The translations under genes and the position numbers were made by a program. 64,000 bases of DNA from Maribacter sp. (lineage in GTDB: Bacteria; Bacteroidota; Bacteroidia; Flavobacteriales; Flavobacteriaceae): NCBI GenBank assembly GCA_024643345.1, contig JAHENB010000064.1, positions 124,001 to 188,000 on the forward strand, written 5' to 3'. Positions 1-64,000 of the stretch are shown piece by piece. The notes under the pieces were generated by a model. That model was not told where the DNA came from. It saw nothing but the letters and a program-made list of their open reading frames with translations, and did not search any database. The stretch's first letter is position 1. Each line of letters opens with the position of its first letter.

Positions 1-708
1 TGTCTTTGAATATAAATCTGAAAGAAGCATTGATTGGTATCTTCTACCATTGACCATAATCTCTAATCGTTTATCAGCTATTACACTTTTCAGATTGATG
101 TTTTCAATTGGTCTTGGGTCATCTTTATATAATTCCTTTTGACTATGCCAAGGATTGGTTTTGTTGTAAATCCAATAATAATTTGCTTTTACATATGGCT
201 CAAACTGGGCTTTTATTTCTGAATTAGCGTTATTTTCTCGACTTTTTAACTGTTCAATATGTCGATAGTAATCTAATATTTTAATCTGGAGATTTTGATC
301 TATGAATGACATTCCATTGGAACTTGTAAGTGAATTAAATCCACTTTCATTGACTTCTAAATTACGTTCGTACATTAAATAAATCAAATACAACTGTATG
401 TTATTATCGACTGGCTTTAAGGTTTTAAATTGACTTAAAAATATGTTGGTGTATTCAAATGTGGTTTTTGTTTCAGCCAATAAATTTTCAGCCTGCTTAA
501 TATCATCTTTCAGATTGAGACTTACTGTTCCTAAATGTTTCCTTGCTTGATTTATATTGTTTTTGTTCTCGTTCCAATTGTTTATTGATAACGCAATCAA
601 AATACCAATCACCACCAAGACAATTTCCCCTATGGCATATAATATATACTTGCTAAATTTGTTTTCAGAGAGTAATTTTTGGCGAATTTTTCTGAAGAGT
701 TTTATCAT
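1..708 (-). CDS. DUF6090-family membrane protein, 3'-truncated by window edge
   Basis: The reading frame begins at an ATG at 708 (minus strand) and stays open for 236 codons to the left edge, so the C-terminus is outside the window. The N-terminus (MIKLFRKIRQKLLSENKFSK) is followed by one hydrophobic helix with YAIGEIVLVVIGILIAL and then INNWNEN, the signature shared with the three intact paralogues to the right. The rest is a mainly helical soluble domain. The family is common in Flavobacteriia and has no established function. A short basic N-terminus and one membrane helix suggest an inner-membrane protein with the C-terminal domain in the periplasm (inference). It is the last readable member of the same-strand paralogue array. 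Confidence 0.85.
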   Translation of the reverse strand, partial: MIKLFRKIRQKLLSENKFSKYILYAIGEIVLVVIGILIALSINNWNENKNNINQARKHLGTVSLNLKDDIKQAENLLAETKTTFEYTNIFLSQFKTLKPVDNNIQLYLIYLMYERNLEVNESGFNSLTSSNGMSFIDQNLQIKILDYYRHIEQLKSRENNANSEIKAQFEPYVKANYYWIYNKTNPWHSQKELYKDDPRPIENINLKSVIADKRLEIMVNGRRYQSMLLSDLYSKT

Positions 709-732
709 CGGTCAATGGTTAGTCCTAATGAA

Positions 733-783
733 GCACAACAGCGACGTAAAATGCGTTTTAAGGCATTTTACATATTGTTAGTG
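733..783. repeat. attC-like imperfect inverted repeat between genes
   Basis: The gap between the edge DUF6090 gene and the GDYXXLXY gene contains a perfect 9-bp stem, GTAAAATGC (746-754) with GCATTTTAC (763-771). It is flanked by GCACAAC (733-739) and GTTAGTG (777-783), which are near-complementary outer boxes. The layout, outer AAC/GTT boxes around an inner stem, resembles an integron attC site and recurs in other gaps of this array. A simple terminator is less likely because there is no T-run. Confidence 0.45.
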
Positions 784-784
784 G

Positions 785-1294
785 TTATAAAACTTCATCT
801 TCATATTGGAGTGATTTGATTAGGGCCTTTCCTCGCTCATCAACGGCAATGATGACATCTAATTTTCCAATTTTTCTTTCAATTTCCTTTCCCGTTCCTT
901 GACGGACAAAATAAGTTTCAATTCCGTATTTGACATTCAATCTATTGTCGTTTGATCTAGCAACAGTACCTGAAATAAATATTCCTTCATCAAAAACATT
1001 TTTTGAAATTTGAATCGGTCTGGCATATTTAGAACTAGTGTCAAGCTTTAGATAGATTTGATCATCCTTTTTAAATGCCTCCCCTTCGGTCAAAATTGAA
1101 TCGAGACGGATATTGTTTATATCATATCTTAATATGACATAATCACCACGAAATAAATCACGAGGATCTACCGGAACTGTCTTCAACCTTACTTCTGCAC
1201 CTGTTTGAAGGGTAAACTGCTTAAATACAACAAAGCCCATTAGAGCAACACCCCATAAAATAATTAGAGCGATTACGAACTTCTTATTAACCAT
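785..1294 (-). CDS. GDYXXLXY-domain membrane-anchored protein
   Basis: 169 residues. One N-terminal membrane helix (about residues 7-25, FVIALIILWGVALMGFVVF) precedes a soluble, probably periplasmic domain. The family-defining motif is visible as FRGDYVILRY at about residues 48-57, preceded by the usual VDPRDL. Proteins of this family (COG4929) are typically encoded right after a DUF2157 multi-spanning protein. Here the start overlaps the end of that gene by 8 bp, so the two are translationally coupled and probably form a complex. Molecular function is unknown. Confidence 0.88.
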   Translation of the reverse strand: MVNKKFVIALIILWGVALMGFVVFKQFTLQTGAEVRLKTVPVDPRDLFRGDYVILRYDINNIRLDSILTEGEAFKKDDQIYLKLDTSSKYARPIQISKNVFDEGIFISGTVARSNDNRLNVKYGIETYFVRQGTGKEIERKIGKLDVIIAVDERGKALIKSLQYEDEVL

Positions 1295-2486
1295 TGGTTT
1301 GATTTATTGCTTTCTCTTCATTGAAGCTGTCTCTTATTTTTCTTCTCTTTTTTTCAAATAAAATTGAACCCGTTAGAAGTAAAATTCCAAACACCAACCA
1401 GGTAATTCCATTGTCCAATAAGTTTGAGAAAATATCGAAGAATTTAAATATTAAGAAAAAGAATGTGCTGATAGATGCAATGTTCACCAGCTTCATGTCC
1501 CTTCGGTTATAGCCAATTCGGAAAAGAACAATTATCAGTCCTACAAAGATGATATTAAATAATAACCAGAATACCGTATAATACTGCTCAAACTCGATGG
1601 CCATGTTCAAGGCGAAAATTATAGTCAGAATGGTCAATGCTATTGCATTCTCTAATACATTGGTGTCCGATTTAGAAGGATTGAATTTTAAATTGATACC
1701 AAGCAAGAGAGCAATTAATCCGTAGATGACACTAATCATGATTGGATTTGCGGTCAATTCTGAACTGAGTTCCTCAAGACCTTCGAATGAAAGTTGAAAG
1801 GTAAAAACAAACAATATGCATATGACTAAATAAATTCCAATGAGCCGATATGCTCGAGCCACTTTAGCATACTTATCTAAAAAATAATGGAGACTTCCAA
1901 CTGAAAACAGTAGTAAACCAAACGTCTGATAGAAAAAAGTAATAAAGGCGATTCCTTGTGCGTCAAAATTATTAAAGTCCTCAAATAAAATAGAGTTAAA
2001 CCATAGACAGAAAACAATACAACTTAGAAAAGTAATGAGTTGAGATTGGAAAATGTATACTAAAGGTAAAACCCCAATTAACCAAAGAAAAATGAGATAT
2101 GAAGCATTCGCCTCAACGTTATAAATTTGGGCGATTAGAAAGATGCTTGATCCAAATAAAATTGCCCCCAATAATATTAATGAATGACCAGTTTTTGGAA
2201 AATTCTTATTATTAAATCCAATTTCATATCCCAGGTAAATTAAGCCCCCGGTCGATCCTAGTAAAACGATGATTTTGACTAAGTCAGGCATCCCGTCCCA
2301 ATTGGATGCAATTATCCAGATGATGCCAATGCCAAGAAAAATAGAACCAAGGACTGAAATTACAGATAGGAATCTATTTCCACTTTTTTCTTTCTCAGCA
2401 GCTGAGTTTTCCGCTATCATCATAGAAGCTTGTTCTTCTGAGATTTTACCTTCAGCCAGCCATTTTTTTATTTGCTTGTCATCCAT
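1287..2486 (-). CDS. DUF2157-domain multi-spanning membrane protein
   Basis: 399 residues. A short helical cytoplasmic head (MDDKQIKKWLAEGKISEEQA), typical of DUF2157, is followed by about ten to eleven hydrophobic segments up to residue 375 and a basic tail (KKRRKIRDSFNEE). It is the upstream half of the DUF2157/GDYXXLXY pair and overlaps the next gene by 8 bp. The function of the pair is not known; envelope maintenance or transport is only a guess. It sits between two DUF6090 genes and the junctions carry attC-like inverted repeats, so the pair could be one mobile cassette. Confidence 0.88.
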   Translation of the reverse strand: MDDKQIKKWLAEGKISEEQASMMIAENSAAEKEKSGNRFLSVISVLGSIFLGIGIIWIIASNWDGMPDLVKIIVLLGSTGGLIYLGYEIGFNNKNFPKTGHSLILLGAILFGSSIFLIAQIYNVEANASYLIFLWLIGVLPLVYIFQSQLITFLSCIVFCLWFNSILFEDFNNFDAQGIAFITFFYQTFGLLLFSVGSLHYFLDKYAKVARAYRLIGIYLVICILFVFTFQLSFEGLEELSSELTANPIMISVIYGLIALLLGINLKFNPSKSDTNVLENAIALTILTIIFALNMAIEFEQYYTVFWLLFNIIFVGLIIVLFRIGYNRRDMKLVNIASISTFFFLIFKFFDIFSNLLDNGITWLVFGILLLTGSILFEKKRRKIRDSFNEEKAINQTNG

Positions 2487-2503
2487 AATTATTTTTTGGT
2501 TAC

Positions 2504-2577
2504 CACTAACGGTCTAGTATAACCGTCAGTTACGGGTTAAATTAGCGCTTATTTTCGGTTTAGCACCTACGTTAGCA
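2504..2577. repeat. attC-like inverted repeat between DUF6090 and DUF2157 genes
   Basis: CACTAAC (2504-2510) and GTTAGCA (2571-2577) are near inverted repeats 74 bp apart end to end. Between them is a smaller inverted pair (ACGGT with ACCGT, about 2509-2525). The remaining sequence to 2642 has no reading frame and is unlike the flanking genes. The box pair matches those in the other gaps of this array in sequence type (TAAC/GTTA) and position, at the 3' side of each gene. Confidence 0.4.
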
Positions 2578-2642
2578 ATTCCGAGTGGATTCGGACGTAG
2601 TAGAATTCGCCGTAATAGTTGTTTTCCGGTCTTGTGTTTTCG

Positions 2643-3404
2643 CTATCTATTTTTTTCCAATTTTTCCAAGATAGAGCAAATCACTCTTGTTTTATCTTTT
2701 ATTCGTTTTAGCTCGATAATACAATCCTTGTTCATCCAAAAGTGAAGAGCTGCATTTCTCAAAAAAATATTTTTATCCTTTATTATTTCATTCGCCAAAT
2801 TTTCTTCAGTTGCAGTTGGAAAAAGAAATGAGGTATAGTCAGTGTCAAATTTTAATGCGTTCGTAAGGGTGTAAAGTGGTGCGTCAATAGGTGTAGCCCA
2901 ATCATAATCTTGTTTAAAATTTAATTCTACGAATTGATAATCTTCATAGTGCTTTACTATACTGTCTCTTATCTCTGTATTGGAAATAACGCTTAAATTC
3001 CCAGTACTTGACAGATCCTCAAATGTAGATGTTGAAGGATTAAACATAGGATAGATAGTACCAAATATCATATATTCGTTTGTGATAGTTACTAAAAGCG
3101 AGTCACTATAATTTTTATCCTTAAGCACATTGCTGAAATTGATTATTTTCTCGTTGTTTTTTTCAAGACGTTTTATTTCATTCGAAAATGTAACGATGTC
3201 TTTTTTTAATTCATTATGTAGTCTATTCAGGTATACGACTTCCAATTGATTTTGCTTTCTTTCTTCATTCCAATTATTAATTTGTAATGCAATCAAAATC
3301 CCGATTACTACGAGAATAATCTCCCCAATGGCATAAAGCAGATATGTACTAAACTTGTTTTCAGTTAGCAGTTTTTGACGGATTTTTCGAAAGAATTTTA
3401 TCAT
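2643..3404 (-). CDS. DUF6090-family membrane protein
   Basis: 253 residues. The N-terminus MIKFFRKIRQKLLTENKFST and the membrane helix YAIGEIILVVIGILIALQ followed by INNWNEERK identify the same family as its neighbours. The soluble part is helical and polar and has no recognisable catalytic motif. The start is fixed by comparison with the paralogues. The bases just upstream (reading AACCAACCATTAACCA before the ATG) are conserved in front of the other copies, so a leader was duplicated with each gene. Function unknown. Confidence 0.87.
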   Translation of the reverse strand: MIKFFRKIRQKLLTENKFSTYLLYAIGEIILVVIGILIALQINNWNEERKQNQLEVVYLNRLHNELKKDIVTFSNEIKRLEKNNEKIINFSNVLKDKNYSDSLLVTITNEYMIFGTIYPMFNPSTSTFEDLSSTGNLSVISNTEIRDSIVKHYEDYQFVELNFKQDYDWATPIDAPLYTLTNALKFDTDYTSFLFPTATEENLANEIIKDKNIFLRNAALHFWMNKDCIIELKRIKDKTRVICSILEKLEKNR

Positions 3405-3439
3405 TGGTTAATGGTTGGTTATAATGAAGCATGCCGAAT

Positions 3440-3494
3440 GCATAAACGGCGTGGCGGTGATTATCCGCTATGGTCGTTATATGCGGCGTTAGCC
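3440..3494. repeat. attC-like hairpin between two DUF6090 genes
   Basis: The gap can fold: GCATAAACGG (3440-3449) pairs imperfectly with CGTTATATGC (3475-3484). Inside, GCGG (3454-3457) pairs with CCGC (3465-3468). A GTTAGCC box lies at 3488-3494, identical to the complement of the left box in the next gap (4245-4251). There is no T-tract. The element has the size and box type of an attC site; this is inferred from structure only. Confidence 0.42.
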
Positions 3495-3499
3495 TTTCG

Positions 3500-4219
3500 T
3501 TATTTTTGATTTTCATTTAACTCCATGGCTATTATTTTTTCAATTTCATTTAATTCTTCCAACCACTGATTGTACCAATAAATTTGATCATTTCTATTAG
3601 CAATACAAGTTCGTAAAACAGTAGCATAAACTTTAGATTTCTGCAATTCTTCATAGTCATTAGGTTTCATTTCACCATAAATTACCACGGATTCGAAAAG
3701 CTCTGATAGTATTGGAGAAGCTGTGGAATAAAAATAATCATGTTGCCTTTTATTGAATGTTTCAAGCCACCCTCTTTCATAAATACCGAGTTTTACCCTT
3801 AATGAGTCATTCTTTATTATATTCATTCCGTGTGCCTTCAAAGTTTCATAAGCTGAATTATTAATGGTTGGATGATTCCAACTGATAGCGTGAGAAAAAT
3901 GATATTTCAAAGAATCATGGTAGGGTAGGCTGTTTTCTATATGATTCAAAATAATTTCTGCGGATTTGGCATGTCGTTCACTTCCCTTTATTGACATACC
4001 TAATTGCCAACTGTTGCTCTCTATATAGGGAAATAAATCTTCCAAAAGCTTCTTCTCAAAAATATCCGCCTTTCTTTTCTCATTCAAATTATTGATTTGT
4101 AGAGCAATCAAAATGCCTAAAACCACAAGTATAATTTCCCCTATAGCATATTTAAAATACTTCCCAGTTTTGTTTTCCATAAGCAAGTTTTGGCGAATTT
4201 TTCTAAAGAATTTTATCAT
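3500..4219 (-). CDS. DUF6090-family membrane protein
   Basis: 239 residues. It shares the N-terminal signature (MIKFFRKIRQNLLMENKTGK, then YAIGEIILVVLGILIALQ and INNLNEKRK) and a single membrane helix at about residues 25-43. The C-terminal domain is helical and diverges strongly from its paralogues; only the first 55 or so residues are well conserved across the array. That pattern suggests a shared membrane and assembly module with variable periplasmic or cytoplasmic domains (inference). Function unknown. Confidence 0.86.
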   Translation of the reverse strand: MIKFFRKIRQNLLMENKTGKYFKYAIGEIILVVLGILIALQINNLNEKRKADIFEKKLLEDLFPYIESNSWQLGMSIKGSERHAKSAEIILNHIENSLPYHDSLKYHFSHAISWNHPTINNSAYETLKAHGMNIIKNDSLRVKLGIYERGWLETFNKRQHDYFYSTASPILSELFESVVIYGEMKPNDYEELQKSKVYATVLRTCIANRNDQIYWYNQWLEELNEIEKIIAMELNENQK

Positions 4220-4244
4220 TGGTGTATTGGTTGGTCTTAATGAA

Positions 4245-4299
4245 GGCTAACGGGTACAGCTATGTGGCATGGCGGTAATCATCATAGCTTTTGTCAGCC
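4245..4299. repeat. attC-like hairpin with two-part stem
   Basis: This is the clearest of the array's intergenic hairpins. The outer boxes GGCTAAC (4245-4251) and GTCAGCC (4293-4299) pair with one mismatch. The inner boxes AGCTATG (4258-4264) and CATAGCT (4283-4289) pair perfectly, leaving an 18-base loop. A two-tier stem with short unpaired spacers is how attC sites are organised. No T-run follows on either strand, which argues against a terminator. Confidence 0.5.
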
Positions 4300-4310
4300 T
4301 TTCCTTATTT

Positions 4311-5108
4311 TTATTCATTCACCTTCAAGTTAGAACGATTCTCAAACCGATGAATATCGATATTAGCAAGTGAATCTACTCTTTGAACAACTCTCTCCAG
4401 ACGTTCATAATTGCTAAGAACTCGAGAAGAATGTTCAATCAACTCTACCAATAAATTAGTAAACTCCATATTTTCAAGCAATGGTCCATAAGATGCTTTA
4501 TAGGGTATCAAGGGGATATCACTAATCCTGGGGTTATTATTTTTCATTAACCGAATAGCGCTTCGGTTTATATTCTTATTTAAAAATGGACTGAGTTGTT
4601 CATCTTCAAACCTGAGTTGAATTTCTTCAAAAAGTTGTAGAAATTCCTGGTCGGACTTTAATTGTGCAAGTTCATTCCTTAGTTTTTCTGATGAGATCAG
4701 TTTCAATTCGCCCGATCCAATCAGTGCATCATAAACTGAAGTCGGAGTACCTGACAACCAACGTTTAGTTAGTATATCAATATCGCTGTCCAGACTTTCG
4801 AGATTAGGTTTTTCCTTTCGAACTTGAATTTCCTTCAGCAAGTTTTTAGCGGCTAATATTTTATTCTCCTGTAGATTTTTTCCTCTGCCAAAAAGAAAAC
4901 TACTTAATTGCAATTCCTCTGAAATTGCTGTTAAGATTCGTTGTTCTTCAATGCTATTTAATCTGTTTTGGTTCCAATTATTAATCGATAAGGCAATTAA
5001 AATCCCAATAACCACAAGTACAATTTCTCCAATAGCGTATTTTAGATACTTTCCAGTTTTACCTTCTGAAAGTAAATTTTGTCTTATTTTTCTTAAGAAT
5101 TTTATCAT
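4311..5108 (-). CDS. DUF6090-family membrane protein
   Basis: 265 residues, the longest intact paralogue. The N-terminus MIKFLRKIRQNLLSEGKTGK leads into YAIGEIVLVVIGILIALS and INNWNQNR, giving one membrane helix near residues 25-43. The remainder is helical and polar (several EEQRIL- and RNELAQLK-type stretches that could form coiled coil) and has no known motif. It is the rightmost intact copy of the minus-strand array; beyond its start lies a decayed fifth copy. Function unknown. Confidence 0.87.
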   Translation of the reverse strand: MIKFLRKIRQNLLSEGKTGKYLKYAIGEIVLVVIGILIALSINNWNQNRLNSIEEQRILTAISEELQLSSFLFGRGKNLQENKILAAKNLLKEIQVRKEKPNLESLDSDIDILTKRWLSGTPTSVYDALIGSGELKLISSEKLRNELAQLKSDQEFLQLFEEIQLRFEDEQLSPFLNKNINRSAIRLMKNNNPRISDIPLIPYKASYGPLLENMEFTNLLVELIEHSSRVLSNYERLERVVQRVDSLANIDIHRFENRSNLKVNE

Positions 5109-5146
5109 TGGTTAGTTGTTTGTCATTATGAAGCAAACTTGATATA

Positions 5147-5353
5147 TCAAAATAAAAATAAACCTTTATCCTTTAAATTTTCTGGATAAGGAAACAAATG
5201 GGTCTTTTTTATCCGTTTCCAATTATTGATCTATAAGACAATCAAAATCTCGATTACCAACAATATAATCTCTCCATTGGCATAACGGGCATAATTCAAC
5301 GGCTTGTGGTCGTCTGACAGTTTTTTATGGGTCTTTCTGAAGAAGTTGTTCAT
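5147..5353 (-). pseudogene. Decayed DUF6090 paralogue with in-frame stop
   Basis: Reading the minus strand from an ATG at 5353 gives MNNFFRKTHKKLSDD, then YANGEIILLVIEILIVL, a TAG stop, and INNWKRIKK, ending at a TGA at 5147. This is the DUF6090 membrane module in one frame. The stop falls where the intact copies read S or Q in the ALSINNW/ALQINNW stretch, so a CAA or CAG glutamine codon could have become TAG. The protein also lacks the whole C-terminal domain. It is a truncated and inactivated copy marking the right end of the array. Confidence 0.75.
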
Positions 5354-5409
5354 ATGAGGGAAAATTATCGAACTACACTTTGCTATTAAATTTTAAATAC
5401 TTTTATAAT

Positions 5410-6303
5410 ATGAAAGCGAAAACTCTGGCAATCCATATTCCATTATTTTTTCTCACATGCCACCTAGGTCATGCCCAAGAAGAATTTAAGCTTTGGGAGG
5501 GCGAAAAAAAACCTTTTTATAAGGAAAACGATCTTAAAGAGTTTGAAATAGAGGTCTGGGGCACAACAGCAGTTGGCAACGTTACGGAGCCTACACTGAC
5601 CATCTACAAAGCGGTTGGGCAAAATTCCGGGAAGGCGGTCGTTATAATTCCCGGTGGGGGTTATGAATTGGTGGCCATGTACCATGAAGGGTATGAATTA
5701 GCCGAACTTCTTTCAAAAAATGGAATAACGGCGGCAGTTTTGAAATATAGATTACCGGATCCGGAATCCTCCGATGAACCACAGCTGGTGCCATTGGCCG
5801 ATGGGCGAAAAGCACTGAAAATAATGCATGAAAAAGCCGAAGCTTACGGCATAGACACTGATGAAATCGGCGTAATAGGTTTTTCAGCTGGCAGCCATTT
5901 GGCAACGGTTCTAGGGCTTTGGAAAAGTGAAGAGGAGAATGAGAATCCTGACTTTACTGGCTTGATATATGGCGTGACCAATTTAAGCGAGGGCAATAAA
6001 AGCTGGTTGGAAAGCAATCTGTACCACAGAAAACTGACCGAGGAGGAAATTGCTCAAAATACCTTGCTGAATCTGGTTAATGAAGACACCCCTCAGGCAT
6101 TTTTGGTACATGCGATCGATGACGATTCCTGTAACCTTGAAGAGACCACTTTGTATGCACAAAAATTGGTGGAGCATCAGGTTTTGGTTGAAACACATAT
6201 TTTTCCCAAGGGAGGGCACGGCTTCGGACTTGGACGAGCTTCCGATGGCACGGATCAATGGGTAACCTTGTTCGTGAATTGGGTAAAAAACAACCAGTTT
6301 TGA
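5410..6303 (+). CDS. Secreted alpha/beta-hydrolase esterase (acetyl-esterase type)
   Basis: 298 residues from the ATG at 5410. An upstream TTG at 5380 is in frame but would put ten residues in front of a good signal peptide (MKAKTLAIHIPLFFLTC...GHAQ), so the ATG is preferred. Motifs are an oxyanion-hole IPGGGYE, the nucleophile elbow GFSAGSHLA (Ser about 159), an acidic residue in HAIDDDS and the histidine in GGHGFGLG. This arrangement is that of carboxyl esterases acting on acetylated polysaccharides or small esters; the substrate cannot be told. It stands alone, divergent from the DUF6090 array, and probably acts in the periplasm. Confidence 0.85.
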   Translation: MKAKTLAIHIPLFFLTCHLGHAQEEFKLWEGEKKPFYKENDLKEFEIEVWGTTAVGNVTEPTLTIYKAVGQNSGKAVVIIPGGGYELVAMYHEGYELAELLSKNGITAAVLKYRLPDPESSDEPQLVPLADGRKALKIMHEKAEAYGIDTDEIGVIGFSAGSHLATVLGLWKSEEENENPDFTGLIYGVTNLSEGNKSWLESNLYHRKLTEEEIAQNTLLNLVNEDTPQAFLVHAIDDDSCNLEETTLYAQKLVEHQVLVETHIFPKGGHGFGLGRASDGTDQWVTLFVNWVKNNQF

Positions 6304-7010
6304 TTCTTATATGGGAAAGTATGTATTCGCGTATTCCATAATTTTTGGAAAGGTTACATATTCTTCTTTGATCAAATCAATGATCAACACAATAACTCAG
6401 GCGCCTCTGTTTCAAGCCCAAAAGGAGGCGTTGGCGACGGCAAGGCTTCAGAGCGCTTTCCTTGCTGAAACCTTTCTTAATTGCACATAAAGCAAATTTT
6501 AACCCCCTTACCTTGTCGGTTGCATCGATCTTGTGGTCTTCCCCTAGAATATCCTTCCTGAAGTAGGGACATAAAAAGGGCATCGCCTATTTACCGGCAG
6601 CGACCATTGATTTTTTGAGCCTGCCCGAAAGTTCACCTGTATAGGCCAATGTTTTGTAATTGATGGTATACCCAGTTGGTATTGTGTCGGCGGTCAGCGC
6701 TATGTTCTTTTCAAAGTCGGTAAGGTAAAACTTTCCGCCTACGACTTCGGTAAGCGGAATAGGACATGATCCCGAAAATTTTAAACCTGTATGGAAACAG
6801 CCGATTGGTTTGGGCGGAGCACTTCCGAAACTTTCGTAATGCCCTGTATTTAAACTATTTATGGAAACATTTGGAATGGCGCAAAATTTTATGCATAAAT
6901 TTTATTTATATATAACATAACTAATATAAATAAAAATTAATAATTAAAATATATAATCTTTGTGCCCGGATTTGTTGTCCAACTCATAAAAACCTTTAAA
7001 AGCAATCAAA
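6304..7010. other. Intergenic stretch with gene relics
   Basis: This 707-bp gap holds no intact gene I can support. Its left part (about 6377-6583) has only short frames without recognisable motifs. Its right part contains a start-less frame on the minus strand (listed separately). From 6895 the sequence becomes very AT-rich, and around 6951-6963 it has a TATAATCTTTG stretch that may be the promoter of the following small gene (near match to the phylum's TAnnTTTG). Confidence 0.4.
6587..6901 (-). pseudogene. Start-less protein fragment, probably a gene remnant
   Basis: On the minus strand a 104-codon frame runs from a stop near 6902-6904 to a TAG at 6587-6589. It contains no ATG, GTG or TTG in its first half. 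Its composition looks like real protein: PNVSINSLNTGHYESFG, then PIPLTEVVGGKFYLTDFEKN and YKTLAYTGELSGRLKK. I cannot assign a family. It could be the C-terminal end of a gene whose front was deleted, or an unusual start may have been missed. Confidence 0.4.
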
Positions 7011-7319
7011 ATGGAAACAAAAGAATTGGTGAAAACTGAAAAAACAAAACAAAAAATTCAATTGATAAAAGGGGGTTTCACCCCATCTGAGGCCTCAGAT
7101 GTCATTATTTCATTGATTGATGAAAAAATCAAATTTCACAAAATACAAAGGCTGCAACTTTGGGAAGGAAATCATAAATGCGAAACGAACCAACTAGACG
7201 GTCGCATCAAGGAACTTAAAGAAGAAAAGCGGATTGCAACAGAATTTATCGAGAATAACAGAAGCCATGGACGTAAGCTAAATATAAACGGCATCCTCGA
7301 AATTACGGTTGCCGACTGA
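7011..7319 (+). CDS. Small helical protein of unknown function
   Basis: 102 residues, charged (many Lys and Glu), without signal peptide or membrane helix. The central part (IDEKIKFHKIQRLQLWEGNH and IKELKEEKRIATEFIENN) is strongly helical and may be a short coiled coil. No known motif. It starts at an ATG preceded by an AT-rich region with a promoter-like stretch about 50 bp upstream. It is followed on the same strand by another small gene and then dabBA, but gaps of 123 and 109 bp make co-transcription uncertain. Confidence 0.6.
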   Translation: METKELVKTEKTKQKIQLIKGGFTPSEASDVIISLIDEKIKFHKIQRLQLWEGNHKCETNQLDGRIKELKEEKRIATEFIENNRSHGRKLNINGILEITVAD

Positions 7320-7442
7320 TCGTACGCTATACGATACCTTATCCGGGATTCATCCTTTTATTGAATTCAAAACGCTTCAAGCATATTCAAGATTCAAATA
7401 GCGATAAGCAATAAAATGAAATTAATCTTTAAAAAATAATCT

Positions 7443-7658
7443 ATGCAATTATCAAAATCTACTGTTTTAACTATGGTGGGCATGTTTGTCCTGGCCCTCT
7501 TTATTGTAATATCCATTGTCAACAAGTCTGTTTTCTTGGACCGGATATTACTATGCGGCTTCATTTTGAGTGTTGTCTTTATAGGTAGAATCAGGGACAG
7601 TGTGCATCAAACCATTCCCAATCCTAAACATGGAACAGGCAGAACCCTGTACAAATGA
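7443..7658 (+). CDS. Small two-helix membrane protein of unknown function
   Basis: 71 residues. Two hydrophobic stretches are visible: VLTMVGMFVLALFIVISIV and ILLCGFILSVVFIG, joined by a short loop and followed by a basic tail (HGTGRTLYK). No family is recognised. It lies 109 bp upstream of dabB on the same strand, so it might belong to the same transcript, but nothing in the sequence shows a functional link. Confidence 0.5.
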   Translation: MQLSKSTVLTMVGMFVLALFIVISIVNKSVFLDRILLCGFILSVVFIGRIRDSVHQTIPNPKHGTGRTLYK

Positions 7659-7767
7659 TGGAAAGCTTCACTTTCATCAAAGGGCGGTATGTCTGGCGAA
7701 AGCTCCGGCACGAGAAAATTGATTTCCATACATCCTATTAAAAATAAAAATCGTTAAATCCCTAAAA

Positions 7768-9255
7768 ATGATTCTTGAAAATAATTTACAAGAAAACACT
7801 TTTCAAAATTCTCCTGAAAAAAACAATAAATTTCTTTCATCAGCTCTTCCAAAAATAATCGTTTCCTTTCTATGGGTGCTATTCATAGGTAATCTGATTT
7901 ACTTATTGTATTATTTCCCCCATATTCCCGAATGGTCTCCAGGAACTTTGATAAAGGTCAATGGCTTTACGATCTTGATCTGGACAACCGTCACATTCTT
8001 CGGTGCCGTTGTCAGCAATTTTGCAGGGACCTATCTCAATGGTTTTAGGTATCGAACCCGTTTCATTTCTCTTTGCCTTGGTTTTACCTTATCCGTTATG
8101 TCTTTTGTCATGTCGGATCACGTGGTCCTATTGCTTCTCAGTTGGTTGGTAATGGGGATTTTTATGTCCCGCTTGATTGGGATAGATTCCAATTGGGGAG
8201 AAGCGCGTGAAGCGTCAAAATTTACCCAGCGCTATTTTTTAACAGGCACCTCTTTTTTGAGTGCCGGAATACTGTTGTTGGCTTTTGAAAGTGGAACATT
8301 TACGGTAAGCGGTATTGGATCTTCATTGCAGGACCTGCCGCAGTATATCGTTTTTATATCGGCACTGTGTATCATTATTGCTGCCATTGTGCAATCGGCC
8401 ATTTATCCGTTCCATCGCTGGTTGCTTTCCGCGATGACGGCACCCACACCCGCATCGGCACTTATGCACGCGGGTTTTGTAAACGGTGCGGGAATTCTTT
8501 TGGCATTATTTTCTTCCTTATTGTTTGCCTCGAATACCTTGAACGTTCTTTTGGTCATCGGCGGGCTGACAGCCATAATTGCTCAGTTTACAAAGCTTCT
8601 TCAAGTGAATGTGAAGCAAAAACTGGCCTGCTCTACTATTGCCCAAATGGGCTTTATGATCATGCAGTGCGGCTTAGGCTTTTTTAATGCAGCGGTGGTA
8701 CACTTAATCCTTCATGGGTTTTATAAAGCGTATCTGTTCCTTGCTTCCGGGGAGGAAATCGCCCATTCCAAACCACAAAAACCACCTCAAATCAGAATAA
8801 AGCCACTACAAGCCATTATTGTGCTTTTCTTCGGTTTTCTTGGGGCCATTCTGTTTGCCGTATTAACAGGAAAGGGAACGGAACTGGACAGCGGCATTTT
8901 CCTAACCCTTATCGTGGCGATTACAGTGGGGCAGGCAACCTATAATATTGTTAAGCAGCAAAGGCTATCGATATCACAGAAAATCATTTTGCCTCCGGTA
9001 CTGTTCATCTCCGGAATAGGCACTTACGCCCTATTATACAATGGGGTAACGGCATTAATGGCAGATATGCCGATGATTGCCGTGCCCATGCCCCTTTCGA
9101 TGGTACAGATGGCATTCGGTATCGTTTTTTTTATCGGTTTTTTTATCATGAAACTCGGCATTTACCGCAGGGTTCCTTGGTTATATGTAAAACTCATGAA
9201 TCTATCCCAGCCCCATAAAAACACCATTTTAATGTATAAATCAATTTCCCAATGA
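7768..9255 (+). CDS. dabB: DabB-type membrane subunit of inorganic-carbon transporter (NuoL/MrpA-like)
   Basis: 495 residues with about 13 hydrophobic helices. The central part carries the NuoL/MrpA-type proton-channel signature, including HRWLLSAMTAPTPASALMHAG and the following lysine-rich and histidine-bearing helices (MQCGLGFFNAAVVHLILHGF). In the Dab system this subunit is thought to couple cation flux to DabA, which hydrates CO2 to bicarbonate. The stop overlaps the start of dabA in an ATGA, so the two are translationally coupled. A respiratory NuoL is unlikely: the protein is shorter and its partner is DUF2309. Confidence 0.9.
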   Translation: MILENNLQENTFQNSPEKNNKFLSSALPKIIVSFLWVLFIGNLIYLLYYFPHIPEWSPGTLIKVNGFTILIWTTVTFFGAVVSNFAGTYLNGFRYRTRFISLCLGFTLSVMSFVMSDHVVLLLLSWLVMGIFMSRLIGIDSNWGEAREASKFTQRYFLTGTSFLSAGILLLAFESGTFTVSGIGSSLQDLPQYIVFISALCIIIAAIVQSAIYPFHRWLLSAMTAPTPASALMHAGFVNGAGILLALFSSLLFASNTLNVLLVIGGLTAIIAQFTKLLQVNVKQKLACSTIAQMGFMIMQCGLGFFNAAVVHLILHGFYKAYLFLASGEEIAHSKPQKPPQIRIKPLQAIIVLFFGFLGAILFAVLTGKGTELDSGIFLTLIVAITVGQATYNIVKQQRLSISQKIILPPVLFISGIGTYALLYNGVTALMADMPMIAVPMPLSMVQMAFGIVFFIGFFIMKLGIYRRVPWLYVKLMNLSQPHKNTILMYKSISQ

Positions 9256-11648
9256 ACCAGCAATACATTCTAGAAAGTATCAATGAAGCATCCAGGGTAA
9301 TTGGAAAAACATGGCCCTTATACTCCTTCGTGACTTCCAATCCTTTATCCGGCTATGAAAACTTAACTTTTAGGGATGCCGCAAATCGTGCCAAAGCACT
9401 TTTAAACACAAGGATATTTCCGGAAGCTTCCTTATATCGCCAGGCTTGGGCCCAAGGAGAAATCGAGGAAGAAGAAATCTCAAGCCTTCTGAAAGAAAAC
9501 GGACTTTACCAATCGACGGAATTCTATTTGCAACAACTTGAATCCCAAAAAAGGACGGAAGGGAAAAACATAAACCACGATCTGGACAGGATCATGGCCA
9601 AGTGGCTCGCAGCCTTCATGGATGAAGGTCTTGCCGAATGGGAAATGCCCGGTAAAAATAAAGGTTTTTACAAAGCGTGGCGAAAATTGGCCATTTACGA
9701 TGGGGAACTGGGAATAACCGATGTTAATCAAATACCCAAAACCAGTTCAGAGGCACTGGTCAAGGTTTTATCGAACCACTCAAAGGAAGAATACGTTAAA
9801 ATCTTTACCTACCATTTGGCCGCTTTGCCAGGATGGACGGGCTTTATCAACTATCGCAGTGAATCCAACTCGCTTTGGCAACAGAAATACCCGATCTGTT
9901 TAGAAGATTATTTAGGGGTACGTTTGTGGATAGCCCAACTATTAAAGGCCGAAACCATGCCAGACCATGTTTCGAGCCCGATCGACGATAGTATAGAAAA
10001 ATTGCAGTATATCTGGTTGAAAGCCTGGGAAAAGAGCTGGCAAAACGAGCTTGTAAAAACTTTGAAGAAAGAATCCAAAGCTACCCTACCTTCCGAAAAA
10101 ACGGTAGGTTCCCCTGACGCCCAATTCGTTTTTTGTATAGATACACGATCAGAATCGATACGAAGACATGTAGAATCAAAAGGCAATTATGAAACCTTTG
10201 GATACGCTGGATTTTTTGGTATAGCGATGGACTATGAGAATATGGACGATGGCCTGACCCGTAAATCCTGCCCCCCAATAGTATCTTCTGCTTACAAGGT
10301 TTCTGAAAATGCCCAGGCCAACAAAAATGAAAAGAAGTTGGAATATGAAAGGAAAAATGAAATTTTCAGATTTGGCGAATATTTTCTGAAACGGATGAAG
10401 AATATGCTTCCTTCCGCTTTTGGTTATGTTGAAGGGTCCGGATTCTTTTATGGTCTATTACTTTTGGCTCGGACGTTAACACCGGGATACTTTTATCGCT
10501 TTAAACGGAAAAATTCTTCATCGTACGAGACAATCTGCGAACCGAAAATAAATAGCGTAAATACTCAAGAAATCGGAGATCTGGAAGTCTCGCTCAATGA
10601 AAAAGTGGCCATCGTAAAATCGGCCTTTGATCTCACCGGTTGGAATCAATTTGCACCCTTGGCACTTTTTGTAGGCCACGGAAGTCATTCCGCGAACAAT
10701 CCGTTTGGGTCTAGCCTAGATTGCGGAGCCTGTGCAGCAAGCCCGGGGAGGCATAACGCCCGTATGCTGGCCAAGTTGGCCAATCAGGCAGAAGTCAGAG
10801 AAGCCTTAACGAATGTTCATCATCTTCACATTCCTAAAAATACTGTTTTCATAGGTGCAGAACATAATACGACCACGGATGAAATTATAATTTTTGATTC
10901 AGAAGTTCCTGAATCGCATCGGGAGCAATTGCTCAATGTAAAAAGGGATTTGTTAAGAGCACAGCAAACTGCTACCCAAGAAAGACTTGGCACCTCCATT
11001 GATAGCGTTGCTTCGGCTCATCATAAAGCGAATAACTGGGGAGAGACAAGGCCTGAATGGGGTCTGGCAAAAAATGCAGGCTTCATCGTAGGGCAAAGGG
11101 CACTTACCAAAAACGACAACCTAGATAGCCGTTGTTTCCTTCACTCCTACGACTGGAAAATGGATAGAACAGGCCAAGCGTTGGAAAGCATTATGCAGGG
11201 GCCAATGGTTGTCACCCAATGGATCAATAACCATTATTATTTTTCAACGGTCGACAATGATAAATTTGGAGGAGGCACCAAAATTACGCATAACATCACC
11301 GGTAAATTTGGTGTGGTCCAAGGTAATGGAGGGGATCTGAAAATGGGACTTCCACTACAATCGTTGTGTAAATCGGATCATGAAATGTACCATCAGCCGC
11401 TGCGGCTCTCGGTGCTTATTCAAGCACCGGCAGACCGGGTCAACAAGATCCTAGCAAGGAATGAAAATCTAAAAACATTACTGGACAATGAATGGATCTA
11501 TTTATTGGTAATGGATCCCTTGCGACAGAATGATATTCAATGTTACAAGAAAAATATGGAATGGGTTGAAATGTCCGGTAAAGGTGTTGCTGAAGAACAC
11601 TATCGTGAAAAAGTTGATGCTCAGATCTTGGATGAAATCCTGACATAA
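9252..11648 (+). CDS. dabA: DabA (DUF2309/UPF0753) zinc-binding inorganic-carbon transporter subunit
   Basis: 798 residues, the usual size for the family. The beta-carbonic-anhydrase-like metal site can be read: Cys295 and Asp297 in FVFCIDTRSES, His476 in FVGHGSHSANNPFG and Cys491 in DCGACAASPGRHN. The His-to-Cys spacing of 15 is the same as between the ligands described for the Halothiobacillus protein (H524, C539). Established role of the family: with DabB it captures CO2 as bicarbonate in an energy-coupled way at the inner membrane. In a heterotroph this would feed anaplerotic carboxylases (inference). The gene overlaps dabB by 4 bp. Confidence 0.93.
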   Translation: MNQQYILESINEASRVIGKTWPLYSFVTSNPLSGYENLTFRDAANRAKALLNTRIFPEASLYRQAWAQGEIEEEEISSLLKENGLYQSTEFYLQQLESQKRTEGKNINHDLDRIMAKWLAAFMDEGLAEWEMPGKNKGFYKAWRKLAIYDGELGITDVNQIPKTSSEALVKVLSNHSKEEYVKIFTYHLAALPGWTGFINYRSESNSLWQQKYPICLEDYLGVRLWIAQLLKAETMPDHVSSPIDDSIEKLQYIWLKAWEKSWQNELVKTLKKESKATLPSEKTVGSPDAQFVFCIDTRSESIRRHVESKGNYETFGYAGFFGIAMDYENMDDGLTRKSCPPIVSSAYKVSENAQANKNEKKLEYERKNEIFRFGEYFLKRMKNMLPSAFGYVEGSGFFYGLLLLARTLTPGYFYRFKRKNSSSYETICEPKINSVNTQEIGDLEVSLNEKVAIVKSAFDLTGWNQFAPLALFVGHGSHSANNPFGSSLDCGACAASPGRHNARMLAKLANQAEVREALTNVHHLHIPKNTVFIGAEHNTTTDEIIIFDSEVPESHREQLLNVKRDLLRAQQTATQERLGTSIDSVASAHHKANNWGETRPEWGLAKNAGFIVGQRALTKNDNLDSRCFLHSYDWKMDRTGQALESIMQGPMVVTQWINNHYYFSTVDNDKFGGGTKITHNITGKFGVVQGNGGDLKMGLPLQSLCKSDHEMYHQPLRLSVLIQAPADRVNKILARNENLKTLLDNEWIYLLVMDPLRQNDIQCYKKNMEWVEMSGKGVAEEHYREKVDAQILDEILT

Positions 11649-11791
11649 GGGGTTATGCCAGGCCTATAGGGTTTAATCCCATTTATGGCGCTACAGCTGG
11701 TAAAGCGAAGGTCATCGCGCCGATTTTGTAAGGTGAACCAAGACACGGGAGAAATTCCGAGGACAGCCAAAAACGGAGATTTTAAAAACAA

Positions 11792-11816
11792 AAAACCCTA
11801 GTTTTTCTAGGGTTTT
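11792..11816. terminator. Bidirectional hairpin terminator between dabA and DUF1080 gene
   Basis: A perfect 10-bp inverted repeat, AAAACCCTAG (11792-11801) and CTAGGGTTTT (11807-11816), has a 5-base T loop. The A-tract on the left and T-tract on the right mean it can terminate both converging transcripts. Confidence 0.85.
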
Positions 11817-11836
11817 ATTAGCTCCTATGAACTGTA

Positions 11837-12862
11837 TTACAATACAGGCGTCAATACGATATTACGATAGGCTACCGTGCCATGGTCGCCTTGCAGATAA
11901 ATAGGCCCAGGTGCAAACACATCGGAGCTGATCGCCCCGCCGGTGGGGCCATCCACCGCTTGGTTGTCCACAATCTTTTTCCCGTTCAAGATCACGGTTA
12001 CATGGCGGTCTACCAAGGTGATGTCCAAACTCTGCCATTCGCCGGCCGGCCTTTCGGCAGCCTCACTCGGGGTAATGCGGCTATAAACCGAGCCCATATT
12101 GTGTGGATCCAGGGCCAACCCATAAGAGTCTACCACCTGTATTTCATACAAGCCACGAAGATACACCCCGCTGTTGTTGTCCTTGGGCACGTTTACTTCC
12201 AATTTTAGGTTAAAATCCCCAAATTCTTGTTCGGTACGTAAGTTTCCATAAGAGACATGTGCCCCATGTTCGGGCTGTACGGGATCATTTTGCATGTTGC
12301 CATCCACTACCTTAAAGCCATTCGCTTTGTTGGGGTCGATAGGTCTCCATCCTTTCATGTCCTTTCCGTTAAAAAGTTTTATGGGCTTGCCATATTTTAT
12401 AGCGGTCAAGTCTGGCGCAGGGCCGACTGGAGGCATCCGTTTTCCTGTAAATTGAGCGACCGATTCCCCGGTACCTTCCCAAGAAGGTCCGCTCATGGTG
12501 CCCGATATCCCATCGCCCGTTCTGGTAATGCGCAAGGTATAGGTCATGATATGAGTTCGTTCTTTTCCCGTGTTATCATTTTTGAGCACCCGTTCACTGG
12601 TACGGGTCACGACCAAGGTATTTTCATTTGCCAAATAAATATCGGAAACAGGTAACACACTGCCCCCGATCCATAAAAGTTCCCCATCTAAAAACCCCTG
12701 CTCATCATGTACGTTGAGCCAGCCAACGCCACCACTTTCTATATCAATGCCCCACATGCCCAGAAAGCCGTTTTCCAGATCAGGGGATTCGCAGGGCATG
12801 TCGGCAAATAAGGTAGGTGCGGTCAACACAACGGCGACAAGGGAAAGTAACTTTTTCTTCAT
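11837..12862 (-). CDS. Secreted DUF1080 (3-keto-disaccharide hydrolase type) protein
   Basis: 341 residues with a signal peptide (MKKKLLSLVAVVLTAPTLFA). After an N-terminal beta domain (about 25-130), a concanavalin-like DUF1080 domain covers about 155-341, seen in KLFNGKDMKGWRP, NSGVYLRGLYEIQVVDS, the GEWQSLDI stretch and ILNGKKIVDNQ. The family is abundant in Bacteroidota and Planctomycetota. Some members hydrolyse 3-keto sugars; others are of unknown activity. No sugar-utilisation genes flank it. It converges with dabA across a shared terminator. Confidence 0.88.
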   Translation of the reverse strand: MKKKLLSLVAVVLTAPTLFADMPCESPDLENGFLGMWGIDIESGGVGWLNVHDEQGFLDGELLWIGGSVLPVSDIYLANENTLVVTRTSERVLKNDNTGKERTHIMTYTLRITRTGDGISGTMSGPSWEGTGESVAQFTGKRMPPVGPAPDLTAIKYGKPIKLFNGKDMKGWRPIDPNKANGFKVVDGNMQNDPVQPEHGAHVSYGNLRTEQEFGDFNLKLEVNVPKDNNSGVYLRGLYEIQVVDSYGLALDPHNMGSVYSRITPSEAAERPAGEWQSLDITLVDRHVTVILNGKKIVDNQAVDGPTGGAISSDVFAPGPIYLQGDHGTVAYRNIVLTPVL

Positions 12863-13585
12863 GGTTTTGGTTTTGGTTCGGAATTTTTCTTGGTGCGATG
12901 CATCTTAAATTACCCCTTAAAGTTAGCGTTTTATTTGAAAAGCAAAGAGAACGATGAAATATCGTTTAAGTCAATATCAAATTCAATCTTATTTTGTTGA
13001 ATACTTACAATCCATAACGTCGGCAAGATGACAAATCGTTGGAAATTAATTTGGTGACTTCCTCGATTCTGACCCATTAGGAAGAACGTATAAAACCATC
13101 TGGAAATAGATGGCTTTTTTGTTTGCCATTGTTTACCTCTATTGTGAGCCAAGGCCGCATATTAAGGCAAAAAGACCGCCTTCCTCCCTTCTCTTCAGGC
13201 TTGGAATTACAGTGTCGCAGTTATCAAGGGGTTCAGATATAGGGGGTTTATCTGATAAATGGTTGATTTTGCCCTGTTTATATTTTCTAGGCCGAAATTC
13301 TTAGTAAATTGGCCCTTAACATTTCAACGACCCTATTTTCATCATCGAAATCAAAAAGGGATGCCAGTGAATAAAGTGATATGGCCGGTCGAACCAACCG
13401 GAAGAATCTTCGTTTTCTTCTTAAAAAAAGTGATTACTATAAGATATCTTCATGTGCTGTTGACCTAGAAAATCCCTGAAGGTAAAAAGACGGTATTTCA
13501 CTATCTTGGAAAGACAAAAGAGCCCATTTAAAAAGCAGCTCAAACTGTTGTTCAGAATTACAACATTCTAAAAGAAATTAAAAGC
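12863..13585. other. Intergenic region upstream of the SIR2-TIR gene, with relics
   Basis: This 723-bp stretch has no gene I can support. A plus-strand terminator-like hairpin lies at 13096-13120 without an obvious gene ending before it, which hints that something was lost here. Between about 13361 and 13585 the frame of the next gene is open except for two stops (near 13466 and 13528). It encodes protein-like runs such as IPEGKKTVFHYLGKTKEPI and KAAQTVVQNYNILKEIKS. These could be relics of an older gene; I do not recognise them. Confidence 0.35.
13096..13120 (+). terminator. Rho-independent terminator without an upstream gene
   Basis: CCATCT (13096-13101), loop GGAAAT, AGATGG (13108-13113), then C and six T. 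The hairpin and T-run are clear, but the nearest plus-strand gene upstream is dabA, which has its own terminator. It may end a vanished gene or a small RNA. Confidence 0.6.
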
Positions 13586-14911
13586 ATGGATATCACTTTG
13601 GAAGTTATCGTTGATGAGATAAACGAAGGCAATTGCTTGGTAATACTTGGGCCGCATTTATTGGGGAAAGACGGCACCAATATAAATATTGAATTGAACG
13701 CCTATCTCAAAGAGCGATTGGGAGATCAGGTAAATTTCTATACCGATGATGGTTTCCTGAGTTTCGATCCCGATGATAGGGATATGTATATTGGCAGGGC
13801 AATCAAGAAATTCTATGAAAAACTGGAACCAAATGAAGTGTACAGACAAATTGCGGAAATTCCATTTTCCATGGTCATAAATACCGCTCCCGATAAAACC
13901 CTGAACAAGGCATATGACGAAAAAAACAGGGCCTACGATTATGATTACTTCAAAATGTACGAAGCCCCAGAAGCCCCCCCTACAGAGCATTCGACATTGA
14001 TATATAATATCTTCGGGGATTATGAGGATACAGACTCCATGGTACTCACTTTTAAGGATTTATCCAAATACCTGTACAGAATCATGAATTCTGAGCCTAA
14101 AATAAAATCGACATTAAATGAAGCGAAGGCGGTTTTGTTTTTTGGTTTCAGTTTTGACAAATGGTATTTTCAGCTCTTACTCTCTCTGATGCGACTGGAA
14201 AAAAAAGTGAAAAATTCTTGGGAAATCCCCAAGGACAATATCAAGAATTTCTTTCTCGAAGAATTCAAATTCAAATTTTTTGACAATAATACCGCTGAGG
14301 AAATAATTCAACAGCTCTATCAAGCTACCCAAGCGGGAACAATAAAAGCTCCAAAAAAGGAAAATATTGAAATTGAACTCTATATCTCCTATGCCTGGAA
14401 AGGAGAAAGTGAAGAAATGGCAGATCTGTTGGAAAAGGTCCTTGAGAAAAATCAAATCCACCTGATCCGCGATAAGAACGACCTTGAATATAAGGAGCGG
14501 ATTACCGAGTTCATGAAGCGCATCGGGAAAGCAAACGGCGTGGTGGTGGTTATCAGTGATAAGTATTTAAAATCGCGTTACTGTATGTTCGAACTGATGG
14601 AGATATACGAGAAAAATAATTTTGAGGCCAGGATTTTTCCAATAGTCTTGGGCGATGCAAAGATCTTTGAAGTAGAAGGGATTTTAGGATATAAAGAATA
14701 TTGGAAAGCTAAGATGGACGATTTGAATGCCAAAATGGTGGGGGCGGATGCGGCAAAGACACTTGGCCCCGAATATGAGCAATGCGAACGAATACATGGC
14801 TATATGGATAAGGTCGGCGATATATTAAAAGACATGAATTCGCTTACCCCGGAAATACACAGGGAAACGAATTTTGTAGAATTGATTAAGGCGATCAAAA
14901 AACAATTTTAG
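13586..14911 (+). CDS. SIR2-like/TIR two-domain protein, candidate NAD-consuming effector
   Basis: 441 residues. The N-terminal half (about 1-200) follows the SIR2-like layout: a glycine-rich start ILGPHLLGKDG (22-24 GPH), MVINTAPDK (99-103), IYNIFGDYED (141-145) and FFGFSFDKW (187-193). The usual catalytic histidine before the GD step appears to be Asn141, so this half may bind rather than cleave. The C-terminal half (about 264-400) is a TIR domain: LYISYAWKG at its start, IRDKNDLEY, VVVVISDKYLKSRYCMFEL with the candidate catalytic Glu336, then FPIVL. TIR domains of immune systems hydrolyse NAD or make signalling nucleotides. It is followed 42 bp later by a STAND NTPase on the same strand. 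Confidence 0.85.
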   Translation: MDITLEVIVDEINEGNCLVILGPHLLGKDGTNINIELNAYLKERLGDQVNFYTDDGFLSFDPDDRDMYIGRAIKKFYEKLEPNEVYRQIAEIPFSMVINTAPDKTLNKAYDEKNRAYDYDYFKMYEAPEAPPTEHSTLIYNIFGDYEDTDSMVLTFKDLSKYLYRIMNSEPKIKSTLNEAKAVLFFGFSFDKWYFQLLLSLMRLEKKVKNSWEIPKDNIKNFFLEEFKFKFFDNNTAEEIIQQLYQATQAGTIKAPKKENIEIELYISYAWKGESEEMADLLEKVLEKNQIHLIRDKNDLEYKERITEFMKRIGKANGVVVVISDKYLKSRYCMFELMEIYEKNNFEARIFPIVLGDAKIFEVEGILGYKEYWKAKMDDLNAKMVGADAAKTLGPEYEQCERIHGYMDKVGDILKDMNSLTPEIHRETNFVELIKAIKKQF

Positions 14912-14953
14912 TTATTAAAATGGAAGCACTTGAGGCTCACTATGTAAAATTGA

Positions 14954-17953
14954 ATGAAAAACCAATATAGATACCCGGGCACACGCCCTTATTTAGAAGA
15001 GGACGGCCCATTGTTTTTTGGACGAAATTCCGATAGGGAAAAACTCACCGAACTGATCGTCCTTGAAAAGTTGGTCGTGCTTTTTGGCAAATCGGGTTAT
15101 GGAAAATCGTCCTTATTGAATGCAGCGGTGATCCCGAATCTTCGCAAGCTCGAAAAACACGAGGTTTTCAATATAAGACTCATAGAACCTGAACACCCAA
15201 ACCATTCGAAACGGAGTCCCTTGGAACTGCTGATAACGCAATTGAGCATAAATGGCGATGGCCCTTCCTTTTTAAGGGAAAAGTTGAACATTGCCACCGA
15301 TTTTCCCGAAGATCTGACGGCCATAATCTGGTACTATGCCAAAATGATCCAGTTGGGCAAAAAAGACAGCCGGGCAATTACCTTGATTTTTGATCAATTT
15401 GAAGAACTCAGTCATTTTTCAGAAGAACAGATCGAAGCCTTTGGCCGTTCCATGGAGACCCTGCTCAATCTGAATGCCCCAAAATCTGTCCGTAGGCTTA
15501 TAGAACAAAAAATTGACGCCAACGCCGGTTACTTTACAAAAGACGAAACCCACGACTTACTGAAACCGCTAAATCTAAAGGTTGTTTTTTCGCTGCACCA
15601 TGACCGGCTCAACCTGCTGGATCAATTAAAACGTTTTCTTCCAACGGTTTTCAAATATACCTATGAGCTGAAACCTCTTGGTGAAATAGCGGCCCGTGAA
15701 GCACTTCATAAACCCGCATCCTTGGCCGGTAAATTTGCTTCACCTGTTTTTGCCTATACCGAGGAGGCCACAGCGTTTATTTTCAGCAATCTCAAGGATA
15801 GTAAAAATCAGCTTATAGAGCCATTTCAATTACAGTTGATCGGGCAGCATGCAGAAGAACGTATTATAGCAAAACAGAAAAAAGCCGAACGCAAGGCCAG
15901 TCGCTCCAAACAAAAGCCAAATCGGGAAACACCCCTATTTGAATTGGGAAGTAAAGATCTGGACAAGCCTGCAACCATATTCAAGAAGCATTACCAAAAA
16001 GTAATTGCCGGTTTGCCCTTCTGGAAGAGACGCAATGTCAGGGATTTCATTGAAACAAAACTGATTATTGAGGGCAATCGCGTGCCCATTCCCGAAGCGG
16101 TAATAACATCAGGGTACAATGTTTCCAAAAGTACCTTAGAAGATTTATTAGACCAGCGCTTGCTACGTTCCGAACTCAATACCGTTCAAAGCACCAGCTA
16201 TGAACTGAGCCACGACTCTCTGGTAAAACCTATACAAGATGCCGCCAAGAAGCGCCGGCAAAGAAGAACATGGATTTGGGCAATCGTTGTTTTCTTGGTC
16301 ATCAGTGGGCTCTTGGCAACATGGGGGACTTATGAAAAGGTCAGAGCAGATGATTTGGAAAAAAAATACGAAGACTATATTAAACAATATCCAAAATCAG
16401 ATACCCCTTCCCGTGAAAAAATAGTGCCGCCGGGAAATCCTGTCGCCAGAGTCTCGGCCGCGCCGTCCTACGGTATGGCCCCTTTGGATGTTAAATTTAC
16501 CGGCAGTGTTTCCGACCTTGATGAATCGGTAAGCTTTCTCTGGGAATTTAATGATGGCACCACTTCGACCACGGCCGATCCTGAGCATACCTTTTTCAAC
16601 AAAGGCACCTACGATGTGCGACTGACTGTTACGGACAGCAGGGATCGAAAGGGATTCGCTTCGATAAAGATAATGGTCGATTCCTTACAGAATAAGGGTC
16701 CCGTTGCCAAAGCTTCCGCCACTCCGACCAGTGGAACGGCCCCTTTGGAAGTTGCTTTTAGGGGTAGTGGTTCCGTTGATGACGGGCCGCTGAACTATCA
16801 TTGGAACTTTGATGACGGATCTACCAGCTCTGATCCCGATCCGGTGCACTCTTTTGCCCGTAAAGGCAGCTATAACGTACACCTGACCGTCGAGGACCAA
16901 GGAGGCCAAATGGATTCGACCATGATAGAAATAAAGGCAATGGATCGAGATCCCACTCCTATTCGGGCGCCAGCCACGGCACCTAGGGCCAAAATATCGG
17001 CGCCTATCGTTAGTGGCACCGCCCCCTTGGAAGTTGCTTTTAAGGGCAGCGGTTCCTCCGCTGGTGGCCCGGCAAACTATAGTTGGGACTTTGATGACGG
17101 ATCCACCAGTACGGATGCAGATCCCGTGCACACCTTTGCCGATAAGGGCACCTATAACGTACAGTTGACCGTAACCGATAAGGTGAACCCGGAACTGACC
17201 AATACCGACTCGGCAGTAATCAGGGTCAAGGCGCCCTTACCACCTATGGCCAAGGCATCGGCCTCGGCGGTAAGCGGAAAGGCACCCTTGAAAATTGCCT
17301 TTAAGGGCAGCGGTTCGCCCGGTGGTGGCATAGTAAAAAGCTACAAATGGGACTTTGATGACGGGGCAACAAGTTCAGATGCCGAACCGGTGCATTCCTT
17401 TGTCAATAAGGGCCGTTATCATGTTCAATTGACCGTCGAGGATGACGAAAGACAAAGAGACTCCACCATAATTGAAATAACGGTAGAACCACCTTTTCCG
17501 GATCCCAACAAATGGATCACCGGCCTTGAACCTCGCGATTCGGTGCATCTTGTAGGGATACGCCATGACCCAAATACAAGGCCCTTCGACGCAATTATGG
17601 ATGAGGGGTTGTTAATCTTGTTTATTAGTGATAGAGCATATTTGTTTCGCAGCGCTAAGCTCCCTCAAAATCGAACTTCTTCCTTGAAAAGTCTGCGAAC
17701 CAAACTTAAAAGTCCACAAACGAGTCAGAAGCGGAGACCTTTTATTCTTAGCGGACAGCGTTATATAAGTTACATTAATACCAATGAAAAATTTATTGAC
17801 TATACAAAAGATTCCTATGAAGAGTTGTTCGATTTGATTCGGGATCATACCAAAAAGGGGGAACCCTACTATACTTTTATTGATGCATCCTATTTTGATA
17901 CGGAAACCCAAAACGAAATTAACAACGTATATAGAGACTTGGGAAAAAAATAG
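14954..17953 (+). CDS. Transmembrane STAND NTPase with four PKD domains
   Basis: 999 residues. The N-terminus has the start motif of the nSTAND1 group (YRYPGTRPYLEEDGPLFFGR) followed by the P-loop GKSGYGKSS (45-53) and a Walker B-like LIFDQFEEL. A winged-helix-like stretch (about 340-430, ending YELSHDSLVKPI) follows, then one membrane helix near 439-459 (WIWAIVVFLVISGLLATWG). Beyond it come four PKD domains (about 496-845) with the typical FDDGSTS and GTYNVQLTV signatures. The C-terminal domain (about 848-999) is not recognised. The predicted topology puts the NTPase in the cytoplasm and the PKD array outside the inner membrane. With the adjacent TIR protein it suggests a sensor-effector pair. 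Confidence 0.85.
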   Translation: MKNQYRYPGTRPYLEEDGPLFFGRNSDREKLTELIVLEKLVVLFGKSGYGKSSLLNAAVIPNLRKLEKHEVFNIRLIEPEHPNHSKRSPLELLITQLSINGDGPSFLREKLNIATDFPEDLTAIIWYYAKMIQLGKKDSRAITLIFDQFEELSHFSEEQIEAFGRSMETLLNLNAPKSVRRLIEQKIDANAGYFTKDETHDLLKPLNLKVVFSLHHDRLNLLDQLKRFLPTVFKYTYELKPLGEIAAREALHKPASLAGKFASPVFAYTEEATAFIFSNLKDSKNQLIEPFQLQLIGQHAEERIIAKQKKAERKASRSKQKPNRETPLFELGSKDLDKPATIFKKHYQKVIAGLPFWKRRNVRDFIETKLIIEGNRVPIPEAVITSGYNVSKSTLEDLLDQRLLRSELNTVQSTSYELSHDSLVKPIQDAAKKRRQRRTWIWAIVVFLVISGLLATWGTYEKVRADDLEKKYEDYIKQYPKSDTPSREKIVPPGNPVARVSAAPSYGMAPLDVKFTGSVSDLDESVSFLWEFNDGTTSTTADPEHTFFNKGTYDVRLTVTDSRDRKGFASIKIMVDSLQNKGPVAKASATPTSGTAPLEVAFRGSGSVDDGPLNYHWNFDDGSTSSDPDPVHSFARKGSYNVHLTVEDQGGQMDSTMIEIKAMDRDPTPIRAPATAPRAKISAPIVSGTAPLEVAFKGSGSSAGGPANYSWDFDDGSTSTDADPVHTFADKGTYNVQLTVTDKVNPELTNTDSAVIRVKAPLPPMAKASASAVSGKAPLKIAFKGSGSPGGGIVKSYKWDFDDGATSSDAEPVHSFVNKGRYHVQLTVEDDERQRDSTIIEITVEPPFPDPNKWITGLEPRDSVHLVGIRHDPNTRPFDAIMDEGLLILFISDRAYLFRSAKLPQNRTSSLKSLRTKLKSPQTSQKRRPFILSGQRYISYINTNEKFIDYTKDSYEELFDLIRDHTKKGEPYYTFIDASYFDTETQNEINNVYRDLGKK
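16441..17494 (+). repeat. Four PKD-domain-coding repeats inside the STAND gene
   Basis: Four units of about 250-270 bp encode successive PKD domains. Units 2-4 keep long similar DNA stretches, for example around the TTTGATGACGG and GCCCCCTTGGAAGTTGC positions, while unit 1 is more diverged. This indicates expansion by internal duplication, the last steps being fairly recent. The similarity is at codon level within one frame, so it is not a CRISPR or satellite. Confidence 0.85.
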
Positions 17954-18036
17954 GTAAGTTCAATGATATCAAAGGGTTAAAATTAGAAGCCATTGAATCT
18001 GGGGTTCGAGTATTGAACATCAAGGGGGCAACATAA

Positions 18037-18059
18037 CCAATCATAAGTTTGGCTTTTTT
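18037..18059 (+). terminator. Weak terminator-like hairpin after the STAND gene
   Basis: CCAA (18037-18040) and TTGG (18049-18052) form a short stem followed by C and a six-T run (18054-18059). The stem is only four strong pairs, so this is tentative. It lies about 85 bp past the STAND stop. Confidence 0.35.
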
Positions 18060-18115
18060 ATTTTGCCGTCTTTCCCTGAACGATTTTCTTTTCCTGACAA
18101 AATTTTGAGAATCGC

Positions 18116-18123
18116 TACCTTTG
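18116..18123 (+). promoter_or_regulatory. Bacteroidota-type -7 promoter element before hemF
   Basis: TACCTTTG fits the phylum's TAnnTTTG -7 consensus and lies about 48 bp upstream of the hemF start. I could not identify a convincing -33 TTG at the usual 17-23-base spacing. Confidence 0.5.
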
Positions 18124-18170
18124 CCAAAAGTTGTTCATAGACCCCTATTCATAGGGCTTATAGACCCATA

Positions 18171-19073
18171 ATGAAAGATAAATTCTTTTCGTACATACAG
18201 GTGCTCCAAGACCAGATCACGAAAAAATTGGAAGAAATCGATGGGGAAGCCCATTTTCAGGAAGATATTTGGGAGCGGCCCGAAGGAGGTGGCGGCAGAT
18301 CCCGGGTCATTGAAAACGGGGCAGTATTCGAAAAGGGGGGCGTCAATATTTCCGCGGTGCACGGCGCTTTGCCCCAAAGCATGCAAAACTATTTTGGAGT
18401 TGAAGATGTAGACTTTTTTGCCTGTGGCCTCAGTTTGGTTTTACATCCCAAAAATCCCATGGTCCCCACGGTGCACGCCAATTGGCGGTATTTTGAAATG
18501 TACGACCAAGAGGGCCACATCGTAGATCAATGGTTCGGTGGTGGACAAGACCTTACGCCCTATTATCTTTTCGAGGAAGACGTTATTCATTTTCACCGAA
18601 TCTGCAAACGGGCCTGTGATTTGCATGACCCTACTTTTTATTCCGAATTTAAGAAGAAATGCGATTCCTATTTTTGGAATGCGCATAGGGATGAAGCCAG
18701 GGGCGTGGGCGGTCTTTTTTTTGATTATTGCAGGGCTGCTGACCAGATGGATTTAGGGCAGTGGTTTGATTTTGTCACTGAAGTGGGCAACAGTTTTTTA
18801 GAAGCTTATATACCTATCGTTATAAAACGAAAAAATATTGAATATAAGCCTGCTCAAAGGGAATGGCAGGAAATCCGCCGAGGACGCTATGTAGAATTCA
18901 ACCTAGTGCACGATAAAGGAACCCTTTTCGGATTAAAGACCAATGGCCGTATCGAAAGCATCCTCATGAGCCTTCCGCCACACGTACAGTGGCGATACGA
19001 CCACCATCCCAAAAAAGGAAGTGAAGAGGAACGACTTTTAAAAATCTTACAATCGCCCAAAGATTGGGTCTAA
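18171..19073 (+). CDS. hemF: Oxygen-dependent coproporphyrinogen III oxidase
   Basis: 300 residues, the standard HemF length. Characteristic stretches are visible: GGGGRSRVIENGAVFEKGGV, VHANWRYFEM, WFGGGQDLTPYY, ARGVGGLFFDYC and the C-terminal YVEFNLVHDKGTLFGLKTNG. The enzyme decarboxylates coproporphyrinogen III to protoporphyrinogen IX in haem synthesis, in the cytoplasm, using O2 and no metal. It lies 142 bp upstream of hemB on the same strand, so the two haem genes may be co-regulated, although a hairpin sits between them. Confidence 0.96.
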   Translation: MKDKFFSYIQVLQDQITKKLEEIDGEAHFQEDIWERPEGGGGRSRVIENGAVFEKGGVNISAVHGALPQSMQNYFGVEDVDFFACGLSLVLHPKNPMVPTVHANWRYFEMYDQEGHIVDQWFGGGQDLTPYYLFEEDVIHFHRICKRACDLHDPTFYSEFKKKCDSYFWNAHRDEARGVGGLFFDYCRAADQMDLGQWFDFVTEVGNSFLEAYIPIVIKRKNIEYKPAQREWQEIRRGRYVEFNLVHDKGTLFGLKTNGRIESILMSLPPHVQWRYDHHPKKGSEEERLLKILQSPKDWV

Positions 19074-19085
19074 GCTCGCTACGAT

Positions 19086-19106
19086 CTTCAGCCTTGCTTG
19101 CTGAAG
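19086..19106. other. Perfect 7-bp hairpin after hemF
   Basis: CTTCAGC (19086-19092) and GCTGAAG (19100-19106) enclose a 7-base loop 12 bp after the hemF stop. No T-run follows, so it may be an RNA-stabilising or weak attenuating hairpin rather than a true terminator. Confidence 0.4.
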
Positions 19107-19215
19107 TATCCACAAAAAGAAACGAAAGATCAAATATAGCCGTCACCGGCGCCCTCAAAAATTTAAGCTATCTTTTTGGAGGGGAATACGTAATTTTACT
19201 TCAAAAATCAATCCC

Positions 19216-20205
19216 ATGTACCCATTGCGAAGAAACAGACGACTAAGAACCACCCCGGCCATACGCCATCTGGTTCGAGAAACCATCATCACGCCAAGCG
19301 ATTTTTTGGTGCCGCTATTCGTGGTAGAAGGCAAAGGTATAAAGGAAGAAATCGCCTCCATGCCCGATTACTACCGCCTGAGCTTGGACAACCTCGAGAA
19401 GGAGGTGAAAGAACTATGGAATATGGGCCTTTGTGCGGTGTTATTGTTCGTAAAAGTACCGGAGCGCCTTAAAGACAACAAGGGGACCGAGGCAGTCAAC
19501 AAAGATGGCTTGATGCAGCGCGCCATAAAAGCGGTAAAGACCGCCTGCCCCGAGATGCTGGTGATGACCGATGTGGCCTTGGATCCCTATTCTTCTTACG
19601 GGCATGACGGCATTGTAGGGGCCGGGCAAATCTTAAATGATGACACTACGGAAGTCTTAGCTGAAATGAGTGTTTCCCATGCCCTGGCAGGTGCCGATTT
19701 CGTTGCCCCTAGCGACATGATGGATGGTCGGATCCTGACCATTCGCGAAGCCTTGGAAGACGAGGGTTTGGTCAATACCGGAATCATGAGCTACAGTGCA
19801 AAATATGCGAGTGCCTTTTATGGCCCTTTTCGCGACGCACTCGATTCGGCACCGGTTGACAAGATCAATGTTCCCAAAGACAAAAGCACCTACCAGATGG
19901 ATTCTGCCAACCGATTTGAAGCGCTCAAGGAGACCCTCATGGATATCGATGAAGGCGCCGATATCGTGATGGTAAAACCTGGACTTTGCTACCTCGATAT
20001 CGTTCGGGAAATCAAAAACGAAGTGGATGTGCCGGTCGCCGTTTACCAGGTGAGCGGTGAATATGCCATGCTGAAGGCAGCCGTAGAAAAAGGCTGGCTC
20101 GATCACGATGCCGTGATGATGGAGCAACTGATCGCCATAAAAAGGGCCGGGGCCAATATCATTGCCAGTTACTTCGCCAAAGATGCGGTTAAGTTGATGG
20201 GATAA
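19216..20205 (+). CDS. hemB: Porphobilinogen synthase (delta-aminolevulinate dehydratase)
   Basis: 329 residues. Active-site lysines are expected in MSYSAKYASAFYGPFRDA and IVMVKPGLCYLD, both present. The metal-binding loop reads DVALDPYSSYGHDG: the cysteines of zinc-type enzymes are replaced by Ala, Asp and Asp, so this is the zinc-independent (magnesium/potassium-responsive) type. It condenses two 5-aminolevulinate molecules to porphobilinogen, an early step of haem synthesis. Start chosen at the ATG of MYPLRRNRRLRTTPAIRHL, typical of HemB N-termini. Confidence 0.96.
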   Translation: MYPLRRNRRLRTTPAIRHLVRETIITPSDFLVPLFVVEGKGIKEEIASMPDYYRLSLDNLEKEVKELWNMGLCAVLLFVKVPERLKDNKGTEAVNKDGLMQRAIKAVKTACPEMLVMTDVALDPYSSYGHDGIVGAGQILNDDTTEVLAEMSVSHALAGADFVAPSDMMDGRILTIREALEDEGLVNTGIMSYSAKYASAFYGPFRDALDSAPVDKINVPKDKSTYQMDSANRFEALKETLMDIDEGADIVMVKPGLCYLDIVREIKNEVDVPVAVYQVSGEYAMLKAAVEKGWLDHDAVMMEQLIAIKRAGANIIASYFAKDAVKLMG

Positions 20206-20261
20206 CATTCACAAAGGGCCTTCTCCATACCTCTGGATATAGCAATGAAAGCGATTCAAAA

Positions 20262-21590
20262 ATGAAAATCAAGCTTTTAATACTTATCGGTTTATTATTG
20301 ATTGCCCCAGAGATCAAGGGGCAAACCGAGCTCCCCCCCATCGCAAAGAACCTTTCAGCCAAAGGGCTTCGTTATGGCTCTCCAACTGAGGTTGGCATGG
20401 ATTCGGCATTTATCCATCACCGGGTAGATTCAATTATGGACCATGGCATCAAAAACCGGGCATTTCCCGGCGCCCAGGTTTTAGTGGCCAAAAACGGATC
20501 TATCATCTTTCATAAAGCCTATGGCCATCATACGTATGACAGCATCCAACCAACCGGCCTCGATGATCTCTATGATTTGGCCTCGGTGACCAAAATAGCG
20601 GCTTCCCTGCCCGCTTTGATGACCTTGGTGGAAGAAGGCAAACTGGATCTTGACCAACCATTCAGTAGGTACTGGAAGCGCTGGCGTGGCAAAAAAGACA
20701 AAGAGGAGCTCACGCTAAGGGAAATATTGGCCCATCAAGCGGGTCTGGTACCCTATATTGTTTATCTGAACAAAGTCATCAAGAAAAATGGGGAGACCAA
20801 ATCACGTTTTGTAAAAAATGACCCTAGACCTCGATTCAACCATCAGGCTTATGATGGAATCTATATAAAAAATAGGTTCAGGAATAAAATGTACCGCATC
20901 ATGGAGCGTTCAAAAGTCTCGGACGAAAAAAAATATAACTACTCCGGGCTCTCTTTTTTGATTTATCCAGAATTGACAAAACAGTTGACGGGACAAGAAT
21001 TCGAAACCTATCTACAAAAGCATTTCTATGAGCCATTGGGTGCCAGTACTATGGGTTTTAACCCCAAATTGAAAGGCTTTCCCAATAAAATAGTCCCTAC
21101 CGAACAAGATACCCTTTTCCGTCATGCCTTGACCCATGGATGGGTGCATGATGAAAATGCCGCACTGTTGGGAGGCGTCTCTGGAAATGCCGGGCTCTTT
21201 GCCTCCGCTACCGATTTGGCAAAATTGATGCAAATGTACATGCAATTCGGGGTGTATGAGGGCAAACGTTATTTTTCGGAAGACACGGTAAAAGAATTTA
21301 TAAAGGTACAATACCCGGAAAACGAAAATCGCAGGGGCCTGGGCTTTGATAAACCCTTATTGGATAATGACAGTCTGGGATTCGTCGATGCCTACCCGGC
21401 CCCGGAGGTGGGTTCTGCAAGCTTCGGGCATAGTGGTTTTACCGGCACTTTTGTTTGGGCGGACCCAGAAAAACAGTTGGTTTACATATTTTTATCGAAT
21501 CGGGTGAACCCTAGCAGGGAACATCGAAACCTATACGACCTAAAGATACGGGAAGCCGTACAACAAGTTTTTTATCAAGCAGCATTATAA
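20262..21590 (+). CDS. Exported serine hydrolase of the beta-lactamase (class C/esterase) fold
   Basis: 442 residues with a signal peptide (MKIKLLILIGLLLIAPEIKGQ). The SxxK motif is S108-V-T-K in DLASVTKIAAS. A tyrosine motif is likely YNYSG, and the KTG-equivalent is HSGFTG near the C-terminus. Such proteins are penicillin-binding-protein-like esterases, D-amino-acid amidases or peptidases; the substrate cannot be told, and clinical beta-lactamase activity should not be assumed. It follows hemB by 56 bp and precedes ogt by 10 bp, so it may share a transcript with ogt. Confidence 0.85.
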   Translation: MKIKLLILIGLLLIAPEIKGQTELPPIAKNLSAKGLRYGSPTEVGMDSAFIHHRVDSIMDHGIKNRAFPGAQVLVAKNGSIIFHKAYGHHTYDSIQPTGLDDLYDLASVTKIAASLPALMTLVEEGKLDLDQPFSRYWKRWRGKKDKEELTLREILAHQAGLVPYIVYLNKVIKKNGETKSRFVKNDPRPRFNHQAYDGIYIKNRFRNKMYRIMERSKVSDEKKYNYSGLSFLIYPELTKQLTGQEFETYLQKHFYEPLGASTMGFNPKLKGFPNKIVPTEQDTLFRHALTHGWVHDENAALLGGVSGNAGLFASATDLAKLMQMYMQFGVYEGKRYFSEDTVKEFIKVQYPENENRRGLGFDKPLLDNDSLGFVDAYPAPEVGSASFGHSGFTGTFVWADPEKQLVYIFLSNRVNPSREHRNLYDLKIREAVQQVFYQAAL

Positions 21591-21600
21591 CCCCATTGAA

Positions 21601-22074
21601 ATGGAAACGGCTTTTATATATACGCCCTTGGGGGTGGCAAAATTGGAAGGAGATGAAACAGGTCTTTCGGCCATAACCATTATCGATGGCGATGAAAATC
21701 CTACCACGGTTTTCCCGGAGGTATTGGAAGATGCAGCTTACCAGCTTCGCGAATATTTCGAAGGAAAAAGGACTTCCTTTGATCTTGAGTTGAATCCCCA
21801 AGGAACCGATTTTCAAAAAAGGGTTTGGCAGGCCCTTTTACAAATACCTTATGGCAAGACCCTTTCGTATCTAGAGCTCTCAAAAATCTTAGGGGATGTC
21901 AAAGCCATTAGGGCCGTGGCGGCCGCAAACGGTAAGAACCCATTATGGATCGTGGTCCCTTGCCATCGGGTCATCGGAAGTGATGGTGCCCTCATTGGCT
22001 ATGCTGGAGGACTGCACCGCAAGAAATGGCTTTTGGACCACGAAAGTCCGGCCAAACAACAAAGTCTATTTTAG
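21601..22074 (+). CDS. ogt: Methylated-DNA-protein-cysteine methyltransferase
   Basis: 157 residues. The acceptor motif PCHRVIG is present with Cys121, preceded by the helix-turn-helix region with FQKRVWQALLQIPYGKTLSY and the RAVAAANGKNP arginine-finger stretch. It removes methyl groups from O6-methylguanine (and O4-methylthymine) by suicide transfer to the cysteine. There is no fused AraC/Ada domain, so it is an Ogt-type stand-alone protein. It starts 10 bp after the serine hydrolase. Confidence 0.95.
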   Translation: METAFIYTPLGVAKLEGDETGLSAITIIDGDENPTTVFPEVLEDAAYQLREYFEGKRTSFDLELNPQGTDFQKRVWQALLQIPYGKTLSYLELSKILGDVKAIRAVAAANGKNPLWIVVPCHRVIGSDGALIGYAGGLHRKKWLLDHESPAKQQSLF

Positions 22075-22213
22075 AGTTTTTGGATATCATAACAATTCCG
22101 ATCATTCATGTTGCGATAGGCAAGTGATTATGGCATTTGAAATTGCACCTTTTGTGCGGCTGAATCACTTACCTTAGTTTCTATCTTTATAGGGATACTT
22201 TTCTTTAAAAAGC

Positions 22214-22927
22214 ATGTTAGACAAAATCAATTTAGAGCATATTTTGTTCCTCGATATTGAAACGGTCCCTGAAAAGCCCAGTTTTGATGATCTCGACGAC
22301 CTAAAAAAAGAACTTTGGGAGCAGAAATCACTGTATCAAAGGCAAGATGGTATCTCGGCTAGCGAATTTTACGAGCGTGCGGGGATTTGGGCCGAGTTTG
22401 GGAAAATAATCTGCATTTCGGTTGGCTATTTTCATATCAAAGGAGACGTGAGAACTTTCAGGGTCACCAGTTTTCATGGGGATGAAGTGAAATTGCTGAA
22501 GGAATTCAAAAACCTGTTAGCGGGCCATTTCAGCGGTACCAAGCACTTGCTTTGTGGTCACAACAGCAAGGAATTCGATTTTCCTTATATCGCACGAAGA
22601 ATGATCATCAACCGTATTTCCCTTCCTTATAAGTTGAATCTGTTTGGCAAGAAGCCTTGGGAAATACCACATCTCGACACCATGGAGCTATGGAAATTCG
22701 GGGATTTCAAGCATTATACCTCACTAAAACTAATGACCAATGTTCTAGGCATTCCTTCGCCAAAGGAAGATATTGACGGGAGTATGGTCAGAGAAGTCTA
22801 TTATGTAGCAAATGATTTAGATCGTATTATAACCTATTGCGAATTGGATGTGCTTACCACAGCACAAGTCTTTCTCAGGCTTCGCAATGATGCCTTATTG
22901 CGGGAGGATGAAATCATCCATATTTAG
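22214..22927 (+). CDS. Predicted 3'-5' exonuclease, PolB-like DEDD family
   Basis: 237 residues with the RNase-H-like exonuclease layout: Exo I LFLDIETVPE near the N-terminus, GHNSKEFDFPYIARRM as Exo II and YCELDVLTTAQVFLR as Exo III. Stand-alone proteins of this kind (COG3298-like) are common in Bacteroidota and probably trim DNA in repair; the exact role is not established. The last third of the gene has a diverged, truncated copy 1.6 kb downstream (24291-24534), suggesting that a piece of DNA was inserted or duplicated at its 3' end. Confidence 0.85.
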   Translation: MLDKINLEHILFLDIETVPEKPSFDDLDDLKKELWEQKSLYQRQDGISASEFYERAGIWAEFGKIICISVGYFHIKGDVRTFRVTSFHGDEVKLLKEFKNLLAGHFSGTKHLLCGHNSKEFDFPYIARRMIINRISLPYKLNLFGKKPWEIPHLDTMELWKFGDFKHYTSLKLMTNVLGIPSPKEDIDGSMVREVYYVANDLDRIITYCELDVLTTAQVFLRLRNDALLREDEIIHI

Positions 22928-23109
22928 AATGATGCTTCGAACCACTTACTGATATAGGTTTCATAAAGAATACTAGCATATCACTCTACTCTGTTCAAAT
23001 TTGGATACTTGTCTTTACATAAATTGTGCGTTCAAATCTTTGTTGTACTTTCTTAGTTTTTATAAACTATATCTTAATATTGGCAGTAATCCCAAACTAA
23101 AAAAATCAG

Positions 23110-24060
23110 ATGAAAGTGAATTTTAAAAATATTGGTCATACCACTGCCCTAATACTTGTGATATCCGGATTACTTATTACCGGGATAGGTGTATCCCTTG
23201 CAGAGGTTAATTATAGCACTTTACAATCGGGCACGGCACGCGATGAAACAGGGATTTTAGAACTAATATTTATGATTATTGGTGCATTGATTGCACTATT
23301 TGGAGGGCTTTTAACCGTTATCACATTAATCTCCTGGGTATTTGGTACGTTAGTACAACATTTTGGATTTAAAGCTGTCTTTATGGTAGTCGGAACCATA
23401 TGTTTAGGTGTTTATATTTATAGTAGATTTCTTCATACCGATGGCTTAGGCGACCCAATTCCCGTTGGTATGTTGGATGGGACGGTCTATAGGGGACCAA
23501 CTTTTAACGAAGCTGTACTTACTGCGCTTGATCCCGCTACTTCATTACTACTTCTCAATGTTACAGATAGTATAACAGACGGGTATCCATGGTTTCAGGT
23601 GGCATATAACGACTCTTTAAAAGGTTATATATGGGGCAGGAATTTATGCGCACAAGATGTTTGGGTAAATGGTCTATGGGGTCGCTGTTTATCTCATCAA
23701 AAACAACAATCTCTGACTCACCTAAGAGCAAAGGCTAATGACTCTTTGGACGAGCCCATTGATAATATTGAGACCGCATACAAAATGTTGCCAGGTGTTT
23801 GGCGTGAGCCTTCATTTAGCCATGAGTTTAGTCAGCAACGGGAGATAGTTTCTGATGATGATATTATTGGCAGGTGGACAGTAGAAATAGATGACGATGA
23901 TAACTTCCTCGTGTGGCTAAACCTTGAATATTATGGTAAATGGGCATACAGGTCTTCTAAATATAAAATCACTCAACTAGATTCGACATTTCTAAGACTT
24001 AAATTAGGTTCAGAGGCTGGCTACTATACTAGAATATCAGACCAGCGAACTACTAACTAA
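23110..24060 (+). CDS. Membrane protein with SH3-like domain, function unknown
   Basis: 316 residues. Three hydrophobic segments fill the first 105 residues (ALILVISGLLITGIGVSL, IFMIIGALIALFGGLLTVI, VFMVVGTICLGVYIY). A likely periplasmic part follows with a bacterial SH3-like stretch (YPWFQVAYNDSLKGYIWGRN), and at the end a small beta domain (DDIIGRWTVEIDDDDNFLVW). No enzyme motif. The gene lies between the exonuclease gene and a partial copy of that gene, and its bases are more AT-rich than the housekeeping genes to the left, so it may have been acquired. Confidence 0.7.
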   Translation: MKVNFKNIGHTTALILVISGLLITGIGVSLAEVNYSTLQSGTARDETGILELIFMIIGALIALFGGLLTVITLISWVFGTLVQHFGFKAVFMVVGTICLGVYIYSRFLHTDGLGDPIPVGMLDGTVYRGPTFNEAVLTALDPATSLLLLNVTDSITDGYPWFQVAYNDSLKGYIWGRNLCAQDVWVNGLWGRCLSHQKQQSLTHLRAKANDSLDEPIDNIETAYKMLPGVWREPSFSHEFSQQREIVSDDDIIGRWTVEIDDDDNFLVWLNLEYYGKWAYRSSKYKITQLDSTFLRLKLGSEAGYYTRISDQRTTN

Positions 24061-24290
24061 ACTGTATAGCAAATTAAACCTACTGCCAAAACGATAAAAA
24101 TTATGGACTGTTTTTAAGCCCCTAACGAAAAATATCACAGATTTTCCATTCGGTTTGTATTTGAAGAACTAGTTTCTTCAATCACGCAACTAATCTTATA
24201 CAAAGACATTGGCCAAAACATCTTTTTATCGGATTTAAGGCTGTACGACCCTTTCCATTTAAACAGAATTATTTTTAGCTGTTAAATAAC

Positions 24291-24534
24291 GGATCTCTGG
24301 AAATTCGGAGATTTCAAGCATTATACCTCACTAAAACTAATGGCTAACATCCTGTGGATAACATCCCCAAAGGAAGATATTAACGGGAGCATGGTACGTG
24401 ATGTTTATTATGATAAGAACCATCCGGAACGGATCATTCATTATTGCGAATGCGATGTGATCACTGTAGCACAGGTGTTTCTTCGTTTACGAAATGACGC
24501 ATTGCTCGAAGAAAGGGAAATAAAAAAGCGCTGA
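24291..24534 (+). pseudogene. Truncated second copy of the exonuclease 3' end
   Basis: This frame reads LWKFGDFKHYTSLKLMANIL, then SPKEDINGSMVRDVYY and ITVAQVFLRLRNDALLEE before a TGA at 24534. It matches the last third of the 22214-22927 protein (LWKFGDFKHYTSLKLMTNVL...). About 45 bp at its left end are almost identical in DNA to 22688-22735, after which the copies diverge. No start or Exo I/II motifs are present, so it cannot make a working exonuclease, although an internal ATG at 24340 could start a 64-residue peptide. Confidence 0.85.
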
Positions 24535-24718
24535 CCGTCTCAACTATTTCTTAAGCCTTGTTACTGTACACTTACCTAACATCCATTCAGGAAAATGTCA
24601 ACAATCGTCAACCTCCTATTCTAATACCGTTCCAAAGTCCAATCATGATTTGTGTATTTGATTATTCCCATGCACAATTCTAACTTGATTATCTTTAAGA
24701 TAGCTTTAAACTGATAAT

Positions 24719-26962
24719 TTGGTAGATTATTTGATAAAATATAGATATGCTATAGTTGTGCTTCTACTTACTATGGCGGCGTTGGCTGTTCATAGAATAC
24801 CTGCAATTAAAATAAATACAGATTTTTACCAGTTTTTAGACCAGGATGATGATGAATATGTTTTTTTCAAGAAGGTACAATCTCAGCTTAAAGATGACCA
24901 AACCTTGCTCTTACTGGCAATAAAAAATCAACCAACTGTTCTTGAAATAAACTTTTTGAAGAGCATTGATTCTACTGTTCAAAAATTAAAGAATATCGAA
25001 CATGTAGAATCTATACAGAGCATTACAACGCTGTCATACCCTGTTAAATCTTTATTTGGCATAAGTGAAATACCATACTTATCCATTAAGGATAGTATCG
25101 CTCCTAAAATATCAGACACCAAAATTAAAAAGGATGAAAGAATCACCAATTATTTCATCAATGAGAACAGAACCGTTGTACTTCTTTGGATTACCCTAGA
25201 ACAGAATATGTTGGTTTCGGAGAATGAGAAAGTACTGAGTAACATTGATCGTATCAGAAAAGAGTATCATGAAAACGAAACTTTTATTTGGGGCAAGAGC
25301 TATATTAAATTCGCCATGGATGAAATATCTGCAAAGGAAACAGTCGAAAACATCTTGTGGTCGTTCATTGTTTTAATTGGTTTGCTGTTTTTGATGTTTA
25401 AAAGAATCCGGGCAATTTCCTTTGCGATTTTCTGTGTTTTACTTTCTGTTTTGATTTTTTATGGGGGTATGATTTACTTTAATCGCCAATTTGGTCTAAT
25501 GTCCAATTTATACCCTACCATTATCCTTATTGTAGGAATTTCAGATTTTATTCATTTCACTATAAAATACAATGAGGAAATTAGAGCTAATACCTCACCC
25601 AATATGGCCTATCGCAAAACCATCAAGGAAATAGGTTGGGCTATATTCATTACCTCCTTTACCACAGCAATAGGTTTTTTTACACTGATATTATCCCCGA
25701 TGAAAGCCTTAAATAATTTTGGCTTAGAAGCGGGGATTTCGGTTATTCTCACTTTTGTTGTATTCATGGCCATTACCCCTATAGGCTTCTATGGTATCAA
25801 AAAAAACAATCTTTTTGAGCTTCGACCCTCTTTTACAAACATATCGACCACTATCTTAAGAGCTTTGACAAAAACCCAAGATTATCCTAAAAGGGTTGTC
25901 ATGGGTGTACTTTTAATTCTGATTCTTTCAGCAATTGGTATAAAATCTGTGAACACCAACAACCTGCAATATTCAATTCCTACCCAAACGGCGTTTTATA
26001 AGAACTATAGCTTTTTTGAAAAGATACTTGGCGGTTCCAGAACTTTTGAGCTCTATTTTATAGCCAAGGGAGAGGGGCGGCTAAATACTCCTAAAGAATT
26101 AAATGCCATCCATAACACGTACAATTATCTGGATAGTATACCTTATTTGAATCAGGTGAAATCACCAACACTTTATTATCTGCTTATGAATCGGGCTTAT
26201 TGGCCCAATGCGTCATTAGATTCTTTAAACATTACCAATCGTGAAATTGATATCTATGAGAAGGATTTGAGAAAATCTGGCGCTTCAGCTTATCTTATGA
26301 ACCAAAGTAGGACAATGATGAAAATAAGTGGCCAAATGAAAGATATGGGGAGGCATTTGGTTAACCAAAAAAACAATGACCTATTAAAAAAAGTAAATTC
26401 CCTAATTGATACAACTAAAGTGCATGTGCAACTAAGTGGTCTTGATCATCTATTTGACAGAACTCACGAAAGTCGAATTCACAACATGGTCTATGGATTG
26501 CTCACTGCAATCGTAATAATTGCAATTGTTTTGGGGCTTCTTTATAGAAGTTTTCCAATCGTAATAATTGCCTTGATCCTTAACATAATTCCGATAATAA
26601 TTACTGCCGGGATCATGGGCTTAACAACCCTTGAGCTAAGAGCAGGTACCTCGGTAATCTTTACAATCGCCTTTGTCATCGCAGTTGATGATACGATACA
26701 CCTTTTAAATAAATTTAAATGGGAAAGGCAACATGGAAAAAGCATAAAAGAGGCACTTGGTGTAGCTATTCATCAATGTGGCATCGCTATATGGGCAACA
26801 AGTCTAATTCTAGCGGGGGCCTTTTTTGTTTTATTGTTCTCTAACCTTAATGAAATTTTTTCTTTTGGCCTCTTGATTGGAATCGCAATAATTATTGCAT
26901 TCCTAACAGATATACTGCTGACCCCTATTTTGATTTTACATTGGTTCAAAAAATACCTGTAA
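24719..26962 (+). CDS. RND/MMPL-family exporter
   Basis: 747 residues. The start is a TTG (24719); an in-frame stop lies just upstream and no ATG precedes the first membrane helix. Two repeats of one helix, a large extracytoplasmic loop and five helices are seen. The family motifs are GISDFIHFTIKYNEE and AVDDTIHLLNKF in the corresponding helices of the two halves. Proteins of this type (COG1033) export lipids or hydrophobic molecules using the proton gradient. It converges with the BtaA-like gene 27 bp away and lies beside a putative lipid or hydrocarbon operon, so a link to lipid export is possible but unproven. Confidence 0.88.
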   Translation: MVDYLIKYRYAIVVLLLTMAALAVHRIPAIKINTDFYQFLDQDDDEYVFFKKVQSQLKDDQTLLLLAIKNQPTVLEINFLKSIDSTVQKLKNIEHVESIQSITTLSYPVKSLFGISEIPYLSIKDSIAPKISDTKIKKDERITNYFINENRTVVLLWITLEQNMLVSENEKVLSNIDRIRKEYHENETFIWGKSYIKFAMDEISAKETVENILWSFIVLIGLLFLMFKRIRAISFAIFCVLLSVLIFYGGMIYFNRQFGLMSNLYPTIILIVGISDFIHFTIKYNEEIRANTSPNMAYRKTIKEIGWAIFITSFTTAIGFFTLILSPMKALNNFGLEAGISVILTFVVFMAITPIGFYGIKKNNLFELRPSFTNISTTILRALTKTQDYPKRVVMGVLLILILSAIGIKSVNTNNLQYSIPTQTAFYKNYSFFEKILGGSRTFELYFIAKGEGRLNTPKELNAIHNTYNYLDSIPYLNQVKSPTLYYLLMNRAYWPNASLDSLNITNREIDIYEKDLRKSGASAYLMNQSRTMMKISGQMKDMGRHLVNQKNNDLLKKVNSLIDTTKVHVQLSGLDHLFDRTHESRIHNMVYGLLTAIVIIAIVLGLLYRSFPIVIIALILNIIPIIITAGIMGLTTLELRAGTSVIFTIAFVIAVDDTIHLLNKFKWERQHGKSIKEALGVAIHQCGIAIWATSLILAGAFFVLLFSNLNEIFSFGLLIGIAIIIAFLTDILLTPILILHWFKKYL

Positions 26963-26989
26963 AGTTGCCGCCCAAAATATTTTCGGATA

Positions 26990-28105
26990 TCACATGTTAT
27001 ACTTAGTAATGGTATAAGCCGCTACTTTCCCATACACGAATGACCTATCAGTTTTTTGTAAATGAGTAGTCATGGATTGATCTTTTACAATTGAATCCCT
27101 AAGTGATTCCGGGACTTCTCTTGGAATCATAAGGTTTCGGAAAATTAATCGGGCTCCGGGTTTAGCAGTTCTATAGACCGATTTAAAAAGTCGTTCCGTC
27201 TCTGACTCACTCATTAGCTCACAAATATTCGACAATGCAAAGCAGTCAATGCTATTATCTTGCATTTTATCAATCCAGTTCTGTGCCTCTATGGTATGAA
27301 TATGTATCCGATCTAGTTTAGGTCTTATGGTATTGAACGGCACCTCTTTCATGTATTCGGGAACTTCTTTGAGACTTGCATACTTCCCCCTGACATACAG
27401 TGATAAAAAATAGTTGTTTTTGATCGGCATATCCCTGAAGGCATTTTTCGCACGATTGTAAAAACTTTCGGCAAAAGAGGAACTCCCATCATCAAAGTGA
27501 AAGTAATCCGCGGAAAGCCCTTTACGGGCTAGAATATGTTTGTTGAATAATAGTTTATAAATAGCCCTGTAGCGCTTTGTATTCCAGATTTTGTCGTAAT
27601 ATTCTTTTTGTGATTCCAGGGATTTCTCTTCGAATAGTCCATCTATTCTAGTCTTTCCCTGCACCATTTTAAGGAATTTACCGGCAAATCTTACAAATTT
27701 ATCGTACCTGCCATTCATTAAAAATCCCTTTTTAAGCACGTTTTGGTTCTTGTTCCAAAAATAAAGGGCGTCCGGACTAAGGAGCGATTGAAATTTTTCA
27801 AATAGCACCATTCTATTTTGGCATTCTGTTACTCCGGAAAAACATAAAAATTCCTCAAATGTCAAAGACTTCATGGCACAAATCTTTAATTCGAGTAAAA
27901 TGGATTGTGCTGCATTAATGTCTATACTATGTATTTCTTTTGGGTCAAATTGAAGAAACCCCAGCACATTACAACCCCCTGATGTAATGGCCATTACAAC
28001 ATCTCCCGACTTGATTTTTAATGCTTCGTGATCACAAATTGGATCTTCCCAGTTTTGACTGAAAACCAATGCTGTTAATTGTATTTGTTCTTTGGCTTCT
28101 TTCAT
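26990..28105 (-). CDS. DUF3419/BtaA-like aminocarboxypropyltransferase
   Basis: 371 residues. Characteristic features of the DUF3419 family are SQNWEDPICDHEAL at the N-terminus, the SAM-binding VVMAITSGGCNVLGFL, the acidic SIDINAAQSILLELK, and a C-terminal FALSNICELMSESETERL with IFRNLMIPRE. BtaA proteins transfer the 3-amino-3-carboxypropyl group of SAM to diacylglycerol, the first step to betaine lipids; other members act on other acceptors. No BtaB-type N-methyltransferase is adjacent. The start overlaps the stop of the AAR-like gene by 4 bp, so it is the last gene of a coupled operon. Confidence 0.83.
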   Translation of the reverse strand: MKEAKEQIQLTALVFSQNWEDPICDHEALKIKSGDVVMAITSGGCNVLGFLQFDPKEIHSIDINAAQSILLELKICAMKSLTFEEFLCFSGVTECQNRMVLFEKFQSLLSPDALYFWNKNQNVLKKGFLMNGRYDKFVRFAGKFLKMVQGKTRIDGLFEEKSLESQKEYYDKIWNTKRYRAIYKLLFNKHILARKGLSADYFHFDDGSSSFAESFYNRAKNAFRDMPIKNNYFLSLYVRGKYASLKEVPEYMKEVPFNTIRPKLDRIHIHTIEAQNWIDKMQDNSIDCFALSNICELMSESETERLFKSVYRTAKPGARLIFRNLMIPREVPESLRDSIVKDQSMTTHLQKTDRSFVYGKVAAYTITKYNM

Positions 28106-29193
28106 GTTGTGGAGTTATTTTTACTGGCTTCCAATATCCCGTCCGAATTATAAAAAGGTGCAAGTTCAATGCCGTGTTTTAGGCTTAATTCATACATCAG
28201 GTCAATTTTCTCAGAGGTAATATTTCCTTTCCCCATTGAAAAGTTTTCCTTAATCCCCTCAAAAGCCATCAATATGATTTCAATGATACATCCATGGCCT
28301 AAATGTGGTGCCGGATATCGGTAAAACTGTGATGTATAATCCGGATTGAATGAATAACCATGTTTGAGTTGTCCCATTCCGCCATGAAAAAGAAAAACAC
28401 CCGGTACCTTTTCCACTTTTTCCTCTAGGTTTTTTGGATAGCCTGCATCGCAAATTATTACTTTAGGTTTTAGGCTGCTGATGGCAATTTCACTTGAGCT
28501 GGCAACACTGATTATCAAATCAGCCTCAGGAGCCAGTTCACTTAGATCAGATGAGTATTTAACCTCATGGCCTTCATCTAAAAGTCTTTGTCCAAATGTC
28601 TTTAGACGATTCATGTTTCTGGCACATAGCAACAATCGGTTAACCTTACCCTTTAAGTAATTGGTGCAAGCCATCCCAATATCACCTGTAGCCCCTATAA
28701 CCAATACGTTTGATTCGGACATGCTTATCCCATGTTCCCTGGCCGCTTTTTCAAGACCCTTTACAACATAGGCTGAAGTTAAGGAGTTGCCGGTAGTCAG
28801 CACCATATCATAATCTTCAAAATCGTTAAAATTACCTTCCAATAGCAAGGAAGTAAAGCCCCCGAGGATGGCCATTTTAATGTTTAAGTGGTGAACTACC
28901 TTGACGGCGTCCTTTACTTTCTGAATATTGGCCCTAAGATTTTGTGCATTTAGCTTATCCGGAGCGATAAAAGTATCGATGTACAAACCATTTGTTTCAA
29001 TCCCTGTTAAGGATTTGACGTGCATTTTAAAGATACCCCTTGGCGGAATATAATCGTAAATCGCTTTAATTTTACTTATCGGCAACTCCTCCAGTTCCGA
29101 AGTACGCATTACATTTATTAAAGACTGAATATTTGGCCAACTATCTTGATGCCCAATTACCGCAAAATCTATGCTGGGAGTTTGGCGATCCAT
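28102..29193 (-). CDS. Acyl-ACP reductase-like protein (cyanobacterial AAR type)
   Basis: 363 residues. The protein follows the cyanobacterial long-chain acyl-ACP reductase motif by motif: VKSLTGIE, ILGGFTSLLLEG, LTTGNSLTSAYVV, the nucleotide-binding VLVIGATGDIG (167-173 GATGDIG), LLLCARNMNRL, CDAGYPKNL, and HGCIIEIILMAFEG, in which Cys302 falls where the active-site cysteine of AAR lies. AAR reduces acyl-ACP or acyl-CoA to fatty aldehyde with NADPH through a thioester. The gene overlaps the upstream ADO-like gene by 25 bp and the downstream gene by 4 bp. Substrate and product here are inferred from homology. Confidence 0.85.
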   Translation of the reverse strand: MDRQTPSIDFAVIGHQDSWPNIQSLINVMRTSELEELPISKIKAIYDYIPPRGIFKMHVKSLTGIETNGLYIDTFIAPDKLNAQNLRANIQKVKDAVKVVHHLNIKMAILGGFTSLLLEGNFNDFEDYDMVLTTGNSLTSAYVVKGLEKAAREHGISMSESNVLVIGATGDIGMACTNYLKGKVNRLLLCARNMNRLKTFGQRLLDEGHEVKYSSDLSELAPEADLIISVASSSEIAISSLKPKVIICDAGYPKNLEEKVEKVPGVFLFHGGMGQLKHGYSFNPDYTSQFYRYPAPHLGHGCIIEIILMAFEGIKENFSMGKGNITSEKIDLMYELSLKHGIELAPFYNSDGILEASKNNSTT

Positions 29194-29906
29194 ACAATTG
29201 ATTTTTCACCAGGAATTCCAATAGTATCCAATGCTTTCGCATAGAGTGCCAAGGCATTGCCTCGTAAGCTATCTACATTAAGATTTACATGGTGCAATGC
29301 ATTTTTCATACAATCTCCGTTACAAACGCCACAGTGCCCTTTAAGATCGGTTCTGGCAGAAAACTCAGATAGTATCGTCATGCAGTTAAAATGGATCCCT
29401 TCAAACTTTTTAATAAAGGTGTCAGGATCTTTATGTAATTCCTCTTGTAGAAGCTCCACAGAATGGTCCATATGTTCTTTTTCCTCTTCTGCAATCGAGA
29501 GGAATAGTTTTTTAGACGCTCCGCCCAGGGCATTACCTGCATCGGTATACATGGATATAGCGAATGCCTCAAGCATTACTTCCTGTATAATTATACAGGC
29601 GATAAAGTCCTTTTTTGCTGCATAGTTCAAAAACTGCTCCCGAATCCTATTCCAGTATGAGCCTTTTAAGTTGATATTGACATTAAGGCCAAGTTTTTTG
29701 GCATAAGCCATAAACCCTTCCGCATGCCTTCTTTCACTGTCTGCGTGCTCAACGGCCTCCATTTTTTCGTGTGGGTCATCAATTGTTTCTGCCAAAGTTG
29801 CAAAATTGCTCATTCCAATTAGTTCGCCTGTAATAGCTTGCGAATAAATGTCAGAAGTCACATTAAAAACTTCGATGCTCTTAAATTCTTTTTCTTGTGT
29901 TTCCAT
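29169..29906 (-). CDS. Ferritin-like di-iron protein resembling aldehyde-deformylating oxygenase (ADO)
   Basis: 245 residues. The six di-iron ligands of cyanobacterial ADO can be placed: Glu28 (ITGE), Glu58 and His61 (SERRH), Glu113 (QEVMLEAFAIS), Glu142 and His145 (EEKEH). The spacings 58-113 and 113-142 equal those of ADO (73-128, 128-157). ADO converts fatty aldehyde to an alkane one carbon shorter, with formate. Unlike the cyanobacterial proteins, this one has an added cysteine cluster, C192-x2-C195-x3-C199, in the C-terminal part. It is the second gene of the operon, 26 bp after the GNAT gene and directly upstream of the AAR-like gene. Activity has to be inferred from the ligands. Confidence 0.82.
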   Translation of the reverse strand: METQEKEFKSIEVFNVTSDIYSQAITGELIGMSNFATLAETIDDPHEKMEAVEHADSERRHAEGFMAYAKKLGLNVNINLKGSYWNRIREQFLNYAAKKDFIACIIIQEVMLEAFAISMYTDAGNALGGASKKLFLSIAEEEKEHMDHSVELLQEELHKDPDTFIKKFEGIHFNCMTILSEFSARTDLKGHCGVCNGDCMKNALHHVNLNVDSLRGNALALYAKALDTIGIPGEKSIVWIAKLPA

Positions 29907-29932
29907 ATTTTGCTGTTATTGAATTAATGTTG

Positions 29933-30982
29933 TTATACAGTTGAAAAATCCTTGTACGGAATTCCATTTTTAACCGAATCCATTAGCTTTTGGTTATTCT
30001 TCATGGTTACCAACATACCTACTGAATTAAATGTTATCCGAAAAGAACCAGGCAATCTTTGATTCAAAGAATCTTTTTCGTGCAAGCCAAGAGAAACAAA
30101 TGAATAGGATTTGGAACGAACTTCATTTTGAGCTTTTTTGATAAGAGATTTTATAAGTTTCCTATCGTTCCTTTTTACAGCAAGGTATTTGATGTACAAC
30201 ATTTTGATCGGCTGGTTGGTACTTGGCAGTAGGTTGTCGCCAACTATGGTTCTTAAAAGATTCATTATGGATATAAACATTCTTAAATACCAAGGTAATT
30301 TTAATACAATATGTTCCCTGCAGTTGCCGTAATCCACCAAACACATTACTGCTATTAAATCACCGTTTTCCTCAACTTTATAGATAGTGGCATCCTGTAA
30401 ATGACCGGGGTCAACAGCCTGTGCCAATTGATAATTCTCATAGAATTCGTTTAGAAAATCGATTGTTCCTTGATTAAAGGTCGTCCTTTCAACCTGAAAT
30501 TCATTGGTTGATTTCTTTTTAGAACCCAGAAATTGATAAATGTTGAAAATTCCAATATTCTCAAAATCAGGATATTGCGCGCGATTACTAAAAAATACAA
30601 AAGGTCTTTTATTGCCTTTTGAAACATTAAGGAAGACAAAATCCGCATTTTGTTCCTCCATATAAGCTACAGCTTTGTTGGTCAATTGCAGCCCAATCCC
30701 TTTATTTCTATGAGCATACCCGACCCTAAAATCACTGATGTAAAATAATTTACTAGGTATTTTATTGATGAATGCAGTTTCTTGGGTTACGCATATGGTT
30801 CCCACTATTTCATTTTCCTCTTCAGCAACGAATACTTTGCTTAAACCTCTTTTACTTATAAGATTGTAAAAAGAGGGGTCTCTCCTTGTCCTTAATTCTA
30901 TAATCCCCGGCATACTAGCTGAGTTTATCAGTTTCAACAAACGACTATCATCTTTTATAGTAGCTTCTCGATAGATAGCCAT
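29933..30982 (-). CDS. GNAT-fold N-acyltransferase
   Basis: 349 residues. The first 160 residues are a GNAT domain: VFVAEEENEIVGTICV, the strand ISDFRVGYAHR and the acyl-CoA loop RNKGIGLQL. The second half (160-349) looks like a diverged second acyltransferase half (CLVDYGNCREHIVLKLPW, IKYLAVKRNDRKLIKSLI). GNAT enzymes transfer an acyl group from CoA (or ACP) to an amine. It is the first gene of the four-gene operon with the ADO-like, AAR-like and BtaA-like proteins, so an amine-bearing lipid is a plausible substrate (inference). Confidence 0.82.
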   Translation of the reverse strand: MAIYREATIKDDSRLLKLINSASMPGIIELRTRRDPSFYNLISKRGLSKVFVAEEENEIVGTICVTQETAFINKIPSKLFYISDFRVGYAHRNKGIGLQLTNKAVAYMEEQNADFVFLNVSKGNKRPFVFFSNRAQYPDFENIGIFNIYQFLGSKKKSTNEFQVERTTFNQGTIDFLNEFYENYQLAQAVDPGHLQDATIYKVEENGDLIAVMCLVDYGNCREHIVLKLPWYLRMFISIMNLLRTIVGDNLLPSTNQPIKMLYIKYLAVKRNDRKLIKSLIKKAQNEVRSKSYSFVSLGLHEKDSLNQRLPGSFRITFNSVGMLVTMKNNQKLMDSVKNGIPYKDFSTV

Positions 30983-31209
30983 AGTATGCAGTTTATTTAT
31001 TCATAAAAATCGGATCAAATGCGTTGCACCTTATCTCTATTTTAAGTCTTTGTAATTAGCTTTTCGGTTGAAATTTTCTAAAAACAAAAGAATGTAACTT
31101 CTTCCAAAATAATGGGATTTCAATCCTGACAGCACTATGATTGAATCCGAAATAATTTTAAAAATTACTCCAGGAATCATAGTTGATCCTGTCTTATCTG
31201 TCACGAATT

Positions 31210-31620
31210 TTAAATTACAGGAACTTCAATGGTTAAGAATATATCTTGTCCATCAGCGTCTTCCCCTTGATAAAATTTAAAAATATATGGCTCAGATTGT
31301 AGGGCTTGTACAGGTATTGAAAATGTAGTTTCCCTAATATTTTGAGTACAAGGAACACCGTCATCTACATGTCCAATAGGATAGATAAGTCTAGAGGTTC
31401 CTTCATAGAAGTAATCATATTGATCATAATAATAATAACAACTATTCGGTAATTCTATGGTAATATTAATTCGATAAGTACGTCCAAAAATAAATTCATC
31501 CGGAAGATCCGCACTTATAACACTTACATATTCTAGGTGGTAGTCGTGATAGTTGTTGTCATCATTGCTACATCCAAATAATAAAAAAACGACCAGAAAA
31601 AGGGAAATCAGATGTTTCAT
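31210..31620 (-). CDS. Small lipoprotein of unknown function
   Basis: 136 residues. The lipobox is clear: MKHLISLFLVVFLLFGCSNDDNN, with Cys17 as the lipidated residue and an Asp-rich linker as in many flavobacterial surface lipoproteins. The remainder is rich in Tyr and beta-strand residues (FIFGRTYRINITIELPN, EPYIFKFYQGEDADGQDIF) and has two spaced cysteines (SCYYYY, PCTQN) that could form a disulfide. No family is recognised. It stands alone between the GNAT operon and an intergenic stretch. Confidence 0.7.
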   Translation of the reverse strand: MKHLISLFLVVFLLFGCSNDDNNYHDYHLEYVSVISADLPDEFIFGRTYRINITIELPNSCYYYYDQYDYFYEGTSRLIYPIGHVDDGVPCTQNIRETTFSIPVQALQSEPYIFKFYQGEDADGQDIFLTIEVPVI

Positions 31621-31993
31621 AATATTAAAAATTTAAAATATTTACTTCATTTAACGCTAGGAAAACTGTTTTTGGAGATATGTAAATTTACATTTTTTTA
31701 AAATCCGAAGGAAGACCAAATCATTCATATTTACAATTATTACTCCAGATAGATTGTGCCTCATGTTTAAACATGAATACTTGACTACCTCTATCTAATA
31801 TGGTGAGCTTGCATTTAAATATATTGTACTTTGGAAAAAATAAGACGGAAAATGGAAATTGTTCAGGGATATTTTCAGTTCCAATTTGCCCGCATAATAG
31901 TCGATCTCGCAAAAGCACGAACGTACAACAATGGCTATGCGTAATTGCTTCGTTTACGAAACGAATCCCCGGTCGAGATTAAAAAAGCTTAAG
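31621..31993. other. Intergenic stretch without supported gene
   Basis: The 373-bp gap between the lipoprotein start and the nuclease stop contains only short frames lacking motifs (for example at 31800-31982). A partial palindrome TTCGTTTACGAA (around 31949-31960) is the only structure I noted. Confidence 0.5.
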
Positions 31994-32980
31994 CTATTCG
32001 TTATACTTAAGTTGAATGTACACGGGAAAATGATCGCTATATCCCCCTAAATATTTTTTTCCCGCGAAAGTTCTAAAGGGCATTCCCTTGTACTTGCCCC
32101 TGGGTTCGGTCAAATACGATCTGTCAAAGATATTTGCCTCGGTAAAACTGTGCGTGCCCTTTTCATAATTCAAAAAATTGTGGGAAAATATGATTTGATC
32201 GAACATGTTCCATTCGCTTTGGTAATTCGCTGTGCCCCGTATGGGCGACGCCAGCTGTTCCGAGGGATTGTATAAATTTGACATTTGCATAAGGCTTTGC
32301 ATGCTCGGGGAATCTGGATTATCATTGAAATCGCCCATAATAATATAGTTCGAATCGGGCTGTTCGGCTTCGATGTCGGCGATAAAAGCCTTTAAGGTCT
32401 CGGCAGCCTTGATGCGCTTATAATCGGTTTCCAAGACCCCATCCCGTCGCGACGGCCAATGGTTTACGAAAATATGCATATGTTCCCCATTGAGCTTGCC
32501 GTTTACGTAAAGGATGTCCCGGGTGGTATCACGTACCCCGTCGGGGTTGTCTACGATCAAAGCGATCGCTTCTGAATGGAGCACCTCAAAATACGCCTTA
32601 TGATAGATCAATGCCGCATCTATGCCCCTTTCGTCCGGGGAATCATAATGCACGTACCCATATGCTGCCCGATGTAAAGGCTTTGTGGCGATCAGATCGT
32701 TGACCACCTTTTTGTTCTCCACTTCGGCAACGCCTATCAACACCGGCATATCATTGGCGGTATCGACCCCTATTTCAGACATGGTTCTCGCCAATTTATT
32801 TAACTTTTGTTGGTATCTTTTCACCGACCATCCCATTTCCCCCTTTGGCGTAAAGGCAAGGTCGAGCGTGTGATCATCGAAGGCGGTATCGAAAAGGTTT
32901 TCAAGATTATAGAAGGCGATACTGTGAAGGTTGTTGGGAAGCGCGACTTGCTGTTTTTTTTTGAATAATGAAAAACGCAT
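31994..32980 (-). CDS. Endonuclease/exonuclease/phosphatase family protein
   Basis: 328 residues. The fold's motifs are present: IAFYNLENLFDT at the N-terminus, the metal-binding Glu in VAEVENKKVV, IFVNHWPSR, the MGDFNDNPDSPSM stretch and GGYSDHFPVYIQL with the catalytic histidine near the C-terminus. There is no signal peptide, so it appears cytoplasmic. Family members hydrolyse nucleic acids or phosphoesters; the substrate is not evident. It is divergently arranged with hflX, whose promoter lies in the 77-bp gap. Confidence 0.87.
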   Translation of the reverse strand: MRFSLFKKKQQVALPNNLHSIAFYNLENLFDTAFDDHTLDLAFTPKGEMGWSVKRYQQKLNKLARTMSEIGVDTANDMPVLIGVAEVENKKVVNDLIATKPLHRAAYGYVHYDSPDERGIDAALIYHKAYFEVLHSEAIALIVDNPDGVRDTTRDILYVNGKLNGEHMHIFVNHWPSRRDGVLETDYKRIKAAETLKAFIADIEAEQPDSNYIIMGDFNDNPDSPSMQSLMQMSNLYNPSEQLASPIRGTANYQSEWNMFDQIIFSHNFLNYEKGTHSFTEANIFDRSYLTEPRGKYKGMPFRTFAGKKYLGGYSDHFPVYIQLKYNE

Positions 32981-33033
32981 CGAAGGTTGGATTTAGAATT
33001 TAAATTTACAAAAATAGCTTGGTAAGTATTGCT

Positions 33034-33041
33034 TAGCTTTG
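33034..33041 (+). promoter_or_regulatory. -7 promoter element before hflX
   Basis: TAGCTTTG fits TAnnTTTG and lies 16 bp before the hflX ATG, giving a very short leader. The TTG at 33019-33021 is only 12 bases upstream, shorter than the usual 17-23 spacing. Confidence 0.45.
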
Positions 33042-33057
33042 TGCTTTACATAATCAA

Positions 33058-34269
33058 ATGCTGGAAAAGAAAACCATAGAATATGAAAAGGTGGTGCTGA
33101 TAGGCGTCATTAATCGGGAACAGGACGAAACCAAGGTAACAGAGTATCTCGATGAACTCGAGTTCCTTACTTATACGGCCGGCGGGGAAGTTTACAGACG
33201 TTTCGTTCAGAAAGTTGATTTGCCCAACCCTAAAACTTTGATCGGTAGCGGCAAAATGTTGGAAGTGGAAGCCTATGTCAACGACAATGATATCGGTACG
33301 GTGATTTTCGATGATTCGCTCACCCCTGCCCAACAGCGAAACATAGAAAAACAGCTACGGTGCAAAATATTGGACAGAACAGGCCTCATCCTGGATATTT
33401 TTGCACAACGGGCCCAAACGAGCTATGCGCGGACCCAGGTAGAACTGGCCCAATATGAGTATCTCCTACCAAGACTTACCGGGCTATGGACCCACTTGGA
33501 ACGACAAAAAGGGGGCATCGGGATGCGGGGACCCGGCGAGACCGAAATAGAAACCGACCGCCGGATTGTAAGGGATCGAATCACCCTGCTCAAGAAAAAA
33601 TTACTGAAGATCGATCGCCAGATGGAAACCCAAAGGGGCAATCGGGGGGCCCTCGTACGTGTGGCACTGGTAGGTTACACGAATGTGGGTAAATCTACCC
33701 TCATGAACGTTATCAGTAAGAGCGATGTTTTTGCCGAAGATAAACTCTTTGCCACTTTGGATACCACGGTACGGAAAGTGGTCATCGGCAACCTTCCCTT
33801 TTTATTGACCGATACTGTTGGGTTTATCCGTAAACTGCCCACCCAACTGATCGAGAGTTTTAAAAGTACGCTCGATGAGGTACGCGAAGCCGATCTGTTG
33901 CTGCATGTCGTGGATATATCCCACCCACAGTTCGAACAACAGATCAACTCGGTGAACAAAATTTTAGCGGAAATAAAAAGCGGAGACAAACGTACGATCA
34001 TGGTCTTCAATAAAATCGACAAATACAAAAACAAGATCATTGCCGATGATGATTTGACAACAGAAAAGACGAGCGAACATTTTACCATAGCGGAATGGAA
34101 AAATACCTGGATGCAACGTGTGGGCGATAATGCCCTATTTATTTCCGCCTTGAACCAAGAAAATCTCGATGAGTTCCGAAAAAGGGTGTACGAAGAAGTA
34201 CGGGACATCCACGTAACCCGTTTTCCCTATAACAATTTTCTTTATCCCGAACACCTTGACGAACATTAA
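33058..34269 (+). CDS. hflX: Ribosome-associated GTPase HflX
   Basis: 403 residues. The HflX domain at the N-terminus carries IGSGKMLEVEAYV, DDSLTPAQQRNIEK and GPGETEIETDRR. The G domain has G1 GYTNVGKSTLMN, G3 DTVGFIRKLP and G4 NKID. HflX splits stalled or stressed 70S ribosomes using GTP. The gene is single and divergent from the nuclease gene; its terminator may be the hairpin at 34549-34573. Confidence 0.95.
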   Translation: MLEKKTIEYEKVVLIGVINREQDETKVTEYLDELEFLTYTAGGEVYRRFVQKVDLPNPKTLIGSGKMLEVEAYVNDNDIGTVIFDDSLTPAQQRNIEKQLRCKILDRTGLILDIFAQRAQTSYARTQVELAQYEYLLPRLTGLWTHLERQKGGIGMRGPGETEIETDRRIVRDRITLLKKKLLKIDRQMETQRGNRGALVRVALVGYTNVGKSTLMNVISKSDVFAEDKLFATLDTTVRKVVIGNLPFLLTDTVGFIRKLPTQLIESFKSTLDEVREADLLLHVVDISHPQFEQQINSVNKILAEIKSGDKRTIMVFNKIDKYKNKIIADDDLTTEKTSEHFTIAEWKNTWMQRVGDNALFISALNQENLDEFRKRVYEEVRDIHVTRFPYNNFLYPEHLDEH

Positions 34270-34330
34270 TTAATGTGACTTTCAGTCTTAAGGCGTTCCT
34301 TTCGTCGGTGAAATCGAACCGGTCGTATTT

Positions 34331-34360
34331 TTCACAACATAATGACCACCGTTCACAACA
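34331..34360. promoter_or_regulatory. Paired 9-bp direct repeats, first copy
   Basis: TTCACAACA occurs at 34331-34339 and again at 34352-34360, a 12-bp spacer and 21-bp period. The same arrangement recurs at 34720-34749, with similarity extending about ten bases beyond. Two 9-mers with a 12-bp spacer are the geometry of LytTR-type response-regulator sites such as AgrA's. Confidence 0.5.
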
Positions 34361-34548
34361 ATAATTTAGGGAATAGGGATATCATCCGTAGTTTTACTTT
34401 GAGATTGAGTGAGAGGGATGTTGGAAAGCCAAACTATTGAAGAAACCAAAACCCGAAAAACCTAAATCATAAAATGTATTGAATAACAAAAGACATCTAT
34501 AATATTAACTTGAAATAAGTACATGTAACAAACCTACTTTGAATTAAG

Positions 34549-34573
34549 CCCCGATCCCCATCGGGGTTTTTTT
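34549..34573 (+). terminator. Rho-independent terminator
   Basis: CCCCGAT (34549-34555), loop CCCC, ATCGGGG (34560-34566), then seven T. It is a strong plus-strand terminator 280 bp after the hflX stop, so it ends either a long hflX 3' leader or a separate small transcript. Confidence 0.8.
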
Positions 34574-34719
34574 ATTCAACAAATTTAATTTTCCCTCTCG
34601 ATCGATCTTCATTAAACCCTAGTGGGAATTGCTTTGTTGAAATGCCCTGAACATGTCAGCGCATTGATATTTAGATGACCTGGGCGTTTCTAAATCATAA
34701 ACCAACGGTTTCAGCCAGT

Positions 34720-34749
34720 TTCACAACAAAATTGAACCATCTCACAACA
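34720..34749. promoter_or_regulatory. Paired 9-bp direct repeats, second copy
   Basis: TTCACAACA (34720-34728) and CTCACAACA (34741-34749) repeat with exactly the 21-bp period of the copy 389 bp to the left. The surrounding 675-bp intergenic region has no supported gene; these two boxes and the two terminators are what it holds. Confidence 0.5.
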
Positions 34750-34885
34750 AAAATTTAGTTTTGTAATGCTTTGCCGCTACATTCGATTCGTATTTGAGAT
34801 TTAGTGTTTATGCTCCCAAATAACCCAGACTTAATCTTATAGTTCGAATTTATTGACTGTAACCAAATTTTACGCAACCTACTTA

Positions 34886-34915
34886 ACAAAAAAATCCCCG
34901 GCGATGACCGGGGAT
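34886..34915 (-). terminator. Terminator of the DUF3078 gene
   Basis: On the minus strand ATCCCCGG, loop TCATCG, CCGGGGAT (34894-34915) is followed by a T-run (34888-34893 read in reverse). It lies 30 bp after the DUF3078 stop. Confidence 0.82.
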
Positions 34916-34944
34916 CTTTTATTTATGTGACTAAAACGCCTAAA

Positions 34945-35871
34945 TCAAAAGTCATAAGTAAGACCAAATAACCAATACGTCTGTAATTCATTATTGACCG
35001 TGTCAAAAGTGGCTCCAGTATCGCCAAGGGTATTGATCGCATAATTGAGGGCCTCCTGTTTATTGTCCCGAAGTCCAAACTCAAATCCCAGACCTATATT
35101 TTTCCATACTTTGTAGCCAAAATTATTGGTCCATGTCCAGTTCGATAGGTCACTGCTCTTATAACTTTGAAAGGTTGAGAAGACCGATTTTATATCGAGT
35201 CCCCCAATTTTCTTAGCATAGGTGGCCAATATCTTGGTTCCAAAAGAAGAATCAAAGATGGTATCATCTTTACTGAACACAAAGTTGTAGTTCAATGGGT
35301 GCACCACAACCACTAAATCTGAAATAGGTTTCCAAGTCGCCCCCACACCTAAATCGAGATATCCGGGATCATTGAAGTTGCTTAATATCGTTGTCCGATA
35401 CTCCATAAGGGTCGAGACCGCAATGGTCTTGGTGAGATTGTAACCAAAAAGGGAGGTGACATTGAAGACATCGGTTGTTTGCCGAAAACTGTCATCGTCC
35501 GATGGATCATCTTTGTCATCGAATTTGATCCAGCCTACATTGAGCTGTGCCTGATTGTACCAAAAATATTTTTCCCTATCCAGTTTGGCAAAAGGGTTTG
35601 CCGTAATACCGATTTTTGCCGAAGCGTTGTTCGGTGTTTCTTGGGCATACCAATTATTTAAAGCGGAAACACTTCCCCCTACAGTACCAAAAATCCCTAA
35701 TTTCCACCCAGGGAAATTATCAATTTGGCCCTGCAAGGCATCCACCCTTGCCTGTATCGCTGATATGGAATCTTTTTTTGTAGCTTGTTCTGCCTTCAGT
35801 TCTTCTTTTGTTTGCGCATTCATGGCTAGTAAACCGAAAAAACATATCAAGGCCAATCCTATTTTTTTCAT
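34945..35871 (-). CDS. DUF3078 outer-membrane-type protein
   Basis: 308 residues with a signal peptide (MKKIGLALICFFGLLAMNAQ). A short coiled-coil-like stretch (KEELKAEQATKKDSISAIQA) precedes a beta-rich C-terminal domain with alternating aromatic strands, ending in YWLFGLTYDF with a terminal aromatic residue, typical of outer-membrane barrels. DUF3078 proteins are common in Bacteroidota and have no assigned function. The gene has a clear promoter and terminator and so forms its own transcript. Confidence 0.85.
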   Translation of the reverse strand: MKKIGLALICFFGLLAMNAQTKEELKAEQATKKDSISAIQARVDALQGQIDNFPGWKLGIFGTVGGSVSALNNWYAQETPNNASAKIGITANPFAKLDREKYFWYNQAQLNVGWIKFDDKDDPSDDDSFRQTTDVFNVTSLFGYNLTKTIAVSTLMEYRTTILSNFNDPGYLDLGVGATWKPISDLVVVVHPLNYNFVFSKDDTIFDSSFGTKILATYAKKIGGLDIKSVFSTFQSYKSSDLSNWTWTNNFGYKVWKNIGLGFEFGLRDNKQEALNYAINTLGDTGATFDTVNNELQTYWLFGLTYDF

Positions 35872-35901
35872 AATGCTAAATGTTTATTGACTGTTGAGGG
35901 G

Positions 35902-35934
35902 CAAAAATAATAATTGTGAACAATAATTGAACAA
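35902..35934 (-). promoter_or_regulatory. Promoter of the DUF3078 gene with three ATTGTTnA boxes
   Basis: On the minus strand TATTTTTG (35902-35909) is a perfect -7 element, with TTG at 35932-35934 as -33 and 22 bases between. The same stretch holds three similar boxes (TGAACAAT at 35917, TGAACAAT at 35928, TTAACAAT at 35940 on the plus strand), period 11-12 bp, which could bind a regulator. Confidence 0.65.
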
Positions 35935-35946
35935 TTTTATTAACAA

Positions 35947-36462
35947 TTATCGTTTTTTATAAAGAGGTACTGCAGAGCAGGCTTCCCCATACATCAGGGA
36001 CTTGGCGATTGGTTTTAGTCTTGCGGTTATCCACAAATAAGCATTGGCTGGCACCGGTTTTTTGCTACACCCTTTTATGATTACCATTTTGTCTTTAAAG
36101 GATGACAAATCCAAATTCTGGATGGCCTCCTTATAGAGATGGCTTTCCAAAGCCTCTAGATCGCCCAAAACCATGGAACGGGCAAAAGGCTGTAATTTGG
36201 TGCCCAACAACATATAGGCCCACCCGGGGACAATGGCGTCGCTGGAACAGCCCATGGCCACATGGGCATCTTGATAGGAATCCCAAGAATGGTTCTCGAC
36301 TTGGGCACGAAATTCTTTTTCCTTCAAAACGATGCCTTCAAACAGCCAATCTTTGATATCAAGGAATACCCTTTCCCCTTTTGGATAATAATCCTCAAGG
36401 TCGAAAGTAATGAGTTTGCTAGCTGCGACCCTATTGGGTATGGGTTCGGAATTTTGGTCCAC
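35947..36462 (-). CDS. DUF2480 family protein
   Basis: 171 residues, cytoplasmic, without signal peptide. The family features are ITFDLEDYYP, DIKDWLFEGIVLKEKEFR, AIVPGWAYMLL and KGCSKKPVPANAYLWIT. DUF2480 genes accompany the suf genes in many Flavobacteriia, as here (47 bp upstream of the sufT-like gene's end), so a role linked to Fe-S assembly is plausible but not established. The conserved cysteines in MGCSS and KGCSKK could bind metal. Confidence 0.85.
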   Translation of the reverse strand: MDQNSEPIPNRVAASKLITFDLEDYYPKGERVFLDIKDWLFEGIVLKEKEFRAQVENHSWDSYQDAHVAMGCSSDAIVPGWAYMLLGTKLQPFARSMVLGDLEALESHLYKEAIQNLDLSSFKDKMVIIKGCSKKPVPANAYLWITARLKPIAKSLMYGEACSAVPLYKKR

Positions 36463-36509
36463 TGGTTCGAACTATTTATTCATTAAGACTGCCCCCATGA
36501 TGTTTCCGG

Positions 36510-36839
36510 TTAAAGCAAACCCAGTTCCAACTTGGCTTCCTCGCTCATCAAATCTTGGGTCCAAGGGGGATCAAAGGTAATTTCAACCTCCGCATCCTTT
36601 ACCAGGTCCAACGACTTTACCTTTTCCTCGACCTCAACCGGTAACGATTCGGCCACAGGGCAGTTCGGCGAGGTCAAGGTCATCAATATCTTAACCTCAT
36701 TGTCTTCATTCACGAACACGTCATAGATCAGTCCGAGTTCGTAAATGTCTACCGGAATTTCAGGATCGTATATCGTTTTAAGCACGTTTACTATTTTTTC
36801 CCCCAGCTCTTGGGTATCTATGGTAGTTTCTTCGCTCAT
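36510..36839 (-). CDS. DUF59 Fe-S assembly factor (SufT-like)
   Basis: 109 residues. The MIP18/DUF59 motifs are seen: IYDPEIPVDIYELGLIYDV and the cysteine-bearing LTSPNCPVAESLP, then FDPPW. SufT-type proteins help maturation of Fe-S proteins. It is in the SUF cluster, after sufE, as in other flavobacteria. Start chosen at the MSEETTIDTQE ATG. Confidence 0.9.
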   Translation of the reverse strand: MSEETTIDTQELGEKIVNVLKTIYDPEIPVDIYELGLIYDVFVNEDNEVKILMTLTSPNCPVAESLPVEVEEKVKSLDLVKDAEVEITFDPPWTQDLMSEEAKLELGLL

Positions 36840-36898
36840 CTTAATTCATATTTATTGGTATAATGCCTTTGGCTTAACCTTGGAAAAATCACTGAAAA

Positions 36899-37321
36899 TC
36901 ATCCCAGCTGGGTCTGATAGGCCACCGCATATAGTTTTAATTGTTTGATCATACTTACGAGTCCGTTGGCACGGGTCGGACTCAAATGTTCTTTCAGGCC
37001 AATGTCGTCGATAAATTGGGTATCGGCCTCGATGATGTCTCTTGGTCTCTGATTGCTGAAGGCCCGGATCAAAATGGCGATAATCCCTTTGGTGATAATG
37101 GCCTCACTGTCGGCGGTAAATACAAGTTTATCGTCTTTCAACTCGGCATGCACCCAAACCTTGCTCTGACATCCTTTGATGATATTATCATCGGTTTTGT
37201 ATTTTTCCTCTATAAGCGGAAGCGATTTGCCCAGCTCGATCATATATTCATAGCGCTGCATCCAGTCATCGAACATAGAGAATTCCTCTACAATTTCATT
37301 TTGAATTTCTTTTATGGTCAT
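36899..37321 (-). CDS. sufE: SufE, sulfur-acceptor partner of SufS
   Basis: 140 residues from the ATG at 37321 (MTIKEIQNEIVEEFSMFDDW); a longer frame starting at 37366 would add 15 unrelated residues. The sulfur-accepting cysteine is in IIKGCQSKVWV. SufE takes persulfide sulfur from SufS and passes it to SufBCD. The gene lies 75 bp after sufS in the same operon. Confidence 0.94.
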   Translation of the reverse strand: MTIKEIQNEIVEEFSMFDDWMQRYEYMIELGKSLPLIEEKYKTDDNIIKGCQSKVWVHAELKDDKLVFTADSEAIITKGIIAILIRAFSNQRPRDIIEADTQFIDDIGLKEHLSPTRANGLVSMIKQLKLYAVAYQTQLG

Positions 37322-37396
37322 TCGTTGAATTTGAACAAAAATACGACAAGTCTGAAAGCTATTCAATACTTAATAGGAACCCTCACTCTAAAGACC

Positions 37397-38623
37397 CTAT
37401 TGAAGCATCGATTGTGCCTTTTTAATGCCATTGACAAGGACATCAATTTCCTTCTTCGTATTGTAGAAACTAAAACTGGCGCGAACGGTACCAGGAATTT
37501 TATAGAAATCCATGATGGGCTGGGCACAATGGTGCCCGGTCCTTACTGCAATGCCCAATTTATCTAAAATAGTACCGATATCATAGGGATGTAAGCCTTC
37601 AATATTAAAGGAGATGACCGAAGTCTTGTGCACCGCGGTGCCATAAATTTTTAATCCCTTGATCTGGGACAATTGTTCGGTGGCATAAACCAAAAGTTCA
37701 TGCTCATAGGAAGCGATAGCATCAAAACCAATTTGGTTCATATAATCCAAAGCGGCTCCAAAAGCGATGCCCCCACAAATATTGGGCGTACCTGCCTCGA
37801 ACTTATGGGGAAGGTCGGCATAGGTCGTTTTTTCAAAAGAAACCTCAGCGATCATTTCGCCCCCCCCTTGATAAGGTGGCAGCTTGTTGAGCCAGGCTTC
37901 TTTTCCATAAAGCATGCCAACCCCCGTGGGCCCGCAAATTTTATGGGCCGAAACGGTGTAGAAATCAACATCCAGCTTCCGTAAATCGGGTTTGATATGG
38001 GCTGCGGCCTGTGCGCCATCGATCAGGACCGCCGAACCCACCCGATGCGCCGCTTCTATGATCTCCTCAATGGGATTGATGGTCCCCAAGGCGTTCGACA
38101 CATGGTTGCAGAATACCAATTTGGTTTTAGGGCTCAATAAGCTGTGATAGTCTGCCATGATCAACTCACCTTCCAGGTTCATGGGTATCACTTTAAGGAT
38201 GGCCCCGGTACGCTCACAGAGCATTTGCCAAGGCACAATATTCGAATGGTGCTCCATTGCGGATACCAACAACTCGTCGCCCTTATTTAACAAAGTCGTA
38301 AATCCGTTGGCGACTAAATTTATACTATGGGTGGTCCCGGAAGTAAAAATGATTTCATGGGGTTTGGCGGCATTAAAGTGCTTTTGGATCTTGTGCCTCG
38401 CCTGCTCATACCTGTCGGTGGCCTCCTGTGAAAGGGCGTGTACGCCCCTATGTATATTGGCATTGTAATTTGAATAGTAGTCTACGATGACGTCTATAAC
38501 CTGTTTGGGCGTTTGGGAGGTAGCGGCATTGTCTAGATATATCAAAGGATATCCATTGACCTTTCTTTTTAGGATGGGAAAGTCTTTTCGAATAACTGCG
38601 ACATCTAGGGACGTTGCTATCAT
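37397..38623 (-). CDS. sufS: Cysteine desulfurase SufS
   Basis: 408 residues from the ATG at 38623 (MIATSLDVAVIRKDFPIL); a start at 38650 would overlap sufD and is not needed. The PLP lysine is in TVSAHKICGPTGVG and the catalytic cysteine in RTGHHCAQP. It removes sulfur from cysteine for Fe-S assembly. The start lies one base from the sufD stop, so the two are coupled. Confidence 0.96.
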   Translation of the reverse strand: MIATSLDVAVIRKDFPILKRKVNGYPLIYLDNAATSQTPKQVIDVIVDYYSNYNANIHRGVHALSQEATDRYEQARHKIQKHFNAAKPHEIIFTSGTTHSINLVANGFTTLLNKGDELLVSAMEHHSNIVPWQMLCERTGAILKVIPMNLEGELIMADYHSLLSPKTKLVFCNHVSNALGTINPIEEIIEAAHRVGSAVLIDGAQAAAHIKPDLRKLDVDFYTVSAHKICGPTGVGMLYGKEAWLNKLPPYQGGGEMIAEVSFEKTTYADLPHKFEAGTPNICGGIAFGAALDYMNQIGFDAIASYEHELLVYATEQLSQIKGLKIYGTAVHKTSVISFNIEGLHPYDIGTILDKLGIAVRTGHHCAQPIMDFYKIPGTVRASFSFYNTKKEIDVLVNGIKKAQSMLQ

Positions 38624-38624
38624 A

Positions 38625-39941
38625 TTACAATTCAAAACCCAAACGAACACCCAACTTATTGGCTATTAGCTTGTTGATTCTCGTTTTTAATTCAGGTATA
38701 CGCACACTCTGTAAAACATTATTGGCAAAAGCGTACATCAACAAGGCCCTGGCCTCCTTTTTAGGGATGCCCCGGGATTGAAGATAAAATAGGGCCTCTT
38801 CATCCAATTGGCCAATGGTACAACCATGGGAACACTTCACGTCGTCGGCAAATATTTCAAGCTGTGGCTTGGTGTTGATCGTGGCCTTGTCACTGATCAG
38901 AATATTGTTGTTCTGTTGAAAAGCGTTGGTCTTTTGCGCAATCTTATCCACGATGATCTTCCCGTTGAAGACCCCCGTGCTGTTCTCGCCGTAAATGCCC
39001 TTATAATCTTGATGGCTTTCGCAATTGGGTTCGATATGGTGAACCAAAGTATGGTGGTCTACCAATTGCTTTTCGCCAAGAATGGTAACCCCCTTCAAGG
39101 TAGAATCGATATATTCCCCGTTTTGGAAGAAATTGAGATTGTTCCTGGTCAATTTTCCGCCAAAGGAAAAGGTATGCACGCTCACGGCGCTTTTACTTTT
39201 TTGATTGATGTAGGTATTATCGATCAAAGAAGCGGAACCCAGGTCGTTCTGTACCTTATAATAATCCAAAATGGCACTCTTTGCGGCATATATTTCCGTT
39301 ACCGAATTCGTGAGCACTTCATTGGTAGTCAGGCTTTGATGTCGTTCAATGACCTGTAGTTCGGCATTTTCCTCGACAATGATGAGGTTTCGGGGCTGTA
39401 ACAACAATGCCGTTTCATTGCCAGTTGCAAAATGGATGATCTCAACGGGCTTTTTGGGCATTTTGTTTTTAGGAATATAGATATAGGCCCCTTCCCTGCT
39501 AAAAGCTGTGTTCAAGGTGGTCAAAGAATCGTCCCTAGAAGCAACCTTATTAAAATAAACATCGATGATCTGTTTGTACATGGGCTTTGTCAGTGCCGAA
39601 CTCATTAAGCAGATATCAACACCATCATGGGTGGTTTCTGACAGATAGGAGCTATACATCCCATCGATAAAGACGATTTTATAGGTGTCGATCTCGTGTA
39701 AAAAGTACTTCTTGACATCTTTGTATTCCAGCGCATTAAACTCTTTTGGGAAAATGCTGAAATCTACTTTTTGCAAACTATTGAGCGAAGTATATTTCCA
39801 AGCCTCTTCCTTTTTGGAGGGGAACCCTTTGTTTTCAAAATTCCGTATGGCTTCAGTACGAACATCGTGCACCGGATGGTCGATGTCGACATTGTTCTCA
39901 AACGCCATAAATGAGGCAATCAATTTATCTTTTAAATCCAT
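38625..39941 (-). CDS. sufD: SufD, Fe-S scaffold subunit
   Basis: 438 residues from the ATG at 39941 (MDLKDKLIASFMAFEN); a start at 39989 is possible in frame but lacks support. The right-handed beta-helix core (LVDHHTLVHHIEPNCESHQDYKG region) and the C-terminal CSHGCTIGQLDEEALFYLQSRGI are typical. It pairs with SufB and SufC in the scaffold complex. Confidence 0.96.
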   Translation of the reverse strand: MDLKDKLIASFMAFENNVDIDHPVHDVRTEAIRNFENKGFPSKKEEAWKYTSLNSLQKVDFSIFPKEFNALEYKDVKKYFLHEIDTYKIVFIDGMYSSYLSETTHDGVDICLMSSALTKPMYKQIIDVYFNKVASRDDSLTTLNTAFSREGAYIYIPKNKMPKKPVEIIHFATGNETALLLQPRNLIIVEENAELQVIERHQSLTTNEVLTNSVTEIYAAKSAILDYYKVQNDLGSASLIDNTYINQKSKSAVSVHTFSFGGKLTRNNLNFFQNGEYIDSTLKGVTILGEKQLVDHHTLVHHIEPNCESHQDYKGIYGENSTGVFNGKIIVDKIAQKTNAFQQNNNILISDKATINTKPQLEIFADDVKCSHGCTIGQLDEEALFYLQSRGIPKKEARALLMYAFANNVLQSVRIPELKTRINKLIANKLGVRLGFEL

Positions 39942-40015
39942 TTTTCTTGGAATGACGTGAGCATTGCGCCGCAGGCAGGATATATTCACAGCCGATGGTG
40001 CCTTGCCAACCCTGT

Positions 40016-40768
40016 TTACACCACTACTTCATTTTTAAGCCAATCGTAACCCTTTTCTTCCAATTCCAGAGCAAGGTCCTTGCCCCCCGATTTCACGATC
40101 TTCCCGTTGTGCAGCACGTGCACGAAATCGGGCACGATATACTCCAACAACCTTTGGTAATGGGTGATCACGATGACGGCGTTCTTCTTGCTTTTCAGTT
40201 TGTTGACCCCGTTGGCCACGATACGGAGCGCATCGATGTCCAGGCCTGAATCGGTTTCATCTAAAATGGCCAATTTTGGCTCCAAAATCGCCATTTGAAA
40301 TATTTCGTTTCTCTTTTTCTCTCCTCCGGAAAAACCCTCGTTCAAGGATCTGGACAAAAACTTGCGATCGATTTCCAAAAGTTCCGATTTTTCACGGATC
40401 AGTTTCAACATTTCATTGGCGGGCATGTCTTCCAATCCTTTTGCCTTTCTTGATTCGTTGATGGCGGTCCTCATGAAGTTCGTGACCGTAACCCCGGGAA
40501 TTTCAACCGGATACTGAAAGGAAAGGAAAATACCCTTGTGGGCTCTTTCTTCGGGGGCAGTATCTTCGAGATTCTCCCCCTCTAGTTCAACGGACCCCTG
40601 AGTCACTTCAAACTCCTCTTTCCCAGCGATGACAGCAGCAAGGGTACTTTTGCCCGAGCCATTTGGGCCCATGATCGCGTGTACCTCCCCTGCATTCACT
40701 TCCAGGTTGATCCCCCTTAAAATTTCTTTATCTTCTACCCGCGCATGCAGGTCCGTAATTTTCAACAT
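40016..40768 (-). CDS. sufC: SufC, ATPase of the SufBCD complex
   Basis: 250 residues with Walker A GPNGSGKST, the Q-loop LSFQYP, the ABC signature FSGGEKKRNE and Walker B LAILDETDSGLD. It powers conformational change of the SufBCD scaffold. The next gene upstream in the operon is an unrelated lactonase-like gene, 6 bp away. Confidence 0.97.
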   Translation of the reverse strand: MLKITDLHARVEDKEILRGINLEVNAGEVHAIMGPNGSGKSTLAAVIAGKEEFEVTQGSVELEGENLEDTAPEERAHKGIFLSFQYPVEIPGVTVTNFMRTAINESRKAKGLEDMPANEMLKLIREKSELLEIDRKFLSRSLNEGFSGGEKKRNEIFQMAILEPKLAILDETDSGLDIDALRIVANGVNKLKSKKNAVIVITHYQRLLEYIVPDFVHVLHNGKIVKSGGKDLALELEEKGYDWLKNEVVV

Positions 40769-40774
40769 GGTTCC

Positions 40775-41650
40775 TTATTTTAAATAATTGGGTGCCTTAG
40801 GCAACTTTTCGAAATCTTCTTTTGAATGTTGCAGAAATACCTTGGCATTTTTTTCATCCGCAAATGCCTCAAACATATCCATGCTGGCATGGGTCTGTGC
40901 TACATCGTAGTTAAAAATGGGAATCCTTCGAAATTCCCTGTTCTCAGAAAAATGGTAAAGGTCTCCAGCAAGAAGGAGCGGGCCATATTCCGCCAATTCC
41001 AAATAGAGTACCTGGTGTCCCGGGGTATGCCCAGGGGCATATTTGAACACAACGGTCCCATCCCCGAAAACATCGTAATCCCCTTTGATTTTTTTAATCT
41101 TCGACAAGTCTTTTATCGCATTGTAAATATCGGCATTGGTTTCTTGCATTTCCTTGCTGGTGACCCAATCGAATTCCGTTTCTTGCACCAACCAAGTCGC
41201 ATCCTTGAATTCTTTGGCATGGCCAATATGATCGAAATGTGTGTGGGACAACGATAGGAAGTCGATATCTGCCGCGGTCATCCCAATTTGTTTCAATTGG
41301 TTCATGACCGAATCTTTCCTTGAAACCGTAAATGCCCCGTCGGGTGAAGTATAGGGCTCTGGCATGCCAACCAGGCCTTCCGGCAACCCAGCATCCCACA
41401 TCAAAATACCCTTAGGGTGCTCTATCACATAAAAAGCGTCCGCAAATTCTTTGCTTTGACCCGAATACGAGCTGTCTTGTGAGAAGAGTTGCAACTGGTT
41501 AACCATTACCGTGCCCCCGTCAAAGGTGTACAGTTTTATTTCAGGTTTGCTTGACGTATCGATTTGGACCATGGCCGCCGCACTTTCCTTTTTGCTGTCT
41601 TTACAGGCAAAAATGGCAAGTATCATCAATAGTGAAATATACTGTTTCAT
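40775..41650 (-). CDS. Lipoprotein metallo-beta-lactamase, AHL-lactonase-like, within suf operon
   Basis: 291 residues. The N-terminus (MKQYISLLMILAIFACKDS) is a lipoprotein signal with Cys16, so the enzyme is exported. The metal site is SHTHFDHIGH, with further histidines in APGHTPGHQVL and an aspartate in LLAGDLYH; the final motif is HSKEDF. These features and the length fit the AttM/AiiA-type N-acyl-homoserine-lactone hydrolases, although other substrates are possible. It sits between sufB (12 bp) and sufC (6 bp), with no evident link to Fe-S assembly. Confidence 0.83.
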   Translation of the reverse strand: MKQYISLLMILAIFACKDSKKESAAAMVQIDTSSKPEIKLYTFDGGTVMVNQLQLFSQDSSYSGQSKEFADAFYVIEHPKGILMWDAGLPEGLVGMPEPYTSPDGAFTVSRKDSVMNQLKQIGMTAADIDFLSLSHTHFDHIGHAKEFKDATWLVQETEFDWVTSKEMQETNADIYNAIKDLSKIKKIKGDYDVFGDGTVVFKYAPGHTPGHQVLYLELAEYGPLLLAGDLYHFSENREFRRIPIFNYDVAQTHASMDMFEAFADEKNAKVFLQHSKEDFEKLPKAPNYLK

Positions 41651-41662
41651 ATGCTGATTTTT

Positions 41663-43108
41663 CTATCCAACGGATCCTTCAAGACTGATTTCCAATAATT
41701 TTTGAGCTTCCACCGCAAATTCCATCGGCAGTTTATTCAATACTTCCTTGCTAAAACCATTTACAATAAGTGCTATGGCCTTTTCGGTATTGATTCCCCT
41801 TTGGTTGCAGTAGAAAATTTGGTCTTCCCCTATTTTACTCGTAGTGGCCTCATGTTCGATCTGTGCCGTTTTATTTTTTACCTCGATGTAGGGGAAGGTA
41901 TGCGCCCCACAATCATTGCCCATCAAAAGCGAATCGCATTGGGAAAAATTGCGCGCGTTTTCCGCTCTACTGCTTACCTGTACCAATCCACGGTAGCTAT
42001 TTTGTGATTTCCCAGCTGAAATTCCTTTGGAGATGATGGTGCTTTTGGTATTCTTCCCCAAGTGGATCATCTTGGTGCCCGTATCGGCTTGCTGGTGGTT
42101 GTTGGTGACCGCAATGGAATAAAATTCCCCGATGCTGTTATCCCCTTTCAAAATGCAGGAGGGATATTTCCAGGTTACGGCAGATCCGGTTTCGACCTGG
42201 GTCCATGAAATTTTGGCATTTTTTTCGCAAAGGCCGCGTTTGGTCACAAAATTGTAAACCCCGCCTTGGCCCTCTTTGTTTCCGGGAAACCAGTTTTGTA
42301 CCGTTGAGTATTTAATTTCCGCATTATCTAACGCGATCAATTCAACCACCGCGGCATGCAGTTGGTTCTCATCGCGGGAAGGTGCTGTGCATCCCTCCAA
42401 ATAACTCACATAACTACCCTCGTCCGCAATGACCAAAGTACGTTCGAACTGCCCCGTACCCGCTTGATTGATCCGGAAGTAGGTCGATAGCTCCATTGGG
42501 CATCGCACGCCTTTCGGAATATAACAGAAACTCCCATCCGAAAAGACGGCCGAATTGAGCGCGGCGTAAAAATTGTCTTTTTGAGGCACCACCGTACCCA
42601 TATATTTCTTGACCAATTCGGAATGTTCTTTTATCGCCTCGGAAATTGAACAAAAAATAATCCCTTTTTCAGCCAATGTTTTTTTGAAGGTGGTGGCCAC
42701 GGAAACCGAATCCATCACGATGTCCACCGCTACCCCTGCCAATTTCTTTTGCTCATCCAGGGAAATCCCCAATCTTTTAAAGGTATCCAGCAATTCAGGA
42801 TCCACTTCGTCAAGACTATCGTATTTGGGTTTGCTGTTGGGAGCCGAATAGTAAGAAATGGCCTGAAAATCGGGCTTTGTATATTTTACATTGGCCCATT
42901 CGGGCTCTACCATTTCCTTCCATGCTCGATAAGCTTCCAAGCGCCAAGCGGTCATCCATTCAGGCTCTTCTTTCTTTTTGGATATGGCGATAACAATGTC
43001 CTCGTTCAAACCCACGGGCAGGGTATCTGAAGCTATATCGGTATAGAAACCATACTCATATTCCTTGGTTTCCAATTCCTTTTTTAATTCTTCTTCGGTA
43101 TATGCCAT
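41663..43108 (-). CDS. sufB: SufB, Fe-S scaffold subunit
   Basis: 481 residues, the usual length. Typical stretches are [23 protein letters not shown] (residues about 182-204), [19 protein letters not shown], and the C-terminal [19 protein letters not shown]. It forms the scaffold with SufC and SufD where clusters are built. The operon order here is sufA, sufB, lactonase-like gene, sufC, sufD, sufS, sufE, DUF59. Confidence 0.97.
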
Positions 43109-43188
43109 ATCTTTTTATAAATGCCCATTGCCTTAAAGAACGATGAAGCAGTTTTTGATTTAACCTTAAATGCCCTGGGGCCAAAGAC

Positions 43189-43518
43189 TTAGAGGGAGAA
43201 ACTTTCCCCACAACCACAGGTTCGCTGGGCATTGGGATTATTGAACACGAAACCTTTTCCGTTGAGCCCTCCCGAGTATTCCAGCACCGTACCCACGAGA
43301 TATAGAAAACTTTTCTTGTCGACAATGATTCGAACGGCGTTGTCCTCAAAAACCTTATCCGCATCATCCACCTTCTTGTCGAATTTCAATTCATAAGACA
43401 ACCCGCTGCAACCGCCGCTTTTCACTCCAACGCGCACAAAATCTTTAGAGGCATCATAACCTTCTTCCTCCATCAGTCTGATGACCCTTTGTTTAGCCGA
43501 TTCTGAAACTTGTATCAT
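43189..43518 (-). CDS. sufA: SufA/IscA A-type iron-sulfur carrier
   Basis: 109 residues. The three conserved cysteines lie in KSGGCSGLSYEL and at the C-terminus RTCGCGESFSL. It carries assembled clusters to target proteins. First gene of the suf operon; its promoter appears at 43545-43552. Confidence 0.94.
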   Translation of the reverse strand: MIQVSESAKQRVIRLMEEEGYDASKDFVRVGVKSGGCSGLSYELKFDKKVDDADKVFEDNAVRIIVDKKSFLYLVGTVLEYSGGLNGKGFVFNNPNAQRTCGCGESFSL

Positions 43519-43544
43519 TATTTGTTATGATTCTAAATAATTTA

Positions 43545-43552
43545 CAAATATA
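43545..43552 (-). promoter_or_regulatory. -7 promoter element of the suf operon
   Basis: On the minus strand TATATTTG fits TAnnTTTG, 27 bp before the sufA start. A -33 TTG at normal spacing is not evident, so other regulators may act here. Confidence 0.45.
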
Positions 43553-43649
43553 GGGTATTGGCAGGGTTTTTACCTAATTCCTAACATTATTATAACGTAT
43601 GGCCCGATAGGACTTTTCTATGTAGATTGACCCGGGATTTGGAGCGGAT

Positions 43650-44996
43650 TTATTTGATTTTTAATATTACGGCATCGGTTTGACCAAAATTTTGCATTCC
43701 AAGGTATTCGGGACTTGAAGTTTCCCCTACCAAAATAATCTTATTCCCCTCTGTTTCCAAGGCGTCAAAGCCAAAGTCGAGCCCAAGGCCACCGAATGTC
43801 TTTTGCCAGGTCAATACTCCATTTCCATCGGTTCTAAGCAACCAAACATCGTTCTCCCCAACATTTTGGAGCAGGTCTGCATCTGAACTTTTTGAATTTC
43901 CACAGATGATATAACCCCCATCTTGGGTTGCGCAAACGCTCTGTGCCGCATCGAACTGACTGCCGCCAAAAGATCGTTCCCATAGCAAGTTGCCCTGGTC
44001 ATCGACCTTGATCAACCAAACATCGGATTCCCCGTTATTTTTGGAAACATCCATATTATCGCTGAACGTATTGCCAACGATTACATAGCCATTGTCATTG
44101 GTCTTCGCGATATCATATGAAATTTCAATTCCTGAGCCCCCGAACGAGCGCTCCCATAGGAGATTTCCCTCGCTATCGGTCTTTAGCACCCAAAAATCAT
44201 AACTGCCCTTGCTGTTGGTCACATCGAAATCATTGCTTTCTGAAAATCCGGCCATCACAAAACCTCCATCATCGGCCTGTACTACCGAATGGGCACGATC
44301 ATTGTTCGTGCCGCCAAAATATTTTCGCCATACAAGATTGCCGGAGGCGTCCAATTTGGTGCCCCAAAACTCCCCTACACCATGACGGGTAAGGGTGTTT
44401 CCTTTTTCGTTGAAACCATCGGCCCTGGCCGCGGTAACGTCCAAAAAACCAACAAAAAAAAGACCGCCATCCAAAGTGCCAATAATGTCATAGGAATGGT
44501 CATGCCCCGAAAATCCAAAACTCTTTTCCCATTGAAGTGCGCCCGAGGCATCCACCTTTATGATCCAATTGTCATGAAACCCCTCATTATTGCTGGCATC
44601 TCCGTCACTGCTCATGGCATATCCGGTAAGCGCGTAACCGCCATCTTGGGTCTGTACCAAACTTTGGCCCCTGTCGTCCATACTTCCACCATAGGTCTTG
44701 TTCCATTGTAGATTGTCTTCGGCATCGAATTTTAGCAACCAGTAATCGTTCACGGGGAGTGCCTTACCTGCCAAATCCCCATCCATGCTATTGGAGAAAC
44801 CCAAAACCGCGTAACCCCCATCGCTTGTAGCCACAATGGCCTGTGCAGTTTCCTCCCCGCTCCCGCCAAAGTGATTTTTCAAATCAAGTTCCCCCAAAAA
44901 CCGGGATTCGGGTATAGGGCTGGCTTTTTGATTTTCCAAATCGTTGGAACAGGAAACCAATGTTGCAAATAAGAAAATGGACAGGAAAGATTTCAT
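43650..44996 (-). CDS. Lipoprotein with beta-propeller-like 'GGY' repeats
   Basis: 448 residues from the ATG at 44996. The signal (MKSFLSIFLFATLVSCSND) is a lipoprotein signal with its Cys at residue 16. The mature part is made of about seven repeats of roughly 55 residues: each has ARSVV-like TxDGGYxxxG and ends WxKxFGG, for example ATQDGGYIICGNSKSSDADL. Such repeats likely form a propeller. Function unknown; possibly a surface binding protein. Its start overlaps the stop of the upstream gene (TGATG), so the two are coupled. Confidence 0.78.
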   Translation of the reverse strand: MKSFLSIFLFATLVSCSNDLENQKASPIPESRFLGELDLKNHFGGSGEETAQAIVATSDGGYAVLGFSNSMDGDLAGKALPVNDYWLLKFDAEDNLQWNKTYGGSMDDRGQSLVQTQDGGYALTGYAMSSDGDASNNEGFHDNWIIKVDASGALQWEKSFGFSGHDHSYDIIGTLDGGLFFVGFLDVTAARADGFNEKGNTLTRHGVGEFWGTKLDASGNLVWRKYFGGTNNDRAHSVVQADDGGFVMAGFSESNDFDVTNSKGSYDFWVLKTDSEGNLLWERSFGGSGIEISYDIAKTNDNGYVIVGNTFSDNMDVSKNNGESDVWLIKVDDQGNLLWERSFGGSQFDAAQSVCATQDGGYIICGNSKSSDADLLQNVGENDVWLLRTDGNGVLTWQKTFGGLGLDFGFDALETEGNKIILVGETSSPEYLGMQNFGQTDAVILKIK

Positions 44997-46246
44997 CAAT
45001 TTGCTTTTTTAACCACAATGAGGCCCCTATTGATATCACTGATCACGATTTTGCCACTGGCAAAAAATGGATAAACGCTCCATACCCCTTCGAAAGCCGC
45101 ATTATCTGTTTCTGGATGGGTATCGAAAAAACCCTTTTCAATGATGTTTTTTTCGGTGATGCCAGTGAGGTCCAAAATGCGAATGCCCGCCGTATAATTG
45201 GCCAGGTAGAACTCATTTCCATTGACGTAGCCGTTATGGTCTATTGCGCCGGTTGCCCCCAAATAAGTATCGTGCAAAACGGGATTGTCAAGATCGGTCA
45301 AATCAAAAATCAAGGTTCTCGACTTAAATCCCAAATTGATCTCATCGAGCTCATCCCCCAGAATGAAATAGCGCTGATCTGCGGTAAACCAGCCTTGGTG
45401 GGTATAACCGATATTGGGATAATCTATGGTAGCGATCTCTGTAGGATTGTCTTTATCGGTGACATCCACGATGACTCCCCGATTTTCATTGGCCCCAATA
45501 AATAACTCCTTTCCCGTATGATCGGCATCTGGGCCAATATAAGTGACGACCTGAGCGTCATGGGTATAGCCATCCGCTCCATACCCACCTGCAGCCGTTG
45601 GTGTTTTAGGGTCTTGGATATTTATGAAATGGGCACCCCCATTAAAGGCATCGCCACTGGCTGTGCCCACTGCATAAGCAAAGCCGGTAGCCCCGTTGAT
45701 CACCACATTATGGCAGTTGCCAAAGCCGGTAAAACGGGCATCGGCCGAAAATGTGACCGGAGGATTGCTTACATCGCGCAATTTGGTGAGATCGAACACC
45801 TGCATGCCATGGCCATTGGCTTCAGAAACCACAAAGGCGTGGTCTTGATAGACCTTAATGTCTCGCCAAGTACTGGTTTCGGTGGCCGTGGGCAACTTGC
45901 CCAAATAGAGGAGTTTATCAGCGTCGGAGATATCGACAAATGCAGTTCCATTATTCAGCCCCACCAAGGCATATTCCTTACCGGTGGATGGGTCGGTCCA
46001 TCCCCAGCTATCATTGGCCGAGCCAGCTTTAAATTCAGACAAGGAAATCGCTCCAACCAGATCAAAGCCATTACAGGGATAGATCCCCGCCATGCCATCG
46101 ATGCATGGTAAAGATCCGGAGATTGGATTTTCAGGAGGATTGTTTACCCCACTATCGCCATCGGCTTCGAGCGTAGGTTCTGTTTCATTTTTGGAGCAGG
46201 AGATTATAAAAAAGACACAGGGAAAAATCCAAAACCATTTTTTCAT
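44996..46246 (-). CDS. Choice-of-anchor B family lipoprotein (LVIVD repeats)
   Basis: 416 residues with a lipoprotein signal (MKKWFWIFPCVFFIISCSKNE). The mature protein has repeated WRDIKVYQDHAFVVSEANGH- and ILDLTGI-type segments characteristic of the choice-of-anchor B/LVIVD family, which forms a beta-propeller. The role is unknown, presumably at the cell surface. It is the first gene of a coupled pair with the repeat lipoprotein that follows. Confidence 0.83.
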   Translation of the reverse strand: MKKWFWIFPCVFFIISCSKNETEPTLEADGDSGVNNPPENPISGSLPCIDGMAGIYPCNGFDLVGAISLSEFKAGSANDSWGWTDPSTGKEYALVGLNNGTAFVDISDADKLLYLGKLPTATETSTWRDIKVYQDHAFVVSEANGHGMQVFDLTKLRDVSNPPVTFSADARFTGFGNCHNVVINGATGFAYAVGTASGDAFNGGAHFINIQDPKTPTAAGGYGADGYTHDAQVVTYIGPDADHTGKELFIGANENRGVIVDVTDKDNPTEIATIDYPNIGYTHQGWFTADQRYFILGDELDEINLGFKSRTLIFDLTDLDNPVLHDTYLGATGAIDHNGYVNGNEFYLANYTAGIRILDLTGITEKNIIEKGFFDTHPETDNAAFEGVWSVYPFFASGKIVISDINRGLIVVKKAN

Positions 46247-46427
46247 AGCAGTAAGTTTAGGGCATCTTACAAGGCAAAGATAAGGCTAATTGAACAAATT
46301 ATAGTTCTGGCGAACAGCTTCAATAGGGAACCTGATGGCGACCCGTAAAAGGCATGTCACCTTCCATTTTAGACTACCCATTTTTGTCAAATGTATTGAC
46401 GATATCGATCGCCATTGAATTTACCCT

Positions 46428-46435
46428 TATTTTTG
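46428..46435 (+). promoter_or_regulatory. -7 promoter element directly before thiL
   Basis: TATTTTTG fits TAnnTTTG and ends 4 bp before the thiL ATG (46440). Transcription would start at or next to the start codon, so the mRNA may be leaderless. Confidence 0.5.
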
Positions 46436-46439
46436 TGCC

Positions 46440-47492
46440 ATGCTAGAACACAAAAATCAAGAAAAAACCACCTTGGCAGCATTGGGCGAATTTGGATTGA
46501 TCGAACATTTGACCAAAAACTTTTCCATATACCATCAATCTACCTTAAAATCGGTGGGGGATGACGCCGCAGTACTCGATTTTAAGGACAAGAAAGTGGT
46601 GTTGACCACAGATATGCTGGTAGAAGGGGTGCATTTCGACCTGAGCTATATGCCCCTTAAACATTTGGGTTATAAAGCGGTGATCGCCAACCTTTCCGAT
46701 ATTTTTGCCATGAACGCCAAAGCCACCCAGATCTTGGTTTCGATTGCGGTTTCCAATCGATTTCCGCTGGAAGCTTTGGAAGAACTATATACCGGTATAC
46801 GGTTGGCCACCAATAAATTTAAGGTGGATCTGGTCGGGGGGGATACCACTTCTTCGAAAACCGGGATGATCATCAGCATCACGGCTTTGGGCGAAGCCAG
46901 TGCGGAAGAAATCGTGTATAGAGACGGGGCAAAAGAGAACGATCTTTTGGTCGTTTCCGGAGATCTGGGGGGCGCTTATATGGGGCTACAGGTTTTGGAG
47001 CGGGAAAAAGAAGTTTTTAAAGTGAACCCCAATAACCAACCCGATCTCGAACCCTATACCTACATTGTGGAAAGACAATTGAAACCGGAAGCAAGAAAGG
47101 ATATTATAGAACTCTTACATAAATTGGAGATTAGGCCCACTGCCATGATTGATATCAGCGACGGACTTTCCTCCGAAATTTTACATCTCTGTAAACAAAG
47201 CAATGTGGGCTGCAACCTTTTCGAAGATAAAATTCCACTAGATCCAACCGTGATAGCAGCTTGCGAGGAGTTTAATATCGATAGTACCCTTGTCGCCCTC
47301 AGTGGTGGGGAAGATTACGAATTGCTGTTCACCCTCGATCAAATTCATTATCCTAAAATTAAGGGCAATCCCAATTTAACCGTAATCGGCCACATGACCG
47401 ATTCGTCTGAAGGTACCGCTTTGATTACCCGTGGTGCTACAAAAATACCATTGACGGCGCAAGGCTGGAATGCCTTCAAGACTTCCCCTTAA
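46440..47492 (+). CDS. thiL: Thiamine-monophosphate kinase
   Basis: 350 residues. Conserved features are SVGDDAAVLDF near the N-terminus, the TTDMLVEGVHFDL stretch, LVGGDTTSSKTG, VSGDLGGAYMGLQ and DISDGLSSEILHLC. It phosphorylates thiamine monophosphate to thiamine diphosphate with ATP. Alone on this strand; the candidate promoter abuts the start codon. Confidence 0.94.
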   Translation: MLEHKNQEKTTLAALGEFGLIEHLTKNFSIYHQSTLKSVGDDAAVLDFKDKKVVLTTDMLVEGVHFDLSYMPLKHLGYKAVIANLSDIFAMNAKATQILVSIAVSNRFPLEALEELYTGIRLATNKFKVDLVGGDTTSSKTGMIISITALGEASAEEIVYRDGAKENDLLVVSGDLGGAYMGLQVLEREKEVFKVNPNNQPDLEPYTYIVERQLKPEARKDIIELLHKLEIRPTAMIDISDGLSSEILHLCKQSNVGCNLFEDKIPLDPTVIAACEEFNIDSTLVALSGGEDYELLFTLDQIHYPKIKGNPNLTVIGHMTDSSEGTALITRGATKIPLTAQGWNAFKTSP

Positions 47493-47678
47493 GATTATTT
47501 TGATTGAGATATTCGAATGCTCCAAAAAGGAAAAATCCCGAAAATCAAGGGCAATCCCTACTAAACTGTTGTGGGGCATACGACAGTGAAGATTGAGGGT
47601 GCTTTCTTAATTTCCAGGATATTCCGATAAATTCCATCGGCCGCTAGGCACAATAGGAATTCGCTTGCCAAAGCATAA

Positions 47679-47897
47679 TTAGGCCACTTGTTGTTCGGCC
47701 CTGTGTCTTCTCTGATATATATCTTCCAATGTTGCGTTGATGTCCTTTAACTCGGATGTGAGTGTTGATAAGTTTCCATTGACGTCCGTGGTTACCTGCT
47801 TACCACAGTGAATGCATTTGTATTCCTTAATGTGCTGGGTAACTTTTTTTGATATGGAAAAATGATGTCCAAAAAGATTGCAAAAAACTTTTTTCAT
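47679..47897 (-). CDS. Small zinc-ribbon-like protein (DUF1660-like)
   Basis: 72 residues from the ATG at 47897 (MKKVFCNLFGHHFSISKKV); an upstream in-frame ATG at 47948 would add an unlikely 17 residues. The cysteines in FCNLFGHHF and KCIHCGKQV suggest a small zinc-binding fold, followed by a helical tail (LTSELKDINATLEDIYQRRH). Proteins of this type are often of phage or mobile-element origin, but no other phage gene is nearby. Confidence 0.6.
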   Translation of the reverse strand: MKKVFCNLFGHHFSISKKVTQHIKEYKCIHCGKQVTTDVNGNLSTLTSELKDINATLEDIYQRRHRAEQQVA

Positions 47898-48164
47898 GGC
47901 AGTAGGTTTTAGGATCGCATTTTGGCATTTGGGAAAACCGTGATGCAAATGGTCATTTGTAAAAATTCATTCAGGCCTCTTTGAAACCTTATCCCCCTTC
48001 CAACGCAATGCATGAACTTTTTATTGGCACTGACCTATGCTTTTTACTATATTTTCGATGAACGACATTCTTTTCCTCAAAAGTTGATCAACAAGCCCCC
48101 CAATTGGTTAATTATTATAGGGAATTTCCGTTATCTTTCCATTCGTAAATTGTAAGCTGCCCGC

Positions 48165-49439
48165 ATGTCCCATAAAAAGGAAGCCTTTATAACCGCCTTT
48201 GCCCTATTTTCGCTTTTCTTCGGTGCGGGCAATTTGATCTTGCCCCCATTACTGGGTTTCCATGCAGGTAAACTTTGGTGGTTGGTCACTTTCGGTTTTT
48301 GCCTGTCGGCCGTAGTGGTTCCCATTTTGGGGATTTTGGCCCATGCCAAATTACAGGGTACTATTTTCGACTTCGGTAAAAAAGTGTCCGCTTCCTTCAG
48401 TTTGTTATATTCGGTACTTGTCTATGCAATAGCCATATGTTTGCCATCCCCTCGCACTGCGGCGGTTACCCACGAACTCGCCGTTGCCCCATTGATGGGA
48501 AGCAGTGCCTTGACCACCAGTATTTGCTATTTCGTCCTGGTCTTCATCTTTGTGATGAACCGCTCCAGGATTCTCGATATCATTGGCAAAATTCTTACGC
48601 CGGTTATCTTTATCATTTTGGTGTTGGTTATCGGTATCGCCATTGGGTCGTACGATTTTATTTTGGGGAATATTCAATTCAAAAACCCTTTTTCAGATGG
48701 TATTCTGGAGGGATATCAAACCTTCGACGCCATTGGGGCCGTGGTCGTTGGCGGGGTGATCATCATTTCGGTAAACCTCAAAAAAACGGAGGCTTCCTAT
48801 GAAGAAAAAAAAACGTTGATCCTCCGCGCCGGCTTGATCGCCGGCCTCGCTTTGCTTCTGATCTATGCCGGGCTTATTATCACTGGAGCGTTAATGCATG
48901 GTGAATTTGACCCCTCCATTTCCCGTACCGCTTTGTTGAGCGGCATTGGGGCTAAGACCTTAGGACCATCGGCCAATATTTTTTTAAGCCTCTTGGTGGG
49001 ATTGGCCTGTTTTACCACTGCAGTGGGCATCGTTACGGGAACATCGGATTTCTCTAAACACCTCTTTGGCAATTCCCAAAAGGCCTATGTTGTCACAGCC
49101 CTCTTGTGCTGTTTCCTAGGTATTTTGGTAGGGCAATTCGACGTGGCCTACATCATTGCTGTGGCCCTTCCAGCATTGATGTTCATTTATCCCATTACCA
49201 TAGTTTTGATCATCCTGAACGTACTGCCGGATAAAATGGCCACCGTTAAAATCTTCAGGGCAGTGGTAGTGGCGACCATTATTTTCAGTATCCCTGATTT
49301 TTTGGGAAGTATTGGTTGGGGACATCTCATAGCGCAATGGCAACCCTATATCCCTTTGAGCCAGTTTAGTTTGGGCTGGGTGCTGCCAGCTGTCTTGGCA
49401 TTCTTTTTCATGCAGATATCCCAACGATACGGGAATTAG
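48165..49439 (+). CDS. brnQ: Branched-chain amino-acid carrier BrnQ
   Basis: 424 residues with about 12 membrane helices. The family signature is FALFSLFFGAGNLILPPLLG at the N-terminus, with ATVKIF and YPITIVLIIL later. BrnQ takes up leucine, isoleucine and valine with sodium ions. It lies between the zinc-ribbon gene and the aminopeptidase gene, so branched-chain amino acids released by peptidases could be imported here. Confidence 0.93.
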   Translation: MSHKKEAFITAFALFSLFFGAGNLILPPLLGFHAGKLWWLVTFGFCLSAVVVPILGILAHAKLQGTIFDFGKKVSASFSLLYSVLVYAIAICLPSPRTAAVTHELAVAPLMGSSALTTSICYFVLVFIFVMNRSRILDIIGKILTPVIFIILVLVIGIAIGSYDFILGNIQFKNPFSDGILEGYQTFDAIGAVVVGGVIIISVNLKKTEASYEEKKTLILRAGLIAGLALLLIYAGLIITGALMHGEFDPSISRTALLSGIGAKTLGPSANIFLSLLVGLACFTTAVGIVTGTSDFSKHLFGNSQKAYVVTALLCCFLGILVGQFDVAYIIAVALPALMFIYPITIVLIILNVLPDKMATVKIFRAVVVATIIFSIPDFLGSIGWGHLIAQWQPYIPLSQFSLGWVLPAVLAFFFMQISQRYGN

Positions 49440-49541
49440 GGAAGTTCATTTATAATATATTTAAATAGCACTGCCGGTGCCATAATAAAGCTCCCGGATT
49501 AAGAAGAAGTCGGACTAACGGTACGTGGGCCGAAATGATTT

Positions 49542-50834
49542 CTAAGAATTCATCAGGGTTTCTATTTCATCGGCCTCGATAGGAATATTCCCCATAAGGT
49601 TTAAAGGTTTTCCTTTTCCCCGGATTACGACATCATCTTCTAGCCGAATGCCCATTTTTTCCTCGGGAATATAAATGCCCGGCTCTACCGTGAATACCAT
49701 GTTCTCTTTCATTGGAGTCTTGAGTAGGCCATAGTCATGCGTGTTAAGTCCAATATGATGGCTTGTTCCGTGCATGAAATATTTCTTATATGCGGGCCAA
49801 TCGGGCCGTTCATTTTTGATGTCGGCCTTATCCAATAATTTCAATCCCAACAGTTCAGAAGTCATGATTTTGCCGACCTCTTTGTGGTATTCTGCCCAAA
49901 GGGTTCCCGGGACCAGCATGTCGGTAGCCTCCCTTTTAACGCGGAATACTGCTTCATAGACTTCCCGTTGCCTATGGGTAAATCGGCCATTGACGGGAAT
50001 GGTTCGCGTAAGGTCGCTTGAATAGTTGGCATATTCGGCGGCCACATCCATCAAGATCAATTCCCCATTATTACACTTTTGGTTGTTTTCGATATAGTGT
50101 AAAACGTTGGCGTTGTTTCCCGAAGCAATGATGGGGGTATACGCAAAACCTTTTGAACGGTTCCGCACAAATTCGTGGAGCAGTTCCGCTTCGATCTCAT
50201 ATTCCCATATTCCCGATTTCACAAACTTCAATATCCTTCGAAATCCCAATTCGGTGATATCACAGGCCTTTTGCATCAAAGCGATTTCCTCTGGTTCCTT
50301 TATGCCCCTTATATCTTGGAGAATGGGGTTGCTTTTGGCCACCTGGTGAGCAGGATATTGCTCTTTCACTTTTTGAATAAAACGATCTTCCCTGGTTTCG
50401 GTCACCACGGCCTGTCGGTAGTGTTCGTTGGTGTTTAAATAAATGGTCTCCGCCTCGGTCATCAAATCAAAAAATACCTTTTCAAAATCCGATAACCAAA
50501 ACACCGTCGCAATCCCGGAAATATCGGTAGCCTTTTCCTTTGAAAGCTTTTCCCCTTCCCATACCGCAATATGAGCATTGGTTTCCCGCACGAACAAAAT
50601 TTCGCGATGTGCCAAATCCAGTGCATCGGGAAACAAGAGCAAAATGGTTTCTTCCTGATCGGCCCCGCTCAAATAGAAGATATCCCTATGCTGCTCAAAG
50701 GGCATGGTGGAATCGGCACTGATTGGATAAATATCATTGGAATTAAATACCGCAATGCTCTTAGGCTTCATACGAGCCATGAATTTTTTTCGGTTCTTTA
50801 TAAAAAGGGCGCTGGGCAATGGGTGGTATTTCAT
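49542..50834 (-). CDS. pepP: Xaa-Pro aminopeptidase (aminopeptidase P)
   Basis: 430 residues. The N-terminal creatinase-like domain ends near 170. The metal ligands are Asp in LMDVAAEYANYSSDLTR, His in HGTSHHIGLNTHD, Glu in EPGIYIP and Glu in RLEDDVVI, the set used by M24 enzymes. It removes N-terminal residues from peptides with proline in second position. No signal peptide, so it is cytoplasmic. It fits the peptide-use theme of this region. Confidence 0.92.
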   Translation of the reverse strand: MKYHPLPSALFIKNRKKFMARMKPKSIAVFNSNDIYPISADSTMPFEQHRDIFYLSGADQEETILLLFPDALDLAHREILFVRETNAHIAVWEGEKLSKEKATDISGIATVFWLSDFEKVFFDLMTEAETIYLNTNEHYRQAVVTETREDRFIQKVKEQYPAHQVAKSNPILQDIRGIKEPEEIALMQKACDITELGFRRILKFVKSGIWEYEIEAELLHEFVRNRSKGFAYTPIIASGNNANVLHYIENNQKCNNGELILMDVAAEYANYSSDLTRTIPVNGRFTHRQREVYEAVFRVKREATDMLVPGTLWAEYHKEVGKIMTSELLGLKLLDKADIKNERPDWPAYKKYFMHGTSHHIGLNTHDYGLLKTPMKENMVFTVEPGIYIPEEKMGIRLEDDVVIRGKGKPLNLMGNIPIEADEIETLMNS

Positions 50835-51079
50835 TGAATCTATTTTTGTTCGTTAAATGTAAGGATTACGGATTGCTTCTTTCAAAAATTCAACCAAGTT
50901 TTTAAAATACCTCGAACTTTTGAACATTAAAACATGCTATCCTATTTAATTTCAAATCATTGAGGTCTCTTGCTCAAAAATCATTTACTTGATGATCGGC
51001 AAATCGAAAAAGCATTGGTTCACAATTTATTAATTGGATATCTTAGTGAACTTTTAAACCTAAGCACTATAGCGTACAA

Positions 51080-54000
51080 TTGATGAAGACCAAACTACTT
51101 TTTATTTACTTGCTTTTATCCCATGTTCTTTCAACCTTTTCACAATCCGATACTTCAGTTTTCGATAACCTGAAATTCCGTTTTATAGGTCCCGAAGGAA
51201 ACCGTGCGATCGCAATTGCAGGAGTGCCCGGCGATCCGATGGTCAATTATATAGGTGCCGCATCGGGTGGTCTCTGGAAGACCACTGATGGCGGGGTTAG
51301 TTGGAATCCCATTTTTGACGAACAGGATGTTTCTTCCATAGGGTCGTTGGCCATAACGCCAAGCCAGCCAGATATCATCTGGGCGGGTACCGGTGAAACC
51401 TTTCTGATTCGGCCAGCACATGCCATGGGCGATGGCATCTATAAATCCGAGGATGCCGGGAAGACCTGGAAAAATATGGGATTGAAAAAAACAGGACGCA
51501 TAGGGCGCATTGTGGTACATCCTACCGATCCAGATATCGTTTACGCCGCAGCTTTGGGCCATACTTATGGACCGCAACAAGAAAGAGGGGTATACCGTAC
51601 TAAAAATGGCGGCAACACTTGGGAACGTATTTTGTTCCTTGATGAAAATACGGGAGCGGCCGATATCGCCCTCGACCCTAAAAATCCCGATAGACTCCTA
51701 GTTGGTATGTGGACAATCCATATCAATACTTGGGGCTTGCGAAGCGGAGGCCCCGGTGGCGGGATTTATCGATCTTTGGACGGTGGTGACACTTGGGAAG
51801 CCCTTCATAAAAAAGGCCTGCCCGGTGGTCATACTCATCCAGTTGGAAAAACAGGCGTTGCGATTTCGTATTCCGATCCCGATATCGTCTACGCACTCTT
51901 TGAAATTGATGACCCGGCCCTCTACCGTTCCGAAGATTTCGGGGAGACTTGGACCTTACAAACCCAAAACCATGATATCAACGAGCGTGCACCTTATTAT
52001 AACCGTATGGCCGTTTCTACTTCCAACCCAGACGAATTGTACTTTGCCAGCGTAAAATTCAGTATTTCAAAAGATGGCGGCAAGACCATTGATGCGGGGT
52101 ACAAGGCAGGTGGCGATAATCACGATATTTGGATAGACCCCACCAACGCCGACCGGATTATGGTGGCACATGATGGATGCGCCAGTATTAGCCTGAACCA
52201 TGGAGAAACATTTCAACGGATAGTGCTTCCTATTGCCCAAATGTATCATGTCGCAGTCGATGACAAGATCCCATATAACGTCATTGGCAACCGACAGGAT
52301 GGGTATTCTTATAAAGGCCCCAGCAACAGCAGACAAGGTTATATACCAATTGGTTTATGGAGCGATGTCGGTGGCTGTGAGAGTGGATTTGCCCAACCCG
52401 ATCCCTTTGACAACAATATTATTTGGTCGGGATGTTATGATGGAGGATTGGAGCGGTTTAACGTCGCAACTTCCCATGCCCGGGACGTTCGTGTATGGCC
52501 CGAGGCGGGCTACGGATGGGCCCCAGCCGAGATGAAATACCGCTGGCACTGGAATTTTCCGTTGGCTTTTTCACCGCATACCGCACATCGGGTCTATGTC
52601 GGAAGTCAATTTGTGCATAAAAGCGATGACGATGGGCAAAGCTGGCAAATCATCAGTCCAGACCTTACCCTTAACGATGTATCGCATCAGCAGAGTTCTG
52701 GGGGAGTAGCCACCGATAACCTTATGACCTTTGACGGAGCGACCCTTTTCAGCATCACCGAATCAAAACTGGAACCGGGATTGATATGGTCGGGCAGCAA
52801 TGATGGCCAGGTGCAACTTACCCGAGACGGAGGCCAGCATTGGATGAACGTGACCCAAAATATTACAGATCTGCCGAAATGGGGGACCATTACCAATATT
52901 GAACCTTCCCGGTTTACAAAAGGAACGGCATACATTGCCGTGGATTTGCACCAAATGGGCGACTTTGACCCCTATGTTTATAAGACTGAGGACTACGGAC
53001 AGCGATGGGATCGCATCAGTGTTTCCGTTCCAAAATCGGTCCACAGTTTTGCGCATGTGATCAAAGAGGACCCAAAGCGGGAAGGCATGCTTTATTTGGG
53101 CGTGGACAACGGAATATACCTTAGCCATAACGACGGAAAAAGTTGGATGAGGATCAAAAACAATTTACCCCCGGCACCGGTCTATTGGATCGAAATTCAA
53201 GAACGCTTCGACGATCTTGTCGTGGGCACCTATGGCAGGGGGTACTATATTTTAGATAACATTTCGCCTTTACGAGAATATGATATCGACGCCCAAGACA
53301 AACAGGCCCATCTTTTTAGTCTCCGCCCGGCCTACCGTTTTTTAGACCAACAAAGCATTAAAACAGATGGTCCAAGTTTGAACTCGGGCAAAAATCCGGA
53401 ATATGGGTCGGATATCAATTATTATCTACGGGACAGCACCGATCAAAAGGTCGAAATACAGATCCTAACCGCCGACGACGAGCTGATCAGAACCTTAGCG
53501 GGAAAAAAGTCAGCAGGGATAAACAGGGTCATGTGGGATTTGCGCTACGAGCCCACATTTAAGCCCAAATTGCAGTCCGCACCTCCGGGTCGGCCCTGGG
53601 TACAGTTAAACGGTGAAGGTTGGCGGCCTTTGGTCACTTGGGACCTAGATTTAATGAGGGGACAATTTGGCCCAAAAGTGGTGCCCGACACTTACAAAGT
53701 AAAATTGATAGTCGGCGAAACGGAATTCATCCGAGAGGTGGAAGTGCTCAAAGACCCAACATCCGAAGGCACTTTGGAAGACATTAAACAACAGGTCACC
53801 TTCTCGTTGGAACTTCGAGATGCCATGAACCTTGCCGTTACCATGATCAATGAAGTCGAGGACATTCGCGCAGAACTTAACGATATGATGCCCAAACTTA
53901 AGGATAAGGGTGATATCAAAAAGGCGGAACAACTACGGGTGTCCTTGGAATCAATTGCAGCAAGCTTGTACGATATTCAGCTTACCGGTGCCAGGGAAGA

Positions 54001-54244
54001 TGCTTTCAGGGCCCCGATGAAACTCTATGGGAGATTGAGTGCTTTGGCCAGTGACATCACTGGGAATGGTGCCGATTTCATCCCCACTGACCAACAAAGA
54101 CAGGTATATGCCATCTTCGACCAACGGTTGAAAACGATAAACGAAAAATTTAATCAATTCATGAAGCTTGAGGTCGAAAAACTCAATATGCAACTTAAAA
54201 ACAGTAAGCTCCAAATTCAACTTGATAAAAAAATAAAATCATAA
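51080..54244 (+). CDS. Large secreted sortilin/BNR beta-propeller protein
   Basis: 1054 residues with a signal peptide (MKTKLLFIYLLLSHVLSTFSQ). The first 700 residues hold repeated BNR/Asp-box blades (SEDAGKTWKNMG, SLDGGDTWEALH, SEDFGETWTLQ, SDDDGQSWQIISP), as in VPS10/sortilin-type propellers. A carboxy-terminal half of about 300 residues includes beta and helical segments. These proteins are often annotated as glycosyl hydrolases, but no catalytic site of a glycosidase is visible. It is followed 18 bp later by an M28 peptidase gene, and a paralogue lies at 56540. Confidence 0.85.
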   Translation: MMKTKLLFIYLLLSHVLSTFSQSDTSVFDNLKFRFIGPEGNRAIAIAGVPGDPMVNYIGAASGGLWKTTDGGVSWNPIFDEQDVSSIGSLAITPSQPDIIWAGTGETFLIRPAHAMGDGIYKSEDAGKTWKNMGLKKTGRIGRIVVHPTDPDIVYAAALGHTYGPQQERGVYRTKNGGNTWERILFLDENTGAADIALDPKNPDRLLVGMWTIHINTWGLRSGGPGGGIYRSLDGGDTWEALHKKGLPGGHTHPVGKTGVAISYSDPDIVYALFEIDDPALYRSEDFGETWTLQTQNHDINERAPYYNRMAVSTSNPDELYFASVKFSISKDGGKTIDAGYKAGGDNHDIWIDPTNADRIMVAHDGCASISLNHGETFQRIVLPIAQMYHVAVDDKIPYNVIGNRQDGYSYKGPSNSRQGYIPIGLWSDVGGCESGFAQPDPFDNNIIWSGCYDGGLERFNVATSHARDVRVWPEAGYGWAPAEMKYRWHWNFPLAFSPHTAHRVYVGSQFVHKSDDDGQSWQIISPDLTLNDVSHQQSSGGVATDNLMTFDGATLFSITESKLEPGLIWSGSNDGQVQLTRDGGQHWMNVTQNITDLPKWGTITNIEPSRFTKGTAYIAVDLHQMGDFDPYVYKTEDYGQRWDRISVSVPKSVHSFAHVIKEDPKREGMLYLGVDNGIYLSHNDGKSWMRIKNNLPPAPVYWIEIQERFDDLVVGTYGRGYYILDNISPLREYDIDAQDKQAHLFSLRPAYRFLDQQSIKTDGPSLNSGKNPEYGSDINYYLRDSTDQKVEIQILTADDELIRTLAGKKSAGINRVMWDLRYEPTFKPKLQSAPPGRPWVQLNGEGWRPLVTWDLDLMRGQFGPKVVPDTYKVKLIVGETEFIREVEVLKDPTSEGTLEDIKQQVTFSLELRDAMNLAVTMINEVEDIRAELNDMMPKLKDKGDIKKAEQLRVSLESIAASLYDIQLTGAREDAFRAPMKLYGRLSALASDITGNGADFIPTDQQRQVYAIFDQRLKTINEKFNQFMKLEVEKLNMQLKNSKLQIQLDKKIKS

Positions 54245-54262
54245 ACCATCTCATTTATATCT

Positions 54263-55717
54263 ATGAAGTACAGTACATTTTTAACCATCTCTGCCATCGT
54301 TGTTTTTTTGTCATGCACAAAGAACAATAAAGAAGAGACCCAAGCCGCTCTTTTTGCCAGATTGGATACCGAAATCTCACAAAACTCTAAAGCGTACCTC
54401 ACTTTAAAGGAGGCTACCGAGACCATCGGCCATCGGTTAACGGGCTCTGAAAATGGTGCCAAAGCCGAGGAATATACCTATCTTAAATTCAAGGAATACG
54501 GTTATGAGGATGTCGCCTATCAAACCTTTGAAGTCAAAGCATGGGCTAGGGGCGAGGTGTCATTAAAAATAGATGGCGAGGAAGTGAAAGTGGTCAGTTT
54601 GGGCCACTCCCCCGTTTCGGCCAAAGTCAACGGAGCTATTGTAGATATGGGAAATGGTCTTGAGGCCGACTATCAGAAAAACCCGAAAGCGGCAGACGGC
54701 AAAATCGCTTTGGTGTACATCGGAATTTTGGAGGGTAGTGAGGAAGGTCTGACCAATTTACATCGAAGTGAAAAAACGGCTTTAGCCATTAAATACGGCG
54801 CCAAGGGGATCATTATAATCAACCAAGTCGATAATGGGGTTTTATTGACAGGCACGGCCTCGGTAACCGGGGAATTGATTCCCATTCCAGCGGTTTGTAT
54901 CGGAAAGGAAGATGGCATGGCCTTAAAGAAAAAACTTAAGGTGGGGAGTGCCGCAGCCATTATTGAAATGAACAACAAAAGCGATATGATCAAGGCCAGA
55001 AATGTAATCGCCACGCTTAAAGGAAATGAATTTCCTGATGAGATCATCGTCGTTGGAGGACATTTAGACTCCTGGGATCTGGCCACCGGGGCCATAGATA
55101 ATGGTATTGGTTCGTTTGCGGTAATGGATATTGCAAGGGCCTTTAAGGCCAATGGCCTAAACCCAAAAAGAACTATAAAATTTGTCATGTTCATGGGCGA
55201 GGAACAAGGCTTGCTGGGTTCAAGATACTTCGTCAACCATGCCATAAGGGAGGGAAGTATAGAATCCATAAAGTACATGATGAACTTGGACATGTCGGGA
55301 AACCCCATTGGGATGAACGCCGGGGGCCAACTGGAGGATGAGTCGTTTTTCCTAAATCTGGGAGCGGCGATTCAACAACAAGATTCTATCTATAAGAACG
55401 ATTTTTCGAACAGCTCGGACCTCCATAGCGATCATCAGCCCTTTATGCTCGAAGGGGTGCCCATATTATCGGTTCACAGTAATTTGGATCGATCTATTTA
55501 TGATTGCTATCATTCCGATTGTGATGACTTCAAACTGGTCAATAAAGAGCACATCACCAATATGGCTCGTTTTGGCTCCATGATGCTGTATGGATTGGCC
55601 AACGCGGAAAAACTCCCTGCCACAAAAATGGACAGCGAGACCACAAAAGAATTTATGATCAAAAACAACCTTAAGGAAAAACTTATTATTGGCAACGATT
55701 GGAAATGGGACGAATAA
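54263..55717 (+). CDS. Lipoprotein M28-family metallopeptidase
   Basis: 484 residues with a lipoprotein signal (MKYSTFLTISAIVVFLSCTKN). A PA-type insert (about 100-240, KAADGKIALVYIGI, KGIIIINQ) precedes the zinc peptidase core with GGHLDSWDLATGAIDNGIG, GEEQGLLGSRYF, NLDMSG and SDLHSDHQPF, which carry the usual His, Asp, Glu and His metal ligands. It releases N-terminal residues or dipeptides from oligopeptides outside the cytoplasm. It follows the propeller gene by 18 bp, so they probably share a transcript. Confidence 0.92.
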   Translation: MKYSTFLTISAIVVFLSCTKNNKEETQAALFARLDTEISQNSKAYLTLKEATETIGHRLTGSENGAKAEEYTYLKFKEYGYEDVAYQTFEVKAWARGEVSLKIDGEEVKVVSLGHSPVSAKVNGAIVDMGNGLEADYQKNPKAADGKIALVYIGILEGSEEGLTNLHRSEKTALAIKYGAKGIIIINQVDNGVLLTGTASVTGELIPIPAVCIGKEDGMALKKKLKVGSAAAIIEMNNKSDMIKARNVIATLKGNEFPDEIIVVGGHLDSWDLATGAIDNGIGSFAVMDIARAFKANGLNPKRTIKFVMFMGEEQGLLGSRYFVNHAIREGSIESIKYMMNLDMSGNPIGMNAGGQLEDESFFLNLGAAIQQQDSIYKNDFSNSSDLHSDHQPFMLEGVPILSVHSNLDRSIYDCYHSDCDDFKLVNKEHITNMARFGSMMLYGLANAEKLPATKMDSETTKEFMIKNNLKEKLIIGNDWKWDE

Positions 55718-55771
55718 AACATCTCACCTGCGATAAGGCGGATATCAGGTAGTTCGTAGTTCAGATAAAAA

Positions 55772-56347
55772 TCAATAAATATTGACCGAATGACGCTTCA
55801 GTTCCTTTTCGGTCATCAACAATATGTTTACATCTAGGCTAATAGGTGTAAAAGGTTCGTTTAGGGTGTCCTTGGCTACGTTCACGATAGCATCGACAAC
55901 ATCCATTCCTTTGATCACCCTCCCATATACGGTATAATCTCCATCGAGTCGATGTTCCCCATCTTTATTTTGTACGATATAGAACTGGCAGCGGGCCGAT
56001 AATTTTCCAGGATTACCATCCCTTCCAGCTCCAAAAGCGCCATAATCGTGCAAGAGATCTGTGTTGAATTCAGGCGCCAATAGATATTCGGGGTCCTTAA
56101 ATCCTTCGGGGGTATCAGGGCAACCCCCCTGGGCCACGAAATTCGGAATTACCCTATTGAAGGTCAAAGAATCCCAATATCCGTCATTCGCCAATTGGAT
56201 AAAACTTTTTTTGTGATTGGGCGTTTCATCATACAACCAGACCAAGATTTCGCCTTTGGGTGTTTTTATTTGTCCGACCTCATATAACTTAGCTGGGGAA
56301 CAAGACAATAATATGAGCATGGGTAGCAGCCAAACTTTACACTTCAT
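55772..56347 (-). CDS. Lipoprotein peptidyl-prolyl isomerase (cyclophilin)
   Basis: 191 residues from the ATG at 56347 (MKCKVWLLPMLILLSCSPAK), a lipoprotein signal; an upstream start at 56416 would hide it. The cyclophilin core is visible: FNRVIPNFVAQGGCPDTPEG, ARCQFYIVQNKDGEHRLDG and YTVYGRVIKGMDVVD. It speeds proline isomerisation in exported proteins. It is convergent with the M28 gene and divergent from the second propeller gene. Confidence 0.93.
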   Translation of the reverse strand: MKCKVWLLPMLILLSCSPAKLYEVGQIKTPKGEILVWLYDETPNHKKSFIQLANDGYWDSLTFNRVIPNFVAQGGCPDTPEGFKDPEYLLAPEFNTDLLHDYGAFGAGRDGNPGKLSARCQFYIVQNKDGEHRLDGDYTVYGRVIKGMDVVDAIVNVAKDTLNEPFTPISLDVNILLMTEKELKRHSVNIY

Positions 56348-56539
56348 CTGTTTATGTTCTATTTTAAATTCGAATGATTTATACTTTTGGTCACTGAAAA
56401 AACCAAATCTGGCCATTTTTCACCCTCCAATATAATGGATTTCATGATCACTGTGACCGTATATTTATCTTGAAATAAAAATTTTGCCACGACTCTGTCC
56501 TTTTCTTACCTTGAGCCTCCTTTGTTAAGTCAATGCACT

Positions 56540-59398
56540 ATGAAAAAACGGTTACTTCCCTTATTGTTATTGTCAATTTTGCCTCTATTTTCTCAAAAAG
56601 CCGCAACAGTAGCGACCAAAGTGCAACAAGCTATAGCGCAAAAAAAGCAAATGGAGCTCAATTCCTTGGTCAAGAACCTTCCTTTGAAAAATATTGGACC
56701 GACCATCATGAGCGGCCGAGTGGTTGATTTGGATGCGAATCCTGATAACCCAAATGAATTCTACGTCGGATATGCATCCGGTGGGCTTTGGTATACGAAT
56801 AACAACGGAACCACTTTTTCACCGCTACTAGATGGTTCCGAAACCCAAAATGTAGGCGATATCGCGGTAGATTGGAATTCGGGTACGATATGGGTAGGAA
56901 CCGGTGAGAATAACGCTTCGCGTTCCTCCTATGCTGGAACCGGAATTTTAAAGTCGACCGATAAAGGCCATAGCTGGCAAAATATGGGCTTGCCCGATTC
57001 GCAGCATATCGGGCGTATTGTATTCAATCCCAAAAATAATGATGAAGTGGTAGTGGGCGTAACCGGACATCTTTATTCGCCCAATGCAGAACGAGGTGTT
57101 TTCAAGACCAGGGATGGTGGTAAAACATGGCAAAAGACCCTTTTTATCAATGAAAGTTCGGGAATCATCGATGTGGCCCATACCCCAAACAACTTTGACA
57201 TCATGTTTGCGGCAGCATGGCAAAAAGACCGGAAAGCCTGGGATTTTATTGGAAATGGTGATGGTTCCGGCATTTATAAAAGTACCGATGGTGGCGATAC
57301 ATGGAACAAAGTTTCACTTCCTGAAAGCGGTTTTCCCACAGGAGAAGGGGTAGGGCGCATTGGCCTGGCCGTATTTGATGCGCAAACGGTTTACGCAGTG
57401 CTCGATAACCAATACAGGCGAGAAAAATCGGAAGAAACGAATGTGCAGCCCGATAAGCTTAGCAAAGAGGATTTTAAAACCATTTCTGAGGAAAATTTCC
57501 TAAAGTTGGAGGATGCCAAATTGAACGACTTTCTAAAGACCAACGGATTCCAAGAAAAATATAGGGCAGACAACCTTAAACAAATGGTTCGCGATGGTTC
57601 GGTAAAACCTGCAGATCTCGCCAAATATTTGGAAGACGCCAATTCATTGTTATTTGATAGTCCGGTAATTGGCGCAGAGGTTTATCGAAGCATTGATGGG
57701 GGCATAACCTGGACCAAGCAAAACAATTCATACATCGATGACCTCTTTTATAGCTATGGATACTACTTTGCACAAATTGCAGTCGATCCCAATGATGTGA
57801 ATAAAATTTATCTGATGGGCGTTCCCATCATTAAATCGGATGACGGGGGCAAGACCTATGTTGCCATTGACGGGGGTAATGTGCATTCGGATCATCATGC
57901 GATCTGGATCGACCCAAAAATGCCCGGTCACTTGATCAACGGAAACGATGGCGGGGTCAATATCAGTTATGATGATGGCCAAAGTTGGATAAAAAACAAT
58001 TCGCCTGCCGTAGGGCAATTTTACTATATCAACGTTGACGACCAAGAGCCATACCATGTCTATGGTGGCCTTCAAGACAATGGCGTTTGGGAAGGCCCGC
58101 ATAATGCCGAAGAAAATAGCGAATGGCACCAAAGTGGCGAATATCCATGGAAGGCAATCATGGGGGGTGACGGGATGCAGGTGCAAATCGATAATCGCGA
58201 CCATAACCTGGTCTATGCTGGATTTCAATTTGGCAACTATTTTAGGGTGAACAAATCTAAAAACGAACGGAAATATATACAGCCAAAACACGATTTAGGG
58301 GAAGCGCCGTATCGTTTTAATTGGCAAACTCCCATTCTACTCTCTCACCACAATCAAGATATCCTCTATTTGGGGGGGAACAAATTGCACCGATCGCTCA
58401 ACCAGGGCGATGATTGGGAAACCATTTCGCCCGACCTGACCCACGGGGGCAAAAAGGGCAATGTCGCTTATGGCACACTAACCACGCTTTCCGAATCTCC
58501 TTTTAAATTTGGTCTTATATATACCGGCAGCGACGATGGCCTCGTGCAAATGACACAGAATGGCGGTGCGACATGGGAAATTATTTCGAACAGCTTGCCA
58601 AGCGATCTATGGGTGAGTCGGGTAGTTGCCTCAAAACATAAGCAAGAAAGGGTTTATATAACGCTGAACGGATATCGTTGGGACGACTTTTCACCCTACG
58701 TCTATGTTAGCGAAGACCACGGAAAGACCTGGAAGGATATTGGGGGGGCTATTCCCGCAGCTCCGGTAAATGTGATCGTGGAAGATCCGGCAAACGAAAA
58801 TATCTTATTTTTAGGTACCGATAACGGGCTCTACACCTCTTTTGATCGCGGTTCCACATGGCAATCTTTTCAAAATGGACTCCCAAGTGTGGCCGTCCAC
58901 GATTTGGTGATTCAACCCAAAGCAAAGCATCTTTTGGTGGGTACGCACGGAAGAAGTATTTACCGGGCCGATATTTCAAAGATCGAACAACTGACCCCAG
59001 CCTTATTGGAAAAAAACTTATATGTTTTTAAATCGGAGAATATTAGACATTCCGACCGTTGGGGCAATGCATGGAGTTCCTGGGGAAAACCGGGAACCCC
59101 GGGTTTGGATGTGACTTTCTTCAGCATGGCGCCAGGCAGCTATAAGGCATCTGTTAAGACCCTTGATGGCATTACGGTGAGTTCCACCGAACTTAAAGCA
59201 GATAAAGGATTCAACATTCTTTCCTATGATGTGGCTTTTTCAAAAAGTGGTAAACTGGCCTACCTTAAAAAAAATAAGGCCGAACTCAAAGTGGCCAAGA
59301 ATGGGGTAACCTACCTTCCAAAAGGAAAATATGTGGTGGAAATCGAGGGAAATGGATATCTCGAGAAGGTCGACTTTGAAATTGAAGGGCAGCCATGA
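56540..59398 (+). CDS. Second large secreted sortilin/BNR beta-propeller protein
   Basis: 952 residues from the ATG at 56540 (MKKRLLPLLLLSILPLFSQ, a signal peptide). A TTG at 56522 in frame is unlikely to be used. Many Asp-box blades are present: TDGGDTWNKVSLP, SIDGGITWTKQN, SDDGGKTYVAID, SEDHGKTWKDIG, FDRGSTWQSF. One blade carries a long insert (about 300-375) with KLSKEDFKTISEENFLKLE. It is a paralogue of the 51080 protein. No glycosidase catalytic residues stand out. The function may be binding or scaffolding at the cell surface. Confidence 0.85.
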   Translation: MKKRLLPLLLLSILPLFSQKAATVATKVQQAIAQKKQMELNSLVKNLPLKNIGPTIMSGRVVDLDANPDNPNEFYVGYASGGLWYTNNNGTTFSPLLDGSETQNVGDIAVDWNSGTIWVGTGENNASRSSYAGTGILKSTDKGHSWQNMGLPDSQHIGRIVFNPKNNDEVVVGVTGHLYSPNAERGVFKTRDGGKTWQKTLFINESSGIIDVAHTPNNFDIMFAAAWQKDRKAWDFIGNGDGSGIYKSTDGGDTWNKVSLPESGFPTGEGVGRIGLAVFDAQTVYAVLDNQYRREKSEETNVQPDKLSKEDFKTISEENFLKLEDAKLNDFLKTNGFQEKYRADNLKQMVRDGSVKPADLAKYLEDANSLLFDSPVIGAEVYRSIDGGITWTKQNNSYIDDLFYSYGYYFAQIAVDPNDVNKIYLMGVPIIKSDDGGKTYVAIDGGNVHSDHHAIWIDPKMPGHLINGNDGGVNISYDDGQSWIKNNSPAVGQFYYINVDDQEPYHVYGGLQDNGVWEGPHNAEENSEWHQSGEYPWKAIMGGDGMQVQIDNRDHNLVYAGFQFGNYFRVNKSKNERKYIQPKHDLGEAPYRFNWQTPILLSHHNQDILYLGGNKLHRSLNQGDDWETISPDLTHGGKKGNVAYGTLTTLSESPFKFGLIYTGSDDGLVQMTQNGGATWEIISNSLPSDLWVSRVVASKHKQERVYITLNGYRWDDFSPYVYVSEDHGKTWKDIGGAIPAAPVNVIVEDPANENILFLGTDNGLYTSFDRGSTWQSFQNGLPSVAVHDLVIQPKAKHLLVGTHGRSIYRADISKIEQLTPALLEKNLYVFKSENIRHSDRWGNAWSSWGKPGTPGLDVTFFSMAPGSYKASVKTLDGITVSSTELKADKGFNILSYDVAFSKSGKLAYLKKNKAELKVAKNGVTYLPKGKYVVEIEGNGYLEKVDFEIEGQP

Positions 59399-59413
59399 CC
59401 CGGATATTGCCAA

Positions 59414-59431
59414 ACCGACCATTTGGTCGGT
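59414..59431 (+). terminator. Hairpin after the second propeller gene
   Basis: ACCGACC (59414-59420), loop ATTT, GGTCGGT (59425-59431). A run of five T follows about six bases later (59439-59443), so a weak terminator is possible. Confidence 0.45.
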
Positions 59432-59846
59432 AACATCCCTTTTTGGCGATGCCCGAACTTGTTTAATTCACGATATGCAGATCAAATCATTCGGCGAATT
59501 GTATTCGAGGCAAAAAGGCATCACCCTTATGGGCGTTTTACAAACCGTTGGGTCGGTAAAATATTCTTGTTTTCAAATATAAATGCCCCTTTTGAGACTT
59601 TGTAAAAGGGTCTTTTGCCTTTAAAACCCGATACGATATTTTCGCACCCCCAGATCAGATCAATAGCTTGAAATTGATTACCCATTTGGCTGCTTAAGGT
59701 TTCGATATTGGCATGGAACCAAGGTCAAAGGCGATAATTTGTTTAGACTTGGATCCCGAATTAATCGTATTTGTTTCAATTTGTTGAACACTGATAGAAG
59801 ATTCTTTAAAATACATCTAAATTAGGGTACATAAAACCTCTAAAAC

Positions 59847-59877
59847 TTGTTAATAACTGCCCTGTACTGTATTTTTG
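59847..59877 (+). promoter_or_regulatory. Promoter of sdhCAB
   Basis: TTG at 59847-59849 and TATTTTTG at 59870-59877, 20 bases apart, match the Bacteroidota TTG/TAnnTTTG promoter well. The sdhC ATG follows 20 bp downstream. Confidence 0.75.
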
Positions 59878-59897
59878 TGCGACTAAACTAAACATTA

Positions 59898-60566
59898 ATG
59901 AGCGGATTGATTAAGTCTTCGATTGCCCGAAAAGTGGTCATGGCCCTCTCGGGTCTTTTTTTGGTCATTTTCCTAGGCCAACACTTTGTGATCAACATTA
60001 CTTCGGTGATTTCCCCGGATACCTTTAATTCATGGTCGCATTTCATGGGATATAATCCATTGGTGCAATACATACTCCAACCCGTCCTAATTGCAGGGGT
60101 TGTGGTTCACTTTATCATGGGATTTATATTAGAACTTGGCAATAACAAGGCCAGGGCCGTCAAATATGTGAGGTACAATGGGAAAAGTAATGCCCCTTGG
60201 ATCTCCAGAAACATGATCATAACCGGACTCGTTGTCCTTGCATTTTTAGGGCTCCATTTTTACGATTTCTGGGTACCCGAAATGGTATACAAGTATGTCG
60301 AGGCCAACCCACAAGATGCCACAAGATATTATGCCGAAACGGTGGAAAAATTTGAGCCTATATGGCGCACGGTTCTCTATATTGTGTCCTTCGGGCTTTT
60401 GGCACTCCACTTGTTGCATGGTTTTGCCTCCGCTTTCCAAAGCATGGGCCTCAATAACAAATATTCCCCGGGCATCAAAGCCTTTACCAAGATTTTTGCA
60501 ATTGCAATCCCTTTGGGATTTGTATTTATTGCCATTTACCATCACCTTAACCCGATAACACATTAA
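59898..60566 (+). CDS. sdhC: Succinate dehydrogenase cytochrome b subunit
   Basis: 222 residues with about five membrane helices, the single-subunit (type B) anchor used by Bacteroidota. Histidines placed for haem b ligation lie in [28 protein letters not shown] and LHLLHGF. It binds quinone and haem and anchors SdhA and SdhB. It is two bases upstream of sdhA. Confidence 0.94.
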
Positions 60567-60568
60567 TT

Positions 60569-62572
60569 ATGGGCATTTTGGATTCAAAAGTTCCTTCCGG
60601 GCCATTGGCCGATAAATGGACAAAACATAAAAACGATATAAATCTGGTAAACCCCGCCAACAAACGAAATATAGACATCATCGTGGTGGGCACTGGGTTG
60701 GCAGGCGGTTCTGCCGCAGCTACATTGGCCGAACTCGGTTACAATGTCAAGACTTTTTGTTATCAGGATTCCCCAAGAAGGGCGCATTCGATCGCCGCGC
60801 AGGGCGGTATCAATGCCGCTAAAAATTACCAGGGCGACGGGGACAGCAATTACCGGTTATTCTATGATACCATTAAAGGTGGCGATTATAGGTCAAGGGA
60901 GGCCAATGTTTATCGATTGGCCGAAGTTTCGGGGAATATCATAGATCAGTGCGTGGCACAAGGAGTGCCCTTTGCAAGGGAATACGGAGGCTTGTTGGAC
61001 AACCGTTCTTTCGGGGGCGTTTTGGTGTCAAGAACCTTTTATGCGAAAGGACAAACCGGACAGCAGTTACTGTTGGGGGCCTACGCAGCCATGAACAGAC
61101 AGATCAATCGAGGAAAGATCACGCCCTTTAACCGGCATGAAATGATGGATCTTGTTCTGGTAAATGGCAAAGCCCGGGGCATTATTGCCAGGGACCTGGT
61201 CACTGGTGCCATCGAAAGGCACTCTGCGCATGCCGTTGTTTTGGCCACAGGAGGATATGGCAATGTTTTTTACCTTTCCACAAACGCTATGGGAAGCAAT
61301 GTCATGGCTGCATGGCGGGCACACCGAAGGGGGGCCTTCTTTGCCAACCCTTGCTTTACACAAATACATCCTACCTGTATTCCCGTATCTGGAGATCACC
61401 AATCGAAATTAACGCTGATGTCAGAATCGCTGCGTAATGATGGCCGTATATGGGTGCCTAAACGATTGGAGGATGCCCAGGCCATCCGCGAAGGCAAGAT
61501 TAAGCCGACCCAGCTCAATGCTGAAGACCGCGATTATTTTTTGGAGAGACGATATCCCGCATTCGGTAACCTGGTTCCAAGGGATGTGGCGTCAAGGGCA
61601 GCAAAAGAACGTTGCGATGCCGGTTTTGGTGTGAACAAAACAGGGGAAGCCGTGTATCTCGATTTTGCCTCCGCCATAACGCGGTACGGGAAAGAACAGG
61701 CAATGATTACGGGCATCAAGAATCCCGATGAAGACACCATACGAAAACTTGGCGAACAGGTCGTTGAGGCCAAATATGGGAACCTTTTCCAGATGTATGA
61801 AAAGATTGTGGATGAAAATCCGTACAAGACGCCCATGAAAATATACCCTGCGGTACATTATACTATGGGCGGTCTTTGGGTAGACTATAATTTACAGACC
61901 ACCATTCCCGGTTGCTATGCCGCGGGCGAGGCAAATTTCAGTGATCACGGGGCCAATCGCCTGGGAGCTTCAGCACTGATGCAGGGATTGGCCGACGGTT
62001 ATTTTGTACTCCCATATACCATTGGGGATTATCTATCGGAAGACATCAGAACCGGTGCCATCCCTACCGATGCCGCGGAATTCGAAGCTGCCGAAAAAGA
62101 CGTAAAACAACGGATAGATCGTTTGATGTCGGGCAGTGGCACCCATTCCGTGGATTACTATCACAAAAAATTGGGCAAAATTATGTGGAACAAATGCGGT
62201 ATGAGCCGTAATGCCAATGATTTAAAGGAAGCTATTGATGAGATTTCCACATTGCGGGCCGATTTCTGGCAGCATGTTCGCATTCCGGGAAGCGCAGACA
62301 GCAAAAATCAAGAATTGGAAAAAGCAGGCCGTGTGGCCGATTTCCTTGAACTGGGTGAGTTGTTTGCCAAAGATGCCCTTACCAGAAACGAATCCTGTGG
62401 CGGGCACTTCCGTGAAGAATACCAAACCCCCGAGGGAGAAGCTTTGCGCGACGATAAGAACTTTAAATTCGTATCGGCCTGGGAATATAAAGGTGAACCC
62501 AAGGATGCCATTTTACACAAAGAAGATCTGATATATGAGAATATCGAATTGAAAACCAGAAGTTATAAATAA
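60569..62572 (+). CDS. sdhA: Succinate dehydrogenase flavoprotein
   Basis: 667 residues. The FAD-binding [20 protein letters not shown], the flavin-histidine region [22 protein letters not shown], and [11 protein letters not shown] are present, as are the substrate arginines ([10 protein letters not shown]). It oxidises succinate to fumarate and donates electrons to SdhB. Same transcript as sdhC and sdhB. Confidence 0.97.
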
Positions 62573-62578
62573 GAATCG

Positions 62579-63325
62579 ATGAAGCTGAATCTGAAAATAT
62601 GGCGTCAAAAGGATGCCAAGTCCAAAGGACAAATGGTTGATTACCCCATTAGCGGCATAGAAGGCGATATGTCGTTTCTAGAGATGATGGACGTGCTGAA
62701 CGAGGAACTCATAACCAAAGGTGAAGAGCCCGTGGAGTTCGACCATGATTGTCGGGAAGGCATCTGTGGTTCTTGTTCACTACAGATCAACGGCGAGCCC
62801 CATGGTCCGGATCGCAGGATAACTACCTGCCAATTGCATATGAGAAAATTCAAAGATGGCGATACCATAGTAATAGAACCCTTCCGTGCCACCGCTTTTC
62901 CGGTGATCAAGGACTTGATCGTAGACCGCAGTGCCTTTGACCGTATCCAGCAGGCGGGAGGCTTTATTTCGGTAAATACCTCTGGAAATACCGTAGACGC
63001 CAATGCCATCCCCATCAACAAGCATATTGCGGACGAAGCCATGGACTCAGCAACCTGTATCGGTTGTGGCGCCTGTGTTGCAGCTTGTAAAAATGCAAGC
63101 GCCATGTTGTTCACCTCGGCAAAGGTTTCCCAGTTTGCGCTGTTGCCCCAAGGGCAAGTTGAGGCCATTGACCGGGTTCATCATATGGTACGCCAAATGG
63201 ATCTGGAAGGATTCGGCAATTGCACCAATACAGGTGCCTGTGAGGTCGAGTGTCCTAAAGGAATATCATTGGAAAATATTGCCCGTATGAACCGTGAATT
63301 TTTTAAGGCCAATCTTAAAGGATAA
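62579..63325 (+). CDS. sdhB: Succinate dehydrogenase iron-sulfur protein
   Basis: 248 residues. Three clusters can be read: the 2Fe-2S ligands in CREGICGSC plus a later ITTC, the 4Fe-4S motif [11 protein letters not shown], and the next cluster motif [12 protein letters not shown]. It relays electrons from SdhA to the quinone in SdhC. It ends the operon, followed by a strong terminator. Confidence 0.97.
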
Positions 63326-63347
63326 ATCACTAATTTAAATCAATATC

Positions 63348-63386
63348 ATCCCAAGTTCTTAATTGAAGAACTTGGGATTATTTTTG
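63348..63386 (+). terminator. Terminator of sdhCAB
   Basis: A perfect 13-bp stem, ATCCCAAGTTCTT (63348-63360) and AAGAACTTGGGAT (63366-63378), with a 5-base loop and TATTTTTG after it. It lies 22 bp past sdhB. Confidence 0.88.
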
Positions 63387-63399
63387 TTATCTTAAACCT

Positions 63400-63879
63400 A
63401 TGGGCGATTACCAATTAGAAGAACGGATCAAGGTGCCTAGGTTCAATGAAGAATCGGGATTCTATACCTCCCCTGAACGATCCAAAATAATGGGAAAGAT
63501 CAGGGGCAAGAACACCAAGCCCGAATTGGCTTTTCGCAAAGCGCTTTACGCAAAAGGTTATCGATACCGGATCGATTATAAAAAACTGATAGGAAAACCC
63601 GATATCGTCATTAAAAAATACCGAACGGTAATTTTTATAGATGGGGCCTTCTGGCATGGCCAAAATTGGGAAGAACGGAAAGAAAGAATCAAGAGCAACA
63701 AGGCGTTTTGGGTTCCGAAAATAGAACGGAACCTGCAACGCGATAGGGAAGTTAACTCGGTATTGACGTCAATGGGCTATACCGTGTTCCGTTTTTGGGA
63801 CCATGAAGTCAAAAAAGAATTGGATCGTTGCCTGGAGACCGTGACTGCGCATTTGGAATCCATGTCACCCAAAAGCTGA
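63400..63879 (+). CDS. Very-short-patch-repair (Vsr) type endonuclease
   Basis: 159 residues. Family features are YTSPERSKIMGKIRGKNTKP, the ALYAKGYRYR stretch, KPDIVIKKYRTVIFIDGAFWHG with its Asp and His, and WVPKIERNLQRDREV. Vsr nicks DNA at T:G mismatches left by deamination of 5-methylcytosine and usually accompanies a Dcm-type methylase. No methylase gene is adjacent in the window, so its partner is elsewhere or lost. The start ATG at 63400 lies 20 bp after the sdhB terminator hairpin. Confidence 0.86.
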   Translation: MGDYQLEERIKVPRFNEESGFYTSPERSKIMGKIRGKNTKPELAFRKALYAKGYRYRIDYKKLIGKPDIVIKKYRTVIFIDGAFWHGQNWEERKERIKSNKAFWVPKIERNLQRDREVNSVLTSMGYTVFRFWDHEVKKELDRCLETVTAHLESMSPKS

Positions 63880-63915
63880 TTCGAATGCCTACTTTTACAA
63901 GATATTACCTCAATT

Positions 63916-64000
63916 ATGAAGTCTTATAAACCTCCCATCCAATCGAAACTTCCCCATGTAAAGACTACCATCTTTACTACCGTTGGGCGATTGGCATTGG
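63916..64000 (+). CDS. Methionine-aminotransferase-like protein, 5' end only
   Basis: 28 codons are visible before the right edge (MKSYKPPIQSKLPHVKTTIF, then TTVGRLAL). The PPIQSKLPHVKTTIF stretch is the characteristic N-terminus of class I/II methionine (YbdL-like) aminotransferases. PLP-binding residues lie outside the window, so the assignment rests on this short sequence. Confidence 0.65.
   Translation, partial: MKSYKPPIQSKLPHVKTTIFTTVGRLAL

What the first reader, a model, noticed from the sequence alone, without database searches (positions are those of the whole stretch)
28102..29906. A cyanobacterial-type alkane pair (ADO-like plus AAR-like) in a flavobacterium
Two adjacent, overlapping genes match the two proteins that make alkanes in cyanobacteria. 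The di-iron protein keeps all six metal ligands (E28, E58, H61, E113, E142, H145) with spacings equal to those of ADO. The reductase keeps GATGDIG, AGYPKNL and the active-site cysteine position (C302). I know this pair chiefly from cyanobacteria; finding it in a Bacteroidota genome with a different gene set around it suggests fatty aldehyde or hydrocarbon chemistry not usually described for the group.
Basis: partly seen in the sequence, partly recalled or inferred. Interest (0 to 1): 0.88.

Follow-up and report, generated by a model that had tools for sequence, protein, structure and literature searches.

The report
Alkane-type enzyme pair in Bacteroidota operon
A flavobacterium carries, on an acquired piece of DNA, relatives of the two cyanobacterial alkane-making enzymes in a conserved operon with a fatty-acyl-transferase-like and an aminolipid-type enzyme, which hints at an undescribed bacterial lipid pathway rather than a plain copy of the cyanobacterial one.

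Summary
Window 29169-29906 (-) is a di-iron protein whose nearest solved relatives, by sequence and by a confident model, are cyanobacterial aldehyde-deformylating oxygenases (ADO); 28102-29193 (-) aligns end to end with acyl-ACP reductase (AAR), catalytic Cys included. Both score far below the NCBI equivalog cut-offs: a divergent subfamily. They are not alone: in 25 Bacteroidota loci the order is tandem-GNAT, ADO-like, AAR-like, DUF3419 (24, 25, 25, 20 of 25), with a 25-nt ADO/AAR overlap in 21. The GNAT protein models like N-myristoyltransferase over its whole length; DUF3419 is the BtaA (aminocarboxypropyl-transfer) family. All six metal ligands are kept, but the AAR-docking acids, lid tyrosines and Arg62 of cyanobacterial ADO are not, and a CxxCxxxC loop is added. 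The ADO-like gene is rare (2 of 395 phylum genomes, 1 of 10 in the genus) and here lies in a 9.07-kb low-GC insertion; four relatives show the empty site. Best reading: the pair makes or trims the fatty tail of an N-acylated, amino-acid-headed lipid; the chemistry is unproven. Prior hints exist: a Flavobacteriaceae 'fatty aldehyde decarbonylase' contig in a metagenome paper, and a Kitasatospora structure titled with ADO activity.

The parts
29169..29906 (-). ADO-like di-iron protein, 245 aa (ligands E28 E58 H61 E113 E142 H145)
29310..29333 (-). Cys-rich loop C192-x2-C195-x3-C199 of the ADO-like protein; possible metal or redox site (inferred)
   Evidence: invariant in 25 of 25, C175 in 24 of 25; lies in profile positions 164-204, which no solved ADO matches (41 positions against 23 residues in SeADO); that solved ADOs lack such a motif is recalled, as those 23 residues were not printed
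28102..29193 (-). AAR-like acyl-thioester reductase, 363 aa, catalytic-type C302, GATGDIG
29169..29193 (-). 25-nt overlap of the ADO-like and AAR-like genes
   Evidence: same length in 21 of 25 loci (in L026 and L030 I took an inner ATG as the AAR start)
26990..28105 (-). DUF3419 (BtaA family, SAM-dependent 3-amino-3-carboxypropyl transferase-like), 371 aa, overlaps the AAR-like gene by 4 nt
   Evidence: PF11899 241.5 bits, 20 of 20 relatives match; next to the AAR-like gene in 20 of 25 loci
29933..30982 (-). tandem-GNAT acyltransferase, N-myristoyltransferase-like fold, 349 aa
   Evidence: upstream of the ADO-like gene in 24 of 25 loci
24719..26962 (+). MMPL/HAE3-type exporter, convergent with the operon; probable accessory
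   Evidence: PF03176 115 bits; a relative in 4 of the 24 other loci, close only in L022 (44% over 748 aa), weak in L009 (29% over 165 aa)
22928..31993 (.). 9,066-bp low-GC insertion that carries the operon (36.1% GC against 44.3% and 44.6% in the flanks)
24291..24503 (+). partial second copy (213 nt, 74%) of the 3' end of the flanking exonuclease gene (22684-22896)
31210..31620 (-). small lipoprotein-like ORF inside the insertion, no family above its cut-off
   Evidence: part in the pathway not shown
23110..24060 (+). ORF of 316 aa inside the insertion, no family above its cut-off
   Evidence: part in the pathway not shown

Best explanation
A laterally spread Bacteroidota lipid operon. Shown by sequence or model: an AAR-like reductase with the catalytic-type Cys and the NAD(P)H motif, an ADO-like di-iron protein with all six ligands, an N-myristoyltransferase-like tandem-GNAT protein and a BtaA-family protein, in overlapping or closely spaced genes (which suggests, but does not show, translational coupling). 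Inferred from the families: AAR-like reduces a fatty acyl-ACP (or -CoA) to the aldehyde; the ADO-like enzyme uses O2 and electrons to remove the carbonyl carbon, giving a Cn-1 chain (alkane, or an oxidised Cn-1 product); the DUF3419 protein moves the 3-amino-3-carboxypropyl group of SAM onto an acceptor; the tandem-GNAT protein puts a long acyl chain on an amine, most simply the one that DUF3419 supplies. Most speculative: that these steps join in one molecule, an N-acylated homoserine-type lipid with a trimmed tail, exported by the MMPL protein, and that the CxxCxxxC loop feeds electrons to the di-iron site.
For: ADO fold and ligands. AAR alignment and Cys. Conserved order, and a 25-nt overlap in 21 of 25. 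In the same 395-genome phylum sample ADO-like proteins occur in 2 genomes and full-length AAR-like proteins (560 and 493 bits; next best listed 41.5 bits over 116 positions) in the same 2 (at most five candidates per genome were scored), while DUF3419 occurs in 46. GNAT model: best VIA row Z 24.2, rmsd 3.2, 296 aligned with NMT; model residue 348 of 349 pairs with the end of the NMT range (455 in 2nmt), and 24 of 24 rows end at the same column in V or I while AAR and DUF3419 ends are ragged (the ADO-like ends are exact too). PMC4964394 (passages) gives the C-terminal carboxylate of L455 as the base of NMT. DUF3419 as the aminocarboxypropyl-transferase part of betaine-lipid synthase: PMC10685587 and PMC10491745 (passages). 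Lipid-type neighbours: a desaturase-family cluster behind DUF3419 in 8 of 25 loci (2 of the 8 profiled; one other gene in between in L029), MMPL in 5, a P450 in the DUF3419 position in L022, a START protein in L021.
Against: DUF3419 is absent from three loci that are not cut there (L022, L030, L031), and PF11899 from the genomes of all five loci that lack it (0 of 5; four of the five are MAGs); the GNAT gene is absent from L031; so the four do not always work together. No enzyme in the insertion would obviously give BtaA a hydroxyl acceptor. AAR-ADO docking residues are not kept. No sequence-level match of the GNAT protein to NMT. No chemistry was measured.
Confidence: 0.45

Rival explanations
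1. Plain alkane pathway: the pair makes Cn-1 alkanes as in cyanobacteria, and GNAT and DUF3419 are separate membrane-lipid enzymes that are only co-located.
For: Pair without DUF3419 in L022, L030, L031 and without GNAT in L031; ligands and the Gln110 and Tyr122 equivalents kept in 25 of 25; closest folds are ADOs.
Against: GNAT adjoins in 24 of 25 loci and DUF3419 in 20 of 25, in records labelled with four families; docking acids and lid tyrosines not kept.
Confidence: 0.25
2. The ADO-like protein does another di-iron reaction, for example N-oxygenation or azoxy formation as in the valanimycin/azodyrecin pathways, where a tRNA-using enzyme of the LPG_synthase_C family (VlmA), a ferritin-like protein (VlmB) and MmgE/PrpD-family proteins occur together.
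For: After the 21 ADO rows the next folds are 6d9f (Kitasatospora, titled with aldehyde deformylating oxidase activity, Z 20.4) and VlmB (8wvr, Z 20.2); an MmgE/PrpD cluster in or near the operon in 4 of 25 loci (1 of the 4 profiled); PMC9379638 lists PF03972 pairs and VlmB in such clusters (passages). That VlmA is a tandem GNAT is recalled.
Against: All 21 ADO rows lie at Z 24.4 to 27.3, above VlmB; no flavin N-hydroxylase or aminotransferase among the seven insertion ORFs profiled (a class-V aminotransferase lies outside it at 37397-38650); the GNAT protein gives no PF09924 match at E <= 1.
Confidence: 0.13
3. Both genes are unrelated to fatty aldehyde chemistry (ordinary ferritin-like protein plus shikimate-dehydrogenase-like protein).
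For: Rubrerythrin (31.3 bits; 25 of 25 relatives) and Shikimate_DH (39.8 bits) Pfam matches over their cut-offs.
Against: Full-length AAR alignment at E 8.9e-61, ADOs as the top folds, joint occurrence and order in 25 loci.
Confidence: 0.04

Closest known systems
Cyanobacterial aldehyde-deformylating oxygenase (ADO; PF11266, TIGR04059; PDB 4rc5-4rc8, 6jzu)
   Same: Fold (Z up to 27.3), six ligands, Gln110 and Tyr122 equivalents, place next to an AAR gene
   Different: 63.3 of 222.65 bits for the equivalog; Arg62, lid Tyr21/Tyr125 and docking Glu201/Asp202 not kept; added CxxCxxxC loop
Cyanobacterial acyl-ACP reductase (AAR; TIGR04058; PDB 6jzq, 6jzz)
   Same: Full-length alignment, GATGDIG, catalytic-type Cys294 (C302), Lys80 (K92)
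   Different: 173 of 449.7 bits; basic docking residues Arg73 and Arg79 mostly not kept; ragged C-terminal tail
Eukaryotic N-myristoyltransferase
   Same: Tandem-GNAT arrangement over the whole length, chain end at the same place
   Different: 9-14% identity, no sequence-profile match, bacterial, substrate unknown
BtaA (betaine-lipid synthase, DUF3419/PF11899)
   Same: Same Pfam family over residues 11-364
   Different: No second methyltransferase (BtaB) gene in the operon; acceptor unknown
PigE/KecF aminotransferase-reductase fusions
   Same: AAR-like reductase domain (PigE model 91.7 of 850 bits; 7 plasmid records of 23-24% identity; KecF in PMC6498172, passages)
   Different: Free-standing reductase beside a di-iron protein, no aminotransferase domain
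VlmA/VlmB azoxy pathway
   Same: Ferritin-like protein with a GNAT-type enzyme in one cluster
   Different: ADO is the closer fold; no flavin N-hydroxylase or aminotransferase seen in the insertion

Membership tests
ADO | ADO fold nearest among solved structures | tested here: met
   pLDDT 93.5 model; top 26 Foldseek rows are ADOs; VIA Z 24.4-27.3 for 21 ADO rows, next 20.4
ADO | six di-iron ligands in two EX2H motifs | tested here: met
   25 of 25; first E-E spacing two longer than in SeADO
ADO | score over the TIGR04059 equivalog cut-off | tested here: not met
   63.3 against 222.65 bits
ADO | score over the Pfam PF11266 cut-off | tested here: met
   61.2 against 28 bits for the window protein; 25 of 25 relatives match at E <= 0.001
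ADO | second-sphere residues Arg62, Gln110, Tyr122 (numbers) | tested here: inconclusive
   Gln and Tyr 25 of 25; the Arg62 position is R in 1 of 25, with an invariant Arg one residue earlier
ADO | lid tyrosines Tyr21 and Tyr125 | tested here: not met
   Tyr in 0 of 25 at either position (SeADO numbering mapped by hand)
ADO | acidic AAR-docking residues Glu197, Glu201, Asp202 (NpADO numbers) | tested here: not met
   positions 212, 216, 217: acid in 3, 0 and 0 of 25; the local alignment is weak, about 2 bits
ADO | aldehyde to Cn-1 alkane plus formate | not testable with these tools
   needs an enzyme assay
AAR | catalytic Cys294 and NADPH motif | tested here: met
   C302 25 of 25; G167, G170, D171, I172, G173 25 of 25, T169 24 of 25
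AAR | score over the TIGR04058 equivalog cut-off | tested here: not met
   173 against 449.7 bits
AAR | basic ADO-docking residues Arg73, Arg79, Lys80 (Arg118 not mapped) | tested here: not met
   basic (H, K or R) in 6, 4 and 25 of 25 (mapped by hand)
BtaA / DUF3419 | PF11899 over its cut-off | tested here: met
   241.5 against 28.2 bits; 20 of 20 relatives match
BtaA / DUF3419 | 3-amino-3-carboxypropyl transfer from SAM to a lipid hydroxyl | not testable with these tools
   needs an assay
N-myristoyltransferase | tandem-GNAT fold over the whole length | tested here: met
   Z 24.2, rmsd 3.2, 296 aligned
N-myristoyltransferase | recognised by NMT sequence profiles or NMT chains by sequence | tested here: not met
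   no NMT family in Pfam at E <= 1 for the window protein; no NMT among 42 solved sequences at E <= 0.01 for the family profile
N-myristoyltransferase | C-terminal carboxylate as base | tested here: inconclusive
   chain end in the same place, and at the same column in 24 of 24; catalysis not tested
VlmA/VlmB azoxy clusters | flavin N-hydroxylase (VlmH) beside the ferritin-like gene | tested here: not met
   none among the seven insertion ORFs profiled in the window; in the other 24 loci only nine or ten neighbouring genes were profiled

The most novel reading that the evidence does not exclude
A new class of bacterial lipid: an N-acylated, SAM-derived homoserine-type lipid whose tail is made by an AAR-ADO pair, with an ADO that carries its own Cys-bound redox centre for electron supply, and a bacterial N-myristoyltransferase-type enzyme that acylates a small molecule by means of its C-terminal carboxylate.
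Probability: 0.18. Interest if true: 0.87.

Novelty: new variant of a known kind. Interest (0 to 1): 0.64.

Why it matters
ADO and AAR are described as the cyanobacterial alkane pair, and low ADO turnover and the need for a ferredoxin system limit their use (PMC9743570 and PMC5356278, passages). A divergent, mobile Bacteroidota subfamily with a Cys-rich loop and steady partners gives natural variants to test and makes a question directly answerable: what the pair is for when no photosynthesis is near. The NMT-like partner would extend an enzyme type that I know (recalled) from eukaryotes to bacterial lipid making.

Tried and rejected
Ordinary ferritin or shikimate dehydrogenase: disfavoured. 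Phage or plasmid home: no relative in viral contigs with the ADO protein, A3 or A4 (pattern matches 1, 17 and 116, none confirmed); ADO no match in plasmids; AAR 7 plasmid records of 23-24% identity, six of them annotated (five with an aminotransferase, the closest kind being fusions or neighbours). AAR without ADO in the phylum sample: 293 of 395 genomes have a match at E <= 0.001, but beyond the two true ones the best is 41.5 bits over part of the profile; the match list was cut and only up to five candidates per genome were scored. PF11266 in the 14 named control genomes rang in Synechococcus elongatus and Caulobacter vibrioides, over the cut-off in one of them. DUF3419 in the five genomes that lack it in the operon: 0 of 5. 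GNAT in the genome of L031: nothing at E <= 1e-8, without a positive control. Solved relatives of DUF3419: none (one search gave one arsenite methyltransferase at E 0.3). Solved relatives of the GNAT family by sequence: mostly the first GNAT domain only, plus chance-like matches to a myosin-tail-interacting protein. Sigma-70 and terminator scans near chance (23 against 18.8; 3 against 3.3). A tree with cyanobacterial ADO/AAR was not built: I fetched no cyanobacterial sequences. No model file was in the Python box, so Cys-Cys distances and the substrate channel were not measured. GC of the operon against its flanks in the other 24 loci differs little in most, so low GC is a mark of this host's copy only.

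Papers. Search listings (titles and starts of abstracts, capped) for ADO plus Bacteroidetes, DUF3419, decarbonylase plus reductase, BtaA, hydrocarbon biosynthesis plus Flavobacteri, ADO plus transfer terms and azoxy/VlmB showed no title about this operon; supplements and subscription journals were not searched. Passages only were seen of PMC9743570, PMC4286721, PMC5356278, PMC4964394, PMC10176705, PMC3903477, PMC6498172, PMC10685587, PMC10491745 and PMC9379638. [quoted passage not shown] the passages seen tell of no operon or enzyme work, and whether it is this family is not known to me.
Full report
What is there. On the - strand the window encodes, in transcription order, a tandem-GNAT protein (29933-30982), an ADO-like protein (29169-29906), an AAR-like protein (28102-29193) and a DUF3419 protein (26990-28105); the junctions are a 26-nt gap, a 25-nt overlap and a 4-nt overlap. 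An MMPL exporter (24719-26962) faces them on the + strand.

The ADO-like protein. Pfam PF11266 matches at E 1.6e-16 over residues 14-159 (61.2 bits, cut-off 28) but TIGR04059 only at 63.3 of 222.65 bits. phmmer against solved structures lists 20 ADO chains before anything else, best E 1.5e-13. A model from 25 sequences has mean pLDDT 93.5. The 26 best Foldseek rows are ADOs (TM-score 0.74-0.81 by query length). Re-aligned, 21 ADO rows have Z 24.4-27.3; the next rows are a Kitasatospora protein whose title claims aldehyde deformylating oxidase activity (6d9f, Z 20.4) and the azoxy synthase VlmB (8wvr, Z 20.2). All six ligands are invariant in 25 of 25. The equivalents of Gln110 and Tyr122, whose changes lowered SeADO activity (PMC5356278, passages), are invariant too. 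The equivalent of Arg62, whose change to Ala cost 91% of activity there, is R in only 1 of 25, though the residue before it is Arg in 25 of 25. The lid tyrosines Tyr21 and Tyr125 of SeADO (PMC4286721, passages) are Tyr in none of 25, mostly I or V. The acidic residues by which ADO docks on AAR (PMC9743570, passages) are not kept; instead R215 is invariant and G216 and N217 are each kept in 24 of 25 (this part of the alignment is weak, about 2 bits). Between two helices lies a loop with C192-x2-C195-x3-C199, invariant in 25 of 25, with C175 in 24 of 25. It lies in profile positions 164-204, which stand against only 23 residues of SeADO. My inference is a metal or redox site; nothing here shows a metal.

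The AAR-like protein. The family profile aligns with AAR over positions 10-343 (best E 8.9e-61), and C302 falls on the catalytic Cys294, which reads S in the C294S entry 6jzz. The TIGR04058 score is 173 of 449.7 bits. Of the mapped docking bases of AAR, Lys80 is kept in 25 of 25, Arg73 and Arg79 are basic in 6 and 4.

Distribution. One scan of the 84,980-species collection with two peptide patterns gave 64 pattern matches, of which 24 encode relatives, all Bacteroidota by record title or lineage: Flavobacteriaceae, Chitinophagaceae, Cyclobacteriaceae, Saprospiraceae and less exactly placed MAGs. This is a lower bound, since a relative without either pattern is missed. By sampling: 3 of 299 genomes of the family (the window's own included), 2 of 395 of the phylum (own included), 1 of 10 of the genus (own only). 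In the same phylum sample full-length AAR-like proteins occur in the same 2 genomes (up to five candidates per genome scored), DUF3419 in 46.

Operon. The five without DUF3419 are L017 and L019 (contig ends soon after AAR), L022, L030 and L031; none of their five genomes has a PF11899 match, and four of the five are MAGs. A 25-nt ADO/AAR overlap occurs in 21 of 25 (in L026 and L030 with an inner ATG taken as start); the exceptions are L013 and L028 (gaps of 147 and 27 nt) and L017 and L022 (a thioredoxin-fold gene in between). Neighbours by protein cluster: a PF00487 desaturase-family gene in 8 (2 profiled), MMPL in 5 (L009 only weakly similar), MmgE/PrpD in 4 (1 profiled), P450 in 3 (1 profiled), directly in the operon only in L022.

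The GNAT partner. Its model (pLDDT 92.0) matches N-myristoyltransferases best: the 50 VIA rows shown are NMT entries (one a ribosome complex that includes NMT1), Z 23.1-24.2, with 287-296 residues aligned; Foldseek also lists other GNATs of about 390 residues (3n7z, 2i00, 2ozg) among its first 50 rows, with lower TM-scores by query length (0.49-0.55 against 0.58-0.65). The model's residue 348 of 349 pairs with the end of the NMT range, and all 24 relatives end at the same column (21 V, 3 I), whereas AAR and DUF3419 ends are ragged; the ADO-like ends are exact as well, so exactness alone proves little. The review PMC4964394 (passages) says that the C-terminal carboxylate in catalysis is unique to NMT among GNATs. 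Sequence searches see no NMT kinship, so I claim likeness, not membership.

The DUF3419 partner. [quoted passage not shown] BtaA as an aminocarboxypropyl transferase is named in PMC10491745 (passages).

Mobility. Of nine other genomes of the genus, none has the ADO-like gene. In the four that I examined the exonuclease homologue of 22214-22927 is followed after about 30 to 250 bp by the homologues of 31994-32980 and HflX 33058-34269; the window has 9,066 bp in between, at 36.1% GC against 44.3% and 44.6% outside, with a diverged 213-nt second copy (74%) of the exonuclease 3' end at 24291-24503. The diverged copy suggests import from a related chromosome by recombination (inference). In both trees Algoriphagus boritolerans pairs with Aquiflexum (99/96 and 100/100), while A. 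zhangzhouensis falls elsewhere: in the AAR tree with Aestuariibaculum (99/98), in the ADO tree unresolved within the large group that holds the Flavobacteriaceae; this suggests movement within the phylum. Of nine other window genes tested, none lies in the held DNA of the other 24 loci; only MMPL relatives do, in four.

Mechanism. Best supported: AAR-like makes a fatty aldehyde and passes it to the ADO-like oxygenase; even this rests on homology. What follows is less sure. The near-constant NMT-like and the usual BtaA-like partner argue for a lipid with an amino-acid head and an amide-linked chain; three loci without DUF3419 show that the core is AAR, ADO and mostly GNAT.

Novelty. The enzymes are known kinds; the operon, the Cys loop and the NMT-like partner I did not find described in the listings (open-access library only). 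A Flavobacteriaceae-related contig with a 'fatty aldehyde decarbonylase' gene was reported in PMC10176705, and a non-cyanobacterial structure carries an ADO-activity title (6d9f), so presence outside cyanobacteria is not wholly new. Score 0.64: real, conserved and testable, but without chemistry.

Noticed in passing
window 13586-14911 and 14954-17953 (+): A SIR2_2 plus TIR protein (ThsA-like PADLOC match E 4.9e-11) directly followed by an nSTAND1 NTPase with PKD domains (no PADLOC match of its own); looks like a possible anti-phage defence pair.
   Followed up: partly
window 22684-22896 and 24291-24503: Diverged (74%) partial duplicate of the 3' end of a 3'-5' exonuclease gene in the left part of the insertion, probably left by recombination with a donor chromosome.
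   Followed up: yes
window 7768-11648 (+): DabA inorganic carbon transporter subunit (PF10070) behind a proton-antiporter-type membrane gene (PF00361, probably DabB).
   Followed up: no
L022:10749-11468 and L017:10751-11446: A thioredoxin-fold gene (AhpC/TSA in L022; the L017 one clusters with it) sits between ADO-like and AAR-like genes in two loci whose ADO-like protein has an extra Cys before the CxxCxxxC loop; L030 and L031 have the extra Cys without that gene.
   Followed up: partly
L022:12473-13909: A cytochrome P450 takes the place of DUF3419 in the operon of a Muricauda strain whose genome has no PF11899 match.
   Followed up: partly
L010, L014, L015, L018, L021, L023, L025, L029: Membrane desaturase-family cluster (PF00487 in the two profiled, L010 and L015) at or near the end of the operon; no NCBIfam equivalog near its cut-off.
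   Followed up: partly
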